Shown here one piece after another: positions 1-64,000 of a DNA stretch of 64,000 bases; within the stretch, counting starts at the first letter, position 1, and every line of letters starts with the position of its first letter. The stretch comes from Paracidovorax avenae (GTDB lineage Bacteria; Pseudomonadota; Gammaproteobacteria; Burkholderiales; Burkholderiaceae_C). The notes under the pieces were generated by a model. It did no database searches and was not told the DNA's origin. It worked only from the letters and a program-made list of their open reading frames with translations. The position numbers and the translations under genes were made by a program. The stretch spans positions 2,453,501 to 2,517,500 of the forward strand of contig NZ_CP156079.1 in assembly GCF_040892545.1 (NCBI RefSeq), read 5' to 3'.

Positions 1-189
1 GAGGTGGTGGAGGCGCACCTGGTGTCGGGCGACTACGACTACCTGCTGCGCGTGGTGGTGAAGGACACGCGCGACTACGAGCGCCTGTTGCGCGAGAAGC
101 TCTACAAGATCAAGGGCATCCGCCACAGCCGCTCGAGCTTCGTGCTGCGCACGCTCAAGAAAGCGGACCTGCCCCTGCGCGCGGACTGA
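1..189 (+). CDS. Lrp/AsnC-family transcriptional regulator, C-terminal part (partial)
   Basis: Only the last 62 codons are in the window; the reading frame is open from base 1 and ends at TGA 187-189. The visible peptide has the pattern of the Lrp/AsnC effector-binding (RAM) domain: the segment VSGDYDYLLRVVVKD near its start and an IKGIRHSRSSF strand near its end are typical of this fold. Such proteins are amino-acid-responsive DNA-binding octamers or dimers. The helix-turn-helix lies outside the window, so subtype and regulated genes cannot be judged. The gene converges on the ABC-transporter ATPase gene 54 bp away. Confidence 0.8.
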   Translation, partial: EVVEAHLVSGDYDYLLRVVVKDTRDYERLLREKLYKIKGIRHSRSSFVLRTLKKADLPLRAD

Positions 190-243
190 GCGGCCGAGCA
201 AGGGCGGGCATCCCGGCAGCGCCGGGGCGGGCGTGGCGCGCCG

Positions 244-1038
244 TCAGCCCAGCAGCAGCGCGTCGTCCGCCAGTTGCTCGCCGCGCACCTTCTCGAACAT
301 CTGCAGCAGGTCCGGCACGCCCAGCCGGCTGCGCTCCTCGCCCGACACGTCGAGCACCACCTGGCCCTGGTGCAGCATCACGGTGCGCTGGCCCACGTCC
401 AGCGCCTGGCGCATGCTGTGCGTGACCATCATGGTGGTGAGCTGGTTCTCGGCCACGATGCGCGCCGTGAGCTGCAGCACGAAGTCGGCCGTGCGCGGGT
501 CGAGCGCGGCGGTGTGCTCGTCCAGCAGCAGGATGCGCGAGGGCTGCAGCGCCGCCATGAGCAGGCTGACGGCCTGGCGCTGGCCGCCCGAGAGCAGGCC
601 GATGCGGTCGGTGAGGCGGTTCTCCAGGCCCAGGCCCAGCGTGGCGAGGCGTTCGCGGAAGGTCTCGCGCTGCTGCGCTTTCACCGCGCCGCGCAGGCCG
701 CGCAGCGTGCCGCGCTGCTGGGCGAGCGCCATGTTCTCCTCGATGGTGAGATCCTCGCAGGTGCCGGCCATCGGGTCCTGGAAGACGCGCGCCACGCGCT
801 TCGCGCGCGCCCAGACGGGCTGGCGGGTCACGTCCTCGCCGTCGATGGCGATGCGGCCCGTGTCCACCGACAGGTCGCCCGAAATGGCATTCAGGAAGGT
901 GGATTTGCCGGCCCCGTTGGAGCCGATCACGGTGACGAACTGCCCGGCCGGAATGTCCAGCGACATGCCGCGCAAAGCGCGCGTCTCGATGGGCGTGCCG
1001 GGATTGAAGGTGATGTGCAGGTCTTGTGCGCTCAGCAT
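244..1038 (-). CDS. ABC transporter ATP-binding protein
   Basis: 264-residue cytoplasmic ATPase. All ABC landmarks are visible: Walker A GSNGAGKST at 39-47, Q-loop VFQDP near 85, signature LSGGQRQ at 149-155, Walker B ILLLDEH at 169-175 and an H-loop histidine near 207. The start ATG at 1036-1038 lies 11 bp after the permease stop, so the two are co-transcribed; a longer open frame to about 2010 is only read-through across the permease in another frame. With the upstream permease and binding protein it forms a complete importer of the ABC_sub_bind type. Relatives include the streptococcal TrpXYZ tryptophan importer, but the ligand here is not known. Confidence 0.9.
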   Translation of the reverse strand: MLSAQDLHITFNPGTPIETRALRGMSLDIPAGQFVTVIGSNGAGKSTFLNAISGDLSVDTGRIAIDGEDVTRQPVWARAKRVARVFQDPMAGTCEDLTIEENMALAQQRGTLRGLRGAVKAQQRETFRERLATLGLGLENRLTDRIGLLSGGQRQAVSLLMAALQPSRILLLDEHTAALDPRTADFVLQLTARIVAENQLTTMMVTHSMRQALDVGQRTVMLHQGQVVLDVSGEERSRLGVPDLLQMFEKVRGEQLADDALLLG

Positions 1039-1049
1039 GGTGCGGTTCC

Positions 1050-1940
1050 TTATCGAGGCTGCTTCGATGCGAGCTTGCGCTTGATCTGGGGGATGACCAG
1101 GGCGACGGTCACCAGCACGGCCGTGACCAGGTTCAGGTCCTGCGCCTTCAGGCCGATGAAGTCGCTGTTGAGCGCCAGCGCGATGAAGAAGCGATAGACG
1201 ATGGCGCCGATGACGACGGCGAGCGTCGCCCACACCAGCCGGCGAGAGGGCAGGATGCTCTCGCCCACGATCACGGCGGCCAGGCCGATCACGATGGTGC
1301 CGATGCCCATGGAGATGTCCGAGCCGCCCTGGGTCTGCGCGAAGAGGGCGCCGGCGAGCGCCACCAGCGCGTTCGACACGGCCATGCCCAGCAGCACCAT
1401 GGCGCCGGTGTTCACGCCCTGGGCGCGGGCCATGCGGGCGTTGGAGCCGGTGGCGCGGATGGCCAGGCCCCGCTCGGTGGCGAAGAACCAGTCCATGGCC
1501 AGCTTGGCGGCGACCACGATCACCAGCAGCAGGGCGGGCCGGGCGATGTAGTCGGCCAGGCCCTCGGGCTGCAGCAGCGTGAAGAGGGTCGGATCGTTGA
1601 TGAGCGGCACGTTGGGCCCGCCCATGATGCGCAGGTTGATCGAATAGAGCGCGATCATCATCAGGATGCTGGCCAGCAGGTCCATGATCTTCAGCTTGAC
1701 GTTGAGCCAGCCGGTGACGAGGCCGGCCGCCGCGCCTGCCGCGGTGGCCGCGAGCGTGGCCACGTAGGGGTTGGTGCCCGTGGAGATGAGCACGGCGCAT
1801 ACCGCGCCGCCCAGCGGGAAACTGCCGTCCACCGTCAGGTCGGGAAAGCGCAGCAGCCTGAATGAAATGAAGACGCCCAGCGCGACCAGGCTGAAGATCA
1901 GCCCGATCTCGACGGCGCCGAGCAGGGAAAAGAGGGACAT
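1050..1940 (-). CDS. ABC transporter permease (BPD_transp_2 type)
   Basis: 296-residue, very hydrophobic inner-membrane protein with about eight predicted membrane spans, resembling the LivH/RbsC-like permease family (BPD_transp_2). I chose ATG 1938-1940 (MSLFSLLGAVEIG), which begins directly at the first membrane helix; the longer open frame to 2027 adds an Arg-rich stretch untypical of the family. The gene sits between the binding-protein gene (88 bp upstream) and the ATPase gene (11 bp downstream), the usual order for this transporter class. Confidence 0.88.
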   Translation of the reverse strand: MSLFSLLGAVEIGLIFSLVALGVFISFRLLRFPDLTVDGSFPLGGAVCAVLISTGTNPYVATLAATAAGAAAGLVTGWLNVKLKIMDLLASILMMIALYSINLRIMGGPNVPLINDPTLFTLLQPEGLADYIARPALLLVIVVAAKLAMDWFFATERGLAIRATGSNARMARAQGVNTGAMVLLGMAVSNALVALAGALFAQTQGGSDISMGIGTIVIGLAAVIVGESILPSRRLVWATLAVVIGAIVYRFFIALALNSDFIGLKAQDLNLVTAVLVTVALVIPQIKRKLASKQPR

Positions 1941-2028
1941 GGCGGGTGGGGCTTCGGGAAAAACGAAACAGGAGCCGAAGCTCCTGCGGTCGGGGCGGCG
2001 TTCCCGGCACAGGGCCGGGAACCGCACC

Positions 2029-3012
2029 TTACTTCACGATGTGGGCGGCGGACTTCACGAATGCGTCGGAGAGCTTCACGCCCTGCTTCTCGGCCGCGCC
2101 GGGGTTCACCGTGAGTTCCAGCTTCGTGCTGATCTCGGGTTGGATGTCGCCGGGCTTCTCGCCCTTGAGCACGCGCACCACCATGCGGCCGGTCTGCTCG
2201 CCCAGGTCGCGGTAGTTGATGCCGAAAGAGGCGATCGCGCCGCGCTTCACGCTGTCGGCGTCGGCCGCCACCAGGGGCAGCTTGGCTTCCTGGCCGACCT
2301 TGACCAGCGATTCGTAGGCCGACACCACGTTGTTGTCGGTGCTGGTGTAGATCACGTCGGCCTTGCCGATCAGGCTGCGCGCGGCGCTGCCCACATCGAC
2401 CGAGCGCGGCGCCGCGGCCTCGACCAGCGTCATGCCCATCCTGGGCAGCAGCTCCTTGAGTTCCTTGACGACCACGGCGGAGTTGGCCTCGCCGGGGTTA
2501 TAGACCACGCCGACGCGCTTCGCATTCGGCACCACCTGCCTGACCAGTTCCATCTGCTTGTCCAGCGCCAGCAGGTCGGACACGCCCGTCACGTTGGTCT
2601 TGCTGGGTTCCCAGTTCTTCACCAGCTTGGCGGCGACCGGGTCGGTCACGGCGGAGAAAACCACCGGCACCGTCCTGGTGGCGGCCACCACCGCCTGGGC
2701 CGAGGGCGTGGCGATGGCGACGATGGCGTCGGGCTGGTCGCCGACGAACTTGCGTGCGATCTGCGCTGCCGTGCCGGTGTTGCCCTGCGCGCTCTGGTAC
2801 TGCCACTTGAGCGTCTTGCCTTCTTCATAGCCGGCGGCCTGGAGACTTGCCTTCACGCCGTCGCGGATGGCGTCGAGTGCCGGATGTTCCACGATGGCCG
2901 TCACGGCCACGGATTTGGGGGCGGGGGCCTGCTGGGCCATCGCTGCGGGGGAGGCGGCCGCGGCGGCGGCGGCCACGGCCAGCGCCAGGGCGCCGAACGG
3001 ATGCTGCTTCAT
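2029..3012 (-). CDS. ABC transporter substrate-binding protein (ABC_sub_bind family)
   Basis: 327-residue periplasmic binding protein with an Ala-rich signal peptide, cleavage probably after residue 26 or so (AMA|QQ). The mature part shows features of the ABC_sub_bind family: VAVTAIVEHPALDAIRDG at the N terminus, PVVFSAVTDPVAAKLV in the middle and VYTSTDNNVVSAYE-like sequence later. Relatives bind amino acids such as tryptophan or tyrosine. It is the first gene of the importer operon, so the promoter should lie in the 211 bp up to the lipocalin stop at 3224. Ligand specificity cannot be read from the sequence. Confidence 0.87.
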   Translation of the reverse strand: MKQHPFGALALAVAAAAAAASPAAMAQQAPAPKSVAVTAIVEHPALDAIRDGVKASLQAAGYEEGKTLKWQYQSAQGNTGTAAQIARKFVGDQPDAIVAIATPSAQAVVAATRTVPVVFSAVTDPVAAKLVKNWEPSKTNVTGVSDLLALDKQMELVRQVVPNAKRVGVVYNPGEANSAVVVKELKELLPRMGMTLVEAAAPRSVDVGSAARSLIGKADVIYTSTDNNVVSAYESLVKVGQEAKLPLVAADADSVKRGAIASFGINYRDLGEQTGRMVVRVLKGEKPGDIQPEISTKLELTVNPGAAEKQGVKLSDAFVKSAAHIVK

Positions 3013-3223
3013 GCTCGAACTTTCTCGCCGCCATGCCCGGTATGCGGCAGCGTCCGATGACATCGGGTGCTGCGTCGCGGGTGGCGGCTGCGCAATGCCC
3101 GCCGGCAGGCGGGCGCGTTTCTGGCGACAACGGAGCCAGGCCCGCACAGAAACGGATACCGCAGCCTGGAATGTCGAGTGTACCGGCTGCACCATGCGGG
3201 TGCGGGGCCGGGGCGTGGCCGGT

Positions 3224-3838
3224 TCAGCGGGCCGCGGGTTCGGGCGTGGCCGCGTCGGCCTGGGGCACCCACAGGATGCGGCGCATGTCCACGCCCAGCG
3301 CCCGTGCCCGGGCCAGCAGCCGCTCGCGCACCGCCATGGGCAGCGTGGGCGTGCGCGAAAGAATCCAGAGCGCATCCAGGCGCGGGCCCACCACCATGGC
3401 CCAGCGGTAGTCTTCGTCCAGCGCGGCCACGAAGTAACCCGCATAGAACGGCCCGAAGAACGACACCTTCAGGGCGGCCGTGGACGGATCGCCCAGGAAC
3501 ACGGCGCGGCCCTCGGCCTCGCGCCAGCGGCGGCGGTCGGGGTCGTAGCCGCGGTTCACGACGCGCAGGCTGCCGTCGCCCCGGCGGCTGTAGTGGGCGC
3601 TGGTACGGATGAGGCCGCGCTCGAAGCGCTGGTCGATGCGGGCCACTTCGTACCAGTGGCCGGCATAACGGTCCACGTTGAAGTGCTGCACCGGCTGCAC
3701 GCCCGGCGGCGGGCGCAGGGCAGAGCGGAGGTAGAGGGCCGCGGCGCCGGCGGCAGCGGCCACGGTGGCGGCCGCTGCCCAGGGCACGACCGGGCGGCGG
3801 CGCTGGGTGGTGTAGTGCTGGAGGTCGGGACGGGGCAT
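3224..3838 (-). CDS. Lipocalin family protein (Blc-like), membrane-anchored
   Basis: 204 residues. An N-terminal hydrophobic segment (about 19-37) should act as membrane anchor or uncleaved signal; there is no lipobox, unlike classical Blc. The lipocalin signature G-x-W is present in YAGHWYEVAR (58-67), followed by GYDPDRRRW and a C-terminal ILSRTPTLP segment, all as in bacterial lipocalins. These bind fatty acids or lysophospholipids in the periplasm or outer membrane. The start is ATG 3836-3838; the frame is open far upstream only because it shadows the ETF-QO gene. Confidence 0.85.
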   Translation of the reverse strand: MPRPDLQHYTTQRRRPVVPWAAAATVAAAAGAAALYLRSALRPPPGVQPVQHFNVDRYAGHWYEVARIDQRFERGLIRTSAHYSRRGDGSLRVVNRGYDPDRRRWREAEGRAVFLGDPSTAALKVSFFGPFYAGYFVAALDEDYRWAMVVGPRLDALWILSRTPTLPMAVRERLLARARALGVDMRRILWVPQADAATPEPAAR

Positions 3839-3981
3839 GGCGGTTCGGGGCTCCTGGCGGACCCGGCAGGAAATGCGGACCTCCGCGAGTCTGGCCTGCG
3901 GATCCGGACCACCCTGTAGGCCGGAGGCCAACGGGCGGGTCGGAACGGCGGCTGCTGCCGCCGACGCCCGGGCCCCGCGCC

Positions 3982-5688
3982 TTACATGCCTGAGTAGTTC
4001 GGGCCGCCGCCGCCCTCGGGCGTGACCCACACGATGTTCTGCGTCGGGTCCTTGATGTCGCAGGTCTTGCAATGCACGCAGTTCTGCGCGTTGATCTGCA
4101 ACCGCTGCGCATTGCCGCCCTGGGTCTCGTCCGGCACGAACTCGTACACCGCCGCGGGGCAGTAGCGGGCCTCGGGTCCGGCGTATTTCGCCAGGTTGAT
4201 GTTCACCGGCACGCCCGGGTCCTTGAGCGTGAGGTGGGCCGGCTGGTTCTCCGCATGGTTGGTGTTGCTGATGAACACGCTGGAAAGGCGGTCGAAGGTG
4301 AGCTTGCCGTCGGGCTTGGGATAGACGATGGGCTTGCACTCGGCCGCGGGCTTCAGGTAGGCGTGGTCGGGCTTGTCGCGGTGCAGCGTCCAGGGGATGT
4401 TGCCCTTGAGCACGAACTGCTCGATGCCGTTCATCAGCGTGGCCGTGACCAGGCCCTTCTTGAACCACGCCTTGAAGTTGCGTGCCTTGTTGAGCTCTTC
4501 GTGCAGCCAGCTGTTCTCGAAAGCCTGCGGATAGGCCGTGAGTTCGTCGTGCTGGCGGCCGGCGCGGATCGCGTCGTAGGCGGCCTCGGCGGCCAGCATG
4601 CCGGTCTTGATGGCGGCGTGGCTGCCCTTGATGCGGCTCACGTTCAGGAAACCCGCGTCGCAGCCCACGAGCGCGCCGCCCGGGAACACGAACTTCGGCA
4701 GCGACAGCAGGCCGCCGGCCGTGATGGCGCGCGCGCCGTAGCCGATGCGCTTGGCCGGCTTGATGCCCTTGGCCTCGTCGCCTTCCAGGTAGTAGCGGAT
4801 GTTGGGGTGGGTCTTCCAGCGCTGGAATTCCTCGAACGGGCTCAGGTAGGGGTTGGAATAGTCCAGCCCGGTGATGAAGCCCAGCGTGACCTTGTTGTCC
4901 TCGGCGTGGTAGAGGAAGGCGCCGCCGTAGGTGTCGGCATCCATGGGCCAGCCGGCGGTGTGCATCACGAAGCCGGGCTGGTGCCGCTGCGGGTCGATTT
5001 CCCACAGTTCCTTCACGCCGATGCCGTAGGTCTGCGGGTCGCGGCCTTCGTCGAGCTTGTAGCGGGCGATGATCTGCTTGCCCAGGTGTCCGCGCGCGCC
5101 TTCGGCGAACAGGGTGTACTTGGCGTGCAGTTCCATGCCCAGCTGGAAGTCGCCCGTGGGCTCGCCGTCCTTGCCCACGCCCATGTTGCCGGTGGCCACG
5201 CCCTTGACGGAGCCGTCCTCGTTGTAGAGCACTTCGGCGGCGGGAAAGCCCGGGAAGATCTCCACGCCCAGCTCCTCGGCCTGCGCGGCGAGCCAGCGCA
5301 CCACGTTGCCGAGGCTGACGATGTAGTTGCCGTGGTTCTGGAAGCAGCCGGGCAGCAGGAAGTTGGGGGTGCGCCAGGACGATTTCTCGCCCAGGAAGAT
5401 CATGGCGTCTTCCGTCACCGGCTGCTTCAGGGGCGCGCCGCGCTCCTTCCAGTCGGGAATCAGCTCGGTGAGCGCGCGCGGGTCCATGATGGCGCCCGAG
5501 AGGATGTGCGCGCCGGGCTCGGAGCCCTTTTCGAGCACCACCACCGACACGTCCTGCCCGTTCGTGGCAGCCATCTGCTTGAGCCGGATGGCCGCGGAGA
5601 GCCCGGCCGGGCCGCCGCCGACCACGACCACGTCGTATTCCATGGCCTCTCGCGGACCGTACTGGGCAAGGATTTCGTCTTTCGTCAT
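3982..5688 (-). CDS. Electron transfer flavoprotein-ubiquinone oxidoreductase
   Basis: 568 residues. It passes electrons from ETF, reduced by acyl-CoA and related dehydrogenases, to ubiquinone at the inner membrane. The FAD motif VVVGGGPAGLSAA is at about 21-33. The [4Fe-4S] cysteines are all present: Cys510 and then Cys537, Cys540 and Cys543 in CVHCKTC. Length and ends match the full family. The start ATG 5686-5688 gives MTKDEILAQYGPREAMEYD. The gene is divergent from the SDR gene at 5836, with an operator-like palindrome between them, which suggests shared control with fatty-acid or amino-acid oxidation. Confidence 0.95.
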   Translation of the reverse strand: MTKDEILAQYGPREAMEYDVVVVGGGPAGLSAAIRLKQMAATNGQDVSVVVLEKGSEPGAHILSGAIMDPRALTELIPDWKERGAPLKQPVTEDAMIFLGEKSSWRTPNFLLPGCFQNHGNYIVSLGNVVRWLAAQAEELGVEIFPGFPAAEVLYNEDGSVKGVATGNMGVGKDGEPTGDFQLGMELHAKYTLFAEGARGHLGKQIIARYKLDEGRDPQTYGIGVKELWEIDPQRHQPGFVMHTAGWPMDADTYGGAFLYHAEDNKVTLGFITGLDYSNPYLSPFEEFQRWKTHPNIRYYLEGDEAKGIKPAKRIGYGARAITAGGLLSLPKFVFPGGALVGCDAGFLNVSRIKGSHAAIKTGMLAAEAAYDAIRAGRQHDELTAYPQAFENSWLHEELNKARNFKAWFKKGLVTATLMNGIEQFVLKGNIPWTLHRDKPDHAYLKPAAECKPIVYPKPDGKLTFDRLSSVFISNTNHAENQPAHLTLKDPGVPVNINLAKYAGPEARYCPAAVYEFVPDETQGGNAQRLQINAQNCVHCKTCDIKDPTQNIVWVTPEGGGGPNYSGM

Positions 5689-5795
5689 GGGTTGTCTCGT
5701 CTCGGCATTTGATAATCGAACGATGTCGCGTCCAGGGCGTGGGGCCCCGCGCGGGCGCTGTGCGGCCCATTGTATGCACCCGGGGCGCAACAATC

Positions 5796-5807
5796 GAACG
5801 ATCGTTC
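5796..5807. promoter_or_regulatory. Candidate operator palindrome between ETF-QO and SDR genes
   Basis: The 12-bp perfect palindrome GAACGATCGTTC lies 29 bp upstream of the SDR start codon. The left flank AATCGAACGAT recurs at 5714-5724, just upstream of the ETF-QO start on the other strand. A palindrome plus a second partial copy in a divergent promoter resembles TetR-family operators, for example those of fatty-acid degradation regulators in Burkholderiales. The binding protein is not identified. Confidence 0.4.
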
Positions 5808-5835
5808 TTTTTTCTTTCTTCCGGAGGCTGTTTCC

Positions 5836-6618
5836 ATGGCATACACCATCGATCTGTCGGGCCGCGTGGCCCTGGTGACGGGCGCTTCGAGCGGCCTGGG
5901 CGAGCAGTTCGCCCGCACCCTGGCGCGCGCGGGGGCCGGCGTGGTGCTGGCCAGCCGGCGCATGGAAAAGCTCAAGGCCCTGCGCGCGCGCATAGAGGGA
6001 GAGGGCGGCGACGCCCACGTGGTGGAGCTGGACGTGACCGACCACGATTCCATCAAGGCCGCCGTAGCCCATGCGGAGACCGAGATGGGCTCGATCGACA
6101 TCCTCGTGAACAATTCGGGCGTCTCCACCACCCAGCGCATCCAGGACGTCACCCCGGACGACTTCGACTTCGTCTTCGACACCAACGTGCGCGGCGCCTT
6201 CTTCGTCGCGCAGGAGGTCGGCAAGCGCATGCTGGCGCGCTCGCGCGGCGCCGCGCCGGGCAGCTTCACGGGCGGGCGCATCATCAACATCGCCTCCATG
6301 GCAGGCCTCAAGGTGCTGCCGCAGATCGGCGCCTACAGCATGAGCAAGGCAGCCGTGGTGCACATGACCCGCGCCATGGCCCTGGAATGGGGGCGCTTCG
6401 GCATCAACGTGAACGCGATCTGCCCGGGCTACATCGATACGGAGATCAACCACCACCACTGGCAGACCGAGCAGGGCCGCAAGCTCGTGGACATGCTGCC
6501 GCGCAAGCGCGTGGGCGAACCGCGCGACCTGGACGCGCTCATCGTCATGCTGGCCAGCGACCAGAGCCATTTCGTGAACGGGGCGGTGATCGCGGCCGAC
6601 GACGGTTTCGGCGCCTGA
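5836..6618 (+). CDS. SDR family NAD(P)-dependent oxidoreductase
   Basis: 260-residue classical short-chain dehydrogenase/reductase. Cofactor motif TGASSGLG is at 15-22, NNSG at 92-95, catalytic Ser154 in NIASMAG, and Tyr167/Lys171 in YSMSK. It should interconvert a secondary alcohol and a ketone; the substrate is unknown, though its position opposite ETF-QO hints at 3-hydroxyacyl-CoA or similar chemistry. ATG 5836 is preceded by GGAGG at 5822-5826. The stop codon overlaps the ATG of the next gene (ATGA), so the two are translationally coupled. Confidence 0.9.
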   Translation: MAYTIDLSGRVALVTGASSGLGEQFARTLARAGAGVVLASRRMEKLKALRARIEGEGGDAHVVELDVTDHDSIKAAVAHAETEMGSIDILVNNSGVSTTQRIQDVTPDDFDFVFDTNVRGAFFVAQEVGKRMLARSRGAAPGSFTGGRIINIASMAGLKVLPQIGAYSMSKAAVVHMTRAMALEWGRFGINVNAICPGYIDTEINHHHWQTEQGRKLVDMLPRKRVGEPRDLDALIVMLASDQSHFVNGAVIAADDGFGA

Positions 6619-7538
6619 TGCTGGCCGGCATCCTCGCGGGGCTCGCCGCGGGCGCGCTCTGGGGGCTGGTCTTCATCGCGCCGCGCCTCGCATCGGGGTT
6701 CGCGTCCGTGGACCTCACGGCCGGCCGGTTCGTCGCCTATGGCGCGGTCGCCGCGGGCATGGTGCTCTGGGGCGCGGCCCGCCGCCAGGCCGGCCAGCCG
6801 CGGCGCCTGCCCACCCTGCGGCAGGCCGGCGCCGCGCTCTGGCTGAGCATCCTGGGATTCACGGGCTACTACCTGCTGCTGGTGCTGGCGATCCGCGATG
6901 CCGGCGCGCCGTTGCCGGCCCTCATCATCGGCACGATCCCCGTCTGGGTCATGGTGCTGGGCAAGCCCCGCGGCCTGCGCTGGGGCGCGCTGGCACCGGG
7001 CCTGTTGCTCACCATCGCAGGGATCGTGCTGATGGCCTGGGCACCGCACGGCGGGGAGGCGGGGCAGGGCGCGGCCGCCTCGCCCACCTTCTGGCGCGGC
7101 ATCGGCATCGCCCTGGTGGCGCTGGTGTTCTGGACCGCCTTCGCGATCCTGAATGCGCGCTGGCTGCAGCGGCATCCGGAGGTCGGCGCCACGGACTGGG
7201 CCAACTGGCTGGGGCTGGCCACCGGCCTGGGCGGCGTGCTGCTCTGGCTCGTGGCGGGCAGCCCCCTGTCCGCCATCGCGGCGCAGCCCGGCATCGCCAC
7301 CTTCGCGGCGGTGTGCGCGGCCATCGGTTTCGGATCGAGCTGGCTGGCCACCATCCTCTGGAACGTGGCGAGCCAGCGGCTGCCCGCCAGCCTCTGCGGC
7401 CAGCTGATCGTGAGCGAGACGCTCTTCGCCATCGTGTACTCCTTCGCGCTCGAGGGCCACTGGCCCGCGCCCCTGCAATGGGCCGCCTGCGCGCTTTTCA
7501 CGCTGGGCATCCTGGCATCCATCAACGCCCACCGGTGA
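6618..7538 (+). CDS. EamA/DMT-superfamily transporter
   Basis: 306-residue membrane protein with about ten hydrophobic helices in two similar halves, the layout of EamA (drug/metabolite transporter) permeases. Typical EamA traits are the N-terminal GALWGLVFIAPR helix and the second-half segment ILWNVASQRLPASLCGQLIVSE. The start codon overlaps the stop of the SDR gene by one base, indicating an operon. Substrate unknown; DMT members export amino acids, nucleosides or drugs or take up metabolites. Confidence 0.88.
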   Translation: MLAGILAGLAAGALWGLVFIAPRLASGFASVDLTAGRFVAYGAVAAGMVLWGAARRQAGQPRRLPTLRQAGAALWLSILGFTGYYLLLVLAIRDAGAPLPALIIGTIPVWVMVLGKPRGLRWGALAPGLLLTIAGIVLMAWAPHGGEAGQGAAASPTFWRGIGIALVALVFWTAFAILNARWLQRHPEVGATDWANWLGLATGLGGVLLWLVAGSPLSAIAAQPGIATFAAVCAAIGFGSSWLATILWNVASQRLPASLCGQLIVSETLFAIVYSFALEGHWPAPLQWAACALFTLGILASINAHR

Positions 7539-7597
7539 GCGGCGGCCGGTAGTAACCAGTTGCTCGGCAGTGCAAGAAGGAATTGCAGATTCCATTT

Positions 7598-7622
7598 TCA
7601 TGCTACTGAAAAAATAGCATGA
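7598..7622. promoter_or_regulatory. Inverted repeat in the catalase upstream region
   Basis: The 248-bp gap before the catalase gene is clearly more AT-rich than its surroundings. It contains TCATGCTA and its complement TAGCATGA separated by nine mostly A residues, an 8-bp stem that could be a weak terminator for the DMT gene or a protein-binding site. No clear OxyR site was recognised. Confidence 0.3.
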
Positions 7623-7786
7623 GGATGATTGAATTCGAGGGCTATCCGCTGATGGTGGCAAAGGTTGCAAATTCCACTCATCGGAAAATTTGATGGGCGC
7701 CATAGTTCCGGCCCTCTTGCTGCCGAGCTGTCCGCCCGCCGATGATTCGCTCCGTTTTTCACCAACCACGGAGTGGAGTCGTCCCC

Positions 7787-9310
7787 ATGAAATTCCAGAG
7801 ACTTGTGACCGCAGCCGTCGTGCTGCATGCGGCCATGGCACCGGCCGCGTTCGCGCAATCGGTGCTCACGCGCGACAACGGAGCGCCGGTCGGCGACAAC
7901 CAGAACTCGCAGACGGCGGGCCCGAACGGACCCAGCCTGCTGCAGGACGTGCAGCTCATCCAGAAGCTCCAGCGCTTCGACCGCGAGCGCATCCCCGAGC
8001 GCGTGGTGCACGCGCGCGGCACGGGCGTGAAGGGTGAATTCACCGCGTCCGAAGACATCTCCGCGCTGACCAAGGCCAAGCTCTTCCGCCCCGGCGAGCG
8101 CACCCCGGTGTTCGTGCGCTTCTCGTCCGTGGTGCACGGCAACCATTCGCCCGAGACGCTGCGCGATCCGCGCGGCTTCGCCACCAAGTTCTACACGTCC
8201 GAAGGCAACTGGGACCTCGTGGGCAACAACTTCCCCACCTTCTTCATCCGCGACGCGATCAAGTTCCCCGACATGGTCCACGCGTTCAAGCCGGATCCGC
8301 GCAGCAACCTCGACGACGACTCGCGCCGCTTCGACTTCTTCTCGCACGTGCCGGAGGCCACGCGCACGCTCACGCTGCTCTACTCGAACGAGGGCACGCC
8401 CGCGGGCTACCGCTTCATGGACGGCAACAGCGTGCATGCCTACAAGTTCGTGAACGCCCAGGGCCAGGTGCACTACGTCAAGTTCCACTGGAAGAGCCTG
8501 CAGGGCCTGAAGAACCTCGACCCGAAACAGGTCGAGCAGGTCCAGGGCAAGGACTACAGCCACATGACGAACGACCTGGTGAATGCCATCCGCCAGGGCG
8601 ACTTTCCCAGGTGGGACCTGTACATCCAGGTGCTCAAGCCCGAAGACCTCGGCAAGTTCGACTTCGATCCGCTGGACGCCACCAAGATCTGGCCCGGCAT
8701 TCCCGAGCGCAAGATCGGCCAGATGGTCCTGAACAGGAACGTGGACAACTTCTTCCAGGAGACCGAACAGGTGGCGATGGCGCCGGCCAACATCGTGCCC
8801 GGCATCGAGCCGTCGGAAGACCGCCTGCTGCAGGGCCGCGTGTTCTCGTATGCGGACACCCAGCTCTACCGCGTCGGCACCAACGGTCTGTCCCTGCCCG
8901 TGAACCGGCCCCGCGTCGCGGTGAACAACGGCAACCAGGACGGCACCCTGAACACCGGCCACACCACCAGCGGCGTGAACTACGAGCCCAGCCGCCTGGA
9001 ACCGCGCCCGCAGGATCCCACCGCGCGCTACAGCCAGCTGCCGCTCACGGGCACGACCCAGCAGGCGAAGATCGCGAAGGAGCAGAACTTCAAGCAGGCC
9101 GGTGACCTGTACCGCAGCTACGGCAAGAAGGAGCAGCAGGACCTGATCCAGAGCTTCGGCGAATCCCTCGCGGGCGCCGATGCGGAGAGCAAGCACATCA
9201 TCCTGTCGTTCCTCTACAAGGCCGATCCCGAATACGGCACGGGCGTGGCCCGCGTGGCCAAGGGCGACCTGGCGCGCGTGAAGCAACTCGCCGCCGCGCT
9301 GCAGGACTGA
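7787..9310 (+). CDS. Catalase, monofunctional haem type, exported
   Basis: 507 residues. Starting at ATG 7787, the protein begins with a Sec signal peptide (about 1-24, AFAQ end), so this is a periplasmic clade catalase like Pseudomonas KatB. It converts hydrogen peroxide to water and oxygen. Distal His75 (RVVHARG), Asn147 (LVGNN) and the proximal haem ligand Tyr355 in RVFSYADTQLYR are all present. An in-frame ATG at 7742 exists but would put charged residues ahead of the signal peptide. The ankyrin gene follows 71 bp downstream, a pairing known for exported catalases. Confidence 0.93.
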   Translation: MKFQRLVTAAVVLHAAMAPAAFAQSVLTRDNGAPVGDNQNSQTAGPNGPSLLQDVQLIQKLQRFDRERIPERVVHARGTGVKGEFTASEDISALTKAKLFRPGERTPVFVRFSSVVHGNHSPETLRDPRGFATKFYTSEGNWDLVGNNFPTFFIRDAIKFPDMVHAFKPDPRSNLDDDSRRFDFFSHVPEATRTLTLLYSNEGTPAGYRFMDGNSVHAYKFVNAQGQVHYVKFHWKSLQGLKNLDPKQVEQVQGKDYSHMTNDLVNAIRQGDFPRWDLYIQVLKPEDLGKFDFDPLDATKIWPGIPERKIGQMVLNRNVDNFFQETEQVAMAPANIVPGIEPSEDRLLQGRVFSYADTQLYRVGTNGLSLPVNRPRVAVNNGNQDGTLNTGHTTSGVNYEPSRLEPRPQDPTARYSQLPLTGTTQQAKIAKEQNFKQAGDLYRSYGKKEQQDLIQSFGESLAGADAESKHIILSFLYKADPEYGTGVARVAKGDLARVKQLAAALQD

Positions 9311-9381
9311 GACCGCGGCGTTCCACGAAGCCGGCCGCACGCCACCGTGGTGGCGGCCGGCCCCTTGCGAAGGAGGACTCC

Positions 9382-9987
9382 ATGCGCAGCCTTTGCCTTC
9401 CGGCCTGGTGCCTGGCCGCGGGTCTCGCGGCCTGTGCCCCGGCCCTGGCGGCCCCGGCCGCCCCCGAAGCTCCACCGCCCCGGGCGGTGGCCCCTGACGC
9501 TGCCGCCGCACCCCAGGATCCCGCCCGGCTGCAGGCGCAACTGCGGCAGTATCTTTTCGACGCCGCGCGCCAGGGGCGCTCGGACATGGTGGGCGAGTTC
9601 GTGGCGGCGGGCTACGACCTGAACGTGCGCGACGAGAAGGGGTACACGCCGCTCATCCTCGCCGCCTACCACGGCCACCGCGAGGTGGTCGAGCAATTGC
9701 TGAAGGCCGGTGCCGATCCCTGTGCGCAGGACCGGCGCGGCAACACCGCCCTGATGGGCGCCATCTTCAAGGGCGAAATGGCGATCGCCCGCCGCCTCGT
9801 GCAGACGGCCTGCGCGCCGGACCAGCGCAACAACGCGGGCCAGACGGCCGCGATGTACGCGGCGCTGTTCCAGCGCGCCGAACTGCTGCGGGACCTCGCC
9901 GCGAAGGGGGCGGACCTCGGCGCGCGGGATGCCCGGGGCAACGGCGTCGCCGAGCTGCAGCGCGGCGAGTTCGCCGCCACGCGCTGA
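9382..9987 (+). CDS. Exported ankyrin-repeat protein (AnkB-like)
   Basis: 201 residues with a signal peptide (about 1-24; the Cys near 18 is not in a convincing lipobox), a Pro/Ala-rich linker, then four ankyrin repeats from about 55 to 190; GYTPLILAAYHGHREVVEQLL is the clearest. A strong AGGAGG lies at 9371-9376, six bases before the ATG. In Pseudomonas aeruginosa a periplasmic or inner-membrane ankyrin protein next to katB is needed for full catalase activity; a chaperone or stabilising role here is inference from the gene pair. Confidence 0.88.
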   Translation: MRSLCLPAWCLAAGLAACAPALAAPAAPEAPPPRAVAPDAAAAPQDPARLQAQLRQYLFDAARQGRSDMVGEFVAAGYDLNVRDEKGYTPLILAAYHGHREVVEQLLKAGADPCAQDRRGNTALMGAIFKGEMAIARRLVQTACAPDQRNNAGQTAAMYAALFQRAELLRDLAAKGADLGARDARGNGVAELQRGEFAATR

Positions 9988-9992
9988 GCCGC

Positions 9993-10891
9993 TCAGGCGG
10001 CCCGGGCGGCGGGGCCCACGGTGCGCAGCCGGTCGGCATTTGCCGCGAGCCAGCTTTGCGCCAGTTCCGCGGCCCCGGGCGCGGCATGCTCCCGGTCGGG
10101 GTGGAAGTCCCGGCGCAGGTAGCGCAGCAGCGCCGGCAGGCTCCGCCAGGCGACACCGTCGCGGCCCCAGAACATGCGCATCGCGCTCACCCACGTGCCC
10201 GGGCGCCACAGGCTGCCGTCGCTGCGCAGGTTCACGAGGGTCTGGCGCACCGAGTCCACCATGAACACCATGCCGACATAGAGGTACCAGCGCACCCGCC
10301 AGTCGTGGCGGCCGCCGAGGGCCTCGTAGAGCGCGAAGCCACGGCGCGGTGCTCTGTTTCCTCCGCCGCGTGCCAGCGCCAGATGGTCTGCATCCGCGGA
10401 TCGGCGCCTTCCAGCCAGCGCGGGTAGCGCAGCGTGCCATCGGCCAGCAGGGCGGTGAAATGCTCGTAGGCGCAGGTGATGGCCAGCGCGTGCAGGGGAT
10501 TGGCGGTGCGCTCGTGCAGCCGGGCGATGCGTGCGCGGGCCCGGTGCTGCCACTGGTTGTCCAGGCCCTGCCGCTCGAGTTCGGCGTTGTAGAGGCCGTG
10601 GATGTGGCGGTGCGTGGCCTCCTGTCCGACGAAGCCGCGCACCATGGAGCGCAGGGCGTCGTGGTCGGGGCGGCCGGGTTCGAGCCGGTCCGCCGCGGCA
10701 CGCACCGAGTCGATGAAGAACTGCTCGCCCACCGGGAAGCTCATCGACAGCGCATTGAAGAACTGGGTGCGGAAGGCGTCCCCGCCGTGCCAGCGGCGCG
10801 GGAAGCCCTGCGCCAGGTCCACGGCGAGCTTGCGCACCGGCAGCACGGCGGTGCTGTGGAGTCCGGGGCGGGCGGAGGCGGAAGTGTGCAT
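9993..10891 (-). pseudogene. Metal-dependent hydrolase family gene (PF10118-like), frameshifted
   Basis: Two overlapping reading frames together spell one protein of about 299 residues. The N-terminal frame runs from ATG 10889-10891 (MHTSASARPG) through WRWHAAEETEHRAVA. The C-terminal frame continues FALYEALGGRHDWRVRWYL to the stop at 9993-9995. One base appears to be missing near 10337/10338, between the codons for Val-Ala and Phe-Ala-Leu-Tyr. The HAAEETEH motif is a typical metal-binding signature of this family, whose function is poorly known. Downstream residues remain well conserved, so the lesion is either very recent or a base-calling error. The gene is divergent from a TetR gene. Confidence 0.75.
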
Positions 10892-10950
10892 GGTCGATCC
10901 TTTCGGAAAAAACGCGCGGCCCGTGATCGTGGTTGCGGCGTCGCGCATTT

Positions 10951-10965
10951 CTGAGCATTATTCAG
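10951..10965. promoter_or_regulatory. Candidate TetR operator
   Basis: CTGA-N7-TCAG, a short inverted repeat in the 119-bp space between the divergent hydrolase and TetR genes. Its centre is 53 bp before the TetR start codon and 67 bp before the hydrolase start. Location and symmetry fit an autoregulatory operator for the adjacent TetR protein; the arms are only 4 bp, so support is weak. Confidence 0.3.
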
Positions 10966-11010
10966 TTTTGAAACGCGTCCGCTACTCGCCTAGCGCTCAC
11001 ATTTTTTCCC

Positions 11011-11673
11011 ATGGCCACGAAACGAACATCCCCCTCCGCAAGCCCCGTGGGCATGCGGCGCCAGCCCACCCAGGAGCGCGCGCGGCAGACCATCGAGGCC
11101 ATTTTCGGAGCCACTGCTCAGATTGTGGAAAACGATGGCGACACCGCCTTGACCACCAACCGCATCGCCCAGGTGGCGGGGGTGTCCATCGGCACGCTCT
11201 ACCAGTACTTCCCGTCCCGGGAATCCGTGCTGCTGGCGATGGTGGACCGCGAGCGCGAACGGGTGCAGCGCGAACTGCAGCAGATGCTGGACGACGCGCT
11301 GGCCCGGCAGCGGCCCGTGCGCGAGGTGCTGCAGGACATGGTCCGGCTGCTGGTATCGGCCTTCGGCACGGGCGGGCAGTCCCGCGTGCGGCGCGCCATG
11401 GTGCGCCTGGGCTGGCGCGTGGACCAGCATGACCGCTTCACCGCCGCGCTGCGCGAGGGCGCCGAGCGCAACGCCATGGCGCTGGCCCGGCTGGTGGAGG
11501 CCGGCGATGCCTCGGTGCGGCCGCCCACGCCGGCCATGATGTTCGTGGCCACCCGCGCGGTGATGGGGGCGATCCGCAGCGCATCGCTGGAGAATTCGCC
11601 GCTGCTCGGCCAGCCGGCTTTCGAGGACGAACTGGTGCGCATGCTCTGGGGGCTGCTGCGCGCAGGGGAGTGA
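11011..11673 (+). CDS. TetR/AcrR family transcriptional regulator
   Basis: 220 residues. The N-terminal helix-turn-helix spans about 48-67 (TTNRIAQVAGVSIGTLYQYF), the hallmark of the family; the C-terminal part is a helical effector-binding domain with a TetR_C-like RRAMVRLGWRVDQHDRF stretch. The start ATG at 11011 is the first in frame. It is divergent from the metal-dependent hydrolase gene, a recurrent pairing in proteobacteria, and most likely represses that gene and itself. The ligand is unknown, possibly a lipid or alkyl compound. Confidence 0.9.
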   Translation: MATKRTSPSASPVGMRRQPTQERARQTIEAIFGATAQIVENDGDTALTTNRIAQVAGVSIGTLYQYFPSRESVLLAMVDRERERVQRELQQMLDDALARQRPVREVLQDMVRLLVSAFGTGGQSRVRRAMVRLGWRVDQHDRFTAALREGAERNAMALARLVEAGDASVRPPTPAMMFVATRAVMGAIRSASLENSPLLGQPAFEDELVRMLWGLLRAGE

Positions 11674-11737
11674 CCGGGGATCACCGCTGCTGCGGCAGGA
11701 TGCGATCCCACGAGGAGCGCGGCATGCCTGCCTGCGG

Positions 11738-12553
11738 TCAGTTTGCCGAGGGGACGGTTGCCTGCTGCGGATAGAAGATCGGCTGGGCAGGGTCGCGATG
11801 CCAGCCGTATTCGGCGACCAGGGCCGCGGTTTCGGCTACCGCGCGGCCTGCGAGCCGGGACACGAGGTGCCAGGCCATGTCGGTGCCGGCGGAGACGCCG
11901 GCCGAGGTGACATGGTGGCCCGCATCCACCCAGCGCGATGTGTTGTCCCAAAGCACCCCGGGGCCGAAGCCGGCCACCCAGCCGAATGCCTGCTGGTTCG
12001 TGGTGGCCGGCTGTCCGTCCAGCAACCCCGCTTTGGCCAGCAGGGCCGCTCCGGTGCAGACGGAGGCGAGAACGGATACCCGGCCATCCATGGCGCGGAG
12101 CCAGTCCAGCAACTGCGCCAGTTCCTCCGTGCCGCCACCATCCAGCAGGTGGTTCACGCCCCGGCCTTCAGGCACCATCAGCAGGTCCGGCGGCTGCTCC
12201 AGCGCCTCGTCGCGGGACCGGTCCGGCACCACGCGTGGACCGTTGAAGCTTCGCACGGGAGCGGGCGTGCCGCCTGCTGCGGATCGGCATTCGTTGGAAA
12301 TCAGCAGGATTTCGAAAGGGCACGGCCCTGGCGGCTGGCTGTAGCCGGTGCCGATGAAGCGGGCTATGGAGAACGCCTCGATGAAGCCCCAGACATCAAG
12401 CGGTTCGAAATCAGGAAACACCAGGATGCCGATGCGTTGCGTGCGTGGGAATTCGTCTGGGAAGTCATGGAGGTGGCCTGGGTGTGAGGGCGTAGGGGAT
12501 GCGGTGCGGGTGTTGCCTTCCGGGGGCCACGGCACGCGCGGACGGAGGGTCAC
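11738..12553 (-). CDS. DJ-1/PfpI family protein (isocyanide hydratase-like)
   Basis: 271 residues if begun at GTG 12551-12553. The conserved domain starts only at about residue 40 (RIGILVFPDFEPLDVWG), so the true start may be further in. The nucleophile elbow ASVCTGAALLAKAGLL places the reactive cysteine at about 166, and TNQQAFGW and TSAGVSAGTDMAWHL follow as in the GATase1_PfpI group that includes isocyanide hydratase and GlxA N-domains. No C-terminal AraC domain is present, so it is an enzyme-like single-domain protein. Its 5' end abuts the tyrosinase-like remnant. Confidence 0.8.
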   Translation of the reverse strand: MTLRPRVPWPPEGNTRTASPTPSHPGHLHDFPDEFPRTQRIGILVFPDFEPLDVWGFIEAFSIARFIGTGYSQPPGPCPFEILLISNECRSAAGGTPAPVRSFNGPRVVPDRSRDEALEQPPDLLMVPEGRGVNHLLDGGGTEELAQLLDWLRAMDGRVSVLASVCTGAALLAKAGLLDGQPATTNQQAFGWVAGFGPGVLWDNTSRWVDAGHHVTSAGVSAGTDMAWHLVSRLAGRAVAETAALVAEYGWHRDPAQPIFYPQQATVPSAN

Positions 12554-12559
12554 GGGTGG

Positions 12560-12872
12560 CGGACCGGCGCCAGAGCGGCGCTTCCCGCGCTGCCGGATCG
12601 AAGAGTGCCGAGAAATTGGCGAGGCGCTCCCGGTCGACCGGGCCGCTGATTTCCGAATAGATCTGGCGGATCACATCGGGCCCGACGAGACCGTCCGTGA
12701 GCGCATAGGGCCCCGTGAGCGCGTTGCGGTGCGGCATGGCGAACTGCAGGTTGCCCGCAAGCACTGCAGCCGCCCGCTCGTACATGTCCACGAAGCCGCG
12801 GCGCCACGGCAGGAAGACCCAGTCCCCGTGCGGGCAGTACTTGCATCGGGTCGTTTTTTCCCTGCATATCGG
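12560..12872 (-). pseudogene. Tyrosinase-like remnant
   Basis: Between the multicopper oxidase stop and the DJ-1 gene, one minus-strand frame encodes CPHGDWVFLPWRRGFVDMY followed by AGNLQFAMP and ALTDGLVGPDVIRQIYSE. These blocks resemble the copper-A segment of tyrosinases (C-x-HG-x-W-FLPWHR) and a stretch close to the copper-B region. The usual PWHR histidine is replaced by Arg, the Trp-Asp-Trp block after AMP is missing, no start codon or first copper histidine precedes it, and no copper-B HNxxH motif follows. I read it as a fragment left by deletions of a tyrosinase gene that once followed the multicopper oxidase gene. Confidence 0.45.
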
Positions 12873-12888
12873 ACCCGCGGCGATGGGC

Positions 12889-14997
12889 TCAATGCCGGTG
12901 GCCCGTGCTGGTGCCGCCGGCGCCGTCGGGCAGCGCCACGCGCACCAGCTGCATCATTCCCTGGTCTTCGTGGTCGAGGATGTGGCAATGCAGCACGTAG
13001 TCCCCGATGTAGCGCTGGTAGCGCGTCCGCACGATGACCGTGTACTTGCCCTTCGGATGCGTCTCGGTCGCACTGTTCTTGATCCAGAGCGTGTCCTTCC
13101 AGACGCCCTTGAGGCCTGGATACTGCGGATCGGCCGTGCCGTCGGAGGGATCGATGTCCCTGGCACCCGGCAGGGAGACGTCCTTGCCCTCTGGATCCAT
13201 GATGCGGACCACCTGGAACGGGTTCACGTGGATATGGAAAGGGTGGCTCGCGAGGTCCGACTGGAGGGTCCATTCATCGACGCCGCCCAGGGTGAGCACG
13301 CGGTCGATGCGGCCGGGCTCGAATGGCTTGCCGTTCACCTGGAACTGGATCGGCTTCTGGTTCAGGTCGATGTTGAACGCCAGCAGCTGGGTGCCGGTGA
13401 CTTCGCCATCCCCGATGGCGGGATGGGGCACGAAGCTTGTGAGCTTCAGCCCCTCGCGCAGATCGGAAACCACCTCCGGGCGCACGTCCGCAGGCATGTT
13501 GACGGCCGCTGCCGCTGCCAGCTCCCGGGCCAGGTAGGCCGATATGTCCTGTGGCACGGGGTTCCCGGGCGCCACGCCCCGTACCGTCGCCAGCAGCTGG
13601 CGTGAGGGCGTGCGCTGGTTCACGCTGGCCGACGGCGGCGCGGCCGCATTGATCACGCAGTAGTCGCCCGGCTCGGGAAAGACCATGAGCGTGTCCCAGC
13701 GGTAACCGGGCTGGTAGACGGTTTCCTTCGACGGCATGGCCGCTGCGGTCGTCAAGCCGTCGGCCGCGACCAGGTGCTGGGCAAGGGGGGCGCCCGTGCA
13801 GTACTGCGCGATGTAGGTGTCCTGCTCGCCGGGCTTCAGGCCCTCGGCGGTGGGTGCTCCGGAACGCATCTTGCGGAACTGCAGGTTGATGGTGTCGCGC
13901 ACGCCGCCATGGATGGCGCGCCAGCGCTCGATCTGGCCGGCCCGCGCATTCCGGAACGTGGGCAGCACCTCGCCATTGATGCTGGTATAGCGGCCGGATT
14001 TCTCCCAGGTTTTCGGGCCGAACTGCGCCACGTCCCCGGGGCCGACGGCCGCGTAATGCTCGATGCCGCCCACGTCGCCCGGATCGCAGCGGTAGCTGCC
14101 ATCCGCGTTGCGTTTGATGTAGTCGTTCTGGTCGCGGCAGGCGTACTGGATCTGCTGGAACACCAGTACCCGCTCGCGGAACGACTGCCGGGGCGTGGAG
14201 CGCAGCAGCGTGTCCAGGTCGCCGTTCTTCCCGGGGGCCGGGAGGCGGTTGCCGCGGACGACGAGCGCGCCCGCCATGCCGCTGGCGACCTGCAGCGCGG
14301 TCGAGCCGTGCCGGTGGGTGTGGTACCAATAGGTGCCCGCAGGGTGGTCCGACGGAATGTTGTATTCGTACTCGAAGCTCACCCCCGGATTGATCGAGAT
14401 GAGCACGTTGTCGCCGTTGCCCGCAGGATTGACCCACAGGCCGTGGGTATGCAGGTTGGTGCCGTTGAAGCAGTGGGGCGTGTTGACGCCATCCTGCGGC
14501 TGGATGCAGCCGGCATCGGGCGGCAACCGGTTGTGGAGCCGCATGCGGATGGTGTCGCCTGGACGGACCTCCAGCATCGGCGAGACGAACGGCGTTCGGG
14601 GATTCACGCTCGAGCCCTGGTAGCTGCGCAGCCTGACCCGGTCGCTGCGCTGCGTGGCCGGATTCCAGAGGGTGCCCTCGGTGTAGACGACGTTCAGGTC
14701 GAGCGACGCCTCATGCGACGGCGACAGCGAGGCCGCGTTCAGGACGTTCGAGAACGGCTTGAGCCGCAGGGCCCTCGTGGCTGTGCCGGCGGCCTGTCCG
14801 CCGGCAGGCGGCTCCTGCAGCACGACGGCCTGGGGCGCCTTGCGCTGGAGCTCCAGCAGTGGGGGGTTTTCGAAGTCCCTGGCCGTGGCCGGATCGGCCT
14901 GGGCCCATGCGGGCGCTGTGGTGGTGCCGGCGACGATGGCGGCGATGGCGGCGAGCGATGGCAACGCCGCCCGTGTGCGATGAAGCACGGGTTCCAT
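12889..14997 (-). CDS. Multicopper oxidase, exported (laccase-like)
   Basis: 702 residues with a signal peptide to about 33 (PAWAQA). The copper ligand motifs are all present: HTHG at 183-186, HTHRHG at 226-231, HPFHIH before the C-terminal section and HCHILDHEDQGMM from 670, which holds Cys671 and the type 1 ligands. It should oxidise phenols, metals or similar substrates in the periplasm with four-electron reduction of oxygen. The C terminus ends in GHRH. ATG 14995-14997 was chosen because it begins the signal peptide; a longer frame to 15090 lacks one. The tyrosinase-like remnant follows directly. Confidence 0.9.
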   Translation of the reverse strand: MEPVLHRTRAALPSLAAIAAIVAGTTTAPAWAQADPATARDFENPPLLELQRKAPQAVVLQEPPAGGQAAGTATRALRLKPFSNVLNAASLSPSHEASLDLNVVYTEGTLWNPATQRSDRVRLRSYQGSSVNPRTPFVSPMLEVRPGDTIRMRLHNRLPPDAGCIQPQDGVNTPHCFNGTNLHTHGLWVNPAGNGDNVLISINPGVSFEYEYNIPSDHPAGTYWYHTHRHGSTALQVASGMAGALVVRGNRLPAPGKNGDLDTLLRSTPRQSFRERVLVFQQIQYACRDQNDYIKRNADGSYRCDPGDVGGIEHYAAVGPGDVAQFGPKTWEKSGRYTSINGEVLPTFRNARAGQIERWRAIHGGVRDTINLQFRKMRSGAPTAEGLKPGEQDTYIAQYCTGAPLAQHLVAADGLTTAAAMPSKETVYQPGYRWDTLMVFPEPGDYCVINAAAPPSASVNQRTPSRQLLATVRGVAPGNPVPQDISAYLARELAAAAAVNMPADVRPEVVSDLREGLKLTSFVPHPAIGDGEVTGTQLLAFNIDLNQKPIQFQVNGKPFEPGRIDRVLTLGGVDEWTLQSDLASHPFHIHVNPFQVVRIMDPEGKDVSLPGARDIDPSDGTADPQYPGLKGVWKDTLWIKNSATETHPKGKYTVIVRTRYQRYIGDYVLHCHILDHEDQGMMQLVRVALPDGAGGTSTGHRH

Positions 14998-15099
14998 GGT
15001 TTTCCTCCCTCGATATGCAGGTCTTGCACGCGGGAATTCTTCGAGTCCCGTCGTGCAGCCAGTATGGATGAGCCAGGCCCGTCCGGTCAATGTCCTTCG

Positions 15100-15672
15100 T
15101 CAGCGCTGCCGAGGCACCCGCCCCATCAGGTAGAACTCCGGATTGGGCTGCATGCCCGCGAAGCTGGCCATGCGATTGGAGAGCCCGAAGAAGGCCGTGA
15201 TGGCGGCGATGTCCCAGATGTCCTCGTCGTCGAAGCCGTGGGCATGCAGCGCGGCGAAGTCGTCCTCGCCGATCGCCTGCGACTGCTGGCAGACCTTCAT
15301 GGCGAAGTCGAGCATGGCCCGCTGGCGCGGCGTGATGTCGGCCTTGCGGTGGTTCACGGCCACCTGGTCGGCCACGAAGGGCTTTTTCTCATAGATGCGC
15401 AGCAGCGCGCCGTGGGCCACGACGCAGTAGAGGCACTGGTTGGCCGCGCTGGTGGCGGTGACGATCATCTCGCGGTCGCCCTTGGTGAGCGAGCCTTCCT
15501 CCTTGAGCATCAGCGCGTCGTGGTAGGCGAAGAAGGCGCGCCATTCGGCGGGCCGGCGCGCGAAGGCCAGGAACACGTTCGGGATGAAACCGGCCTTGTC
15601 CTGCACTTCGAGGATGCGGGCCTGGATGTCCTCGGGCAGCGTGTTCAGTTCGGGAAGGGGGTAGCGGCTCAC
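15100..15672 (-). CDS. Peroxidase-related protein, AhpD/carboxymuconolactone decarboxylase fold
   Basis: 190 residues. The CxxC redox pair is at Cys80-Cys83 in NQCLYCVVAHGALLR, the core motif of AhpD-like alkylhydroperoxidases, and the C-terminal FFGLSNRMAS block fits the uncharacterised peroxidase-related subfamily. The start is a GTG at 15670-15672, giving VSRYPLPELN; longer frames upstream run into the IclR gene in another frame. The gene lies 49 bp after the IclR gene on the same strand and is probably co-transcribed, suggesting it serves the same catabolic island. Confidence 0.85.
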   Translation of the reverse strand: MSRYPLPELNTLPEDIQARILEVQDKAGFIPNVFLAFARRPAEWRAFFAYHDALMLKEEGSLTKGDREMIVTATSAANQCLYCVVAHGALLRIYEKKPFVADQVAVNHRKADITPRQRAMLDFAMKVCQQSQAIGEDDFAALHAHGFDDEDIWDIAAITAFFGLSNRMASFAGMQPNPEFYLMGRVPRQR

Positions 15673-15721
15673 GGGTGTTGTCTCCTGTCGTCGTTCGAAT
15701 GGGCGGTGAGCGAAAACGGTA

Positions 15722-16576
15722 TCACGGATGCCAGTGGCTGGCGCGCACGCCGGTGCCCCCGGGCGCTGCCGCGCTGCCGGCCAGCGCGTACGACAGCTGG
15801 TTGGCCGCCGCGACCACGGTCTGCGCAAGCGCCTCGAGCTTTTCCGCCTGCAGCCGCGATGCGGGCCCCGAAATGCACACCGAGCCCAGCAGCCGCCAGT
15901 GCATCCCGAACACCGGTGCGGAGACCGTCGCCACGCCCTGTTCGCGCTCGCCGATGGACCAGTGGTATCCGCGCTGGCGGATGCGTTCGTACTCCGTGCC
16001 TGGCGCGCCGGAGAAGGCCAGGATCACGCGGCCCGGCGATCCCCGGTCCAGCGGAAGGCCTTCGCCCATGCGGGCATGGTGCCGCAGGGCCTGGGGGCCT
16101 TCCACGCGCACGAGGCAGGTGCGCACCTCGCCTTCCCGCACATAGAAGGCCGCGCTCTCTCCGGTGGCCTGCGTGAGGGCGCGCAGCGCCGGCTCCAGCA
16201 CGTTCTGCACGTCGAAGCCCGCCTGGTAGCGCGCGCCCAGCCAGCCCGCGGCGGGCCCCAGCCGCCAGTCGCCGTCCTCGCGCTGCACCAGGTACCCGGA
16301 CTGCGCCAGCGTGCGCGCGAGCCGCAGCACCGTGGTCTTGTGCAGCGCGCAGCGCCGGCTCAGTTCGGCGAGAGACAACCGGGATTCCCCCACGGCGAAG
16401 GCCGCGAGCACCTGCAATGCGCGCGTGACGGCGGTGACGCCGCCGTCGCGGGCGGTGGCGGGCGGCTCGGCGCCGCCGGCGTCGGAGGGCGATGCCTGCG
16501 GAGTGGATACGGGCGAAGGGGAGGGGGGCGGAGCGGCGGAGATGGGCCGGGGTCGGGTGCGGGAAGGGTTGCTCAT
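15722..16576 (-). CDS. IclR family transcriptional regulator (island, left copy)
   Basis: 284 residues. A Pro/Ser-rich N-terminal extension is followed by the IclR winged helix (LAELSRRCALHKTTVLRLAR), then the GAF-like effector domain with GESAAFYVREGEVRTCLVRVEG. It ends in HWHP, shared with two other IclR proteins of this island, which points to duplication. It is divergent from the first Bug gene with a 123-bp spacer that carries direct repeats (see 16588). IclR proteins commonly respond to aromatic or organic-acid intermediates; the effector here is unknown. Confidence 0.9.
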   Translation of the reverse strand: MSNPSRTRPRPISAAPPPSPSPVSTPQASPSDAGGAEPPATARDGGVTAVTRALQVLAAFAVGESRLSLAELSRRCALHKTTVLRLARTLAQSGYLVQREDGDWRLGPAAGWLGARYQAGFDVQNVLEPALRALTQATGESAAFYVREGEVRTCLVRVEGPQALRHHARMGEGLPLDRGSPGRVILAFSGAPGTEYERIRQRGYHWSIGEREQGVATVSAPVFGMHWRLLGSVCISGPASRLQAEKLEALAQTVVAAANQLSYALAGSAAAPGGTGVRASHWHP

Positions 16577-16587
16577 GGCAGTATGCG

Positions 16588-16623
16588 TTGCATTGTGCGA
16601 AACATCATTGTATGCAGCGAAAC
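16588..16623 (+). promoter_or_regulatory. Candidate promoter and direct repeats before the first Bug gene
   Basis: TTGCAT at 16588-16593 and TATGCA at 16611-16616 are 17 bp apart, a plausible sigma-70 pair reading toward the Bug gene at 16700. The heptamer GCGAAAC occurs at 16597-16603 and again at 16617-16623, exactly 20 bp apart, which is two helical turns and would put bound regulator on one face of the DNA over the -10 region. These could be sites for the divergent IclR protein. Confidence 0.35.
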
Positions 16624-16699
16624 GTTTTTCTAAAGTCGCATCACGCCGGGCCTGCACCGCCACGGCGCCGGGCCGACAAACACAACGGAGACAACCGAC

Positions 16700-17707
16700 A
16701 TGCCTTACCTTCCGGCTTCCCGCCTTGCCCTGCCGCGCCGCGGCGCCCTGCTGCTGGCCCTGGCCGCCACCGCCGCCCTGAGCGCCGGCGGCGTGCACGC
16801 CCAGGCCGCCTATCCCAGCAAGCCCATCCGCCTCATCGTGCCGTTCCCGCCGGGCGGCGGTACGGACATGATCGCGCGCACCGTGGCGCAGAAGCTCACC
16901 GACCAGCACAAGTGGAACGTGGTGGTGGACAACCGCCCCGGCGCCGGCGGCAACCTGGGCGTGGACGCTGCGGCCAAGGCCGCGCCGGACGGCTACACGC
17001 TCGTCATGGGCCAGACCAGCAACCTGGCCATCAATCCCTCGCTCTACGCCAAGCTGCCCTACGACCCGCTCAAGGACCTGGTTCCGGTGGCGCTGGTGTC
17101 GTCCGCACCGATCGTGATGGCAGCGCCCGCCAATTCGCCCTACAAGACCTTCGCCGACGTGGTGGCCGCCGCCAAGGGCAAGCCCGACGGCATCACGCTG
17201 GGCTACTCCGGGAACGGCACCGTGGCCCACCTGGCCGGAGAACTGGCCGAGAACGCCGCCGGCATCAAGCTGCGCCACGTGCCCTACAAGGGCGCCTCGC
17301 AGGCCATGACCGACCTGGTGGGCGGGCAGATCGACCTGTACATGTCGGCGGTGCCCACGCTGCTCGGCCAGGTGCGCAACGGCAAGCTGCGCGCGGTGGC
17401 GATCACCTCCCTCAAGCGCTCGGCCCAGCTGCCGGACACGCCCACGCTGGCCGAGTCCGGCTACAAGGATTTCGAGGCTGCATCGTGGTTCGGCGTGCTG
17501 GCGCCCGCGGGCACCCCCGCGCCGATCATCCAGACGCTCAACAAGGCCATCAACCAGGCGCTCGCCCAGCCGGACGTGGCCGAGAAGCTGAAGTCCGAGG
17601 GCGGCGACGTGCTGGGCGGCACGCCCGAGAAATTCAGCGCGCTGCTCAAGGCCGAAGTGCCCCGCTGGGCCAAGATCGTCAAGGATTCCGGCGCCAGCCT
17701 CGACTGA
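16700..17707 (+). CDS. Bug (TTT-family) solute-binding protein 1
   Basis: 335 residues with a signal peptide ending HAQA at about 35. The mature N terminus YPSKPIRLIVPFPPGGGTD is the Bug signature, and PYKGASQAMTDLVGGQ is the second conserved block. Bug proteins bind small carboxylates in the periplasm and usually deliver them to TctAB-type transporters or sensor proteins. This is the first of eight in the island. It is divergent from the left IclR gene and followed 29 bp later by the LigI-like amidohydrolase gene. Confidence 0.92.
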   Translation: MPYLPASRLALPRRGALLLALAATAALSAGGVHAQAAYPSKPIRLIVPFPPGGGTDMIARTVAQKLTDQHKWNVVVDNRPGAGGNLGVDAAAKAAPDGYTLVMGQTSNLAINPSLYAKLPYDPLKDLVPVALVSSAPIVMAAPANSPYKTFADVVAAAKGKPDGITLGYSGNGTVAHLAGELAENAAGIKLRHVPYKGASQAMTDLVGGQIDLYMSAVPTLLGQVRNGKLRAVAITSLKRSAQLPDTPTLAESGYKDFEAASWFGVLAPAGTPAPIIQTLNKAINQALAQPDVAEKLKSEGGDVLGGTPEKFSALLKAEVPRWAKIVKDSGASLD

Positions 17708-17736
17708 TTCCGTCCGCCGCAATCCGACGCTGACGC

Positions 17737-18660
17737 ATGACGCTCGCCATGGCCCGCGACGACAGCCCCGCCACGACCGTGCGCTTCTCGGCCGGCACCG
17801 CCGCGCCCCTTGCGCCGGTGCCTGCGGGCGCCTGCGACTGCCACGTCCACCTGTATGACAGCCGCTTTCCGGCCCACCCCGCAGCCCGCCTGCGGCCGCC
17901 GGACGCGTGCGTGGAAGACCTGCGCGCGCTGCAGCGGCGCATCGGCACCACGCGCGCCGTGCTGGTCACGCCCTCCACCTACGGAACCGACAACCGCTGC
18001 ATGCTGGAAGGACTGGCGGCATTCGGGGCCGATGCGCGCGGTGTGGCGGTGATCGGCGGCCATGAGAGCGATGCCGAACTGCTGCGCCTGCACCAGGCGG
18101 GTGTGCGCGGCGTGCGGCTCAACCTGTCGCTGGGCGTGGCCGGCACGGTGGATTCGCTGCTGCCGCTGGCGCGGCGCATCGCGCCGCTCGGCTGGCATCT
18201 GCAACTGCTGATGGCACCGGACCTGCTGGTCGAACAGGCGGGCGTGCTGCGCCAGCTGCCGGTGCCGCTGGTGTTCGATCACTTCGGACGCATTGCGCCC
18301 GCGCTCGCCGGCCGCCACCCCGCCCATGCGCTGCTGCTGGAGCTGCTGCAGGACGGGCGCGCCTGGGTGAAGCTGTCCGGCGGCTACATCGTGAGCGAAC
18401 GGCATGCGGTGGACGACCCGGCGCTGGACGCGCTGGCCGCCGGCTACCTGCGCGCGGCGCCGGAGCGCGTGGTCTGGGGCAGCGACTGGCCCCACGCCAC
18501 GGCCACGGCCGGCGTTCAGCCGCTGCCCGACGACGCGCTGCAGGTGGACCGCCTGGCCGACTGGGCGCGGCAGACGGGCGATGGCGCCGCGCTGCAGCGC
18601 GTGCTGGTGGACAACCCGGCGGCGCTCTACGGTTTCTCCCCCGTGCAGGCCGCGCCCTGA
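17737..18660 (+). CDS. Amidohydrolase family protein A (LigI/galactarolactone isomerase-like)
   Basis: 307 residues of the COG3618-type amidohydrolase group. Metal or active-site motifs seen are CDCHVHLYD near 34, TPSTYGTDN, RGVRLNLSLG and VWGSDWPH near the C terminus. Characterised relatives are 2-pyrone-4,6-dicarboxylate lactonase (LigI) and D-galactarolactone isomerase; the STYGTDN form is closer to the isomerase-like branch as I recall it, so the reaction is open between lactone hydrolysis and lactone isomerisation. A second homologue lies at 26678. The ATG at 17737 is followed by another in-frame ATG at 17749. Confidence 0.82.
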   Translation: MTLAMARDDSPATTVRFSAGTAAPLAPVPAGACDCHVHLYDSRFPAHPAARLRPPDACVEDLRALQRRIGTTRAVLVTPSTYGTDNRCMLEGLAAFGADARGVAVIGGHESDAELLRLHQAGVRGVRLNLSLGVAGTVDSLLPLARRIAPLGWHLQLLMAPDLLVEQAGVLRQLPVPLVFDHFGRIAPALAGRHPAHALLLELLQDGRAWVKLSGGYIVSERHAVDDPALDALAAGYLRAAPERVVWGSDWPHATATAGVQPLPDDALQVDRLADWARQTGDGAALQRVLVDNPAALYGFSPVQAAP

Positions 18661-18693
18661 ATTCCCTTCACAACAACCACACAGAGACAAGCC

Positions 18694-19731
18694 ATGACCG
18701 ACTCCCTTCATCCATCGACGTCTCCCGCGGGTGCCGCCGGCATCGGCCGCCGCGGCCTGATCGCCTCCGCGGGCGCGCTGCTGCTCGGCTCCCTGGCCGT
18801 GGCGCCCCGGCCCGCGATCGCGCAATCCGACTGGCCCGCCGGCAAGATCATCACCTGGGTCGTGCCGTACCCGCCGGGCGGCGGCACCGACGTGCTGGGC
18901 CGCAACGTGGCGCAGCGCCTGGGCCCGGCCCTGAACACCAACGTGATCGTGGACAACCGGGCCGGCGCCACCGGCACCATCGGCGCCGCCTTCGTGGCCA
19001 AGGCCGCCCCCGATGGCACCACGCTGCTCGGCACCACGATCGGCCCGCAGGCCATCGCGCCGCACCTCCTGGGCAAACTGCCCTACGATCCGATTTCCGG
19101 CTTCGAGCCGGTGGTGACGATCGGCACCATCCCGCACATCCTGGTCGTGAACGCGGACCAGCCCTTCAAGACCGTGGCCGACCTCGTGGCCGCGGCCAAG
19201 GCGCAGCCCGGCCAGCTGGCCTATGCGTCCGGCGGCAACGGCACCATCCTGCAGATGCAGGGTGAACTGCTGCAGCAGCAGACCGGCGCGCGCTTCATCC
19301 ATGTGCCTTACAAGGGCGACACGCCTGCCCTGCAGGACACACTGGCCGGCCAGGTGCAATTCATGTTCGCGCCCGCGGCCGCCGCGCTGCCGCACGTGCA
19401 GGCCGGCAAGCTGCGCGCGCTCGCCGTCACCTCCGCGCAGCGGCTCCAGGCGCTGCCCGCCGTCCCCACCATGGGGGAGGCCGGCATGAAGGATTTCGTG
19501 GTCGAGCAGTGGCAGGGCGTGTTCGCGCCTGCCAGAACGCCCGCCGCCGTGGTGCAGCGCCTCAACCAGGAAATCAACAAGGTTCTGAAAGATCCGGCTG
19601 TCGTGGCCCTGGCCGACAAGCTGGGTGTGACGCTGGTCGGCGGCACGCCCAAGCAGCTGGGCGATCTGCAGAAGGCCGATTCCGCCAAGTGGGCGAAGGT
19701 CATCAAGGACGGAAACATCAAGGCCGATTGA
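18694..19731 (+). CDS. Bug (TTT-family) solute-binding protein 2, Tat-type signal
   Basis: 345 residues. The leader has a twin-arginine start (GRRGLIASAGALLLGSLA) and ends near AIAQ, so export may be Tat-dependent, unlike most Bug proteins. The mature part has the family blocks ITWVVPYPPGGGTD and PYKGDTPALQDTLAGQ. It follows amidohydrolase A by 33 bp and precedes the RraA-like aldolase gene by 68 bp. Confidence 0.9.
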   Translation: MTDSLHPSTSPAGAAGIGRRGLIASAGALLLGSLAVAPRPAIAQSDWPAGKIITWVVPYPPGGGTDVLGRNVAQRLGPALNTNVIVDNRAGATGTIGAAFVAKAAPDGTTLLGTTIGPQAIAPHLLGKLPYDPISGFEPVVTIGTIPHILVVNADQPFKTVADLVAAAKAQPGQLAYASGGNGTILQMQGELLQQQTGARFIHVPYKGDTPALQDTLAGQVQFMFAPAAAALPHVQAGKLRALAVTSAQRLQALPAVPTMGEAGMKDFVVEQWQGVFAPARTPAAVVQRLNQEINKVLKDPAVVALADKLGVTLVGGTPKQLGDLQKADSAKWAKVIKDGNIKAD

Positions 19732-19799
19732 AGCCGCAGCCGTTCCTCCCGCGCTCTTTTTTCTTCTCCTCTTTCTCCATCGCATTGGAAACAACCACC

Positions 19800-20486
19800 A
19801 TGAGCCAACTCCCCGAAGTCATCCGCGACATCGAGCGCGTGAGCGCCGACGTCGTCGCCAAGGCCGCGACCTTCCAGGCCGCCATCCTGGCCGACGTGGC
19901 CGGCCGCCGCGGCACCATGCACGCCCGCGTGTCCCCCGTGCAGCAGGACATGAAGGTGGCGGGCCCGGCCTTCACCGTCGAGGTGCGCCCCGGCGACAAC
20001 CTCATGATCCACGCGGCCATCGCGCTGGCCAGGCCCGGCGACGTGCTGGTGATCGATGGCAAGGGCGACCAGACCGCCGCGCTGATGGGCACGCTGATGC
20101 TCAGCGCCTGCAAGAAGATCGGCCTGGCCGGCGTGATCGTCGATGGCGCGATCCGCGACAAGCTGGAGATCCTGGAACTCGACTTCCCCGTGTTCAGCGC
20201 GGGCTTCAATCCTGCCGGGCCCACCAAGTTCGTGCCCGGCCGAATCAACCACCCCATCTCCGCCGGCGGCGCCGTGGTGAACCCGGGCGACCTGGTGGTG
20301 GGCGATGCCGACGGCGTGGTGGTGATCGAGCGCGCCAAGGCCCCCGCCATGATGGCCCTGGCCGACAAGAAGGTGGCCGACGAGGCCGCACGCATCGAGG
20401 CCATCGCCCGCGGCGACACGGCATCGAAGTGGCTGCCGGCCGCACTGCGCGCCGCCGGCGTGCTCAAGGAAGGGGAAACGCTGTGA
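19800..20486 (+). CDS. RraA-family aldolase (4-carboxy-4-hydroxy-2-oxoadipate aldolase-like)
   Basis: 228 residues of the RraA/LigK family. The conserved DVLVIDGKGDQTAALMG loop and GVIVDGAIRD, with Arg119-Asp120, are the catalytic signature of class II pyruvate aldolases that cleave 4-hydroxy-4-methyl- or 4-carboxy-4-hydroxy-2-oxoadipate to pyruvate plus pyruvate or oxaloacetate. True RraA RNase E inhibitors lack an island context like this, so the aldolase reading is preferred. The start ATG at 19800 gives MSQLPEVIRDIERV. Its stop overlaps the GTG start of the next gene, so the two are coupled. Confidence 0.85.
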   Translation: MSQLPEVIRDIERVSADVVAKAATFQAAILADVAGRRGTMHARVSPVQQDMKVAGPAFTVEVRPGDNLMIHAAIALARPGDVLVIDGKGDQTAALMGTLMLSACKKIGLAGVIVDGAIRDKLEILELDFPVFSAGFNPAGPTKFVPGRINHPISAGGAVVNPGDLVVGDADGVVVIERAKAPAMMALADKKVADEAARIEAIARGDTASKWLPAALRAAGVLKEGETL

Positions 20487-21418
20487 GCGCCCGTACCATC
20501 ATCATCACCGGCGCCGACCTGGCGCAACAGGCCCTGGATCTGCTCGAGGGTTTCGAGATCGTCTATGCCGGCAAGACGCCCACCGAGGACGACCTCGTGG
20601 CGCTGTGCCGCCAGCATGACCCGGTAGCCATGATCGTGCGCTACGGCAAGGTGGGCGCGGCCGTGATGGACGCGGCGCCGTCGCTCAAGGTGATCTCCAA
20701 GCACGGCAGCGGCACCGACACCATCGACAAGGTCGCGGCGAAAGCGCGCGGCATCGAGGTGGTGGCTGCCGTGGGGGCCAACGCCGCCGCGGTCGCCGAG
20801 CAGGCGCTGGCGCTGCTGCTGGCCTGCGCCAAGTCGGTGGTGGAGCTGGATGCGCGCATGCATGCCGGCCACTGGGACAAGGCCACGCACAAGAGCCTGG
20901 AGCTGGGCGGCCGCACCGTGGGCCTGGTGGGCCTGGGCGCCATCGGCCTGCGCTTCGCGAAGATGGCCGATGCGCTCGGCATGCGGGTGATCGGCTTCGA
21001 TCCGTTCGCGAAGAACCTGCCGGACTACGTGCAGAGCGTATCGCTCGAATCCATCTGGCGCGAGTCGGATGCGATTTCGCTGCATTGCCCGCTGACCGAC
21101 GAGAACCGCGGCATGCTGAACGCGGCCACGCTGGCGCAGTGCAAGCGCGGCGTGATCGTCGTGAACACCGCGCGCGGCGGCCTGATCGACGAGGCCGCGC
21201 TGCTGGAAGCCGTGCGTTCCCGCCACGTGATGGCGGCGGGCCTGGACAGCTTCGCCGTCGAGCCGATGACGGCCGGCCACCCGTTCCAGGGAGAGAAGCA
21301 TTTCGTCCTCTCCCCGCACATCGGCGGAGTGACCAGCGATGCCTATGTGAACATGGGCGTGGGCGCGGCGAAGAACCTGCTGGCTGTGCTGGAGCGTGCT
21401 CCGGCCATGGCGGGCTGA
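20483..21418 (+). CDS. D-2-hydroxyacid dehydrogenase (NAD-dependent)
   Basis: 311 residues. Rossmann motif GLGAIG lies at 150-155. The catalytic triad of the family is visible: Arg231 in NTARGG, Glu260 in DSFAVEP and His279 in SPHIGG. It should interconvert a 2-oxo acid and a D-2-hydroxy acid with NAD(H). The GTG start overlaps the aldolase stop (GTGA). Placed after a pyruvate-releasing aldolase it may reduce the 2-oxo product or feed a hydroxyacid in; the direction cannot be decided from sequence. Confidence 0.9.
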   Translation: MSARTIIITGADLAQQALDLLEGFEIVYAGKTPTEDDLVALCRQHDPVAMIVRYGKVGAAVMDAAPSLKVISKHGSGTDTIDKVAAKARGIEVVAAVGANAAAVAEQALALLLACAKSVVELDARMHAGHWDKATHKSLELGGRTVGLVGLGAIGLRFAKMADALGMRVIGFDPFAKNLPDYVQSVSLESIWRESDAISLHCPLTDENRGMLNAATLAQCKRGVIVVNTARGGLIDEAALLEAVRSRHVMAAGLDSFAVEPMTAGHPFQGEKHFVLSPHIGGVTSDAYVNMGVGAAKNLLAVLERAPAMAG

Positions 21419-21553
21419 CCGGCGAAAGACCGGCGGTGACAGGAGGGCGCGCCGCAGGTGCGCGCCCGATCCGGGGCCGGGCCCGTGTCCGGCCCCGGAG
21501 CAGAACGAAAACACGAAGAGGCGGCCTTGCGCAGCCCTGGACCGGAGACATCC

Positions 21554-22567
21554 ATGCATTCAAGATTCCATCCGAGATGGCCTGCAGCGCTTGCCGTGCA
21601 GGCACTGGCTGCCATCACTGTCGCATTCGGCGCCGCCAGCCCGCAGGCGGTGCAGGCCCAGCCGCAGGGCGCGTGGCCCGACAAACCCATCAAGCTCGTC
21701 GTGCCGTACCCGGCGGGCGGCAACGCCGACAACACGGCACGCCTGCTGGCCACGCAGCTGTCCGAGCGCCTGGGCCAGCAGGTCGTGGTGGACAACCGCC
21801 CCGGCGGCAGCGGCACCATCGGCGCGGCGGCCGTCGCCAAGTCGCAGCCCGACGGCTACACGCTGCTGCTGGACGCCACGGCCTTCACCGTCAATCCGAG
21901 CCTGTTCGCCAAGCTGCCTTACGACACGGCCAAGGACTTCGCCCCCATCTCGCTCGTCATGCAGGCGCCGCTGCTGATGGTGGTGCCCGCCGCGTCGCCC
22001 TTCAAGGCCGTGGCCGACGTGGTGCAGGCCGCCAAGGCGAAGCCGGGCCTGCTGACCTACGCCTCGGCCGGCAATGGCGGCGCGCAGCACCTGGCGGGGG
22101 AGCTGTTCAAGCAGGGCGCCCATGTGTCGATGACGCACATTCCCTACCGCGGCGGCGCGCCCGCGCTCACCGACCTGATCGGCGGCCAGGTGGATCTGAT
22201 GTTCAGCGCCACCACGGCCAGCGGCCCGTTCGTCAGGAGCGGCAAGCTGCGAGCGCTCGCCGTGACCTCGGCCCAGCGCGCGCCGGGCTGGGAGCAGGTG
22301 CCCACGGTGGCCGAGTCCGGCCTGCCAGGCTTCCAGGTCAATGAGTGGAATGGCCTGTTCGCGCCCGCAGGAACGCCCCAGTCCATCCTGCAGCGCCTGG
22401 AGACGGAAACCCGCTCGGTCGTCGCCAGCCCCGAAATGAAGAAGCGCTTCGCGGAACTGGGTGTGCAGGGCGTCGGGTCCAGCGCGCAGGAGTTCAAGGC
22501 GTTCGTGCAATCGGAAACCGCGCAGTGGGCCCGGGTGATACGCACGGGCGGCATCCGCATGGACTGA
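21554..22567 (+). CDS. Bug (TTT-family) solute-binding protein 3
   Basis: 337 residues from ATG 21554, which directly starts a signal peptide ending AVQAQ; the longer frame back to 21458 lacks family similarity. Mature motifs are WPDKPIKLVVPYPAGGNAD and PYRGGAPALTDLIGGQ. The gap of 135 bp after the dehydrogenase gene may hold a promoter, though none is obvious. The next Bug gene follows 46 bp downstream. Confidence 0.9.
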   Translation: MHSRFHPRWPAALAVQALAAITVAFGAASPQAVQAQPQGAWPDKPIKLVVPYPAGGNADNTARLLATQLSERLGQQVVVDNRPGGSGTIGAAAVAKSQPDGYTLLLDATAFTVNPSLFAKLPYDTAKDFAPISLVMQAPLLMVVPAASPFKAVADVVQAAKAKPGLLTYASAGNGGAQHLAGELFKQGAHVSMTHIPYRGGAPALTDLIGGQVDLMFSATTASGPFVRSGKLRALAVTSAQRAPGWEQVPTVAESGLPGFQVNEWNGLFAPAGTPQSILQRLETETRSVVASPEMKKRFAELGVQGVGSSAQEFKAFVQSETAQWARVIRTGGIRMD

Positions 22568-22613
22568 AGCCGCCACGCGCGTTCGCCTCACACACCGAAG
22601 GAGACAGATCCCC

Positions 22614-23585
22614 ATGACCCGCATGACATTCCCCCTGGCCGCCGCGCTCGTGCTGGCCTGCACCGCCATGGGCGTGCAGGCGCAGCAGGCCTATCCCGAC
22701 AAGCCCGTCAAGATCGTGGTGCCCTATCCGCCAGGCGGTGCCGTGGACCAGGTGACCCGCCGCATCGCGCAGAAGCTCACCGAGCAGACCGGCCAGAGCT
22801 TTTTCGTGGAGAACAAGGCCGGTGCCACCGGCACCATCGGTGCGGCGCAGGTGGCGCGCTCGCCTGGCGACGGCTACACGCTCATGGCCAACGACACGAC
22901 CTACTCGATCCTCCCGCAGGTCTTCAGGAAGCTGCCCTGGGACCATGCGCAGGACCTCGTGCCCGTGGCCGGCTTCAATTTCGCACCCACCGCGGTGGTG
23001 GTGGCGGCCGGCTCGCCATTCAAGACGCTGGGCGAGATGGTGGCCTATTCGCAGGCCCATCCCGGCAAGCTGAACTACGGCACCGGCGGCGCCGGCACCA
23101 TGCCGCACTTCGCCACCGCGGCACTGGAGGGCGCCAGCGGGTTGAAAGCCACGCACGTGCCATTCAAGGGCGCGGGCGAGGCCACGATGGCGCTGCTGAG
23201 CGGCACCATCGACTTCCAGATCGCCTCCACCCCCGGCGTGATGGGGCAGGTGCGGGGTGGCAAGGTGCGGCTGCTGGCCGTGAGCGGCGACCAGCGCCTC
23301 AAGGCGCTGCCCGACGTGCCCACCTTCGCGCAGGCCGGCGTGCCGGGCTACAAGGTCGTCAACTTCACGGGGCTGTGGGCTCCGCGCGGTACGCCCGGGC
23401 CCGTGCTGGAAAAGCTCCGCAGCGAGATCGCCACGGCCATGGCCAGCAGCGACGTGCAGGCGTTTGCCGACGATCTGGGCGCGGTGCCCCGCGTGGTAAG
23501 CGGCAAGGCGTTCAGCGACAAGCTCCAGGCCGATGGCCAGCTGTGGGAAGCCGTGGCCGCCAGGGTGAGCATCGACAAGCAGTGA
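22614..23585 (+). CDS. Bug (TTT-family) solute-binding protein 4
   Basis: 323 residues with a signal peptide to about 23 (GVQAQ). Mature motifs are YPDKPVKIVVPYPPGGAVD and PFKGAGEATMALLSGT. A GAAGGAGA ribosome-binding site at 22599-22606 precedes the ATG. It sits tandem with Bug 3 and is followed 29 bp later by the metallo-beta-lactamase lipoprotein gene. Confidence 0.9.
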   Translation: MTRMTFPLAAALVLACTAMGVQAQQAYPDKPVKIVVPYPPGGAVDQVTRRIAQKLTEQTGQSFFVENKAGATGTIGAAQVARSPGDGYTLMANDTTYSILPQVFRKLPWDHAQDLVPVAGFNFAPTAVVVAAGSPFKTLGEMVAYSQAHPGKLNYGTGGAGTMPHFATAALEGASGLKATHVPFKGAGEATMALLSGTIDFQIASTPGVMGQVRGGKVRLLAVSGDQRLKALPDVPTFAQAGVPGYKVVNFTGLWAPRGTPGPVLEKLRSEIATAMASSDVQAFADDLGAVPRVVSGKAFSDKLQADGQLWEAVAARVSIDKQ

Positions 23586-23614
23586 CCGCCTCGGCCCGGC
23601 CAGGAGACAAGACC

Positions 23615-24631
23615 ATGATCCACCGACTTTCCTGCGGACTGCTCGCCGGAGCACTCGCTGCCGCCCTATGGGGCTGCGGCAGTTCGCCGCCGGCCGCGCA
23701 GCGGCCATCCGAGGCCAGCATTGCGGCCCATGTCGCAGCGGCCACGCGCGCCGCAGGCAGCGACCTGGGCGAGGTGCTGAAGCTGTGCAAGCCCGTGCCC
23801 GCCGTCCGGCCGGGGCAGGGCGAGGATGCCGACCACGGGCTGCGAGCCCTCATCGACCGTCCGGCACCGCCGCCCGGCCGTGCCTTCGACAACCTCTACT
23901 TCGTGGGCGGCGACTGGGCCAGTGCCTGGGCCATCGACACGCCCGAGGGCATCATCCTGATCGATGCGCTCAACAACGAGGCCGAGGCCGCCGCGCTGAT
24001 CGAGGGCGGCCTGCGCAAGCTGGGACTGGATCCGGCGCGCATCCGCTACATCGTGGTCACCCACGGCCATGGCGACCACTACGGCGGTGCGCCCTACCTG
24101 GCGCACAAGTACGGTGCCCGCGTGGTGATGAGCGACACGGACTGGACGATTATGGAGACGGGGCTGGAGTTCCGCGCGGCCGTCTGGGGCGCGCCGCCGC
24201 GGCGCGATATCACGGTCAGGGATGGAGACCGCCTGACGCTGGGTGGCACGAGCCTGACGCTGTACATGACGCCGGGCCACACCTGGGGCACGCTCTCGCC
24301 GGTGTTCGACGTCACCTGGCTGGGCCGCAGGCACCGCGTTCTGCTGTGGGGTGGCACCGGCTTCAATTTCGGTGCCGACATTCCGCGCATGGAGGCCTAT
24401 GGCCGCTCCACGCAGCGCATGGCGCAGGTGGCGCGCACCGAAGGCATCGACGTGATGCTGTCCAACCATTCGCGCGTGGACGGCTCCCAGGGCAGGCTGG
24501 CCCGGCTGCGCGAGGCGGGCGGCACCGGCCCCAACCCCTTCGTGGTGGGCGAGGCGACGGTCGAGCGCACGCTCACCGTGATGAACGAATGCTCGCTCGC
24601 CCAGCGAGACCGCTTTGCGCTGCTGCCCTGA
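23615..24631 (+). CDS. Metallo-beta-lactamase-fold lipoprotein
   Basis: 338 residues. LWGC at 18-21 is a lipobox, so the mature protein should be lipid-anchored and periplasmic. The zinc motif HGHGDH is at 150-155, followed by TPGHTWG and a late SNHSRVDG histidine, complete for a two-metal MBL hydrolase. Overall it resembles the subclass B3-like group, but the long N-terminal linker and its place between Bug genes argue for a lactone or ester hydrolase rather than an antibiotic resistance enzyme. The frame is open upstream to 23375 only as a shadow of Bug 4. Confidence 0.85.
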   Translation: MIHRLSCGLLAGALAAALWGCGSSPPAAQRPSEASIAAHVAAATRAAGSDLGEVLKLCKPVPAVRPGQGEDADHGLRALIDRPAPPPGRAFDNLYFVGGDWASAWAIDTPEGIILIDALNNEAEAAALIEGGLRKLGLDPARIRYIVVTHGHGDHYGGAPYLAHKYGARVVMSDTDWTIMETGLEFRAAVWGAPPRRDITVRDGDRLTLGGTSLTLYMTPGHTWGTLSPVFDVTWLGRRHRVLLWGGTGFNFGADIPRMEAYGRSTQRMAQVARTEGIDVMLSNHSRVDGSQGRLARLREAGGTGPNPFVVGEATVERTLTVMNECSLAQRDRFALLP

Positions 24632-24647
24632 CGCGCTGGATACCGCC

Positions 24648-25640
24648 ATGTACCTCTCCTCCTTCAAGACCTCGCGCATTCTTGCCGCTGGTGTGTTCGC
24701 CGCCTGGGCATTCGCCGCCACGGCCCAGGCGCAGGCGCAGGTCTATCCCGCCAAGCCCGTCAGGCTGGTGGTCGGCTTCGCGGCCGGCGGCCCCACCGAC
24801 GTGGTGGCGCGCGCCTTCGCCGACCATGCCAGCCGCACGCTGGGCCAGCCGTTCATCATCGACAACAAGCCCGGCGCCAACACGATCCTGGCCGCGCAGG
24901 CGGTGGCCAGCGCGCCGGCGGACGGCTACACACTGCTCTTCGGTGCCACCAACCACACGATGATCCCGGGGCTCTACAGCGGCCGGGTGAAGTTCGATGC
25001 GGTCAAGTCCTTCAGGCCGCTGTGCACCGTGGCCACCAGCCCCACGGTGCTGGTGGTGGGGCAGGGCCTGCCGGTGAAGACGCTGGCCGACTACATGGCC
25101 CGCGCCCGCCAGGAACCGGGCCGCCTCACGGCGGGCACCGCGGGCGTGGGCAGCTCGGGCCACTTCGCCACCGAGATGTTCGCGCGGGCCAATGGCCTGA
25201 AACTCAACCACGTGCCTTACAAGGGAGCAGCGCCCGTGGTCACCGACCTGATGGGTGGTCAGCTCGACAGCTCGTTCGCCACGCTGGGCTCGGTGCTGCC
25301 GCAGATTCGCAGTGGCAAGCTGGCGGCGCTGGCCGTGGCGTCGCCCCGGCGGTCGTCGCTGCTGCCGGACGTGCCCACCTTCGCCGAAGCCGGCGGCGGC
25401 AACTACTCCGCCGATGCGTGGTACGGCGTGCTGGCGCCAGCCGGCCTCCCCGAGCCCGTCGCGCTGCAACTGGAAAAGGTGGCGCGCGAATTCGCAGGCA
25501 GCGCCGCTGCTGCCGAGAAGCTGCGCGGCCTGGGGCTCGACGCGGACTCCACCTGCGGCAAGGCCTTCACCGCGCAGGTGGAGCGCGAAGTCGCCACCTA
25601 CACGCAGATCGCCCGTGATCTGGACCTGAAGGCGGAGTAG
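24648..25640 (+). CDS. Bug (TTT-family) solute-binding protein 5
   Basis: 330 residues, signal peptide ending AQAQAQ near 31. Family blocks are YPAKPVRLVVGFAAGGPTD and PYKGAAPVVTDLMGGQ. The VVGFAAGG variant replaces the usual VVPYPPGG and may change ligand contacts. It starts 16 bp after the MBL gene, so co-transcription is likely. It has a single mature cysteine near residue 302 (STCGKAF). Confidence 0.9.
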   Translation: MYLSSFKTSRILAAGVFAAWAFAATAQAQAQVYPAKPVRLVVGFAAGGPTDVVARAFADHASRTLGQPFIIDNKPGANTILAAQAVASAPADGYTLLFGATNHTMIPGLYSGRVKFDAVKSFRPLCTVATSPTVLVVGQGLPVKTLADYMARARQEPGRLTAGTAGVGSSGHFATEMFARANGLKLNHVPYKGAAPVVTDLMGGQLDSSFATLGSVLPQIRSGKLAALAVASPRRSSLLPDVPTFAEAGGGNYSADAWYGVLAPAGLPEPVALQLEKVAREFAGSAAAAEKLRGLGLDADSTCGKAFTAQVEREVATYTQIARDLDLKAE

Positions 25641-25714
25641 CCGCGCACTGCCTGCGCCCGCTGCCACCGCATCGGGACACCTCTTTCCGTTGATTGAAAA
25701 CCCAGGGAGACCCC

Positions 25715-26671
25715 ATGCACCGTTTCATCAAACCCCTCGTCGCGGCCATCGCCCTGGCCGCCGGACTGGCCCACGCCGCCTTCCCGGAGCGCCCCATCAC
25801 CATCGTCGTGCCCTATGCCCCGGGAGGCGCCGCCGATGCGGTGGCGCGCGTGATCGCCACGCGCATGGGGGCCAAGCTGGGCGGCAGCGTGATCGTGGAC
25901 AACAAGCCGGGCGCCAGCGGCACCATCGGCGCGAGCTTCGTGGCCAAGGCGCAGGCCGACGGCTACACCATGCTGTACGACGCCACGCCGTACTCTATCA
26001 ATCCGCACCTGTTCCCCAGGATGCCGTATGCGGCCAGCGCGCTCCAGCCGCTGTCGCTGGTGCTGCTGGCGCCCAACGTGCTCATCGTGAAGGCCGATTC
26101 GCCCCTCAAGAATGTGAACGACCTGATCGCCCGGGCCAAGGCGCAGCCGGGCAAGCTCAACTTCGCCTCCGGCGGCAGCGGCACGGTGCAGCGCCTGGCC
26201 TCGGAGCTGTTCCGCCAGAAACTGCAGCTCGACATGGTGCACGTGCCCTACAAGAGCGGCGGCCCCGCGATCGCCGACGTGATGGGCGGGCAGGTGGACT
26301 TCATGTTCAGCACCGTGGCGGCCTCCTATCCGCTGGTCGCGGGCGGCAAGCTGCGCGCGCTGGCCGTGTCCGCTCCCGAGCGCTCCAGGCGCCTGCCCGA
26401 CGTGCCCACCGTGGCCGAGACGGTGATCCCCGGCTACGAGGCCTACGAATGGAACGGCGTGTTCCTGCCCGCCGGCACGCCCGCGCCCGTTGCCGCGCAG
26501 TTGCAGCAGGCACTGACCGAAGTGCTGAAGGAAGACGAGGTGCGCCAGCGCCTGAGCGACCTGGGCGCGCAGCCCATCGGCTCCACGCCGGCCGAGTTCG
26601 CCGCCTTCCTGAAAAAGGAAGATGCAAAGTGGGGCGAGGTAGTGCGCAAAGGCAACATCCAACTCGACTAG
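25715..26671 (+). CDS. Bug (TTT-family) solute-binding protein 6
   Basis: 318 residues from ATG 25715, preceded by AGGGAGA; an upstream TTG at 25694 is less likely. The signal peptide ends HAAF near 25. Motifs are FPERPITIVVPYAPGGAAD and PYKSGGPAIADVMGGQ. It is followed after only 6 bp by amidohydrolase B, the same Bug-amidohydrolase pairing as at 16700-18660. Confidence 0.9.
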   Translation: MHRFIKPLVAAIALAAGLAHAAFPERPITIVVPYAPGGAADAVARVIATRMGAKLGGSVIVDNKPGASGTIGASFVAKAQADGYTMLYDATPYSINPHLFPRMPYAASALQPLSLVLLAPNVLIVKADSPLKNVNDLIARAKAQPGKLNFASGGSGTVQRLASELFRQKLQLDMVHVPYKSGGPAIADVMGGQVDFMFSTVAASYPLVAGGKLRALAVSAPERSRRLPDVPTVAETVIPGYEAYEWNGVFLPAGTPAPVAAQLQQALTEVLKEDEVRQRLSDLGAQPIGSTPAEFAAFLKKEDAKWGEVVRKGNIQLD

Positions 26672-26677
26672 AACACG

Positions 26678-27580
26678 ATGAATCTGCCCGACCTCTCCGA
26701 ACCCGTGCCCCATTCGGTAGGAACGAACCGTCCCTCGCGCGCGCTGCCCACGCTGGCCTGCGACAGCCACATGCACATCTTCGACCGGCGGTTCGCGCCG
26801 TCGCCGCACTGGCCGCGCACGCCGCCCGATGCGCCGGTGGCCGCCTACCGCCGGCTGCAGCAGCGGCTGGGCACGTCGCGCGCGGTGGTGGTCACGCCGT
26901 CCACCTACGGCACCGACAACGCCTGCACGCTCGACGCGCTGGACCAGCTGGGCGACAGCGCGCGCGGCGTGGCCGTGGTCGGGCAGGACGTCTCCGGCGC
27001 CGAGCTGTCCCGCCTGGCGGCGCGGCGGGTGCGGGGGCTGCGCGTCAACTTCGTCTCGCCGCAGTCCTGGGGCGAGACCACGCCCGACATGCTGGCCAAC
27101 CTGGCGCGGCAGGTGGCGGGCCACCCGGACTGCGGGGGCTGGCACATCCAGGTGTTCGCGCACCCGGAGCAGATCGTGGCGCTGGCGCCCCTGCTGCGGG
27201 CATTGCCCCTGCCACTGGTCATCGACCACCTGGGGCGCATCGACCCGGCCGGAGGCACGGCCGGCGCGGCCTACAGCGTGCTGCGGGGGCTGCTGGACGC
27301 CGGCAACACCTGGGTCAAGCTCTCGGGCGCCTACATGCGCTCCACGGTGCACGGTCCCGGCTATGCGGATACGCTGCCCCTGGGCCGCGCCCTGGTGCAG
27401 GCCGCGCCGCAGCGGCTGGTGTGGGGCAGCGACTGGCCTCACACCACCGAGGCGCCCGGCACCGTGGACGATGCGGCGCTGGTGGACCTGCTGCGTGCCT
27501 GGGCCGGCTCGGACGCCGCGATGGATGGCATCCTGGTCGACAACCCGGCGCGGCTCTACGGTTTCGGCGTCGCGGCCTGA
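26678..27580 (+). CDS. Amidohydrolase family protein B (LigI/galactarolactone isomerase-like)
   Basis: 300 residues, clearly homologous to amidohydrolase A: CDSHMHIFDRRF near 28, TPSTYGTDN, RGLRVNFVSPQ and VWGSDWPHTTE near 250. COG3618-type enzymes hydrolyse or isomerise lactones of dicarboxylic acids. It is packed between Bug 6 and an SMP-30-type lactonase gene, which supports a lactone substrate. A and B differ enough that they may act on different lactones or isomers. Confidence 0.82.
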   Translation: MNLPDLSEPVPHSVGTNRPSRALPTLACDSHMHIFDRRFAPSPHWPRTPPDAPVAAYRRLQQRLGTSRAVVVTPSTYGTDNACTLDALDQLGDSARGVAVVGQDVSGAELSRLAARRVRGLRVNFVSPQSWGETTPDMLANLARQVAGHPDCGGWHIQVFAHPEQIVALAPLLRALPLPLVIDHLGRIDPAGGTAGAAYSVLRGLLDAGNTWVKLSGAYMRSTVHGPGYADTLPLGRALVQAAPQRLVWGSDWPHTTEAPGTVDDAALVDLLRAWAGSDAAMDGILVDNPARLYGFGVAA

Positions 27581-27611
27581 GCGCTGTTTCCAAGGAAAGG
27601 AACCCCTCTTC

Positions 27612-28532
27612 ATGTTCTTGCTGCAAGCCCCCCAGATCCGCGAGCTCGAAGCCTTCACGGCCATGCCCGCATCCCTGCGGCGCCCGGAACGCAGCGACTG
27701 GGCCGACGCCAACCGCGGCGGCACGGTCACCGATTCGTTCCTCGAAGGCCCGGTGTTCGACGAGGCCGGCAACCTCTACGTGAGCGACATCCCCTGGGGC
27801 CGCATCTTCCGCATCGACCCGCAGGGTGCCTGGAGCCTCGTGGCCGAATACGACGGCGAGCCCAACGGCATGAAGTTCCTCGACGCCGGCACGCTGCTCA
27901 TCACCGACTACAAGAACGGGCTGATGCGGCTGGACGTCGCCACCGGCCAGGTAACCCCCTATCTGCAGCGCCGCAACAGCGAGCGCTTCAAGGGCGTGAA
28001 CGACCTGGTCTTCGATGCCGAGGGCAACCTCTACTTCACCGACCAGGGGCAGAGCGGCCTGCACGATCCGTCCGGGCGCCTCTACCGCCTGCGCCCCAAC
28101 GGCCAGCTCGACCTGCTGCTGCACAACGTGCCCAGTCCCAACGGCGTGGCGCTCTCGCCCGACGGCCGCGTGCTGTACCTGGCCGTCACGCGCGGCAACT
28201 GCGTCTGGCGCGTGCCGCTGCTGCCCGACGGCAGCGTGGCCAAGGTGAGCCAGTTCTTCACGTCCTACGGGCCCAGCGGCCCGGACGGTCTGGCCGTGGA
28301 CGCCGAGGGGCGCGTGCTGGTCGCCAACCCGGGCCTGGGGGTGGTCTGGGTGCTCAATGGCCGGGCGGAGCCGGTGCAGGTGCTGCGCGGCGTGCCCGGC
28401 AGCTCCACCACCAATCTCGCCTTCGGCGGGGAAGGGCGGCGCACGCTGTACGTGACCGACTCCACGCATGGCCGCGTGCTGCGCGCGTCCATGGACGCGC
28501 CGGGGCTCCCGCTGCACGGGGCCGCGCGCTGA
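27612..28532 (+). CDS. SMP-30/gluconolactonase family protein
   Basis: 306 residues of a six-bladed beta-propeller lactonase. Visible blocks are EGPVFDEAGNLYVSDIPWGRIFRI, VNDLVFDAEGNLYFTDQG, SPNGVALSPDGRVLYLAVT and DGLAVDAEGRVLVANPG; the metal-binding Glu of EGP, Asn of PNG and Asp of DGL are kept. It has no signal peptide and should hydrolyse sugar-acid or similar lactones in the cytoplasm. ATG 27612 has AAAGGAACC upstream. The IclR gene starts 3 bp after its stop. Confidence 0.88.
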   Translation: MFLLQAPQIRELEAFTAMPASLRRPERSDWADANRGGTVTDSFLEGPVFDEAGNLYVSDIPWGRIFRIDPQGAWSLVAEYDGEPNGMKFLDAGTLLITDYKNGLMRLDVATGQVTPYLQRRNSERFKGVNDLVFDAEGNLYFTDQGQSGLHDPSGRLYRLRPNGQLDLLLHNVPSPNGVALSPDGRVLYLAVTRGNCVWRVPLLPDGSVAKVSQFFTSYGPSGPDGLAVDAEGRVLVANPGLGVVWVLNGRAEPVQVLRGVPGSSTTNLAFGGEGRRTLYVTDSTHGRVLRASMDAPGLPLHGAAR

Positions 28533-28535
28533 GCC

Positions 28536-29267
28536 ATGCCGCAGCCGGGGGCCAGGGAGCCGGTCCAGTCCGTGGCGCGCGCGCTGGCGGTGCTGCGGGC
28601 GTTCTCCGGCGACGAGGCCTTCGTGCCGCTGGCCGAACTGGCGCGGCGCACCGGCCTGCACAAGCCCACCGTGCTGCGCCTGGCGCGCACCCTGGCCGAC
28701 GAGGGGTTCCTCGTGCAGCGCGCTGCCGATGGCGCATGGCGCCTGGGGCCCGGCGCGGGAGCGATCGGTGCACGCTACCAGGCGCAATTCGACGTCAATG
28801 CCATCATCGAGCCGCTGCTCATGGAGCTGTCCGCGGCCACGGGCGAGAGCGCGTCCTTCCATGTTTACGAGGGCGACATCCGCAGCTGCCTCGTGCGCTG
28901 CGAAGGGCCGCGCGGCATACGCCGCCATGTGCGTCCCGGCGAGCTGCTGCCGCTGGAGCGCGGCTCGGCCGGCCGCGTGATCCTGGCCGCCCTCGGTGAG
29001 CACGGCGCCCTCTACGACCGGATCCGGCGCGAAGGCTACGGCATCACGCGCGGCGAGCGCAGCGCGGGCGCGGCCAGCGTGTCGGCCGCCGTGCAGGGCG
29101 CGCAGCGCGCGGTGCTGGGCTCGGTCAGCATCTCCGGCCCCATCGACCGCCTGACCCAGGCGCTGCTGCAGGCCTGTGCACCGGCCGTGGTGCGTACGGC
29201 GGCGCAGCTGTCCTGGAAGCTGGGGGGCGTCTCGGTGGCGGCGCTGCGCTCCACCTGGCATCCGTGA
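28536..29267 (+). CDS. IclR family transcriptional regulator (island, middle copy)
   Basis: 243 residues. Winged helix LAELARRTGLHKPTVLRLAR near 33-52, effector domain with GESASFHVYEGDIRSCLVRCEG, and C terminus STWHP. The recognition helix is almost identical to that of the 33851 copy, so both should read the same DNA site. It starts 3 bp after the lactonase gene, at the end of that operon, and is followed by the inverted repeat at 29293 in front of Bug 7. Confidence 0.9.
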   Translation: MPQPGAREPVQSVARALAVLRAFSGDEAFVPLAELARRTGLHKPTVLRLARTLADEGFLVQRAADGAWRLGPGAGAIGARYQAQFDVNAIIEPLLMELSAATGESASFHVYEGDIRSCLVRCEGPRGIRRHVRPGELLPLERGSAGRVILAALGEHGALYDRIRREGYGITRGERSAGAASVSAAVQGAQRAVLGSVSISGPIDRLTQALLQACAPAVVRTAAQLSWKLGGVSVAALRSTWHP

Positions 29268-29292
29268 TGCATCAGGGCCCGCATCCAGCCGC

Positions 29293-29309
29293 GTTACGCC
29301 TGCCGTAAC
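29293..29309. promoter_or_regulatory. Candidate IclR operator, copy 1
   Basis: GTTACG-CCTGC-CGTAAC, a perfect inverted repeat (arms extend to 8 bp) centred 86 bp before the Bug 7 start codon. The same 17-bp pattern recurs at 33778 and, with one mismatch, at 34724. Confidence 0.6.
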
Positions 29310-29386
29310 GCGCTTCGCGGCGCTCCGCTTCGTTCCTACGATCGCGCCGCGGCCCCACGTCGAGGGCCTTCAGGAGACACACCGTG

Positions 29387-30364
29387 ATGACGAAGCGAGC
29401 CCTTTTCGGCGCAGCCCTGTGCGCGTGCACTGCCTTGATCGCCCCGCCGGCCCTGGCCCAGGCGGACCCCTATCCCGCAAAGCCCATCCGCGTGGTCGTT
29501 CCGTTCGCCGCGGGCGGCCCTGCCGACGTGATCGCCCGCGAAATGGCGCAATCGCTCGGCAGGGACCTGGGGCAATCGCTGGTGGTGGAGAACCTGGGCG
29601 GTGGCGCCGGCGTACCGGCGCTGAACACCGTGGCGCGGGCGCCAGCCGACGGCTACACGCTGCTGTTCGCGGCATCGGGCAACGTGGTGATCCAGCCGTT
29701 GCTGACCAGGAACCGCGTGGACGTCCTCACGCAGCTCGCGCCCGTGGGCATGGTGACCACCAGTCCGCACGTGCTGGTGGTGTCCAGCAAGCTGCCCGTG
29801 CGCACGGTGAAGGAACTGACCGATTACGCCCGGGCGCATCCCGGAGCGGTGAATTTCGCGTCCGCCGGCGTGGGCGGGCTGGCACACCTGGGTGCCGAGA
29901 TGTTCAAGCGTGCTGCGGGCATCGACGCGCGGCATGTGCCCTACAAGGGAACCTCCCAGGCGATGACCGACCTGGCCGCGGGCGAGGTCCAGGCCATGTT
30001 CAGCAGCCTGCCCTCGATGAAGGGAATGATCGACAAGGGCGCGATCCGCGTGGTGGGGGTCACCGGGCCGTCCACCTCCGCCGCGTACAAGGGCATTCCC
30101 CTGATCGGCAAGGCGGGCGTGCCCGGTTTCGAATACACGACGTGGTATGCCCTGTACGCGCCGGCGGGCACGCCCGCACCGGTCATCGCCCGGCTGGGCA
30201 AGGCCCTGTCCGGGCTGGCGGCCGACAAGGCGTTCGACAGCCGGCTGGAGGCCCAGGGCGTGGACCTGCACGTGACCTCGGCCAGGGAGCTCGGCGACAT
30301 CACGCGCAAGGAGTCGGCAGGGTGGGACAAGCTGATCCGCAAGTCCGGCATCGAGCTGAACTGA
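29387..30364 (+). CDS. Bug (TTT-family) solute-binding protein 7
   Basis: 325 residues from ATG 29387; a GTG at 29384 adds one codon. CAGGAG lies ten bases upstream. The signal peptide ends LAQAD near 26. Motifs are YPAKPIRVVVPFAAGGPAD and PYKGTSQAMTDLAAGE. It opens the two-gene unit with the LigJ-like hydratase and lies just downstream of operator copy 1. Confidence 0.9.
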   Translation: MTKRALFGAALCACTALIAPPALAQADPYPAKPIRVVVPFAAGGPADVIAREMAQSLGRDLGQSLVVENLGGGAGVPALNTVARAPADGYTLLFAASGNVVIQPLLTRNRVDVLTQLAPVGMVTTSPHVLVVSSKLPVRTVKELTDYARAHPGAVNFASAGVGGLAHLGAEMFKRAAGIDARHVPYKGTSQAMTDLAAGEVQAMFSSLPSMKGMIDKGAIRVVGVTGPSTSAAYKGIPLIGKAGVPGFEYTTWYALYAPAGTPAPVIARLGKALSGLAADKAFDSRLEAQGVDLHVTSARELGDITRKESAGWDKLIRKSGIELN

Positions 30365-30405
30365 CCCCCCCGGGGCCCGCGCGCCCTGCCACGGAGACCA
30401 CCTCA

Positions 30406-31431
30406 ATGATCATCGATTGCCACGGCCACTACACCACCGCGCCCAGGGCGCTCAACGACTACCGCGCCCGGCAGGTGGCGCTGCTGGACGAGCCCGGCGC
30501 GCCCGCGCTGAGCCCCGACGTGCGCATCAGCGACGACGAGATCCGCGCCAGCCTGGAGCCGCACCAGATCGCCACGCAGCGCCTGCGGGGCGTGGACATG
30601 ACGATCTTCTCGCCCATGGCCGGCGCCATGGCCCACCACGTCGGCAACGCGGTGACCAGCCGCCACTGGGCGCAGGCCTGCAACGACCTGATCCACCGCG
30701 TCACCCGGCTCTACCCGCGCGAATTCGCCGGCGTATGCCAGTTGCCCCAGTCACCGCGCTCCGGCATGGCGGAGTGCGTGGCGGAACTGGAGCGCTGCGT
30801 GAACGGGATGGGATTCGTGGGCTGCAACATCAACCCCGATCCGTCCGACGGCTACTGGACCGATCCCCCGATGACGGACCGCTACTGGTATCCGCTCTAC
30901 GAGAAGATGGTCGAACTGGACGTGCCCGGCATGGTGCATGTGAGCTGCTCGTGCAACCCCAACTTCCACCATACGGGCGCGCACTACCTGAACGGCGACA
31001 CCGCCGCCTTCATGCAGTTCGTGCTGTCGGACCTGTTCAGGGACTTTCCCACGCTGCGGTTCGTGATACCGCACGGCGGCGGCGCCGTGCCCTACCACTG
31101 GGGCCGCTACCGCGGGCTTGCCCTGCAGCTGGGACGCCCGCCGATGGAGGACCTGCTGCGCAATGTGTTCTTCGACACCTGCGTCTATCACCAGCCGGGG
31201 ATCGACCTGCTGTTGAAGGTGATCCCGGCGGACAACGTGCTCTTCGCCTCGGAGATCTTCGGCGCCGTGAAGGGGGTGGACCCCGAGACGGGCTTTCCCT
31301 TCGACGACACACGCCGTTATGTCGATGCGGTGCAGGGCGTCTCCGATGCCGAGCGGCACCTGCTGTTCGAGCGCAACGCGCGCCGCGTGTATCCGCGGCT
31401 GGATGCGCTGCTGCGCGCGCAGGGGCGTTGA
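30406..31431 (+). CDS. 4-oxalomesaconate hydratase-like amidohydrolase (LigJ type)
   Basis: 341 residues. It starts MIIDCHGHYTTAPRAL and shows the LigJ pattern throughout: RGVDMTIFSPMAGAMAHH, CNINPDPSDGYWT, IPHGGGAVPYHWGR, FFDTCVYHQPGIDLL and FASEIFGAVKG. In the protocatechuate 4,5-cleavage route LigJ hydrates 4-oxalomesaconate to 4-carboxy-4-hydroxy-2-oxoadipate, the substrate of LigK/RraA-type aldolases such as the one at 19800. CHGH at 5-8 and the HGGG histidine are likely metal ligands. It is 41 bp after Bug 7 and convergent with Bug 8. Confidence 0.88.
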   Translation: MIIDCHGHYTTAPRALNDYRARQVALLDEPGAPALSPDVRISDDEIRASLEPHQIATQRLRGVDMTIFSPMAGAMAHHVGNAVTSRHWAQACNDLIHRVTRLYPREFAGVCQLPQSPRSGMAECVAELERCVNGMGFVGCNINPDPSDGYWTDPPMTDRYWYPLYEKMVELDVPGMVHVSCSCNPNFHHTGAHYLNGDTAAFMQFVLSDLFRDFPTLRFVIPHGGGAVPYHWGRYRGLALQLGRPPMEDLLRNVFFDTCVYHQPGIDLLLKVIPADNVLFASEIFGAVKGVDPETGFPFDDTRRYVDAVQGVSDAERHLLFERNARRVYPRLDALLRAQGR

Positions 31432-31454
31432 CCGCGCGCGCATGCGCCCGTGTC

Positions 31455-32459
31455 TCAATCCGCCGTCAGCAACCCGGAGTGGATGAGTGCTGCATAGGTC
31501 GCTGCCTGGCGCGCCAGGAACTGCTCGAAATCCGCCGTTGCCATGTGCGTCGGCACGCCGCCGATGTCCTCCACGCGCTTGCGCGTGGCAGCGTCGGCGA
31601 GCACGGCGTCGTTGGTGGCGACGATCCGGTCCACGATGGCCTGCGGGACATTGCGCGGCGCCATGACGGCGGTGAACGGCGCGATGTCCACCTCCGGCTG
31701 GCGCGCCTCGGCCATCGTGGGCACGTCGGGCAGCGAGGGCACCCGCTGCGGAAAGACCACGCCCAGCGCCCGCAGCTTGCCACCCTTGACGAGCTGCAGG
31801 GCGGAGGGCAGGTCGGTGGCCACGGCGTCCAGCTGCCGGCCCAGCAGATCCTGCACGGCGGGGCCGGCGCCCTTGTAGCCGGCAATCACGAACGGGGTGC
31901 CGAGCGCCTTCTGGATCTGCAGGATATTGACGTGGCCCGCGGTGCCGTTGCCAGGGTGGCCGATCCGCACTTCCCCCGGGTGCGCCCTGGCGTGAGCCAC
32001 GAAGTCCTGGTAGGTCTTGAAAGAGGATTCGGCATTCACCACCAGCACGCCCGGCACCAGCGTGAGCAGGGCCACGGCCTTCATGTCCTTGAGCCCGTAC
32101 GCGGCCTTGCCCGCGAGTTGCCAGCTGGAGACGATGGGCGCCGTCGTGCCCATGAGCAGCGTGTAGCCGTCGGGCTCCGAGCGCACCACCTGCAGCGCGC
32201 CGATCATGCCGCCCGCGCCCCCGCGGTTGTCGATCACGAAAGGCTGGCCCAGCCGCTGGGCGTAGGCGTCCGCGAAGATGCGAGCGGTGCTGTCGGCGTT
32301 GCCCCCGGGCACGAAGGGCACGACCACCTTGACGGGACGGGCGGGGTAGCCGTCCTTCGCGGATTGGGCCCGGGCAGGCTGCAGGGGGGCGAGCGAGAGG
32401 GCGAGCGGGGTCGCGAGCGTGGCGGACAGGGCGGCGCGGCGGGTGATCCGTGGTGGCAT
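31455..32459 (-). CDS. Bug (TTT-family) solute-binding protein 8
   Basis: 334 residues with a twin-arginine-like leader (TRRAALSATLATPLALSLA) ending ARAQ near 32. Motifs are YPARPVKVVVPFVPGGNAD and GYKGAGPAVQDLLGRQ; the usual Pro of PYKG is replaced by Gly. It is second in an operon after the 2-hydroxyacid oxidase gene (18-bp gap), suggesting the bound ligand is related to the oxidase substrate. Confidence 0.9.
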   Translation of the reverse strand: MPPRITRRAALSATLATPLALSLAPLQPARAQSAKDGYPARPVKVVVPFVPGGNADSTARIFADAYAQRLGQPFVIDNRGGAGGMIGALQVVRSEPDGYTLLMGTTAPIVSSWQLAGKAAYGLKDMKAVALLTLVPGVLVVNAESSFKTYQDFVAHARAHPGEVRIGHPGNGTAGHVNILQIQKALGTPFVIAGYKGAGPAVQDLLGRQLDAVATDLPSALQLVKGGKLRALGVVFPQRVPSLPDVPTMAEARQPEVDIAPFTAVMAPRNVPQAIVDRIVATNDAVLADAATRKRVEDIGGVPTHMATADFEQFLARQAATYAALIHSGLLTAD

Positions 32460-32477
32460 GGATGTCTCCTGTAAGTT

Positions 32478-33692
32478 TCAAGCGGGGATGAGATGGGCGG
32501 GATGCAGTTCGGCCAGCGAGGACACGCCCAGCAGGGCCATGTCGCGGTGGATTTCGCCCTGCAGCAGGCCGATGGCATGCGCCACGCCGGCCTGGCCACC
32601 CACCGCCGCGGCATAGGCCATCGGGCGGCCGACGAATACGTGGTCCGCGCCCAGGGCCAGGGCCTTGAGCACGTCGGTGCCGCGGCGCACGCCGCTGTCG
32701 AGCATCAGGGCCATGCCGCCCTTCACGCGTGCGGCCTCCTGCAGGACGCGCAGCGGCGGTACCGTGCCGTCGAGCTGCCGGCCTCCATGGTTGGACAGGA
32801 TCACGCCGTCCGCGCCGGCCTGCCCGGCGCGCTCCACGTCCGCCGCCGAAATGACGCCCTTGACGACCAGCCGGCCCTTCCATTGCCTGCGGATGAGGGC
32901 GAGGTGCTCCCATTGGAGGTGATCGCGCAGGCCGAACTGGCGCACCACGCTGCGCGAAATGATGGGAACGCCCCGTCCCGCGCCGGCGTTCTCGAAATGC
33001 GGCATGCCCCGCTCCAGCAGCGTGCGGGCGAGCGTGCCCACCAGCCAGCGCGGGCGCACCAGCCCGTCCCATGCCAGCCGCGGGCCGGGCCGCAGCGGCG
33101 TGGAAAAGCCCACGCGCACATTGTTCTCGCGGTTGGCGAGCGTGGCCGTGTCCACCGTGACCACCAGCGTCCGGAAACCCGCCCGAGCGACCCGCTGCAC
33201 CAGCCCCTCGATGTGCGCCGGCTCACCCGGGATGTAGGCCTGGAACCAGCCACAGGTGGGCGCTGCGCGCGCCACGTCCTCCAGCCGGGTCAGCGAGGCG
33301 CCGCTCAGCACGAACGGGATGCCCGCCGCCTCGGCGGCGCGTGCCAGCACCAGGTCGCCCTCGAACGCGAACAGGGCGCACAGGCCCATGGGGGCGATGC
33401 CGAACGGCGCGCGGTAGCGCTCGCCCATCAGCGTGGTGGCCTGGCTGCGGCCCGAAACATCGACCAGCACGCTGGTACGGAACAGCCATTGCCGGAAGGC
33501 GGCATGGTTGGCCTGCAGCGTCACGTTGTCTTCCACGCCGCCCTGCAGGTAACCGAAGATCGGCCGTGGCAGCGTGCGGCGCGCGGCGGCCTCGAAGTCG
33601 TTCAGCGACAGAATGCCGCGCAGGCGGCGGGGCAGGTGGGCGCGGGCATTCGGCGCGGGGCCGAACTGCGGGCGGGAAGGCTGGGTGGTCAT
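32478..33692 (-). CDS. FMN-dependent alpha-hydroxyacid oxidase/dehydrogenase
   Basis: 404 residues of the lactate/glycolate oxidase family. Conserved FMN-site blocks are PFGIAPMGLCALF, VLSGASLTRLEDVA, VTVDTATLANRENN, VVKGVISAADVERA with Lys278, and SNHGGRQLDG with catalytic His302, Arg305 and Asp308. It oxidises an L-2-hydroxy acid to a 2-oxo acid; substrate not determined. Together with the D-2-hydroxyacid dehydrogenase at 20483, the island can handle both stereochemical series. An IclR-site inverted repeat lies 85 bp upstream of its start. Confidence 0.9.
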   Translation of the reverse strand: MTTQPSRPQFGPAPNARAHLPRRLRGILSLNDFEAAARRTLPRPIFGYLQGGVEDNVTLQANHAAFRQWLFRTSVLVDVSGRSQATTLMGERYRAPFGIAPMGLCALFAFEGDLVLARAAEAAGIPFVLSGASLTRLEDVARAAPTCGWFQAYIPGEPAHIEGLVQRVARAGFRTLVVTVDTATLANRENNVRVGFSTPLRPGPRLAWDGLVRPRWLVGTLARTLLERGMPHFENAGAGRGVPIISRSVVRQFGLRDHLQWEHLALIRRQWKGRLVVKGVISAADVERAGQAGADGVILSNHGGRQLDGTVPPLRVLQEAARVKGGMALMLDSGVRRGTDVLKALALGADHVFVGRPMAYAAAVGGQAGVAHAIGLLQGEIHRDMALLGVSSLAELHPAHLIPA

Positions 33693-33777
33693 GGTGTCGA
33701 AGGGTCCGGGGTCCGTGTCGCCTGCGCTGCGCAGGACGTGGCCGCATTGGAAAACGCCCGGATGCCCGCCGCAACGC

Positions 33778-33794
33778 GTTACGCATTGCGTAAC
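33778..33794. promoter_or_regulatory. Candidate IclR operator, copy 2
   Basis: GTTACG-CATTG-CGTAAC in the 158-bp gap between the IclR gene and the hydroxyacid oxidase gene. The repeat is perfect and its arms extend to CGTTACGC/GCGTAACG. It is placed to control the oxidase-Bug 8 operon. Confidence 0.65.
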
Positions 33795-33850
33795 GGAAGC
33801 TTGGAGCTATGCGAGGCGGTATGCGGCGGGTTCCCGGGCGCGGAGTTGCA

Positions 33851-34672
33851 TCACGGGTGCCAGGTCGCACGCAGCGCGGTGGCCGGCATGCCGCCGAGTG
33901 CCGCGCCCAGCTGCCGTGCCGCCGCCACGGTGTGGGGCGCATGGGCGCGCAGCACGGCCGTGGTCAGCCGCTCCACGGGGCCCGAGGTGCTGACGGCGCC
34001 CAGCACCGCGCCTTGCGCGCCGCGTACGGCAGCCGCCACGCTGGCCGCGCCGGTACTGCGTTCGGCCCGGGCGTGGTGGTAGCCGCGGCGGCGGATGCGC
34101 TCGTACAGGTCGCCGGGCTGACCGAGCGCCGCCAGGATGACGTGGCCGGGCGCGCCCAGCTCCAGGGGCAGCAGTTCGCCGGAGCGCGGATGGTCGGGCC
34201 GCGCGTTGGGCCCGTCGAAGCGCATGAGGCAACTGCGCAGATTGCCCTCATGCACGTAGAACGACGCACTTTCCCCGGTGAGCATGGACAGCTTCTGCAG
34301 GATGGGTTCGATGGCCGATTCCGCATCGAACTGCGCCTGGTAGCGCGAGCCGATCCAGCCGGCCGACGGCCCCAGCCGCCAGGCCCCGTCCTCGCGCTGC
34401 ACCAGGAAGCGCGAGAGCGCGAGCGTGCGCGCCAGCCGCAGCGCCGTGGGTTTGTGCATGCCCGTGCGCCGGGCCAGCTCGGCGAGCGGCAGGAACTGTT
34501 CGTCACCATGGAACGCCGTGAGCAGGCCCATCGCGCGATGCACGGCCTGCACATGGTCGCGGGAAAGCTCCGGCGGCGCGCCGCCGTCCGGCTGCAGCAG
34601 GGAGCGCACCGGCGTGCTGGCGGGCGCCGAAGCCGTGCGGGAGGGCGGCCGTTTCGCCGCGTGCCTGGACAT
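33851..34672 (-). CDS. IclR family transcriptional regulator (island, right copy)
   Basis: 273 residues. Winged helix LAELARRTGMHKPTALRLAR, effector domain with GESASFYVHEGNLRSCLMRFDG, C terminus ATWHP. It is closely related to the IclR proteins at 15722 and 28536. Operator copies lie on both sides of its gene: one between it and the oxidase gene, and one upstream in the divergent promoter shared with the lactonase gene at 34809. Autoregulation plus control of both neighbours is the simplest reading. Confidence 0.9.
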   Translation of the reverse strand: MSRHAAKRPPSRTASAPASTPVRSLLQPDGGAPPELSRDHVQAVHRAMGLLTAFHGDEQFLPLAELARRTGMHKPTALRLARTLALSRFLVQREDGAWRLGPSAGWIGSRYQAQFDAESAIEPILQKLSMLTGESASFYVHEGNLRSCLMRFDGPNARPDHPRSGELLPLELGAPGHVILAALGQPGDLYERIRRRGYHHARAERSTGAASVAAAVRGAQGAVLGAVSTSGPVERLTTAVLRAHAPHTVAAARQLGAALGGMPATALRATWHP

Positions 34673-34723
34673 GCCGCGATGGTAGCGCCGGCCGGCGTGC
34701 CGCCGCGTTCCATGGCCGCAAGC

Positions 34724-34740
34724 GTTACGCAGTGCGTAAT
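34724..34740. promoter_or_regulatory. Candidate IclR operator, copy 3
   Basis: GTTACG-CAGTG-CGTAAT, one mismatch from the other two copies, in the 136-bp divergent promoter between the IclR gene (52 bp away) and the lactonase gene (69 bp away). Confidence 0.6.
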
Positions 34741-34808
34741 GGATTGGCGGGCGGGCGAGGCTTCGCCATCATCACCGGTCCTGCCGACGGCCCGCCCACA
34801 GAAATGCC

Positions 34809-36035
34809 ATGAACCCACCTGATCGCCCGGCCGGCCCCCTTGCCGAACCGGGGGCTGGACCGGCGCTCCCCACGGAGTCTTTTTTCGCGGCGGTCGGCGA
34901 TCGCCTGGTCCGCCATGCGCTGGATGCGCAGGGCGGCATGCGCGAGATCGACCGGCTGGCCATGCCCTGCGGCGTGCAGTTCGCCTGCCTCGACCGCGAG
35001 CGCGGTCTGCTCTACGTCGCTTGCAGCAATGGCGGCGTCGGCCGCCCGGGAGACCGTCACCGGCTGGCCCGGGTGGCCGTGGACGGCCCCATGCGCCTGC
35101 TGGAAGCGCCCGCAGCGCTGCCGTACCGGCCCATCCATGCCGCGCTCGATCCGGCCGGGCGCCGCCTGCTCATCGCCTACAACCTGCCGGCGGCATTGAC
35201 CGTGCATCCGCTGGACGAAGCGGGCAGGGTGGGAGAGTGCCTCGGCCCGTTCGAAGGCGAGGAACTCGTGGGCTGGTTCCCGCACCAGGTCCTTCCCATG
35301 CCCGGCAGCGACGAGGTGCTGCTGACCTGTCGCGGCGACGACGCCACGGCGGTGCGCGCGGAAAATCCCGGGTCGCTCAGGCGCCTGCGCATCGGGCCGC
35401 AGGGCGGTGCGCGGCCCATGCAGACAGTCGCGCCCTCGGGGGGCTTCGGCTTCGGCCCGCGCAACTGTGCTTTCCACCCAGCCGCGCCCTGGCTGTACGC
35501 AGTGCTGGAGCGGCAGAACGCGCTGGCGGTGTTTTTCATCCGTGGCGGGCGCATCGCCGCGCAGCCTGCCCACACGGTGGGCATGCTGCAGCGACCGGAT
35601 CGCATCCACCGCCCTCAACTGGCCGGGGCGCTGGCGCTGCATCCGGGCGGCGGATTCGCGTACGCCGTGAACCGCTCGCATGCCGTGGTGCAGGAGGGCG
35701 CGCACACCGTCTGGGCCGGAGGCGAGAACAGCATCGTCGTCTTCCGCCTGGACACGCGCACGGGCGAGGCGGCGCCGGTACAGTGCCAGCCCCTGCAGGG
35801 CCTGCACGCACGCTGCATCGCCCTCGCGCACGGCGGCCGGCTGCTCGTGGCGGCCATCCGGCAGGCCAGCGCGCAGCGCACCCCGGAGGGCATCCGGCAC
35901 TGTCCCGCCGGCTTCAGTACCTTTCGCATCGGGCAGGACGGCTGCCTGCAGCCTCTGGGGCACCACGCCGTGGAGGTCGGGGCCGAGCAGATTTTCTGGG
36001 CCGGCTGCAGCGAAGGACTGCCGTGCAGCGTCTGA
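34809..36035 (+). CDS. Lactonase family protein (seven-bladed propeller, PF10282-like)
   Basis: 408 residues with repeated propeller blades typical of 6-phosphogluconolactonase/YbhE-like proteins: FACLDRERGLLYVACS, HAALDPAGRRLLIAYN, NCAFHPAAPWLYAVLER and a C-terminal GLHARCIALAHGGRLLVAA. No signal peptide is seen. It should act on a lactone, consistent with the other lactone-directed enzymes in the island, though several family members are carboxy-muconate-cyclising enzymes instead. Divergent from the right IclR gene, with an operator copy in between. Confidence 0.8.
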   Translation: MNPPDRPAGPLAEPGAGPALPTESFFAAVGDRLVRHALDAQGGMREIDRLAMPCGVQFACLDRERGLLYVACSNGGVGRPGDRHRLARVAVDGPMRLLEAPAALPYRPIHAALDPAGRRLLIAYNLPAALTVHPLDEAGRVGECLGPFEGEELVGWFPHQVLPMPGSDEVLLTCRGDDATAVRAENPGSLRRLRIGPQGGARPMQTVAPSGGFGFGPRNCAFHPAAPWLYAVLERQNALAVFFIRGGRIAAQPAHTVGMLQRPDRIHRPQLAGALALHPGGGFAYAVNRSHAVVQEGAHTVWAGGENSIVVFRLDTRTGEAAPVQCQPLQGLHARCIALAHGGRLLVAAIRQASAQRTPEGIRHCPAGFSTFRIGQDGCLQPLGHHAVEVGAEQIFWAGCSEGLPCSV

Positions 36036-36102
36036 TCCCGAGCCACCTGGGCCATTGCCGTTCCGTCGAAGTTGTTTGTTAAAAGCTATGAAAGAAATTT
36101 GA

Positions 36103-38406
<2,304 letters not shown>

Positions 38407-38436
38407 TCGACCGGCGCGGCCGCGCCGCCTGCCGCG

Positions 38437-38470
38437 AAGCCCGCTGCCTGGAGAGGCCGCGGGCTTTTTT
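38437..38470 (+). terminator. Rho-independent terminator of katG
   Basis: AAGCCCGC and GCGGGCTT form an 8-bp stem around a 14-base loop, followed directly by a run of T. It lies 31 bp after the katG stop. Confidence 0.85.
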
Positions 38471-38592
38471 CTTGCCGGCCCCCGCGCCGGCGCTGCCTCC
38501 CCTACTGCCACTCCCATGGATCACCGGGTTCTGGCGGCATACTCCCGGCCGGTGCCCATGGCACCCGTTTTTTTCATGCAACGGAATCGAAA

Positions 38593-40065
38593 ATGGACAA
38601 CAAGAAAGTGGGAGTGGCAGCCGCCGTGGTGGCTGCGGTCGCAGCGGCCTACGGTGGCGCGACCTGGTACATGGGCCAGCGCGCCCAGGCGGGCTACCAG
38701 GATGCCGTGGCCGAGTTGCGCAATGCGCTCGGCGACGATGCGGTGGTCTCCACCGATTACGACAGGGGCTTCTTCGCATCGAAGGCACGCACGGTGCTGC
38801 AATGGGCGCCGGCGCCCGCGCAAGAGGGCCGTCCCGTTTCCCCGCCGCTGCGGCTGGTGGTGGACACCCTGGTACGGCACGGCCCGCTGGCCGGCGCACG
38901 GGTCGCAGGGGCGGTGGCGGACTACCTGTTCGCGCTGGAAGGGCTGGACGACGAGGCCCTTGCCCACCTGGGAAAGGCGTCCGCCCCCGTGCTGACGAGC
39001 GTGCACCATCTCACGGGCAGCCACGATGTCCATCTGCGGCTGCCGGCCGGCGAGGCGGAGGGCAGCGACGGCGTGACCCTGCGGTGGCAGGAGATGGTCT
39101 CCGACTTCGCCATTGGCCGTGACGGCCGCCGGCTGCAAGGTAGCTTTCGCTGGCCGGAGTTCAACATGACGGGCCTACCGGACTCCGCCGCGCAGGCGGC
39201 CGCCGAGGATGAGGACGAAAACGACGCCGACGAGACGGCGTCCGCCGAGCCGGTGGACCGCACGTCGATCACCGTGGAGGGCATGGAGGGCACCTTCGAC
39301 TACGTCCCGATCAACGGACTCTGGGGCATCGGCCCCGGCAAGGGCGACATGCGTTTCGCGCGGGTGGCGGCGAGCGTCCAGCCCGCGGAAGGCCGCGACC
39401 CCCGCCCTCTGCTGGACGTCAAAAATGCCACGGGGATCTATCTCATCGACGCGACCGACAGCACGCTCAGCATGACGACGACGATGAGTGCGGCGGGACG
39501 CATCGGCGCGCTCGACTTCGAGTCGATCGGCCTGGAAGAGAAAATCCAGCGCATCGACATCGAAGCCATCCGCAGCTTCCAGCGCATGCTGCTCGACGGA
39601 TACCGCGCGGGCGGTCTTGCGCAGGCGATGGCCTCGATGGAAGAGCGAGGTGCGGCCGTGCTCACCGAGAATGCGCCTCGTCTGGTCGCTGCCTTGCCGG
39701 CCTACTCGATGAAGATGAAGGCCACCTACCAGGGGCGCACCGGCCAGCTGGAATACGGCGGCGAAGTGCAGCGCGCGCCTTCCGAAGCGGAGGTGGCGCA
39801 GGCGGGCTGGACGTCGGCCCTGATGAGAGCCTCGGTGCTGCAGGCCAGTGCGCGGGTTCCAAAGGCCTGGGCCCTGCCGCTGATGCAGTCCACGGGCCGG
39901 CCCGGCGCCCGGGCGCAGGACGTGGATGCCATGGTGGCGATGGCCCAGTCCTCGGGCTACCTGCTCCAGGAAGGCGAGTTCCTGACCAGCACGATCCAGC
40001 TGCAGCCGGGCCAGCTGACACTCAATGGCAAGACCCTGCCGCTGCCCTCCGGCCCGGCGCGCTGA
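38593..40065 (+). CDS. DUF945 family protein (YdgA-like)
   Basis: 490 residues. It begins with one membrane helix (about 6-25) and continues with the large periplasmic-facing region of DUF945, including the early DYDRGFFASKARTVLQW motif and repeated strand-rich segments. An acidic linker (AEDEDENDADE) sits near 205. E. coli YdgA and YihF are the named relatives; their function is not established. The gene stands alone between two terminators. Confidence 0.82.
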   Translation: MDNKKVGVAAAVVAAVAAAYGGATWYMGQRAQAGYQDAVAELRNALGDDAVVSTDYDRGFFASKARTVLQWAPAPAQEGRPVSPPLRLVVDTLVRHGPLAGARVAGAVADYLFALEGLDDEALAHLGKASAPVLTSVHHLTGSHDVHLRLPAGEAEGSDGVTLRWQEMVSDFAIGRDGRRLQGSFRWPEFNMTGLPDSAAQAAAEDEDENDADETASAEPVDRTSITVEGMEGTFDYVPINGLWGIGPGKGDMRFARVAASVQPAEGRDPRPLLDVKNATGIYLIDATDSTLSMTTTMSAAGRIGALDFESIGLEEKIQRIDIEAIRSFQRMLLDGYRAGGLAQAMASMEERGAAVLTENAPRLVAALPAYSMKMKATYQGRTGQLEYGGEVQRAPSEAEVAQAGWTSALMRASVLQASARVPKAWALPLMQSTGRPGARAQDVDAMVAMAQSSGYLLQEGEFLTSTIQLQPGQLTLNGKTLPLPSGPAR

Positions 40066-40090
40066 ACACCGCCGGGCAGCCCGCCCTGAA

Positions 40091-40119
40091 GCCCGCCGCG
40101 GTACGCGGCGGGCTTGTCC
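40091..40119 (+). terminator. Terminator-like hairpin after the DUF945 gene
   Basis: GCCCGCCGCG and its complement form a perfect 10-bp stem with a three-base loop, 26 bp after the stop codon. The trailing tract (TTGTCCTT) is only moderately T-rich, so termination may be partly Rho-independent. Confidence 0.6.
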
Positions 40120-40214
40120 TTCGGCATCGGCAGGCCATGGCCGCCCCCGGATGGCGAATCAGGGATTACCGCAATAGACTTCGCCATTGCATTGCATCAT
40201 TGGAGAGCCATTTC

Positions 40215-41495
40215 ATGCATTCCGACATCGTGATCGTGGGCGGCGGGGCCGGCGGGCTGGAACTGGCGGCGCGCCTCGGGCGCAGCCTCGGTGCGAAGCA
40301 GGGCCGCGAACGCGTGCTGCTGGTGGACCGTTCGCCTTTCCACATCTGGAAGCCCACCCTGCACGAGGTGGCCGCCGGCACGCTGGACGCCCACCAGGAA
40401 GGACTGTCCTACCCCGTGCTGGCACGGCGCAACCATTTCGGCTTCGCCATCGGCGACCTGGTGGGCCTGGACGCGGCGCGCAAGACCATCGAGCTGGGCG
40501 AGATCCGCAACGCCGAGGGCGAACTGCTGGTCCCGCGCCGCACGGTGAGCTACACCCGCCTGGTGCTGGCCATCGGCAGCGGCTCCAACGCCTTCGGCAC
40601 GCCCGGCATCGAGCATGCCTACCTGCTGGAGAACGTGCGCGATGCGCAGCGCTTCCACACGGACTGGCTGGGCGCCTGCGCGCGGGCCTCGTTCTCCGAA
40701 AGCCGGGCGCTGTCGATCGCCATCGTGGGCGCGGGCGCGACGGGCGTGGAGCTGTCCGCAGAATTGCTCGAGGCCTATGCCGAACTGCTCGAAAGCCTGG
40801 GCAGCAGCCAGCGCTTTCGCCTGGACATCACCCTGGTCGAAGGCGGCAACCGCATCCTGGGCGGCCTGCCCGAAAAAATCTCCGCGCAGGCCGAAGTGGC
40901 GCTGCGCCGCAAGCAGGTGCAGGTGCTCACCGGCACGCGCGTCACCGAGATCCGCCGCGGCGCCCTGGTCACCCCCGCCGGGGAGATCCCGGCCGACATG
41001 GTGGTCTGGGCCGCCGGCATCAAGGCGGCGGACGGCAATGCGCGCCTGGGCCTGGAAGTGAACCGCCTCAACCAGTTCATCGTGGACGACCGCCTGCGCA
41101 CCTCGGCGCCCGACGTGCTGGCCTTCGGCGATTGCGCCGCCTGCCCGTGGGTCGATGGCAAGACCGTGCCCGCCCGCGCGCAGGCCGCGCACCAGCAGGC
41201 GGACTACCTCGCGAAGGTGCTCGGTGCGCTGATGCGCGAGCGGGAGGTGACGGAACCCTTCGTCTACAAGGACTTCGGCTCGCTCGTCTCGCTCGGCGAC
41301 AACAAGGGCGTCGGCAACCTCATGGGCGGCCTGGGCGGGCGCAACTTCTTCGTCGAAGGCCTGATCGCCAAGTGGATGTACATCTCCCTGCACCTGAACC
41401 ACCACCGCGCCATCCTGGGCACCGGCAAGACGGTGGTGCTGGCCCTGGCTCGGCTGCTGCAGCAGCGCGTGTCCGGCCGGCTCAAGCTCCATTGA
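40215..41495 (+). CDS. NAD(P)/FAD-dependent oxidoreductase, NDH-2-like
   Basis: 426 residues. FAD motif IVIVGGGAGGLELAARLG is at 5-22 and the NAD(P) motif IVGAGATGVELSAE near 170-185; VFAFGDCAACP-like sequence (LAFGDCAACPWVDG) is the second FAD contact. The C-terminal amphipathic region (KWMYISLHLNHHRAIL) fits a type II NADH:quinone dehydrogenase that passes electrons to quinone without proton pumping. ATG 40215 was preferred over 40137 because the family starts right at the FAD strand. Confidence 0.9.
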   Translation: MHSDIVIVGGGAGGLELAARLGRSLGAKQGRERVLLVDRSPFHIWKPTLHEVAAGTLDAHQEGLSYPVLARRNHFGFAIGDLVGLDAARKTIELGEIRNAEGELLVPRRTVSYTRLVLAIGSGSNAFGTPGIEHAYLLENVRDAQRFHTDWLGACARASFSESRALSIAIVGAGATGVELSAELLEAYAELLESLGSSQRFRLDITLVEGGNRILGGLPEKISAQAEVALRRKQVQVLTGTRVTEIRRGALVTPAGEIPADMVVWAAGIKAADGNARLGLEVNRLNQFIVDDRLRTSAPDVLAFGDCAACPWVDGKTVPARAQAAHQQADYLAKVLGALMREREVTEPFVYKDFGSLVSLGDNKGVGNLMGGLGGRNFFVEGLIAKWMYISLHLNHHRAILGTGKTVVLALARLLQQRVSGRLKLH

Positions 41496-41531
41496 CGCGG
41501 CCCGGGCCCGATCCGGGCCCGCGGCCTGCGG

Positions 41532-42431
41532 TCACTTCGACGTGTAGGTGATTTTCGTCATCTCGGTCGTCGAGGGGACCCCGTTCGACGAAGAGCTGGC
41601 GATCTTGATCGTGCGCCCGCGATAGGGACCGTCCGACACCGTCCACAACTGGAAGTTGGCCTGCACCGTACCGGCATTCGGCGAGACGATGACCTGGTCC
41701 GTGTTGAACTTGCAGACGTTGAACGTGCCCATCGCCGTCTGCACCGTCTGCATGCCGGTATAGGTGAAGCGTTCCTGCACCGTGTCCTTGGCCGTCACCG
41801 TGCCGTTGTCCGCCTTGGCGACCACCGTGGTCTGGATGGTGTAGTTGCGCTCCACCGTCTGCCCGGGCTGCATGTCCAGGGGCGTGGAGACGGGCGGGTC
41901 GTACACCTGCGTCAGGACCTGCGTGGACGTGTCCGACACCACCCCGTAGGCCAGTTCGTTGCCGTTCACCAGATCGCGGAATTCCCGGTTGTCGCCCACG
42001 GCGGCGTCGGAGCGCGGTATGAACATCACCGGGCGCGCACCGGCGAAGTCCTGCCGGGCACCCGTGGTGGTCGTGCGCGTGAACGCGATGTCGGCCTGGC
42101 CTTGCATTTTGGTGATGCCTTCCTCCACGAGCACGGTGCCTTCGTTGTAGTCCGCCACGTTGTAGCAGGCGGCAGAGCTGCCGGCAGACGGCGCGGGTGC
42201 CGGAGCAGGTGAGGGCGACGGAGATGGCGACGGCGAAGGGGACGGAGAAGGCGACGGCGACGGAGACGGAGAGGGGGAAGGGGAGGGAGAAGGCGACGGC
42301 GAGCTTCCAGGCGCCGGGGTCAGCTCGCCACCACCGCCACCGCCGCCGCAGGCGGTGAGGGATGCCGCGGCGAATGCGGCGAACGCTGCGAAGGCCGCGG
42401 CCTTCCGGAGGGATGCAACAGAATGGGTCAT
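41532..42431 (-). CDS. Putative lipoprotein with Ser-Pro repeat linker
   Basis: 299 residues. The signal ends in a lipobox (SLTAC, Cys near 28), followed by a Gly run, a tract of about 15 Ser-Pro pairs and a Pro-Ala tail, then a beta-rich domain with three more cysteines. I do not recognise this domain. The linker should hold it away from the outer membrane. ATG 42429-42431 starts the signal peptide; a longer frame to 42503 does not. Gene stands alone between the NDH-2-like gene (convergent) and the PAS-LuxR gene (same strand). Confidence 0.75.
   Translation of the reverse strand: MTHSVASLRKAAAFAAFAAFAAASLTACGGGGGGGELTPAPGSSPSPSPSPSPSPSPSPSPSPSPSPSPSPSPSPAPAPAPSAGSSAACYNVADYNEGTVLVEEGITKMQGQADIAFTRTTTTGARQDFAGARPVMFIPRSDAAVGDNREFRDLVNGNELAYGVVSDTSTQVLTQVYDPPVSTPLDMQPGQTVERNYTIQTTVVAKADNGTVTAKDTVQERFTYTGMQTVQTAMGTFNVCKFNTDQVIVSPNAGTVQANFQLWTVSDGPYRGRTIKIASSSSNGVPSTTEMTKITYTSK
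42213..42303. repeat. Degenerate hexanucleotide tandem repeat encoding Ser-Pro
   Basis: About 15 tandem six-base units of the form GGNGAN on the plus strand, inside the lipoprotein gene. Unit changes keep the frame, so the linker can lengthen or shorten by two residues per step without killing the protein. The units vary at two positions, which argues against frequent recent slippage. Confidence 0.85.
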
Positions 42432-42548
42432 GGCGGTGGGAGGGCCGTGGTTGAGGAAGGCGCGAAAGTTATCTGCCCGCACGGCAGTTCCGAACCCCCC
42501 CACAGGGGAGGAGATGCAACCAAGTGTTGTCCAGCCCGGTCCCCGCCC

Positions 42549-43094
42549 TCAGCCGGCCATCAATTTCTGCACCAGATCGGCGGCGGTCGAGGCGCCGTAC
42601 TTGCGCATCAGGCGCGCCCGGTAGATCTCCACCGTGCGGTGGCTGATGTCCAGCGCCCGGCCGATCTCCTTGGAGGTCATCCCGTCCAGCAGCCGCGCGG
42701 CCACCTCGCGTTCGCGGCCCGTGAGTTCGGCCTTCACCGGGCGCTGCGAACTCAGGTCCTCGAAGCTCCAGATGCCCGATTCGTGCGGGTCCTCGCGGTT
42801 GAGCGCCCGGCCCGACACATGGCACCAGAACACCTCTCCGCTGGTCCGGCGCATGATGCGGTTGTCCGCGTAGTGGCCCTTCGCATTCAGGATGGGCTCC
42901 ATGCGCCGGCCCAGGCGCTCGTACTCGTCGGCACTGGGGTAGAGAATGCGGAACGACTGGCCGATCAACACCTCGCGCGAGGCGCCGAACATCTCGCACA
43001 CCTGCCGGTTGCAGTCCACCATGGTGCGGTTGCGCGAGATGACCAGGCCCACCGGGGCCATGTCGAACGCGAGGCGGTAATCGGCGACATCCAT
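42549..43094 (-). CDS. PAS domain LuxR-type transcriptional regulator
   Basis: 181 residues: a PAS sensor domain (about 5-115, APVGLVISRNRTMVDCNRQ) and a LuxR helix-turn-helix (LTGREREVAARLLDGMTSKE and HRTVEIYRARLMRKY). There is no receiver domain, so it senses a ligand directly and binds DNA. It is divergent from the CoA-transferase operon with 79 bp between start codons; two overlapping palindromes in that gap are likely its binding sites. Control of acetoacetate or 3-oxoacid use is the natural guess. Confidence 0.9.
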   Translation of the reverse strand: MDVADYRLAFDMAPVGLVISRNRTMVDCNRQVCEMFGASREVLIGQSFRILYPSADEYERLGRRMEPILNAKGHYADNRIMRRTSGEVFWCHVSGRALNREDPHESGIWSFEDLSSQRPVKAELTGREREVAARLLDGMTSKEIGRALDISHRTVEIYRARLMRKYGASTAADLVQKLMAG

Positions 43095-43112
43095 GGAAGT
43101 ATTTAGGGAAAA

Positions 43113-43138
43113 CTACGTAACGATATACGTAGTATCGT
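43113..43138. promoter_or_regulatory. Overlapping palindromes in the PAS-LuxR/CoA-transferase promoter
   Basis: CTACGTA-N6-TACGTAG at 43113-43132 and ACGATA-N7-TATCGT at 43120-43138 overlap in the 79-bp divergent gap. Both are perfect. They are 36 and more bases before the CoA-transferase start and just upstream of the regulator start, a good place for dual control. Confidence 0.55.
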
Positions 43139-43173
43139 AGCGGCCATCCACCTTGTTGTTGAGGAGTTTCCAA

Positions 43174-43989
43174 GTGAACAAGCTTTTCCCCTCCGCGGCC
43201 GAGGCGCTCAAGGGCGCCGTGGCCGACGGCCAGTTGCTGGCCGTCGGCGGTTTCGGGCTCTGCGGCATCCCCGAGGCGCTGATCGACGCCCTGCGCGACA
43301 GCGGCGTGAAGGGTCTCACCGTGATCTCCAACAATGCCGGCGTGGACGGCTTCGGCCTCGGCAAGCTGCTGGAGACGCGGCAGATCAAGAAGATGATCTC
43401 CTCCTACGTGGGCGAGAACAAGGAGTTCGAGCGCCAGTACCTCGCGGGCGAACTGGAGCTGGAATTCACGCCCCAGGGCACGCTGGCCGAGAAGCTGCGC
43501 GCCGGCGGCGCGGGCATCCCGGCCTTCTTCACCAGGACCGGCGTGGGCACCATCGTGGCCGAGGGCAAGGAACTGCGTGAATTCGATGGCGAAACCTACG
43601 TGATGGAGCGCTCCCTCGTGCCCGACGTGTCGCTGGTCAAGGCGCACCGGGCCGACAAGTCGGGCAACCTGCAGTTCCGCCTCACGGCGCGCAACTTCAA
43701 TCCCGCAGCGGCCACGGCGGGCAAGCTCTGCATCGTCGAGGTGGAAGAGATCGTCGAAACCGGCGAGATCGCGCCCGACGACGTGCACCTGCCCGGCATC
43801 TACGTGCACCGCATCGTACACAACCCGAATCCTGAAAAGCGCATCGAGAAACGCACCGTGAGCGCCGCCGCGCCTGTCGATCCCGTGGCCGCCAAGGTCG
43901 AGGCCCAGGCCGTGATCGCCCAGGCCGCCGTCGCGGCCGATGTTCCCGTGGTGCCGACCGTGCCCGCCAACAAGAAAGAAGGAGCCTGA
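43174..43989 (+). CDS. 3-oxoacid CoA-transferase subunit A
   Basis: 271 residues. The glycine-rich [16 protein letters not shown] loop near 26 and [15 protein letters not shown] are typical of the alpha subunit of succinyl-CoA:3-ketoacid CoA-transferase. With subunit B it activates acetoacetate or another 3-oxo acid using succinyl-CoA. The start is GTG 43174 with GAGGAG 8 bases upstream. The C terminus has an unusual Ala/Val/Pro-rich tail of about 45 residues after KRIEKRTV, longer than in many relatives. Subunit B starts 1 bp after its stop. Confidence 0.92.
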
Positions 43990-43990
43990 G

Positions 43991-44632
43991 ATGCCCTGGA
44001 CCCAAGACCAGATGGCCGCGCGCGCGGCGCAGGAGCTGGAAGACGGCTTCTACGTGAACCTCGGCATCGGCATTCCCACGCTGGTGGCCAACCACACCGG
44101 CGACAAGGAGGTGTGGCTGCAGTCAGAGAACGGCATGCTGGGCATCGGCCCGTTCCCGACCGAGGACGCGGTGGACGCCGACCTCATCAACGCCGGCAAG
44201 CAGACCGTGACCACCATTCCCGGTTCGTCCATCTTCGGCAGCGACCAGTCGTTCGCCATGATCCGCGGCGGCAAGATCAACCTCTCGATCCTGGGCGCCA
44301 TGCAGGTCAGCGAGAAGGGGGACCTGGCCAACTGGATGATCCCGGGCAAGATGGTCAAGGGCATGGGCGGTGCCATGGACCTCGTGGCCGGGGTCAAGCG
44401 CGTGATCGTGCTCATGGAGCACGTGGCCCGGAAGAAGGACGGGACCGAGGACCTGAAGATCCTGCCGGCCTGCACGCTGCCCCTGACGGGCGTGGGCGTG
44501 GTGGACCGCATCATCACCGACCTGGCCGTCCTGGACGTGACGCCCGAGGGCCTGAAGGTCGTGGAACTGGCGCCGGGCGTGGACTTCGAGGCGCTGCAGG
44601 CCAAGACCGGCGTGAAGCTGCTGCCCGCCTGA
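43991..44632 (+). CDS. 3-oxoacid CoA-transferase subunit B
   Basis: 213 residues. The catalytic glutamate is Glu46 in SENGMLG, which forms the CoA thioester during transfer; [10 protein letters not shown] precedes it. The length is normal for the beta subunit. ATG 43991 lies right after the TGA of subunit A, so expression should be coupled. Confidence 0.93.
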
Positions 44633-44638
44633 GCGGCA

Positions 44639-44685
44639 GGGCCCGGGCCGCCCGGGAGGGGGCGGTGGGCCCGGCCTTTTTCGCT
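44639..44685 (+). terminator. Terminator-like hairpin after the CoA-transferase operon
   Basis: GGGCCC at 44639-44644 pairs with GGGCCC at 44667-44672 in a GC-rich, imperfect stem, and CCTTTTT follows. It lies 7 bp after the stop codon. Confidence 0.55.
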
Positions 44686-44865
44686 GTCGTGGGGCCTTCG
44701 CAACGGCCCTCGGTCGGGATCTGTTCCGACAGTCCGCGGAGTGGGAAAATGGTTAAATGTCACTACAAGTAACGACGGGCTGCCATTTTGCCCTGACAAT
44801 GTGATAAACGTGCCGGATCGCGTAGCCCGGCCGCGCACCTGACCCGCTTCATCAAAGGATCCGCC

Positions 44866-45375
44866 ATGCTGTCCACCCCTTCTGCCGCCCAGCACCGCTC
44901 CGGCGCCCAAGCCGCCACTCCGCCCGCGGAGTACCTGACTTTCCGCCTGGGCCAGGAGGAATACGGCATCGACATCCTGCGCGTGCAGGAAATCCGTTCC
45001 TACGAGCAGCCGACGCGCATGGCGCATGCGCCGGAGTTCATCAAGGGCGTGATCGACCTGCGCGGCGTGATCGTTCCCATCGTGGACCTGCGCCTGAAGC
45101 TCAACTGCGCCCAGGCCGAGTACACCGACTTCACGGTCGTCATCATCCTGAACGTCGGCGGAACGGTCCTTGGCGCGGTGGTGGATGCGGTGGCGGACGT
45201 GGTGGAGCTCTCCGCCGAGGCGATCCGTCCCGCTCCGCAGTTCCAGGGCCAGGTGGACTCCGCCTTCGTGACCGGCATCGCCACGCTGGGCGAGCGCATG
45301 CTGATCGTCATGGACATCGAATCGCTGCTGAGCAGCTCCGAGATGGGCCTCGTGCGCTCCGTCGCGGCCAACTGA
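44866..45375 (+). CDS. CheW-like chemotaxis coupling protein
   Basis: 169 residues forming a single CheW domain: YLTFRLGQEEYGIDILRVQEI, GVIDLRGVIVPIVDLRLKL and a VVDAVADVVEL strand are characteristic. CheW bridges chemoreceptors and CheA kinase at the cell pole. No other chemotaxis gene is in the window, so it is either an orphan copy or serves a single receptor. The 233-bp region before it includes the CoA-transferase terminator; I saw no clear promoter. Confidence 0.92.
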   Translation: MLSTPSAAQHRSGAQAATPPAEYLTFRLGQEEYGIDILRVQEIRSYEQPTRMAHAPEFIKGVIDLRGVIVPIVDLRLKLNCAQAEYTDFTVVIILNVGGTVLGAVVDAVADVVELSAEAIRPAPQFQGQVDSAFVTGIATLGERMLIVMDIESLLSSSEMGLVRSVAAN

Positions 45376-45407
45376 CGCCATCGGCCCGGCGGCTCGCCGG
45401 GCATCCC

Positions 45408-46637
45408 TCAGTCCCGGTGCCGCGGGCCGTCCGTGGACCGGAAGGGGCTGTGCGCCTCCAGTTCCTGCAGGTAGCCCTGCACCCCCCGGCCTTCGCGGTG
45501 CAGGAAATCCTCCACCGCCGCCGCGAACCCGGGATGCGCCAGCCAGTGCGCGCTGGAGGTCGCCACCGGCATCAGCGCCCGGGCCATCTTGTGCTCGCCC
45601 TGGGCGCCACCCTCGAAACGGCCGGCGCCATGCGCGATGCACCAGGCCAGCGGCTGGTAGTAGCAGGCCTCGAAATGCAGGCAGTCCACGCGCTCCAGAG
45701 CGCCCCAGTAGCGCCCATACGCCACCAGGCGGCCGTGCGGGCCCGCGTCTTCCCCCAGTGCGACCAGGCTGCAGGCGATCGGCTCGCCATCGCGCTCCGC
45801 CACGAAGAGCAGCCAGGCCTCGGGCATGTCGCGCTCCATCCGGTGGAAGAAATCGCGCGTGAGGTACGGCGGATTGCCGTGTTCCCAATAGGTGCGCTCG
45901 TAGCAGCGGTAGAAGAAATCCCAGTCCTGGGGGGCGATGCCGCTGCCGCGTTCCCAGCGGAAGGTCACGCCGGCGTCCGCCACGCGGCGCCGTTCCTGGC
46001 GGATCTTCTTGCGCTTGTCCTGCGAGAGCGTCGCGAGGAATGCGTCGAACGTGGCGAAAGCCGCGCCCGTGGCCGGATCGGCATTGCGCCAGTGGAACTG
46101 CACCGTCTGCCGCAGCATCAGCCCCGCCGCGCGTGCGGCCTCCACGTCCTGCGGAGCGGCGAACAGCAGGTGCAGCGACGACATGCCCGCTTCCTCGCAC
46201 CACTGCACCAGCGCCCGGACGAGCACCTCGCGCGCTGCTTCGTCCACCGCCAGCAGCCGTGCGCCGGGCACCGGGGTGAACGGTACCGCGACCACCGCCT
46301 TGGGGTAGTACTCCACGCCATGCCGGGCGTAGGCGTGGGCCCAGGCATGGTCGAACACATACTCTCCGTAGGAATGGGGCTTGGCGTACAGCACGCAGGC
46401 GCCCACCAGCACGCCCGACCGGTGCAGGGTGCAGAACACCGGAGACCAGCCGGATTCCGGCACCGCGCTGCCGCTGGCATGCAGCGCGGCCAGGTAGGCG
46501 TGCCGCATGAACGGCGTCGGTGCGTCCTGGGCCTGTAGCAGGGCGTCCCATTCCCGGGCATTCACGCCCTCGGGCGAACCATGGCATTGCAGGGTGTAGT
46601 CGCCGGGGGATGGCGGAAGATCGTCAGGGGCACTCAC
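45408..46637 (-). CDS. GNAT/FemAB-like protein (DUF482 type)
   Basis: 409 residues from GTG 46635-46637 (VSAPDDLPPSP); the frame is open to 46793 but family similarity starts after residue 15. Blocks such as NAREWDALL, TPFMRHAYLAAL, KRKKIRQERRRV and GAQGEHKMARAL are those of the DUF482 group, once labelled peptidoglycan-synthesis proteins and assigned to the GNAT fold. Substrate and role are not established. The downstream end converges on cheW with a 32-bp gap. Confidence 0.8.
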   Translation of the reverse strand: MSAPDDLPPSPGDYTLQCHGSPEGVNAREWDALLQAQDAPTPFMRHAYLAALHASGSAVPESGWSPVFCTLHRSGVLVGACVLYAKPHSYGEYVFDHAWAHAYARHGVEYYPKAVVAVPFTPVPGARLLAVDEAAREVLVRALVQWCEEAGMSSLHLLFAAPQDVEAARAAGLMLRQTVQFHWRNADPATGAAFATFDAFLATLSQDKRKKIRQERRRVADAGVTFRWERGSGIAPQDWDFFYRCYERTYWEHGNPPYLTRDFFHRMERDMPEAWLLFVAERDGEPIACSLVALGEDAGPHGRLVAYGRYWGALERVDCLHFEACYYQPLAWCIAHGAGRFEGGAQGEHKMARALMPVATSSAHWLAHPGFAAAVEDFLHREGRGVQGYLQELEAHSPFRSTDGPRHRD

Positions 46638-46829
46638 GGGGCGGTCCGAAGGTGGAAGCAGGGAAGGGCGGCCGCTGCTGCCGGGCGGCGGCCTGTGCCC
46701 ATGATGGCGCAAAAACGATCTCCCCCGCCCGCCGCGGAGATGCACGATCCACTGCCCAAAAATACGGCACTGCAACAAATCTGTAATCGTCACAAGGGTT
46801 TACCCGCGTCCTACAGCGCAAGCCACGGC

Positions 46830-46838
46830 TTATCCACA
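46830..46838 (+). promoter_or_regulatory. Perfect DnaA box upstream of nadE
   Basis: TTATCCACA matches the strong DnaA-box consensus exactly. It lies 93 bp before the nadE start, in the 293-bp gap between the DUF482 and nadE genes, which is more AT-rich than the flanking genes. A weaker look-alike (TTGTCCAGC) follows 3 bp later. No further boxes or AT-rich unwinding element were seen, so this is not an origin. Confidence 0.45.
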
Positions 46839-46930
46839 GAGTTGTCCAGCGTACGCGGGGATAACGTGGCGCGCCGTGCGTGGCGGGTACGGATGACATA
46901 ATCTCCCGAGTCCTTTCCCGCAGCCTTTCC

Positions 46931-48583
46931 ATGCCATTCGTCATCAGCATCGCGCAATTCAACTTCATCGTCGGCGATGTCGAAGGCAATGCCCGCAAGA
47001 TCATTTCCGCCGCCCAGGAGGCCCGTGCCCAGGGCGCTGCGCTGCTGCTCACCCCCGAACTGGCCCTGTGCGGCTATGCCGCCGAAGATCTCTTCCTGCG
47101 TCCCGCGTTCCTCGATGCCTGCGACCGGGCGCTGCAGGACATCGCGCAGGCCACGGCGGCATGCGGCGACCTGGCCGTGGTGGTCGGCCACCCGTGGCGC
47201 AGCGTGGCCGGCGGCGCCGAACGGTGCCACAACGCCGCCAGCGTGCTGCGCGGCGGGCGCATCGAGCAGACCTACGCCAAGCAGGAACTGCCCAACTACG
47301 CCGTGTTCGACGAGCAGCGGTATTTCGACCCGGGCACGCAATCCTGCGTGTTCGACGTGCAGGGCGTGCGCGTCGGGCTGCTGATCTGCGAGGACGCCTG
47401 GTTCCCCGGGCCGGCGGCCCGCGCCGCGCAGGCGGGCGCCCAGTTGCTCGCGACGCTGAACGCCTCTCCCTTCCACCTCGGCAAGAGCGCGGAGCGCGAG
47501 CAGATCATGCGCGAGCGGGTCGCGGAAACGGGGCTGCCCCTGGTCTATGCCCACCTGGTCGGCGGTCAGGACGAGGTGGTCTTCGAAGGCCGCTCGTTCG
47601 CGCTGGATGCCACCGGCTTCGTCGGTGTCCGCGCACCGGGCTTCACCGAGGCGCTGGTACGGGTGGTGGCGCATACCGAAGAAGGCGTGCTCCGGTTCGA
47701 GCCCGACGTGGCCCCCATTCCCGCGCCCGAGGCCGACCTCTGGAGCGCGCTGGTGCTGGGCGTGCGCGACTACGTGGGCAAGAACGGATTCCCCGGCGTG
47801 CTGCTGGGCCTGTCCGGCGGCATCGATTCGGCGCTGGTGCTCGCCATCGCGGTGGACGCGCTCGGCGCCGACAAGGTGCGCGCAGTGATGATGCCCTCGC
47901 CCTATACGGCCGACATCAGCTGGATCGACGCGCGCGACATGGCCGAGCGGCTCGGCGTGCGCTACGACGAGATCGCCATCGCCCCGCAGTTCGAGGCCTT
48001 CAAGGCCGCGCTGGCCTCCGAATTCGCCGGGCGCGCGGAAGACGCCACCGAGGAAAACCTGCAGGCGCGCATCCGGGGCACGCTGCTCATGGCGCTGTCC
48101 AACAAGTTCGGCTCGGTCGTGCTCACCACCGGCAACAAGAGCGAAATGGCCACGGGCTATTGCACGCTCTACGGCGACATGGCCGGCGGCTTCGCGGTCA
48201 TCAAGGACGTGGCCAAGACCGCCGTCTATGGCCTGGCCCGCTGGCGCAATGCGCACGATCCCTTCGGCACCGGCGCTTCGCCCATTCCCGAACGCATCAT
48301 CACCCGCCCGCCGAGCGCGGAACTGCGGCCGGACCAGAAGGACCAGGACAGCCTGCCGCCCTACGACGTGCTGGACGCCATCGTCGGGCGCTACATGGAA
48401 AACGACGAGCCCATCGAGTCCATCATCGCCGCAGGCTATGCGCGCGCGGACGTCGAGCGCGTCACCCGGCTCATCCAGGTCAACGAGTACAAGCGCCGGC
48501 AGTCCCCCGTCGGCATCCGCGTCACCCGCCGCAGCTTCGGCAAGGACTGGCGCTATCCGATCACCAACCGTTTCCGGGCCTGA
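46931..48583 (+). CDS. nadE: Glutamine-dependent NAD+ synthetase
   Basis: 550 residues, two domains. The nitrilase-type glutaminase part has the Glu43-Lys117-Cys153 triad (TPELALCGY, YAKQELPN, LLICEDAW). The synthetase part has the ATP-binding SGGIDS at 295-300. It makes NAD from deamido-NAD, using glutamine as amide donor. ATG 46931 is the start; the upstream open frame to 46880 is not conserved in type. A PII gene follows 88 bp downstream, linking NAD synthesis to nitrogen status. Confidence 0.96.
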   Translation: MPFVISIAQFNFIVGDVEGNARKIISAAQEARAQGAALLLTPELALCGYAAEDLFLRPAFLDACDRALQDIAQATAACGDLAVVVGHPWRSVAGGAERCHNAASVLRGGRIEQTYAKQELPNYAVFDEQRYFDPGTQSCVFDVQGVRVGLLICEDAWFPGPAARAAQAGAQLLATLNASPFHLGKSAEREQIMRERVAETGLPLVYAHLVGGQDEVVFEGRSFALDATGFVGVRAPGFTEALVRVVAHTEEGVLRFEPDVAPIPAPEADLWSALVLGVRDYVGKNGFPGVLLGLSGGIDSALVLAIAVDALGADKVRAVMMPSPYTADISWIDARDMAERLGVRYDEIAIAPQFEAFKAALASEFAGRAEDATEENLQARIRGTLLMALSNKFGSVVLTTGNKSEMATGYCTLYGDMAGGFAVIKDVAKTAVYGLARWRNAHDPFGTGASPIPERIITRPPSAELRPDQKDQDSLPPYDVLDAIVGRYMENDEPIESIIAAGYARADVERVTRLIQVNEYKRRQSPVGIRVTRRSFGKDWRYPITNRFRA

Positions 48584-48593
48584 CGGCCCGTGA

Positions 48594-49010
<417 letters not shown>

Positions 49011-49062
49011 GGCGGCGGCGCGTGCCGGGCGCGAGGGGCGCGCCGCATCGCCCCTGTTGCCC

Positions 49063-49656
49063 TCAGATCACCGTGCGCAGCGGTACGGAATCCATGTTGG
49101 TGCCGGCGGCCTCCACCAGCGTGCGCAGCAGGGCATCGGGGTCGGAGCCTACCGACAGCAGACCCATCTGCCAGTCGCTCATCAGGCCGCTGCGCACGCT
49201 GTGCCGCAGGAATTCGAGCAGCCCTCCGTAATATCCGTCCACGTCGAGCAGGCCCAGCGGCTTGTCGTGGTAGCCGAGCTGGCGCCAGGTCCAGACCTCG
49301 AAAAGCTCCTCGAACGTGCCGATGCCCCCGGGCAGGGCAACGAACGCATCGCAGCGTTCGGCCATCATGGCCTTGCGCTCGTGCATGGTCTGCACGATGT
49401 GCAACTCGTCGCAGGCCTGGTTGGCCAGTTCCTTGTCCACCAGAGCCTGCGGGATGATGCCGACGACCCGCCCGCCGGCGCGGCGCGTGGCCTCGGCCAC
49501 CGTGCCCATCAGCCCGCTGCGGCCACCGCCGTACACCAGCTGGCCGCCATGGTGCCCGATCCATTCGCCCACGGCGATGGCCGCATCGGTGAAGGCGGGG
49601 TTCTCGCCGGGACGCGAGCCGAGATAGACACAGATCGAAAAAGCGGGTGCGGTCAT
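49063..49656 (-). CDS. LOG family protein (cytokinin riboside phosphoribohydrolase-like)
   Basis: 197 residues. The lysine decarboxylase-like/LOG motif PGGIGTFEELFE is at 109-120, with GGGRSGLMG at 43-51, which together bind nucleotide monophosphate. LOG enzymes release adenine-type bases from their 5'-monophosphates; plant-associated bacteria may make cytokinins this way, but most bacterial members serve purine salvage or are unassigned. ATG 49654-49656 overlaps the stop of the upstream diacylglycerol kinase gene. Confidence 0.9.
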   Translation of the reverse strand: MTAPAFSICVYLGSRPGENPAFTDAAIAVGEWIGHHGGQLVYGGGRSGLMGTVAEATRRAGGRVVGIIPQALVDKELANQACDELHIVQTMHERKAMMAERCDAFVALPGGIGTFEELFEVWTWRQLGYHDKPLGLLDVDGYYGGLLEFLRHSVRSGLMSDWQMGLLSVGSDPDALLRTLVEAAGTNMDSVPLRTVI

Positions 49657-50045
49657 CCGTAAAACCTCTGGAACAATGCCGCGGCCCATACCGCGCCACA
49701 GAAGATCAGGCTCAGCAGCACGGCGGCGCTGCCCATGTCCTTGGCGCGCTTGGACAGCGCGTGCCATTCGGGTCCGATGCGGTCGATCGCGGCCTCGACG
49801 GCGGAATTCAGCAGTTCCGTGACGAGCACCAAGACCACGGCGCCGCACAGCAGCGCGGCCTCCACCCAGCCGCGCGCGACCCAGAAGGCCAGTGGAAGCA
49901 GGATGCAGGCCAGGATGGCCTCCAGCCGGAAGGCCTTCTCGGACCAGCCGGCCTGCAGGCCGTGGAATGAGTGGATGCCAGCGTGCCAGATGCGGCCCAG
50001 CCCACGCCGGGCCTTGTGGGGATTGTCGAAGATCGGTGCGTTCAT
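49653..50045 (-). CDS. dgkA: Diacylglycerol kinase, prokaryotic type
   Basis: 130 residues with three membrane helices. The active-site block TELLNSAVEAAIDRIGPEWHALSKRAKDMGSAAV is nearly invariant in DgkA (only key residues Glu, Asn, Asp and Lys are cited as catalytic). It phosphorylates diacylglycerol to recycle it to phosphatidate at the inner membrane. ATG 50043-50045 gives MNAPIFDNPHK. Its stop overlaps the start of the LOG gene by four bases, so the pair is one transcription unit. Confidence 0.95.
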   Translation of the reverse strand: MNAPIFDNPHKARRGLGRIWHAGIHSFHGLQAGWSEKAFRLEAILACILLPLAFWVARGWVEAALLCGAVVLVLVTELLNSAVEAAIDRIGPEWHALSKRAKDMGSAAVLLSLIFCGAVWAAALFQRFYG

Positions 50046-50144
50046 TCGGAAAGAGCAGGAGACCGGGCAGTATCGCGGCGGGCCGTGACGGTGCCGGGAC
50101 ACCGGGTCAGGGGCCGGCAGGCGGTGCCGGCCGGGGTTCCTCCG

Positions 50145-50693
50145 TCAGGCCTGCACCAGCCGGGTGCCGGCCCAGGCATCGTGCCAGAACTGGCGCTGCG
50201 GGTGGAAGCGGCTGAGGAGGGCCCAGACGGCCACCCAGCCCAGGGTGATGACGGTGATCTCCCCCGCACCCAGCCCCAGCGGGGCGACGATGGCCAGCGG
50301 AGGCAGGAACCACAGCCAGCTCAGCACGTAGCGCCAGAGCGCGCGTGCCTGAGTCACCGGGGCGCCGTGGCGGTCCCGCAGCCGGATGTGCCAGGTCTTC
50401 ATGGCGAGCGTCTGGCCCTTGGCCCAGAACCAGGTGAAATAGATGCCGAAGACCACGAACAGGAATCCCATGCGCAATGCGCGGAGATCCAGAGCGTGGC
50501 GTGACTGGCTCAGCGAATCGAAGAGATAGCCGGAAATGAAGACGACCCCGAACATCAGGATGCCTTCGTACACCCAGCAGGCCATGCGCCTGCGCAGCGA
50601 CGGCGCACGCAGCGGGGTGGACGAAGCAGGGCCGGCGTGGAGCGGCGCTTCGGGAAGGGGCGTTTCGAGGCTGGAGGATGTCGTGGAGGGCAT
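50145..50693 (-). CDS. RDD family membrane protein
   Basis: 182 residues from ATG 50691-50693; an in-frame ATG at 50712-50714 would overlap the preceding gene by 14 bases. RDD traits are the RRRMACWVYEGILMFG first helix and the GQTLAMKTWHIRLRDRHG loop. The family has been linked to ion or small-molecule transport, with little firm evidence. It is last in the operon with the sigma factor, DUF3619 and DUF3106 genes. Confidence 0.85.
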   Translation of the reverse strand: MPSTTSSSLETPLPEAPLHAGPASSTPLRAPSLRRRMACWVYEGILMFGVVFISGYLFDSLSQSRHALDLRALRMGFLFVVFGIYFTWFWAKGQTLAMKTWHIRLRDRHGAPVTQARALWRYVLSWLWFLPPLAIVAPLGLGAGEITVITLGWVAVWALLSRFHPQRQFWHDAWAGTRLVQA

Positions 50694-50700
50694 CCCCGGA

Positions 50701-51573
50701 TTATTGCGGCGCATACTGCGATTCGCTGTCCCTGGATTCCTGGGCGGAGGGTGCCGCCACGGGTGGAGAGGCCTCGGGGGCCGTGGAAAGCGGTGGCAAT
50801 GGGCCCGGCACCGCGTTGGGTACCGCCACGGGCTGCGTCTCGACCACGGCCGCGGAAGCCGGAGGCACTGCGGCGGGCGCCACGATCACGGGCAGCGCCT
50901 GCATGGGGTGGGAGGCCGGCGGCGAAGGGATCTTGGGGGCGTTGGCGCGGTTCACCGCGGCGGTCGCGGCCGGCACCCGGGCCAGCTTGCGCGGGGAAAT
51001 CGGGCGTATCGCGGTCGCGGCACCCGCAGGGCGGGGCGCGGCGTGGGCCGCCAGCTGCCTGCGTTCTTCCTCGCTCAGCGCCAGGTAGGCCTCCCACTGG
51101 GCGCGCTTGTCATCGACGGACAGCTTGTTCGTCAGGGCGTAGTTCAGCCGGGCCTGGCTGCGCTGCTGGCCGCTGAGGCTGGCCCAGTCGGTGATGCGGG
51201 CCTGCAGCTTCTGCTGTTCATGGGGGGAGAGATGCGGGAACGACGCGGCCAACGTCAGCCAGTGGCGCTTCTGCGCCTCGCTCATGGTGGCCCAGCGGAC
51301 GCCCAGGGGGGCCAGGGCGTGCTTCTGCGCGGCAGTGAGTTCGTTCCACGACGGCCCCGTACCCGCACCGTCCGGGTCGGGGGCGGCGAAGCGGACTTCG
51401 GGGCCGCGGGCGGTGTGCTTGCTGGCCAGGGCCTCGGCCGGCAGCGGCGTGCTGGGCGCCATGCCCGCCTGCTTCCACGCCTGCCAGCCCAGCACGGACA
51501 GCGCGCCCAGCAATGCGAAAGCCAGCGCGGTGGCTGGCATCAGTCGTGGGGCGGCGAGCGAGGCTATGGGCAT
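50701..51573 (-). CDS. DUF3106 domain protein
   Basis: 290 residues. An N-terminal membrane helix (about 12-28) is followed by the DUF3106 region with repeated W-x-x-(L/M)-(S/T)-xx-(Q/E)-(K/R) motifs: SWNELTAAQKHAL, RWATMSEAQKRHWL, DWASLSGQQRSQA and WEAYLALSEEERRQ. These look like short helical repeats. The C-terminal third is Pro/Ala-rich and probably unstructured in the periplasm. No function is known. It lies 13 bp after the DUF3619 gene. Confidence 0.85.
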   Translation of the reverse strand: MPIASLAAPRLMPATALAFALLGALSVLGWQAWKQAGMAPSTPLPAEALASKHTARGPEVRFAAPDPDGAGTGPSWNELTAAQKHALAPLGVRWATMSEAQKRHWLTLAASFPHLSPHEQQKLQARITDWASLSGQQRSQARLNYALTNKLSVDDKRAQWEAYLALSEEERRQLAAHAAPRPAGAATAIRPISPRKLARVPAATAAVNRANAPKIPSPPASHPMQALPVIVAPAAVPPASAAVVETQPVAVPNAVPGPLPPLSTAPEASPPVAAPSAQESRDSESQYAPQ

Positions 51574-51586
51574 GCAGGAAAGGGAG

Positions 51587-52051
51587 TCAGCGTTTCGGGG
51601 TCTGCGCGGTGGTCTTGAGGTATTGCAGGAAGCCCGGATCGGCATAGGCGGACGGGGGGAGGTCGTCGGTGAGCAGGGCAGCATCCACTTCCGCCACCTC
51701 GTTCATGCCTTTCTCTTCCTGGGACACGTTGATGACCACGAGGCCGACGGCCAGGGCCGTCAGGGGAATGGCGGACACCAGCGCGCGCCACCAGGTCCGG
51801 CCTTCTCCGCCCCCGCCCAGGATGGCGCTGCCCTTACTGCCGAACACGGCGGCCGCGCCCGTGGTCTGCAGCACCGGAACGGACGCCACCCGCTTGCGGC
51901 GGGAAACGGCCTGGACGCGGGCCGCCCGCAGGCGTTCCGAAATGTCGTAGGGCATGTCCGCCGTGCCCTCGGACAGGCGCGCGGTGACGCGGCGGGCGAA
52001 TCGCTCCGCGCCGGCTTCCTGGACGGAAAGGGATTGGGAAGTGGAGTTCAT
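51587..52051 (-). CDS. DUF3619 family protein, possible anti-sigma factor
   Basis: 154 residues. A cytoplasmic N-terminal part (AERFARRVTARLSEGT, DISERLRAARVQAV) precedes one membrane helix (about 88-108) and a short C-terminal tail. The start codon overlaps the stop of the ECF sigma gene by four bases, a layout typical of sigma/anti-sigma pairs. The anti-sigma role is inference; no zinc-binding HxxxCxxC motif is present. Confidence 0.85.
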   Translation of the reverse strand: MNSTSQSLSVQEAGAERFARRVTARLSEGTADMPYDISERLRAARVQAVSRRKRVASVPVLQTTGAAAVFGSKGSAILGGGGEGRTWWRALVSAIPLTALAVGLVVINVSQEEKGMNEVAEVDAALLTDDLPPSAYADPGFLQYLKTTAQTPKR

Positions 52052-52617
52052 AGTTCGATTCCTCGTGCCTTCAGTGCCTTGCTGAGGGTCTGGATGGCGC
52101 GGAAACAATGGGTTTTGACGCTGCCTTCCGAGCAGCCCATGGCCGCAGCTGTTTCCGCAACATCCATCTCTTCCCAGTAACGCATCAAAAAGGCCTCCCG
52201 TTGACGGGCGGGCAACTCCTGTATCTCGGATTCGATGTCACGGAAGACCTGGGCACGCCGCACCAGATCTTCCGCGCTCTGCGACGTCTGCCGGTCCTCG
52301 GGGCCCGAATAGGCTTCCAGCAGATCGAAATCGTCGCCGTCCTCGCCCGCTCCCTCGAAGTCACTCATGTTCGAAAAGAGCGCATTGCGTGTCTTCTGGC
52401 GCCGGAACCAGTCCAGCGTGCAGTTGGACAGGATGCGCTGGAACAGCATGGGAAGCTCCGCCGGGGGCTTGTCCCCGTAGTGCTCGGCCAGCTTGAGCAT
52501 GCTGTCCTGGACGATGTCCAATGCCGCTTCCTCGTTGCGCACATGGTAGAGCGAGCGCTTGAAGGCTCGCTTTTCCACGCTTTTGAGAAAGTCGGACAGT
52601 TCCTGTTCGGTCGCCAA
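52048..52617 (-). CDS. ECF-type RNA polymerase sigma factor
   Basis: 189 residues from TTG 52615-52617 (LATEQELSDFLKSVEKRAFK), chosen because sigma region 2 begins at once; the frame is open to an ATG at 52755 but the added 46 residues are Pro/Arg-rich and unlike the family. Region 2 shows HVRNEEAALDIVQDSMLKLAEHYGDK and region 4 LPARQREAFLMRYWEEM and CSEGSVKTHCFRAIQTL. An acidic linker of about 35 residues joins them. It heads the DUF3619-DUF3106-RDD operon, divergent from ilvB. Confidence 0.88.
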   Translation of the reverse strand: MATEQELSDFLKSVEKRAFKRSLYHVRNEEAALDIVQDSMLKLAEHYGDKPPAELPMLFQRILSNCTLDWFRRQKTRNALFSNMSDFEGAGEDGDDFDLLEAYSGPEDRQTSQSAEDLVRRAQVFRDIESEIQELPARQREAFLMRYWEEMDVAETAAAMGCSEGSVKTHCFRAIQTLSKALKARGIEL

Positions 52618-52817
52618 GAGAGGTCGGGGCCCGGGAAGGGCAGGGGATGAGGGCCGTCCGGCGCGCAACGCGACGGCGGGTGTTCGGCATGCATTATCGC
52701 ATCGGCGTGATGTTTTTTGGACCGGGCGCGGCACCGGGCAGGTCGGCAGTGCCATAATCCGCCCTGCAATTCAAAAAGGCAAACGGGTCCCGGTCCGGCG
52801 CGTCCATCATTTCGCCC

Positions 52818-52907
52818 ATGTCCGAGGCCTCAAGTTCCACGCTGGTTCCACAAGAACCTTGCAAGGAGCACCCTAGGTTTTTCGTCAGAGAAATTCACAA
52901 AGGTTGA
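52818..52907 (+). CDS. Possible 29-codon upstream ORF before ilvB
   Basis: ATG 52818 opens a frame of 29 codons (MSEASSSTLVPQEPCKEHPR then nine more residues) that stops at TGA 52905-52907, two bases before the ilvB ATG. The close spacing would couple its translation to ilvB. It is not rich in Ile, Val or Leu, so it is not a classical attenuation peptide. Two competing small stems lie inside it, GGTTC-N5-GAACC at 52844-52858 and AACCT...AGGTT plus T run at 52855-52882. It may be chance. Confidence 0.25.
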   Translation: MSEASSSTLVPQEPCKEHPRFFVREIHKG

Positions 52908-52909
52908 TC

Positions 52910-54715
52910 ATGGAAATCTCCAGGGCCGAACTCTCTTCGGCATCCACCGCCGCGCAGGCGGGCGGAACCCACGCCTCCGGCACCTCCGCTGCTCCCCAGG
53001 ACCTCATGGGGGCCGAAATCCTCATCAAGGCATTGCAGGCCGAAGGCGTGCAGTACATGTGGGGCTACCCGGGCGGTGCGGTGCTCTACATCTACGACGC
53101 CCTCTACAAGCAGGACACCATCCAGCACGTGCTGGTGCGGCACGAGCAGGCTGCCGTGCACGCGGCGGACGGCTATGCGCGCGCCACCGGCGACGTGGGC
53201 GTGGCGCTGGTGACCTCCGGCCCCGGCCTCACCAACGCGGTGACCGGCATCGCGACGGCCTACATGGATTCGATTCCCATGGTCATCATCTCCGGCCAGG
53301 TGCCCACGCCGGCGATCGGCCTGGATGCCTTCCAGGAATGCGACACCGTGGGCATCACGCGCCCCATCGTCAAGCACAACTTCCTGGTCAAGGACACGCG
53401 CGACCTCGCGGAGACCCTGAAGAAGGCCTTCCACATCGCCCGCACCGGCCGGCCCGGCCCGGTGGTGGTGGACATCCCGAAGGATGTCTCCTTCAAGAAG
53501 GTGCCCTACCACGGCTATCCGCAGAGCGTGGAGATGCGCTCCTACAACCCGGTCCGCCGCGGGCATGGCGGGCAGATCCGCAAGGCGCTGCAGCTGCTGC
53601 TGTCCGCCAGGCGCCCCTACATCTATACCGGCGGCGGCGTGCTGCTGGGCAACGCCACGCAGGAACTGCGCACTCTGGTGGACATGCTGGGCTACCCGGT
53701 CACCAACACGCTCATGGGCCTGGGCGCCTATCCTGCGAGTTCGCCGAAGTTCCTGGGCATGCTGGGCATGCACGGCACGATCGAGGCCAACAACGCCATG
53801 CAGAACTGCGACGTGCTGCTGGCCGTGGGTGCGCGCTTCGACGACCGCGTGATCGGCAACCCCAAGCATTTCGCGCAGAACGATCGCAAGATCATCCACG
53901 TGGATATCGACCCGTCGAGCATTTCCAAGCGCGTCAAGGTGGACGTGCCGATCGTGGGCGACGTCAAGGACGTGCTCACCGAACTGATTTCGATGATCCG
54001 CGAATCCACGGTGCGGCCCGACGCGGGAGCGCTGGCCTCCTGGTGGGACACGATCGAAGGCTGGCGCCGCCGCGACTGCCTCAAGTACGACCGGGGCAAC
54101 CAGGAGGTCATCAAGCCGCAGTACGTCGTCGAGACGCTGTGGAACATGACCAGGGATGCGGACACGTACATCACGTCCGACGTCGGCCAGCACCAGATGT
54201 GGGCGGCGCAGTACTACCGCTTCGATGAGCCGCGCCGCTGGATCAATTCCGGCGGGCTGGGCACCATGGGCGTGGGCATTCCCTACGCCATGGGCATCAA
54301 GCTGGCGAAGCCCCAGAGCGAGGTGTTCTGCATCACGGGCGAAGGCTCGGTGCAGATGAACATCCAGGAGCTCTCGACCTGCCTGCAGTACAACACGCCG
54401 ATCAAGATCTGCTCGCTCAACAACCGCTACCTCGGCATGGTGCGGCAGTGGCAGGAGATCGAGTATTCCGGCCGCTACAGCCACAGCTACATGGATGCGC
54501 TGCCGAACTTCGTGAAGCTCGCCGAGGCCTATGGGCACGTCGGCATGCTCATCGAGCGCCCGCAGGACGTGGAGCCCGCGCTGCGCGAGGCCCGGAAGCT
54601 CAAGGACCGGACCGTCTTCCTGGACTTCCGCACCGATCCCACCGAAAACGTGTTCCCGATGGTGCAGGCCGGCAAGGGCATCACGGAAATGCTGCTGGGC
54701 TCGGAGGACCTCTGA
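52910..54715 (+). CDS. ilvB: Acetolactate synthase, large (catalytic) subunit
   Basis: 601 residues. It condenses two pyruvates, or pyruvate and 2-oxobutyrate, for valine, leucine and isoleucine synthesis. Catalytic Glu79 is in VRHEQAAVHAADGYAR; the thiamine diphosphate motif runs from GEGSVQMNIQELST to SLNN, with GEGS in place of the common GDGS. FAD and substrate regions (QVPTPAIGLDAFQE) are intact. An N-terminal extension of about 30 Ala/Ser/Thr-rich residues precedes the fold. ATG 52910 is preceded by CAAAGG. Confidence 0.95.
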   Translation: MEISRAELSSASTAAQAGGTHASGTSAAPQDLMGAEILIKALQAEGVQYMWGYPGGAVLYIYDALYKQDTIQHVLVRHEQAAVHAADGYARATGDVGVALVTSGPGLTNAVTGIATAYMDSIPMVIISGQVPTPAIGLDAFQECDTVGITRPIVKHNFLVKDTRDLAETLKKAFHIARTGRPGPVVVDIPKDVSFKKVPYHGYPQSVEMRSYNPVRRGHGGQIRKALQLLLSARRPYIYTGGGVLLGNATQELRTLVDMLGYPVTNTLMGLGAYPASSPKFLGMLGMHGTIEANNAMQNCDVLLAVGARFDDRVIGNPKHFAQNDRKIIHVDIDPSSISKRVKVDVPIVGDVKDVLTELISMIRESTVRPDAGALASWWDTIEGWRRRDCLKYDRGNQEVIKPQYVVETLWNMTRDADTYITSDVGQHQMWAAQYYRFDEPRRWINSGGLGTMGVGIPYAMGIKLAKPQSEVFCITGEGSVQMNIQELSTCLQYNTPIKICSLNNRYLGMVRQWQEIEYSGRYSHSYMDALPNFVKLAEAYGHVGMLIERPQDVEPALREARKLKDRTVFLDFRTDPTENVFPMVQAGKGITEMLLGSEDL

Positions 54716-54853
54716 GCCTTTGAGCGCCGCCGGGGCCGGCTCCCGCCCTGTCGCGCCATCCTCGCGGGTGGTGCCTTTCGACGAATCTATTGTCTGCCGA
54801 GCCTGGGGCTTACCGGTCCCAGGGGAGGGCAGCGAAAAGAGGAATCTCCAGTC

Positions 54854-55345
54854 ATGAAACACATCATTGCCGTTCTGCTCGAGAACGAGCCGGGCGCCCT
54901 GTCGCGCGTGGTGGGCCTGTTCTCCGCCCGTGGCTACAACATCGAATCCCTCACGGTGGCGCCCACCGAGGATGCGTCCCTCTCGCGGATGACCATCCAG
55001 ACCACGGGCTCCGACGACGTGATCGAACAGATCACCAAGCACCTCAACCGCCTGATCGAAGTCGTGAAGGTGGTGGACCTGACCGAGGGCTCCTATACGG
55101 AGCGCGAACTCATGATGGTCAAGGTCCGGGCCGTGGGCAAGGAGCGCGAGGAGATGAAGCGCATGGCCGACATCTTCCGCGGCCGCATCATCGACGTCAC
55201 CGAGAAGAGCTACACCGTGGAGCTGACCGGCGACCAGTCCAAGAACGACGCCTTCCTGCAGGCCATCGACCGCACCGCCATCCTGGAGACCGTGCGCACC
55301 GGCGCCTGCGGCATCGGGCGCGGCGAACGCATCCTCCGCGTCTGA
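54854..55345 (+). CDS. ilvH: Acetolactate synthase, small (regulatory) subunit
   Basis: 163 residues. The N-terminal ACT domain (HIIAVLLENEPGALSRVVGLF, SARGYNIESLTVAPTED) binds valine for feedback inhibition; the C-terminal domain activates IlvB. ATG 54854 has AGAGGAA upstream. It lies 138 bp after ilvB with nothing recognisable in the gap. Confidence 0.96.
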   Translation: MKHIIAVLLENEPGALSRVVGLFSARGYNIESLTVAPTEDASLSRMTIQTTGSDDVIEQITKHLNRLIEVVKVVDLTEGSYTERELMMVKVRAVGKEREEMKRMADIFRGRIIDVTEKSYTVELTGDQSKNDAFLQAIDRTAILETVRTGACGIGRGERILRV

Positions 55346-55350
55346 CCGTG

Positions 55351-55480
55351 AAGCACCCCCTGAGTCGCCTGCGGCGCCTTCTCCCTCCAGGGGGACGGCG
55401 CCGGTGGCCCGGCGAAGCCGGTTCCACGGCGCCTGCTGGCGTGGCCCGCTCCGCAGCCTCCGGATTCTCGGGGGAGTGCA
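55351..55480. repeat. Candidate Comamonadaceae intergenic repeat
   Basis: The ilvH-ilvC gap starts with CACCCCCTGAGTCGCCTG, then GGCGCCTTCTCCCTCCAGGGGGACGGCGCC-like sequence (GGCGCC, about 18 bases, GGCGCC), then alternating GC-rich segments. From memory this matches a dispersed intergenic palindromic element common in Acidovorax and relatives. It could form a large RNA hairpin between the two cistrons. No second copy was found in this window. Confidence 0.4.
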
Positions 55481-55521
55481 GGCCGCCGGCGTTGCATTCC
55501 ATGCGGGGTTGCATGCGCTGA

Positions 55522-56604
<1,083 letters not shown>

Positions 56605-56641
56605 TCCGTGTCCGCCGTGGCGCGCGCCACGCGGTCCCTGG

Positions 56642-56670
56642 AAGGCCACCCGCCCGGGTGGCCTTTCTTT
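56642..56670 (+). terminator. Rho-independent terminator of ilvC
   Basis: AAGGCCACCCG and its perfect complement form an 11-bp stem with a two-base core loop, followed by TTCTTTCTTT. It lies 37 bp after the ilvC stop. Confidence 0.85.
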
Positions 56671-56796
56671 CTTTGCGGGCCCGGGTCCCGGGCGCTCTAC
56701 ACTCCACGGTTTCATTCGCCTACCCCGTATATCCCATGTCCATGAATCCACTGGTTGAACGCACCGCCGCACCCGCAGCGGCCGGAGGAGCGCCTG

Positions 56797-57630
56797 ATGC
56801 ATGATGGCAAGGACGCCGAGGGCATCCCGGGCGTGATGACGCGCAAGCGCCGCAAGGGCATCTACATCCTGCCCAATCTCTTCACGCTGGCGGCGCTGTT
56901 CGGCGGCTTCTATGCCATCGTGATGGCCATGAACGGCCGCTTCGACCTCGCTGCGGTCGGCGTGTTCTGCGCGATGGTGCTCGACAGCCTCGACGGCCGC
57001 GTGGCCCGGATGACCAATACCCAGAGCGCCTTCGGCGAGCAGATGGATTCGCTGTCCGACATGGTGTCGTTCGGGGCGGCTCCCGCGCTCATCGCCTACG
57101 AGTGGGCGCTCAAGGGCCTCGGGCGCTGGGGCTGGATCGCGGCCTTCGTCTATTGCGCGTGCGCGGCGCTGCGGCTCGCCCGCTTCAACGTCAACACCGG
57201 GGTGGTGGACAAGCGGTACTTCCAGGGGCTGCCATCCCCGGCGGCGGCGGCCCTGGTGGCGGGTTTCATCTGGCTGATGACGGAGCTGGGCGTGCAGCGC
57301 GGGGCGGACACCTGGGTCGCCTGGGGCCACATCTGCTGGCTGATGTTCGGCGTCACCCTGTACGCCGGCCTGACCATGGTGACCAACGTGCCGTTCTACA
57401 GCTTCAAGGACATCCAGATGAAGCGCAGCGTGCCGTTCGCGACCATCGTGCTGATCGCGCTGGGCATCGCGGTGGTGAACATCCACCCGCCCACGGTGCT
57501 CTTCGGCGTCTTCGTGCTCTACGGTCTGAGCGGCTACGGCGTCTATGCCTGGCGCAAGGCCAAGGGCCAGCACAGCAGCGTCATCAGCATCTCCACGGAC
57601 GAGCCCGACGAGCGCGGCCTGCACAAGTAA
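56797..57630 (+). CDS. pssA: CDP-diacylglycerol-serine O-phosphatidyltransferase
   Basis: 277 residues, integral membrane. The CDP-alcohol phosphotransferase signature D-x2-DG-x2-AR-x8-G-x3-D-x3-D is complete in [12 protein letters not shown] through GEQMDSLSD (about 69-91). It makes phosphatidylserine, precursor of phosphatidylethanolamine. ATG 56797 was chosen for its GGAGGAG at 56783; the frame is open to 56755. Its place between ilvC and leuA is usual in Burkholderiales. Confidence 0.94.
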
Positions 57631-57715
57631 CGCGGCCCGGCGCCTGCCGGGCTTGTGCTACATTGCCTGCGGAGTGCCCCCTTCCCGCGTCAAGGCACCG
57701 CAAGGCATACCGACG

Positions 57716-57749
57716 AAGGCCCGCATGCACATGGCAGCGGGCCTTTTTC
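57716..57749 (+). terminator. Terminator between pssA and leuA, possible leader terminator
   Basis: AAGGCCCGC and GCGGGCCTT form a 9-bp stem with a 12-base loop, followed by TTTTTCTT. It lies 85 bp after pssA and only 60 bp before the leuA ATG. It either ends the pssA transcript or terminates a short leuA leader. Confidence 0.8.
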
Positions 57750-57808
57750 TTGCGGGCCCCGCGCCCGGCGGGGCGGGGTGCCGGCCCACCAACGACAAGG
57801 AGCACACG

Positions 57809-59347
57809 ATGTCCGACAAACTCATCATCTTCGACACCACCCTGCGCGACGGCGAGCAGTCGCCCGGCGCCTCGATGACCCGCGACGAGAAGCTGCGCAT
57901 TGCCCGCCAGCTCGAGCGCCTCAAGGTGGACGTGATCGAGGCCGGCTTCGCCGCCAGCTCGAACGGGGATTTCGAGGCGGTGCAGGCCATCGCGCAGGCC
58001 ATCAAGGATTCGACGGTGTGCTCGCTGTCCCGCGCGAACGACCGCGACATCGCCCGCGCGGCAGAGGCGCTGAAGGATGCGCAGCGCGCGCGCATCCACA
58101 CCTTCATCGCCACCAGCCCGCTGCACATGGAAAAGAAGCTCCGCATGACGCCGGAGCAGGTGCTGGAGCAGGCGAAGCAGTCCGTGCGCTTCGCGCGCAA
58201 TCTCGTGGCCGACATCGAATTCAGCCCGGAAGACGGCTACCGCAGCGAGCCCGACTTCCTCTGCCGCGTGCTGGAGGCCGTGATCGCCGAAGGGGCCACG
58301 ACGATCAACGTCCCGGACACGGTCGGCTATGCCATTCCCGAGCTCTACGGCCATTTCATCAAGAACCTGCGCGAGCGCATTCCCAACAGCGACAAGGCCG
58401 TGTGGTCGGTGCATTGCCACAACGACCTCGGCATGGCGGTGGCCAACTCCCTGGCCGGCGTGAAGATCGGCGGTGCGCGCCAGGTCGAATGCACCATCAA
58501 CGGCCTGGGCGAGCGGGCAGGGAACTGCTCGCTGGAGGAGATCGTCATGGCCGTGAAGACGCGGCGTGACTACTTCGGCCTGGAACTGGGCATCGATACG
58601 CAGCACATCGTGGCCGCGAGCCGGATGGTGAGCCAGACCACGGGCTTCGTCGTGCAGCCGAACAAGGCCGTGGTGGGCGCCAACGCGTTCGCCCATGCCA
58701 GCGGCATCCACCAGGACGGCGTGCTCAAGGCCCGCGATACCTACGAGATCATGCGGGCCGAGGACGTCGGCTGGACCGCCAACAAGATCGTGCTGGGCAA
58801 GCTGAGCGGGCGCAACGCGTTCAAGCAGCGGCTGCAGGACCTGGGCGTGCAGCTGGAGAGCGAGGCGGACGTGAATGCCGCCTTCCTGCGCTTCAAGGAG
58901 CTCGCGGACCGCAAGAGCGAGATCTTCGACGAGGACATCCTCGCGCTGGTCAGCGGCGATGCCACGGCCGGCGCCGGCGAGCGCTACGGCTTCGTATCCC
59001 TGTCGCAGCGCAGCGAGACCGGGGAAAGGCCCCATGCCGCGGTGGTCTTCACCGTGGATGGCAAGGAAGTGCACGGCGCATCGGAGGGCAACGGCCCGGT
59101 CGATGCATCGCTCAAGGCCATCGAGTCGCACGTCAACAGCGGCGCCGAGATGGTGCTGTACTCGGTGAACGCGATCAGCGGCTCCACGGAGAGCCAGGGC
59201 GAGGTGACGGTGCGCCTGCAGGACAGCGGACGGGTCGTCAACGGGGTGGGCGCGGACCCGGACATCGTCGTCGCGTCAGCCAAGGCGTACCTGAGCGCGT
59301 TGAACAAATTGCAAAGCAAAGCCGAACGCGTGGCTGCGCAAGGCTGA
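57809..59347 (+). CDS. leuA: 2-isopropylmalate synthase
   Basis: 512 residues, the first committed enzyme of leucine synthesis: acetyl-CoA plus 2-oxoisovalerate. The active-site entry [12 protein letters not shown] is at 9-20, metal ligands lie in [10 protein letters not shown], and the C-terminal regulatory LeuA dimer domain with the allosteric leucine site is present. ATG 57809 has AAGGAG upstream; in-frame ATGs at 57725 and 57731 lie inside the terminator hairpin and are unlikely. Strong terminator downstream. Confidence 0.96.
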
Positions 59348-59383
59348 AACTGGAATTTATAATTCAGCCACTTCATTGAGAAG

Positions 59384-59418
59384 GTCGCGCAAGATATTGA
59401 TCTTGCGCGACTTTTTTT
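59384..59418 (+). terminator. Rho-independent terminator of leuA
   Basis: GTCGCGCAAGAT and its exact complement form a 12-bp stem with an ATTG loop, then seven T. This is the strongest terminator in the window. Confidence 0.95.
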
Positions 59419-59463
59419 GCTCACATACACTGTCATACAATTTTTTGCCGCTTGGAGCATCTG

Positions 59464-60579
59464 ATGCAAGAACGCTGCCGCATCGTCCCCCGGCTCATCC
59501 ATGCGCTGGCCTTTTGCGCATTGAGCCTTGCACTGGCCGTTCCTGGAGCGCACGCGGCCGAGCGCAAGAAAGCGGGAGCGAAGAAGCCGGCCGCCACGGC
59601 CGCCGCCAAGCAGCAGCGCACGGCATCGCGGTCCACCAAGGCCGTGCCCCGCAAGGCCGTGACGCGGGTCAAGGCCACGCGCTCCGTTGCCAGCAGTGCC
59701 CGGCTCGCCCCCCGCGTGGCGGCCGTGGTGCCGGAACGCCAGTCCTTCGGCCAGGTCGCCGGACTGCATTCGGTGGCCGATCCCCTCGACCTGAAGTCCA
59801 GCGTGGCGCTGGTGATCGACCAGGACACCCAGGAGGTGCTGCTCAGCAAGAACGACCATGCGGTGCTGCCCATCGCTTCGCTCACCAAGCTCATGACGGG
59901 CCTGCTGATCTCCGAAGCCAAGCTGCCCATGGATGAGCCGATCACGGTCACCCAGGACGACGTCGATACCGAGAAGTTCAGCAGCTCCCGCCTGGCCGTG
60001 GGCACCACGCTCACGCGCGGAGAGATGTTGCACCTGGCCCTGATGTCCAGCGAGAACCGCGCCGCCCATGCCCTGGGCCGTACGTTCCCCGGCGGCCTGG
60101 AGGCTTTCGTGGCCCGCATGAATGCGAAGGCCCGCCTGATCGGCATGACGGAAACCCGCTACGTGGAGCCCACGGGGCTGTCCAGCCACAACCAGTCGAG
60201 CGCGCGCGATCTCGCCACGCTGGTGAATGTCGCCCATTCCGATCCGCTGCTGCGTGAACTGACCACGTCGCCGGGCTACGAGGTGGCAGTGGGCCGCAGA
60301 ACGCTGCACTTCAACAACACCAACCGCCTGGTGAAGAATCCCGCGTGGGACATCGGCCTGCAGAAGACGGGCTACATCTCCGAGGCGGGCCGCTGCCTCG
60401 TGATGCAGGCCCATATCGCGGGCCGCAAGCTCATCATGGTGTTCCTGGATTCCGCCGGCAAGTTCAGCCGCCTGGGCGATGCCGAGCGCGTGCGCCACTG
60501 GGTGGAGAAGCTGCCGTCGCTCGGCTCCGCCAGCACGCTCCATGCATCGGGCGGCACGGCGAGCGCGAAGCTGGACTGA
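59464..60579 (+). CDS. D-alanyl-D-alanine endopeptidase (PbpG/peptidase S11 type)
   Basis: 371 residues. A signal peptide to about 32 is followed by a Lys/Arg/Ala-rich linker of about 60 residues, then the S11 penicillin-binding fold with SLTK at 139-142 (nucleophile Ser139), SEN at 196-198 and KTG at 301-303. The lack of the C-terminal DacA domain and amphipathic anchor fits PbpG (PBP7)-like endopeptidases, which cut peptidoglycan cross-links. ATG 59464 is preferred over TTG 59452 because GGAG at 59454-59457 is then well spaced. Confidence 0.9.
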   Translation: MQERCRIVPRLIHALAFCALSLALAVPGAHAAERKKAGAKKPAATAAAKQQRTASRSTKAVPRKAVTRVKATRSVASSARLAPRVAAVVPERQSFGQVAGLHSVADPLDLKSSVALVIDQDTQEVLLSKNDHAVLPIASLTKLMTGLLISEAKLPMDEPITVTQDDVDTEKFSSSRLAVGTTLTRGEMLHLALMSSENRAAHALGRTFPGGLEAFVARMNAKARLIGMTETRYVEPTGLSSHNQSSARDLATLVNVAHSDPLLRELTTSPGYEVAVGRRTLHFNNTNRLVKNPAWDIGLQKTGYISEAGRCLVMQAHIAGRKLIMVFLDSAGKFSRLGDAERVRHWVEKLPSLGSASTLHASGGTASAKLD

Positions 60580-60623
60580 CATCCACGGGGATTCCCTCGC
60601 ACGGCGGGAATCCTTGCATACCG

Positions 60624-60655
60624 GGCCATGCGCTGAACGGCGCATGGCCTTTTTT
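60624..60655 (+). terminator. Bidirectional-type terminator between the endopeptidase and MocR genes
   Basis: GGCCATGCGC and GCGCATGGCC form a perfect 10-bp stem with a six-base loop, then six T. It lies in the 174-bp convergent gap after the endopeptidase gene. A second smaller stem, ATTCCC/GGGAAT, precedes it. Confidence 0.9.
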
Positions 60656-60753
60656 CATTTCACCATCGGTGCGCATGAATGCGATACCTCGAGCCCGTTT
60701 CCAGCGGCGCTCGGGATCGCCGAGAAGCGGTTCTCCGGGAAGGAGTGCCGACA

Positions 60754-62298
60754 TCAACGGCACAGCGCACGCAGCACGCTTGCCAGTTCTTTGACGGCAA
60801 CATCCAGCTCGTGCGGGGCGTGGGCGGCGAATCCCATGAGGAAGCCTGCCTCGTGCCTGCTCGACGCATGCAGCGTCGTCAGCCCCAGCAAGTCGATGCC
60901 GGCCCGGCGGGCGGATTCCACGGCCTCGCGTTCGGGGATGTGGCGGATGAAAACACAGGGCATTTGCATGCCCCCGGCAGGCACCCGGGGTTCCACGAAT
61001 TCGGCAAGGTGCTGGCGCACCAGTCGTGCCAGCACGTCGCGCCGTTCGGCATAGACGGCACGCATGGTGCGCACATGGGCGCCAAAGTGGCCGCCTTCGA
61101 TGAAACGCGCCAGCGTGAGTTGTGGAATCGGTGCGCTGTGCCCATCCAGCAAGGTGCGGGCAGCGGTCATGGGCGCCACCAGTTGCGGCGGCAGCACCAT
61201 GTAGCCGATGCGCAGGCCAGGAAACAGCGATTTGGTGAAGGTGCCGATGTAGATCGTCCGTTCATTGGGATCGAGCCCCTGCACACATGCCGTGGGCTTG
61301 CCCGCGTAGTGGAACTCGCTGTCGTAGTCGTCCTCGATGATCCAGCCCTGGCGCTGTCTGGCCCATTCGATGACGGCCAGACGCCGATCCAGCGACAGCG
61401 TCGCGCCCGTGGGAAACTGGTGCGATGGCGTCAGGAACACCGCCCTGGCCGCCTCGCCTGGCGCCTCGCTCGCCTCAGTCAAATACTCCGCCCGCAGGCC
61501 GTCGGCATCCAATGGCACGGGCACGCACTCCAGCCCGGCAGCGTCGAACGCCTTGCGGGCTCCGTGATAAGCAGGGTCTTCGATGAAGATGCGGTCGCCA
61601 GCATCGAGCAGCACAGTGGCGCACAGTGCCAAGGCTTGCTGGGAACTGGTCAGCACCAACACACGCTCGGGTGTGGCGCGCGCGCCCCGTTCGAGATTGA
61701 CGTAATCGGCGATGGCCCGGCGCAGCGGCTCCATGCCCTGCGGCGGGCTGTGCAGTAACGCCAGCGTGCCGTATTCCTTCAGCACTTGCCGTTCCAGTCG
61801 CTCCCAGGTTTGCAGCGGAAAACTGCGTGTCTCGGGCACACCAGGGGCGAACGGGCGCGGCGTCAGAAAGTCACGCACGCCGCCGCTCTGGAACATGGCG
61901 CTGCCGCGCTGGCTGAGGCGCAGCGTCGCCCTGCCTTCCACGCTGGTCCGCCGGGGCTTGCCGCGCCCCGGCAGACGCTGGGCCCGTTCCGACACAAAGC
62001 TGCCGCTGCCCACACGCCGTTCGATGAAGCCTTCCGCATGCAACTGGCTGTAGGCCGACTCGACCGTATCGCGGGACACCCCCAGCGACTTCGCCAAGGC
62101 GCGTGACGCGGGCAATGGCCTGCCCACGTCCAGCGCGCCATCGAGGATCAATTGGCGAATGGCCCGCTGCACCCGCGCGTGCAGCGGCAAGGCGCCATGC
62201 GCCGGGTCACCGACCCACGCTTTGACGGATTCGAGTTGAGCGTGCTTGAACAATTGGCCGGTATGTCCACCAAAAAGTGGTGGGGAGTATCCGTCCAT
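60754..62298 (-). CDS. MocR/PdxR-family regulator (GntR helix-turn-helix plus aminotransferase domain)
   Basis: 514 residues. The N-terminal GntR winged helix (about 35-105; PLPASRALAKSLGVSRDTVE) is joined to a fold-type I aminotransferase domain with DDYDSEF near 323 and the PLP lysine Lys356 in GTFTKSLFPGLRIGY. MocR proteins sense PLP or an amino-acid adduct and often control vitamin B6 genes. It is divergent from benE-yggS with 64 bp between starts, so it most likely controls that pair; in some relatives PLP turns such regulators off. Confidence 0.92.
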   Translation of the reverse strand: MDGYSPPLFGGHTGQLFKHAQLESVKAWVGDPAHGALPLHARVQRAIRQLILDGALDVGRPLPASRALAKSLGVSRDTVESAYSQLHAEGFIERRVGSGSFVSERAQRLPGRGKPRRTSVEGRATLRLSQRGSAMFQSGGVRDFLTPRPFAPGVPETRSFPLQTWERLERQVLKEYGTLALLHSPPQGMEPLRRAIADYVNLERGARATPERVLVLTSSQQALALCATVLLDAGDRIFIEDPAYHGARKAFDAAGLECVPVPLDADGLRAEYLTEASEAPGEAARAVFLTPSHQFPTGATLSLDRRLAVIEWARQRQGWIIEDDYDSEFHYAGKPTACVQGLDPNERTIYIGTFTKSLFPGLRIGYMVLPPQLVAPMTAARTLLDGHSAPIPQLTLARFIEGGHFGAHVRTMRAVYAERRDVLARLVRQHLAEFVEPRVPAGGMQMPCVFIRHIPEREAVESARRAGIDLLGLTTLHASSRHEAGFLMGFAAHAPHELDVAVKELASVLRALCR

Positions 62299-62362
62299 TC
62301 TAAAACTATAAATACATCTCGCAACGTGTTCAGTCCCCCGTGTCAGGAGCCGGTGTCAGGCC

Positions 62363-63604
62363 ATGTCATCCATCCCTTCTCATTCATCCGTTCGCTGGAA
62401 CGATCTCACCCATCCCGTCGTGGCCGGCCTGATCTCGGTCATCGTCAACTACGGCGGCACATTCATCCTGGTGTTCCAGGCCGCCAAGGTCGCGGGCCTC
62501 GGCCCGGAACTGACGGCCTCCTGGGTGTGGTCGATTTCCATCGGGGTGGGCGTGACGGGGATCATCCTGAGCTGGGTGTCCCGCGAGCCGATCATCACCG
62601 CGTGGTCCACGCCGGCGGCGGCGTTTCTGGTCACCGCGCTGGCGACCACGCCGTATGCCGAAGCCGTCGGGGCCTACCTGATCTCGGCAGCCGCTTTTGT
62701 GGCGCTGGGGCTGTCGGGTTGGTTCGAGCGCGTCATTCGCCTGATCCCCCAGGGCGTGGCCGCCGGGCTGTTGGCAGGCATCCTGTTGCCGTTTGGCATC
62801 AGGGCTTTCGGCGGCATGAGCGTCGACCCACTGCTGGCCGGATGGCTGATCCTCGCCTACGTGGTGCTCAAGCGATTCTCCACACGTTATGCGGTGGTGG
62901 GAATCCTGGTACTGGGGCTGGCCTTCCTCCTGATTCAGGATCGGGTCGATCTTTCGGGGCTGCAACTGAAGCTGGCCACGCCGGTTTTCACCATGCCCGC
63001 CTTTTCGCCCAACGCCTTGTTGAGCGTGGCGCTGCCGCTGTTCCTGATCACCCTGACCGGCCAGTACATGCCCGGCATGCTGGTACTGCGCAATGACGGC
63101 TTCAGGACCAGTGCCAACCCCATCCTGACCATCACAGGGCTGGGCTCGTTGCTGATGGCATCGTTTGGTTCGCACGCCTTCAACATCGCTGCCATCACGG
63201 CGGCCATCGCCACGGGCCGGGAGGCGCACGAAGACCCATCCAGGCGCTGGATCGCGGGCATCGCCGCAGGCGTGTGCTACATCCTCGTGGGCGTGTTCGG
63301 GGTGACGCTGGCCGCCGTCTTCATGGCTTTCCCGGCCACCTTCATTACCACGCTGGCGGGCCTGGCACTGCTGGGCACCATCGGCGGCAGCCTGGCCACC
63401 GCCCTGGCCGACGCGAAGGCGCGCGAAGCCTCTTTGATGACCTTCCTGGCGGCAGCCGCCAACATCAACCTGCTGGGTATCGGCGGTGCCTTCTGGGGGC
63501 TGGTGATCGGACTGCTCGCCCATGCGGTCCTGAATGGCCGTTTGCCGCACAAGGCATCCACGCCCGCCACGGCCCCCGCGCCGATCAGCAGGGGGACGAA
63601 CTGA
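62363..63604 (+). CDS. BenE family (benzoate/H+ symporter-type) transporter
   Basis: 413 residues with about 11-12 membrane helices. BenE-family blocks are SISIGVGVTGIILSW, REPIITAWSTPAAAFL, GLLAGILLPFGI and LTGQYMPGMLVLRNDGF. E. coli and Acinetobacter relatives are named for benzoate import, but no benzoate catabolic gene is nearby. The setting between a MocR regulator and a PLP-homeostasis gene suggests a B6 vitamer or related heterocyclic carboxylate as substrate. The stop overlaps the yggS ATG. Confidence 0.9.
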   Translation: MSSIPSHSSVRWNDLTHPVVAGLISVIVNYGGTFILVFQAAKVAGLGPELTASWVWSISIGVGVTGIILSWVSREPIITAWSTPAAAFLVTALATTPYAEAVGAYLISAAAFVALGLSGWFERVIRLIPQGVAAGLLAGILLPFGIRAFGGMSVDPLLAGWLILAYVVLKRFSTRYAVVGILVLGLAFLLIQDRVDLSGLQLKLATPVFTMPAFSPNALLSVALPLFLITLTGQYMPGMLVLRNDGFRTSANPILTITGLGSLLMASFGSHAFNIAAITAAIATGREAHEDPSRRWIAGIAAGVCYILVGVFGVTLAAVFMAFPATFITTLAGLALLGTIGGSLATALADAKAREASLMTFLAAAANINLLGIGGAFWGLVIGLLAHAVLNGRLPHKASTPATAPAPISRGTN

Positions 63605-64000
63605 TGCCAATGCCATCCGGCACGCAGACCGGCCACGAACAGCACGGCCGCTATCCCGAGGCCGTTACTGTCGAGGACTTCCAGCGCAACCTGGAGGCGG
63701 TGCAGGCGCGCATTGCGGCCGCCTGCCGCCGGGCGGGACGTGATGCCGCGACGGTGCGCCTGCTGCCGGTCAGCAAGACCAGGCCCGAGGCCAGCCTGCG
63801 CCTCGCGCACGCGGCAGGCTGCCGGATGCTGGGCGAGAACAAGCCGCAGGAAGCCCACCGGAAATGGGAGGCCATGCAGGATCTGGCCGACCTGCAATGG
63901 TCGGTCATCGGCCACCTGCAAACCAACAAGGCCAGGCTGGTGGCACGCTTTGCCCACGAATTCCAGGCGCTGGACAGCCTGCGCGTGGCCGAGGCGCTGG
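63604..64000 (+). CDS. YggS/PLPBP-family PLP homeostasis protein (partial)
   Basis: The first 132 codons are present; the window ends inside the gene. VSKTRPEA with the PLP lysine Lys58 and GENKPQEAHRK followed by WSVIGHLQTNKAR are signature blocks of this alanine racemase-like fold. These proteins bind PLP and balance B6 vitamers without known catalysis. The N terminus has about 20 extra residues compared with E. coli YggS. ATG 63604 overlaps the transporter stop (ATGA). Confidence 0.93.
   Translation, partial: MPMPSGTQTGHEQHGRYPEAVTVEDFQRNLEAVQARIAAACRRAGRDAATVRLLPVSKTRPEASLRLAHAAGCRMLGENKPQEAHRKWEAMQDLADLQWSVIGHLQTNKARLVARFAHEFQALDSLRVAEAL

Follow-up and report, generated by a model that had tools for sequence, protein, structure and literature searches.

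A GTTACG-N5-CGTAAC palindrome as the probable common operator of two paralogous IclR regulators in Paracidovorax avenae

The stretch of Paracidovorax avenae DNA analysed here (the window; 64,000 nucleotides) carries two genes for IclR-family regulators, named iclR_A and iclR_B, together with genes for two Bug receptors and three enzyme-like proteins. Three palindromic sites lie between these genes:

28536..29267, plus strand: iclR_A, IclR-family regulator (Pfam HTH_IclR and IclR_C domains; helix HKPTVLRLA)
29293..29309, plus strand: putative operator 1, GTTACGCCTGCCGTAAC, an exact match preceding bug7-ligJ
29384..30364, plus strand: bug7, TctC/Bug solute-binding protein (family match)
30406..31431, plus strand: ligJ, 4-oxalomesaconate hydratase family (E 6e-147 to 2gwg)
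31455..32459, minus strand: bug8, TctC/Bug solute-binding protein (family match)
32478..33692, minus strand: FMN-dependent 2-hydroxyacid dehydrogenase/oxidase (nearest solved structure, (S)-mandelate dehydrogenase)
33778..33794, minus strand: putative operator 2, GTTACGCAATGCGTAAC as read on the minus strand, an exact match between iclR_B and the FMN oxidase gene
33851..34672, minus strand: iclR_B, IclR-family regulator (Pfam HTH_IclR and IclR_C domains; helix HKPTALRLA)
34724..34740, no strand assigned: putative operator 3, GTTACGCAGTGCGTAAT, one mismatch, between the divergent iclR_B and lactonase genes
34809..36035, plus strand: lactonase-fold protein (seven-bladed propeller; family/fold match)

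Family and structure matches upheld the gene assignments of the original prediction (Bug7, LigJ, hydroxyacid oxidase, Bug8, lactonase, IclR). That both regulators belong to the IclR family is clear from sequence: the HTH_IclR and IclR_C domains scored 54.1 and 65.9 bits in IclR_A and 39.0 and 45.7 bits in IclR_B, the Pfam gathering cut-offs being 22 and 24. The best-scoring NCBIfam models were those of BhcR (NF045644; 105.3 bits for IclR_A and 81.6 for IclR_B, cut-off 350) and of PcaR/PcaU/PobR (TIGR02431; 103.4 and 76.2 bits, cut-off 284.75); hence neither protein is BhcR or a member of the second group. No copy of iclR_B was found at E 1e-60 among 72,556 plasmid records.

The three near-identical 17-bp palindromes at 29293, 33778 and 34724 had been proposed to mark a small IclR regulon. 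All are intergenic; two match GTTACG-N5-CGTAAC exactly and the third departs from it at the last base (T for C). Operator 1 begins 25 nt past the iclR_A stop codon, a detail absent from the original prediction. The window holds no further match at two or fewer mismatches, but 5 of 100 dinucleotide-shuffled versions of it produced three or more at that threshold, which makes this test weak by itself. A scan of the whole genome (5,625,582 bases), called for in the original prediction, returned operators 1, 2 and 3 as the sole matches at one mismatch or fewer, and the motif is thus not found at random across the 5.63 Mb. The count of three is by itself unremarkable: a hand calculation that scales the 35 two-mismatch places by the number of words possible predicts about 2 matches at this threshold, and the 16 other genomes of the genus together contain 10 matches with one mismatch and none that is exact. 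By the same scaling, however, about 0.06 exact sites are expected and 2 are observed, and random placement would put three sites within 5.4 kb with a probability of about 3e-6. The presence of two exact sites and the clustering of all three sites in 5.4 kb are not due to chance.

Homologues of IclR_A or IclR_B (E ≤1e-80) are encoded by 8 of 399 genomes of the family, and the exact site is present in 18. It lies beside iclR in seven of the eight carriers; in the eighth, G087, each of the same two positions holds a half-degenerate site. The association of carrier and site gave a Fisher p of 8e-10, with the window's own genome counted as a carrier and kinship ignored. The word also exists without IclR_A or IclR_B, as seen from its exact occurrence in 11 of 391 non-carrier genomes, in two of which it adjoins a distant IclR gene with a different helix.

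Examination of the carriers revealed two modules. Module A, in the order iclR_A, site, bug7, ligJ, is present in three genomes with no detected IclR_B (G085, G190, G388), in each of which the one exact site lies between iclR_A and bug7-ligJ; two congeners (G267 and G331) have neither regulator nor site. Module B, in the order bug or lactonase, site, iclR_B, site, FMN oxidase, bug8, is found in two genomes with no detected IclR_A (G084 and G406), each with two exact sites flanking iclR_B, and at three more loci. "No detected" means here that none of the few top candidates scored in each genome (6 in one screen) matched at E ≤1e-80; for L053-L055 the absence calls cover the locus only, and L056 (26% identity) was excluded from every count. 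The modules are adjacent in the P. avenae window and in Acidovorax sp. MR-S7. The position of operator 1 is matched in MR-S7 and the three A-only genomes, that of operator 2 in all 9 further module-B loci looked at (the distal half being degenerate in two), and a site separates iclR_B from the divergent gene in 7/7 other aligned loci. Overall, the position of the site beside iclR is kept over several genera and three families while the flanking intergenic DNA diverges. These comparisons strongly support the palindrome as the mark of a small IclR regulon, and it is very likely to be an IclR operator. A coincidental origin, or a small repetitive element without regulatory function, would fit the shuffling result and the presence of the word in non-carrier genomes; this explanation was rejected as highly improbable in view of the genome-wide uniqueness of the sites and the conserved linkage to iclR, the site travelling with the regulator. 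The "one circuit" first envisaged is borne out in part: the sites divide between two modules that are separate elsewhere and have an IclR gene each, and the merging of these modules in P. avenae through a common operator appears likely.

All 13 of the A and B proteins placed in the tree share the HKPT helix core, and among the matches listed (120 of 337 homologues) Pro occupies the HKPT position in 119/120, the remaining one lacking the helix. A third paralogue lies elsewhere in the window, next to a sister operator that was absent from the original prediction:

15722..16576, minus strand: iclR_C, third paralogue (open frame of 284 aa; helix HKTTVLRLA)
16587..16603, no strand assigned: putative IclR_C sister operator, GTTGCATTGTGCGAAAC, GTTKCG-N5-CGMAAC-like

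Of the 16 other genomes in the genus, 13 encode close relatives of IclR_C. The P. avenae genome has four occurrences of the word GTTKCR-N5-CGMAAC, one of which is the site at 16587. In the IclR_C group, some 10 nt separate the operator from the iclR_C start codon downstream of it, and the predicted promoter of the divergent bug gene contains a second half-site; this tandem half-site, about 20 bp on, looks real. A rule linking the helix (HKPT or HKTT) to operator base 4 was considered as proof of recognition and rejected, because the HKPT/HKTT split occurs once in the tree and thus represents one event, and because HmgR has A at position 4. The tree omits six order-level relatives that do not match the helix pattern: L103, L105, L106 and L109 have HKTT and T at position 4 of a one-mismatch site, L108 has HNTT and no site at two or fewer mismatches, and L110 has HRST and two-mismatch candidates only. 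An Achromobacter divergent operator has one half reading GTTTCG (T at position 4) despite an HKPT IclR_B, and the HKTT copy of G087 has nothing closer than 3 mismatches to GTTACG-N5-CGTAAC.

Scanning 28000-36100 for promoters turned up none of sigma-70 consensus type, and the following predicted boxes are therefore defined by conservation alone:

29314..29319, plus strand: predicted -35 of bug7-ligJ, TTCGCG, 4 bp past operator 1 (position conserved, consensus weak)
29337..29342, plus strand: predicted -10 of bug7-ligJ, TACGAT, 17-bp spacer (TAC(C/G)AT in 5/5 module-A loci)
33769..33774, minus strand: predicted -35 of the FMN oxidase operon, TTGCGG, 3 bp past operator 2
33746..33751, minus strand: predicted -10 of the FMN oxidase operon, TCCAAT, 17-bp spacer (YCCAAT in 8/8 aligned loci)
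34744..34749, plus strand: predicted -35 of the lactonase gene, TTGGCG, 3 bp past operator 3
34767..34772, plus strand: predicted -10 of the lactonase gene, CATCAT, 17-bp spacer ((C/G)AT(C/G)AT in 8/8 aligned loci)
34679..34684, minus strand: predicted -10 of iclR_B, TACCAT, 6 nt 5' of the iclR_B ATG

Transcripts are predicted to begin about 7 nt past 29342, 33746 (minus strand) and 34772, and that of iclR_B at its ATG (34672) or very close to it. The -10 patterns were picked after the sequences had been inspected, and orthologous promoters are non-independent samples. The gap from operator to -35-like hexamer is fixed at 3 bp in module B and 4 bp in module A, and the -10-like hexamer follows 17-18 bp on. 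A TTG hexamer stands exactly 3 bp past the operator in 16/16 module-B structural-gene promoters and in 0/8 on the iclR side. The same gap was seen in 6/6 promoters of two genomes from another family, checked later; the -10 of the FMN oxidase gene reads TAAAGT in both of these loci, and the YCCAAT pattern did not recur. The arrangement of the iclR_B -10 is also found in MR-S7, CC_bin31 and Variovorax, and M21 has TACGAT. A three-box operator has been described for PcaU (in the available part of PMC8222616), and the TTGnnn box was considered as a third half-site of this kind. The idea was set aside: the box is conserved on the structural side only and a conserved AT-bearing hexamer follows 17-18 bp on, which makes a -35 box the simpler reading. 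The box may nevertheless serve as both.

The geometry of operator, 3-bp gap and TTG suggests activation of the structural genes. In 21/21 structural-gene promoters the operator is upstream of the -35-like hexamer and covers neither -35 nor -10, an arrangement at odds with the opposite scheme, in which apo-dimers beside the -35 box would block RNA polymerase until a metabolite released them. Repression would suit the positions of the two half-sites in the IclR_C group and the operator 3 nt 5' of the predicted iclR_B -10 in the CC_bin31 and Variovorax module-B loci, and repressors, activators and regulators of dual action all occur within the IclR family (PMC8222616, available part). On the other hand, PobR of Agrobacterium tumefaciens activates its target and represses itself from one shared intergenic region (PMC12285266, available part). 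On balance, activation seems slightly favoured, and repression of the structural genes possible if not probable.

Two features bear on whether the two regulators recognize one operator type. The 17-mer that forms the A operator in the window is also one of the operators beside iclR_B in the B-only genome G084, and the helix cores of IclR_A and IclR_B in the window differ solely at the Val/Ala after HKPT. The occurrence of one 17-mer in both settings, along with the same HKPT core, makes a common operator, and merging of A and B through it, likely; we consider such sharing probable, and IclR_A and IclR_B would then probably each bind all three sites. The original prediction, in naming the IclR proteins at 33851 and 28536 jointly as the regulators to test, made the right choice. 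Two insulated regulons, with IclR_A acting on 29293 only and IclR_B on 33778 and 34724 only, appear unlikely, though they deserve consideration. Discrimination could then depend on the five bases at the centre of the site, on its flanks, or on the promoter spacing, which differs by one base: module-A sites have CCTGC or CCAGC at their centre in 5/5 loci, module-B sites 5' of the FMN gene have CAnnG in 5/8, the gaps to the -35 are those given above, and the modules are apart in most loci examined. Against this, the divergent operator of G084 has the CCTGC of the A site, the helix cores are nearly the same, and the 12 symmetric positions are identical save the last base of 34724. We also observe that A and B operators are often unlike in their five central bases, which could keep the regulators apart. 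Among A proteins with PKPT in place of HKPT (L123-L126), 0/4 bug7-ligJ modules have a site at two or fewer mismatches, and the two of these loci having IclR_B retain module-B sites.

As a whole, one operator type serving two paralogous IclR regulators, and joining two otherwise separate modules as one regulon, seems to us quite probable. IclR_A (28536-29267) and IclR_B (33851-34672) would bind the same type of site, each as a dimer, uniting bug7-ligJ with FMN oxidase-bug8-lactonase. Sitting immediately 5' of the -35 hexamer, the dimer would switch the structural genes on once its C-terminal domain is occupied by a metabolite of the pathway, which may be a hydroxy- or oxo-polycarboxylate; the divergent operator at 34724 would additionally control iclR_B itself. 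It is more doubtful, yet conceivable, that the common operator acts as a two-input switch, two paralogues with different effectors meeting on one operator and the modules being wired by adjacency, with the Thr-Pro difference of HKTT and HKPT and operator base pair 4 (G/T vs A) insulating the pair from IclR_C, 12 kb away.

The sequence comparisons thus point to a new, well-supported regulon, with an operator resembling published IclR-family motifs (HmgR). An operator common to two sister regulators would be its interesting part. A cluster of poorly assigned Bug receptors and hydrolases would gain definition as a regulon open to test, in which the two receptors, the hydroxyacid oxidase, the 4-oxalomesaconate hydratase and the lactonase-fold protein would be tied to inducers that they probably have in common. 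The locus offers a natural test of how operator specificity is retained or lost among paralogous regulators, with two contrasts at hand: A and B with one site, as against C, set apart by a single helix residue and a single base pair of its operator; and the PKPT A proteins of another family, without the site. The fixed operator-promoter distance provides a simple rule to locate further targets.

Literature searches on both half-sites gave no work on the regulon by title among the matches listed (few subscription papers being covered). Among the matches listed for 4-oxalomesaconate hydratase with IclR and tripartite tricarboxylate, none concerned it by title or start of abstract, and the same was true of IclR searches with Bug receptor, Bordetella uptake gene, 4-carboxy-4-hydroxy-2-oxoadipate or hydroxyacid oxidase. 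A search on IclR paralogues sharing operators found nothing.

The solute-binding proteins of TctC type presumably correspond to COG3181. This COG has been linked with IclR regulons (PMC8222616, available part). In the same part of that study, group-1 IclR operators of the GTT-11-AAC subgroup are given the consensus GTTYCRYW3RYGRAAC (Suvorova and Gelfand 2021, PMC8222616). The sites described here resemble that subgroup in being odd-length 17-bp palindromes with GTT...AAC ends, in the HTH_IclR type of regulator, and in a small local regulon with likely autoregulation. Operator 2 matches the consensus at 15/17 positions; base pair 4/14 differs, being A/T in all three sites as against Y/R. As a further difference, one operator here accompanies two paralogues. 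Our own alignment places Pro where TtgV has Ser48 and PobR Thr57 in the recognition helix. For HmgR of Pseudomonas putida the operator is ATTACGTTATTCGTAAT (Table 1, PMC8222616), and its core, TTACG-N5-CGTAA, is contained in all three window operators, so that the IclR family already had a case of A at position 4. This likeness is judged from operator and gene context; the outer base is A in HmgR and G here, and the neighbours are homogentisate genes there but bug, ligJ, FMN oxidase and lactonase genes here. PobR of A. tumefaciens, which activates an enzyme gene and represses itself by binding the intergenic region between the two (PMC12285266, available part), has another site sequence, belongs to the 4-hydroxybenzoate pathway and acts as a single regulator, yet its operator between divergent regulator and enzyme genes is the arrangement we propose for 34724.

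The original prediction placed near-identical palindromes at 29293, 33778 and 34724 of the window. A motif scan found GTTACG-N5-CGTAAC at all three places, exact at 29293-29309 (operator 1) and 33778-33794 (operator 2) and with one mismatch at 34724-34740 (operator 3); the whole window holds no fourth place at up to two mismatches. The genome-wide scan proposed beforehand (5,625,582 bases) likewise returned only these three sites at up to one mismatch, with 35 more places at two mismatches. Scaled by hand by word number, the two-mismatch count leads one to expect about 2 chance matches with one mismatch and 0.06 without any. Across 16 congeneric genomes there are ten one-mismatch matches and zero exact ones; the genome count of the operator word is thus ordinary. 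What is not ordinary is that two of the copies are exact and that the three sites cluster within 5.4 kb (probability under random placement, about 3e-6). The genes concerned, identified by Pfam and PDB sequence comparison, are:

15722-16576, minus strand: iclR_C, third IclR-family gene
28536-29267, plus strand: iclR_A, IclR-family gene, followed by operator 1, before bug7
29384-30364, plus strand: bug7, TctC-family receptor gene
30406-31431, plus strand: ligJ, 4-oxalomesaconate hydratase (E 6e-147 to 2gwg)
31455-32459, minus strand: bug8, Bug gene
32478-33692, minus strand: FMN-dependent hydroxyacid dehydrogenase (nearest solved relative, (S)-mandelate dehydrogenase)
33851-34672, minus strand: iclR_B, IclR-family gene between operators 2 and 3
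34670-34684: stretch holding the -10-like TACCAT of iclR_B, which ends 6 nt before the ATG
34809-36035, plus strand: lactonase-fold protein, beyond operator 3

Between these genes lie further Bug genes together with genes for amidohydrolases, a 2-hydroxyacid dehydrogenase, an SMP-30 protein and an RraA-like aldolase. The aldolase reaches 165.5 bits with the model for 4-carboxy-4-hydroxy-2-oxoadipate aldolase, whose cut-off is 179. The 16 kb from 16700 to 32459 contain at least eight genes for TctC/Bug receptors; no membrane transporter subunit was found among 20 window proteins examined.

Mapping of relatives' loci with the window's proteins separated two modules. Module A (iclR_A, site, bug7, ligJ) is present in genomes G085, G190 and G388, each with one IclR match (E up to 1e-80) and one exact site; two congeners (G267, G331) have neither IclR nor site, and a third (G797) is without the IclR. 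In module B the order is bug and/or lactonase, site, iclR_B, site, FMN oxidase and, in most cases, a Bug gene. G084 (evidently the genome to which locus L052 belongs) and G406 have this module, each with a single such IclR in the genome; it is also seen at L053 (Achromobacter aloeverae), L054 and L055 (Variovorax sp. CF079), and in G087, where the two sites keep their places but are half-degenerate. The modules are adjacent in the window and in Acidovorax sp. MR-S7 (L051, evidently a contig of G151); in two genomes of another family, G938 and G1029, they lie side by side but rearranged, with a PKPT helix core in IclR_A. Since a GTTACG operator is found with A where B is absent and with B where A is absent, and the exact A-operator 17-mer recurs beside iclR_B in the B-only G084, the likeliest reading is that IclR_A and IclR_B recognize each other's operators in the window. 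This predicted sharing of one operator by two paralogues is the part worth an experiment.

An A or B homologue (E up to 1e-80) is encoded in 8 of 399 family genomes, and an exact site is present in 18: in 7 of the 8 carriers versus 11 of 391 non-carriers (p 8e-10, counting the window's own genome as a carrier and ignoring relatedness). By rough gene calls, nine of the 11 non-carrier sites fall between genes, one of them with no called gene nearby, and two inside a gene. In two of the 11, the site adjoins a distant IclR with helix HRAKAYR: L091 and L092 bear an exact GTTACGATTAGCGTAAC-type site near 4064-4085, with this unrelated regulator downstream and a divergent gene, so that the operator word is the same and the helix another. 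Two other genomes (L097:4045-4094, L098:4022-4071) share GTTACGTATAACGTAAC with GTTACGAGACTCGAAAC 33 bp beyond it; no IclR relative was detected within either 8-kb stretch.

In a 30-row tree, whose row-picking helix pattern allowed P, T or S at the Pro/Thr position, A (5 rows, 99/98) and B (8 rows, 99/99) join with 100/100 support, apart from C (17 rows). The helix core is HKPT in 13/13 A and B rows and HKTT in 17/17 C rows; six order-level relatives left outside by the pattern have HKTT (4), HNTT (1) and HRST (1). An order-wide IclR_A search of 399 genomes, at E up to 1e-65, matched 13 proteins from 11 of them: IclR_A itself, the window's IclR_B and 11 C-like proteins, none of them HKPT. Right before the start of the C genes stands a sister operator, GTTKCG-N5-CGMAAC or a close variant; when position 4 was left free, each of the 16 distinct sites listed had G or T there, as did four further HKTT sites. 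By our own alignment, the Pro/Thr would be position 29 of Suvorova and Gelfand, which their article equates with Ser48 of TtgV, a DNA contact, and the function-critical Thr57 of PobR (PMC8222616). Where A proteins have PKPT (L123-L126), none of the four bug7-ligJ gene pairs has a site at up to two mismatches; B operators are kept in the two loci with B. The IclR_C operators look tandem (window 16587-16630; L027-L039): a second CGAAAC half-site, strongly conserved across the genus, follows after about 20 bp, or two helical turns, in the predicted promoter of the divergent bug gene.

Twenty-one structural-side promoters were aligned. In module B (eight loci, two promoters each), TTG follows the operator after 3 bp in 16/16 structural promoters, versus 0/8 on the iclR side and 9 in 1152 positions at other offsets. 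A conserved hexamer comes 17-18 bp after this TTG box: [CG]AT[CG]AT in 8/8 bug/lactonase promoters and YCCAAT in 8/8 FMN oxidase promoters. In module A, TT[CG]nnn stands 4 bp past the operator, with TAC[CG]AT 17 bp on (four loci) or 18 bp on (G388). G938 and G1029, taken later and read by eye (three structural promoters each), have 10 and 4 sites at up to two mismatches; from the promoter-proximal site, TTG lies at 3 bp in 6/6 structural promoters and is absent at the two iclR-side operators. As -10-like boxes these genomes have GATCAT before the lactonase gene, TTCAAT before bug and TAAAGT before the FMN oxidase gene; the TAAAGT differs from the first set. A general promoter scan found no consensus promoter, so the -35 and -10 boxes rest on their conservation. 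An operator upstream of the -35-like box, its centre predicted near -47, favours activation; overlap with the -35 or -10 would instead favour repression. In G938 the operator is repeated in tandem: a 24-bp unit occurs in 4.9 perfect copies before the FMN oxidase gene (L123:6991-7108), and a 25-bp unit in 3.6 imperfect ones before the lactonase gene (L123:11521-11609); in these operator arrays, which may serve cooperative binding or regulator titration, the last copy alone abuts the TTG box.

On the regulator side, a -10-like box 6 nt before the iclR_B ATG (TAYCAT in the window, MR-S7, CC_bin31 and Variovorax; TACGAT in M21) suggests that the message may be leaderless. The operator lies 3 to 39 nt from this box depending on the locus, so the sign of autoregulation is not readable for the window's iclR_B.

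Taken together, the sequence comparisons make a well-supported case for a new regulon of a known kind. PMC8222616 describes group-1 operators of the GTT-11-AAC kind for the IclR family; those of the window resemble this kind except for A/T at positions 4/14, and the HmgR operator given there, ATTACGTTATTCGTAAT, already has the same core. IclR_A and IclR_B score far below cut-off with the BhcR and PcaR/PobR models. Operator 3 might combine activation on the enzyme side with repression on the regulator side, a dual pattern like that of Agrobacterium PobR (PMC12285266).
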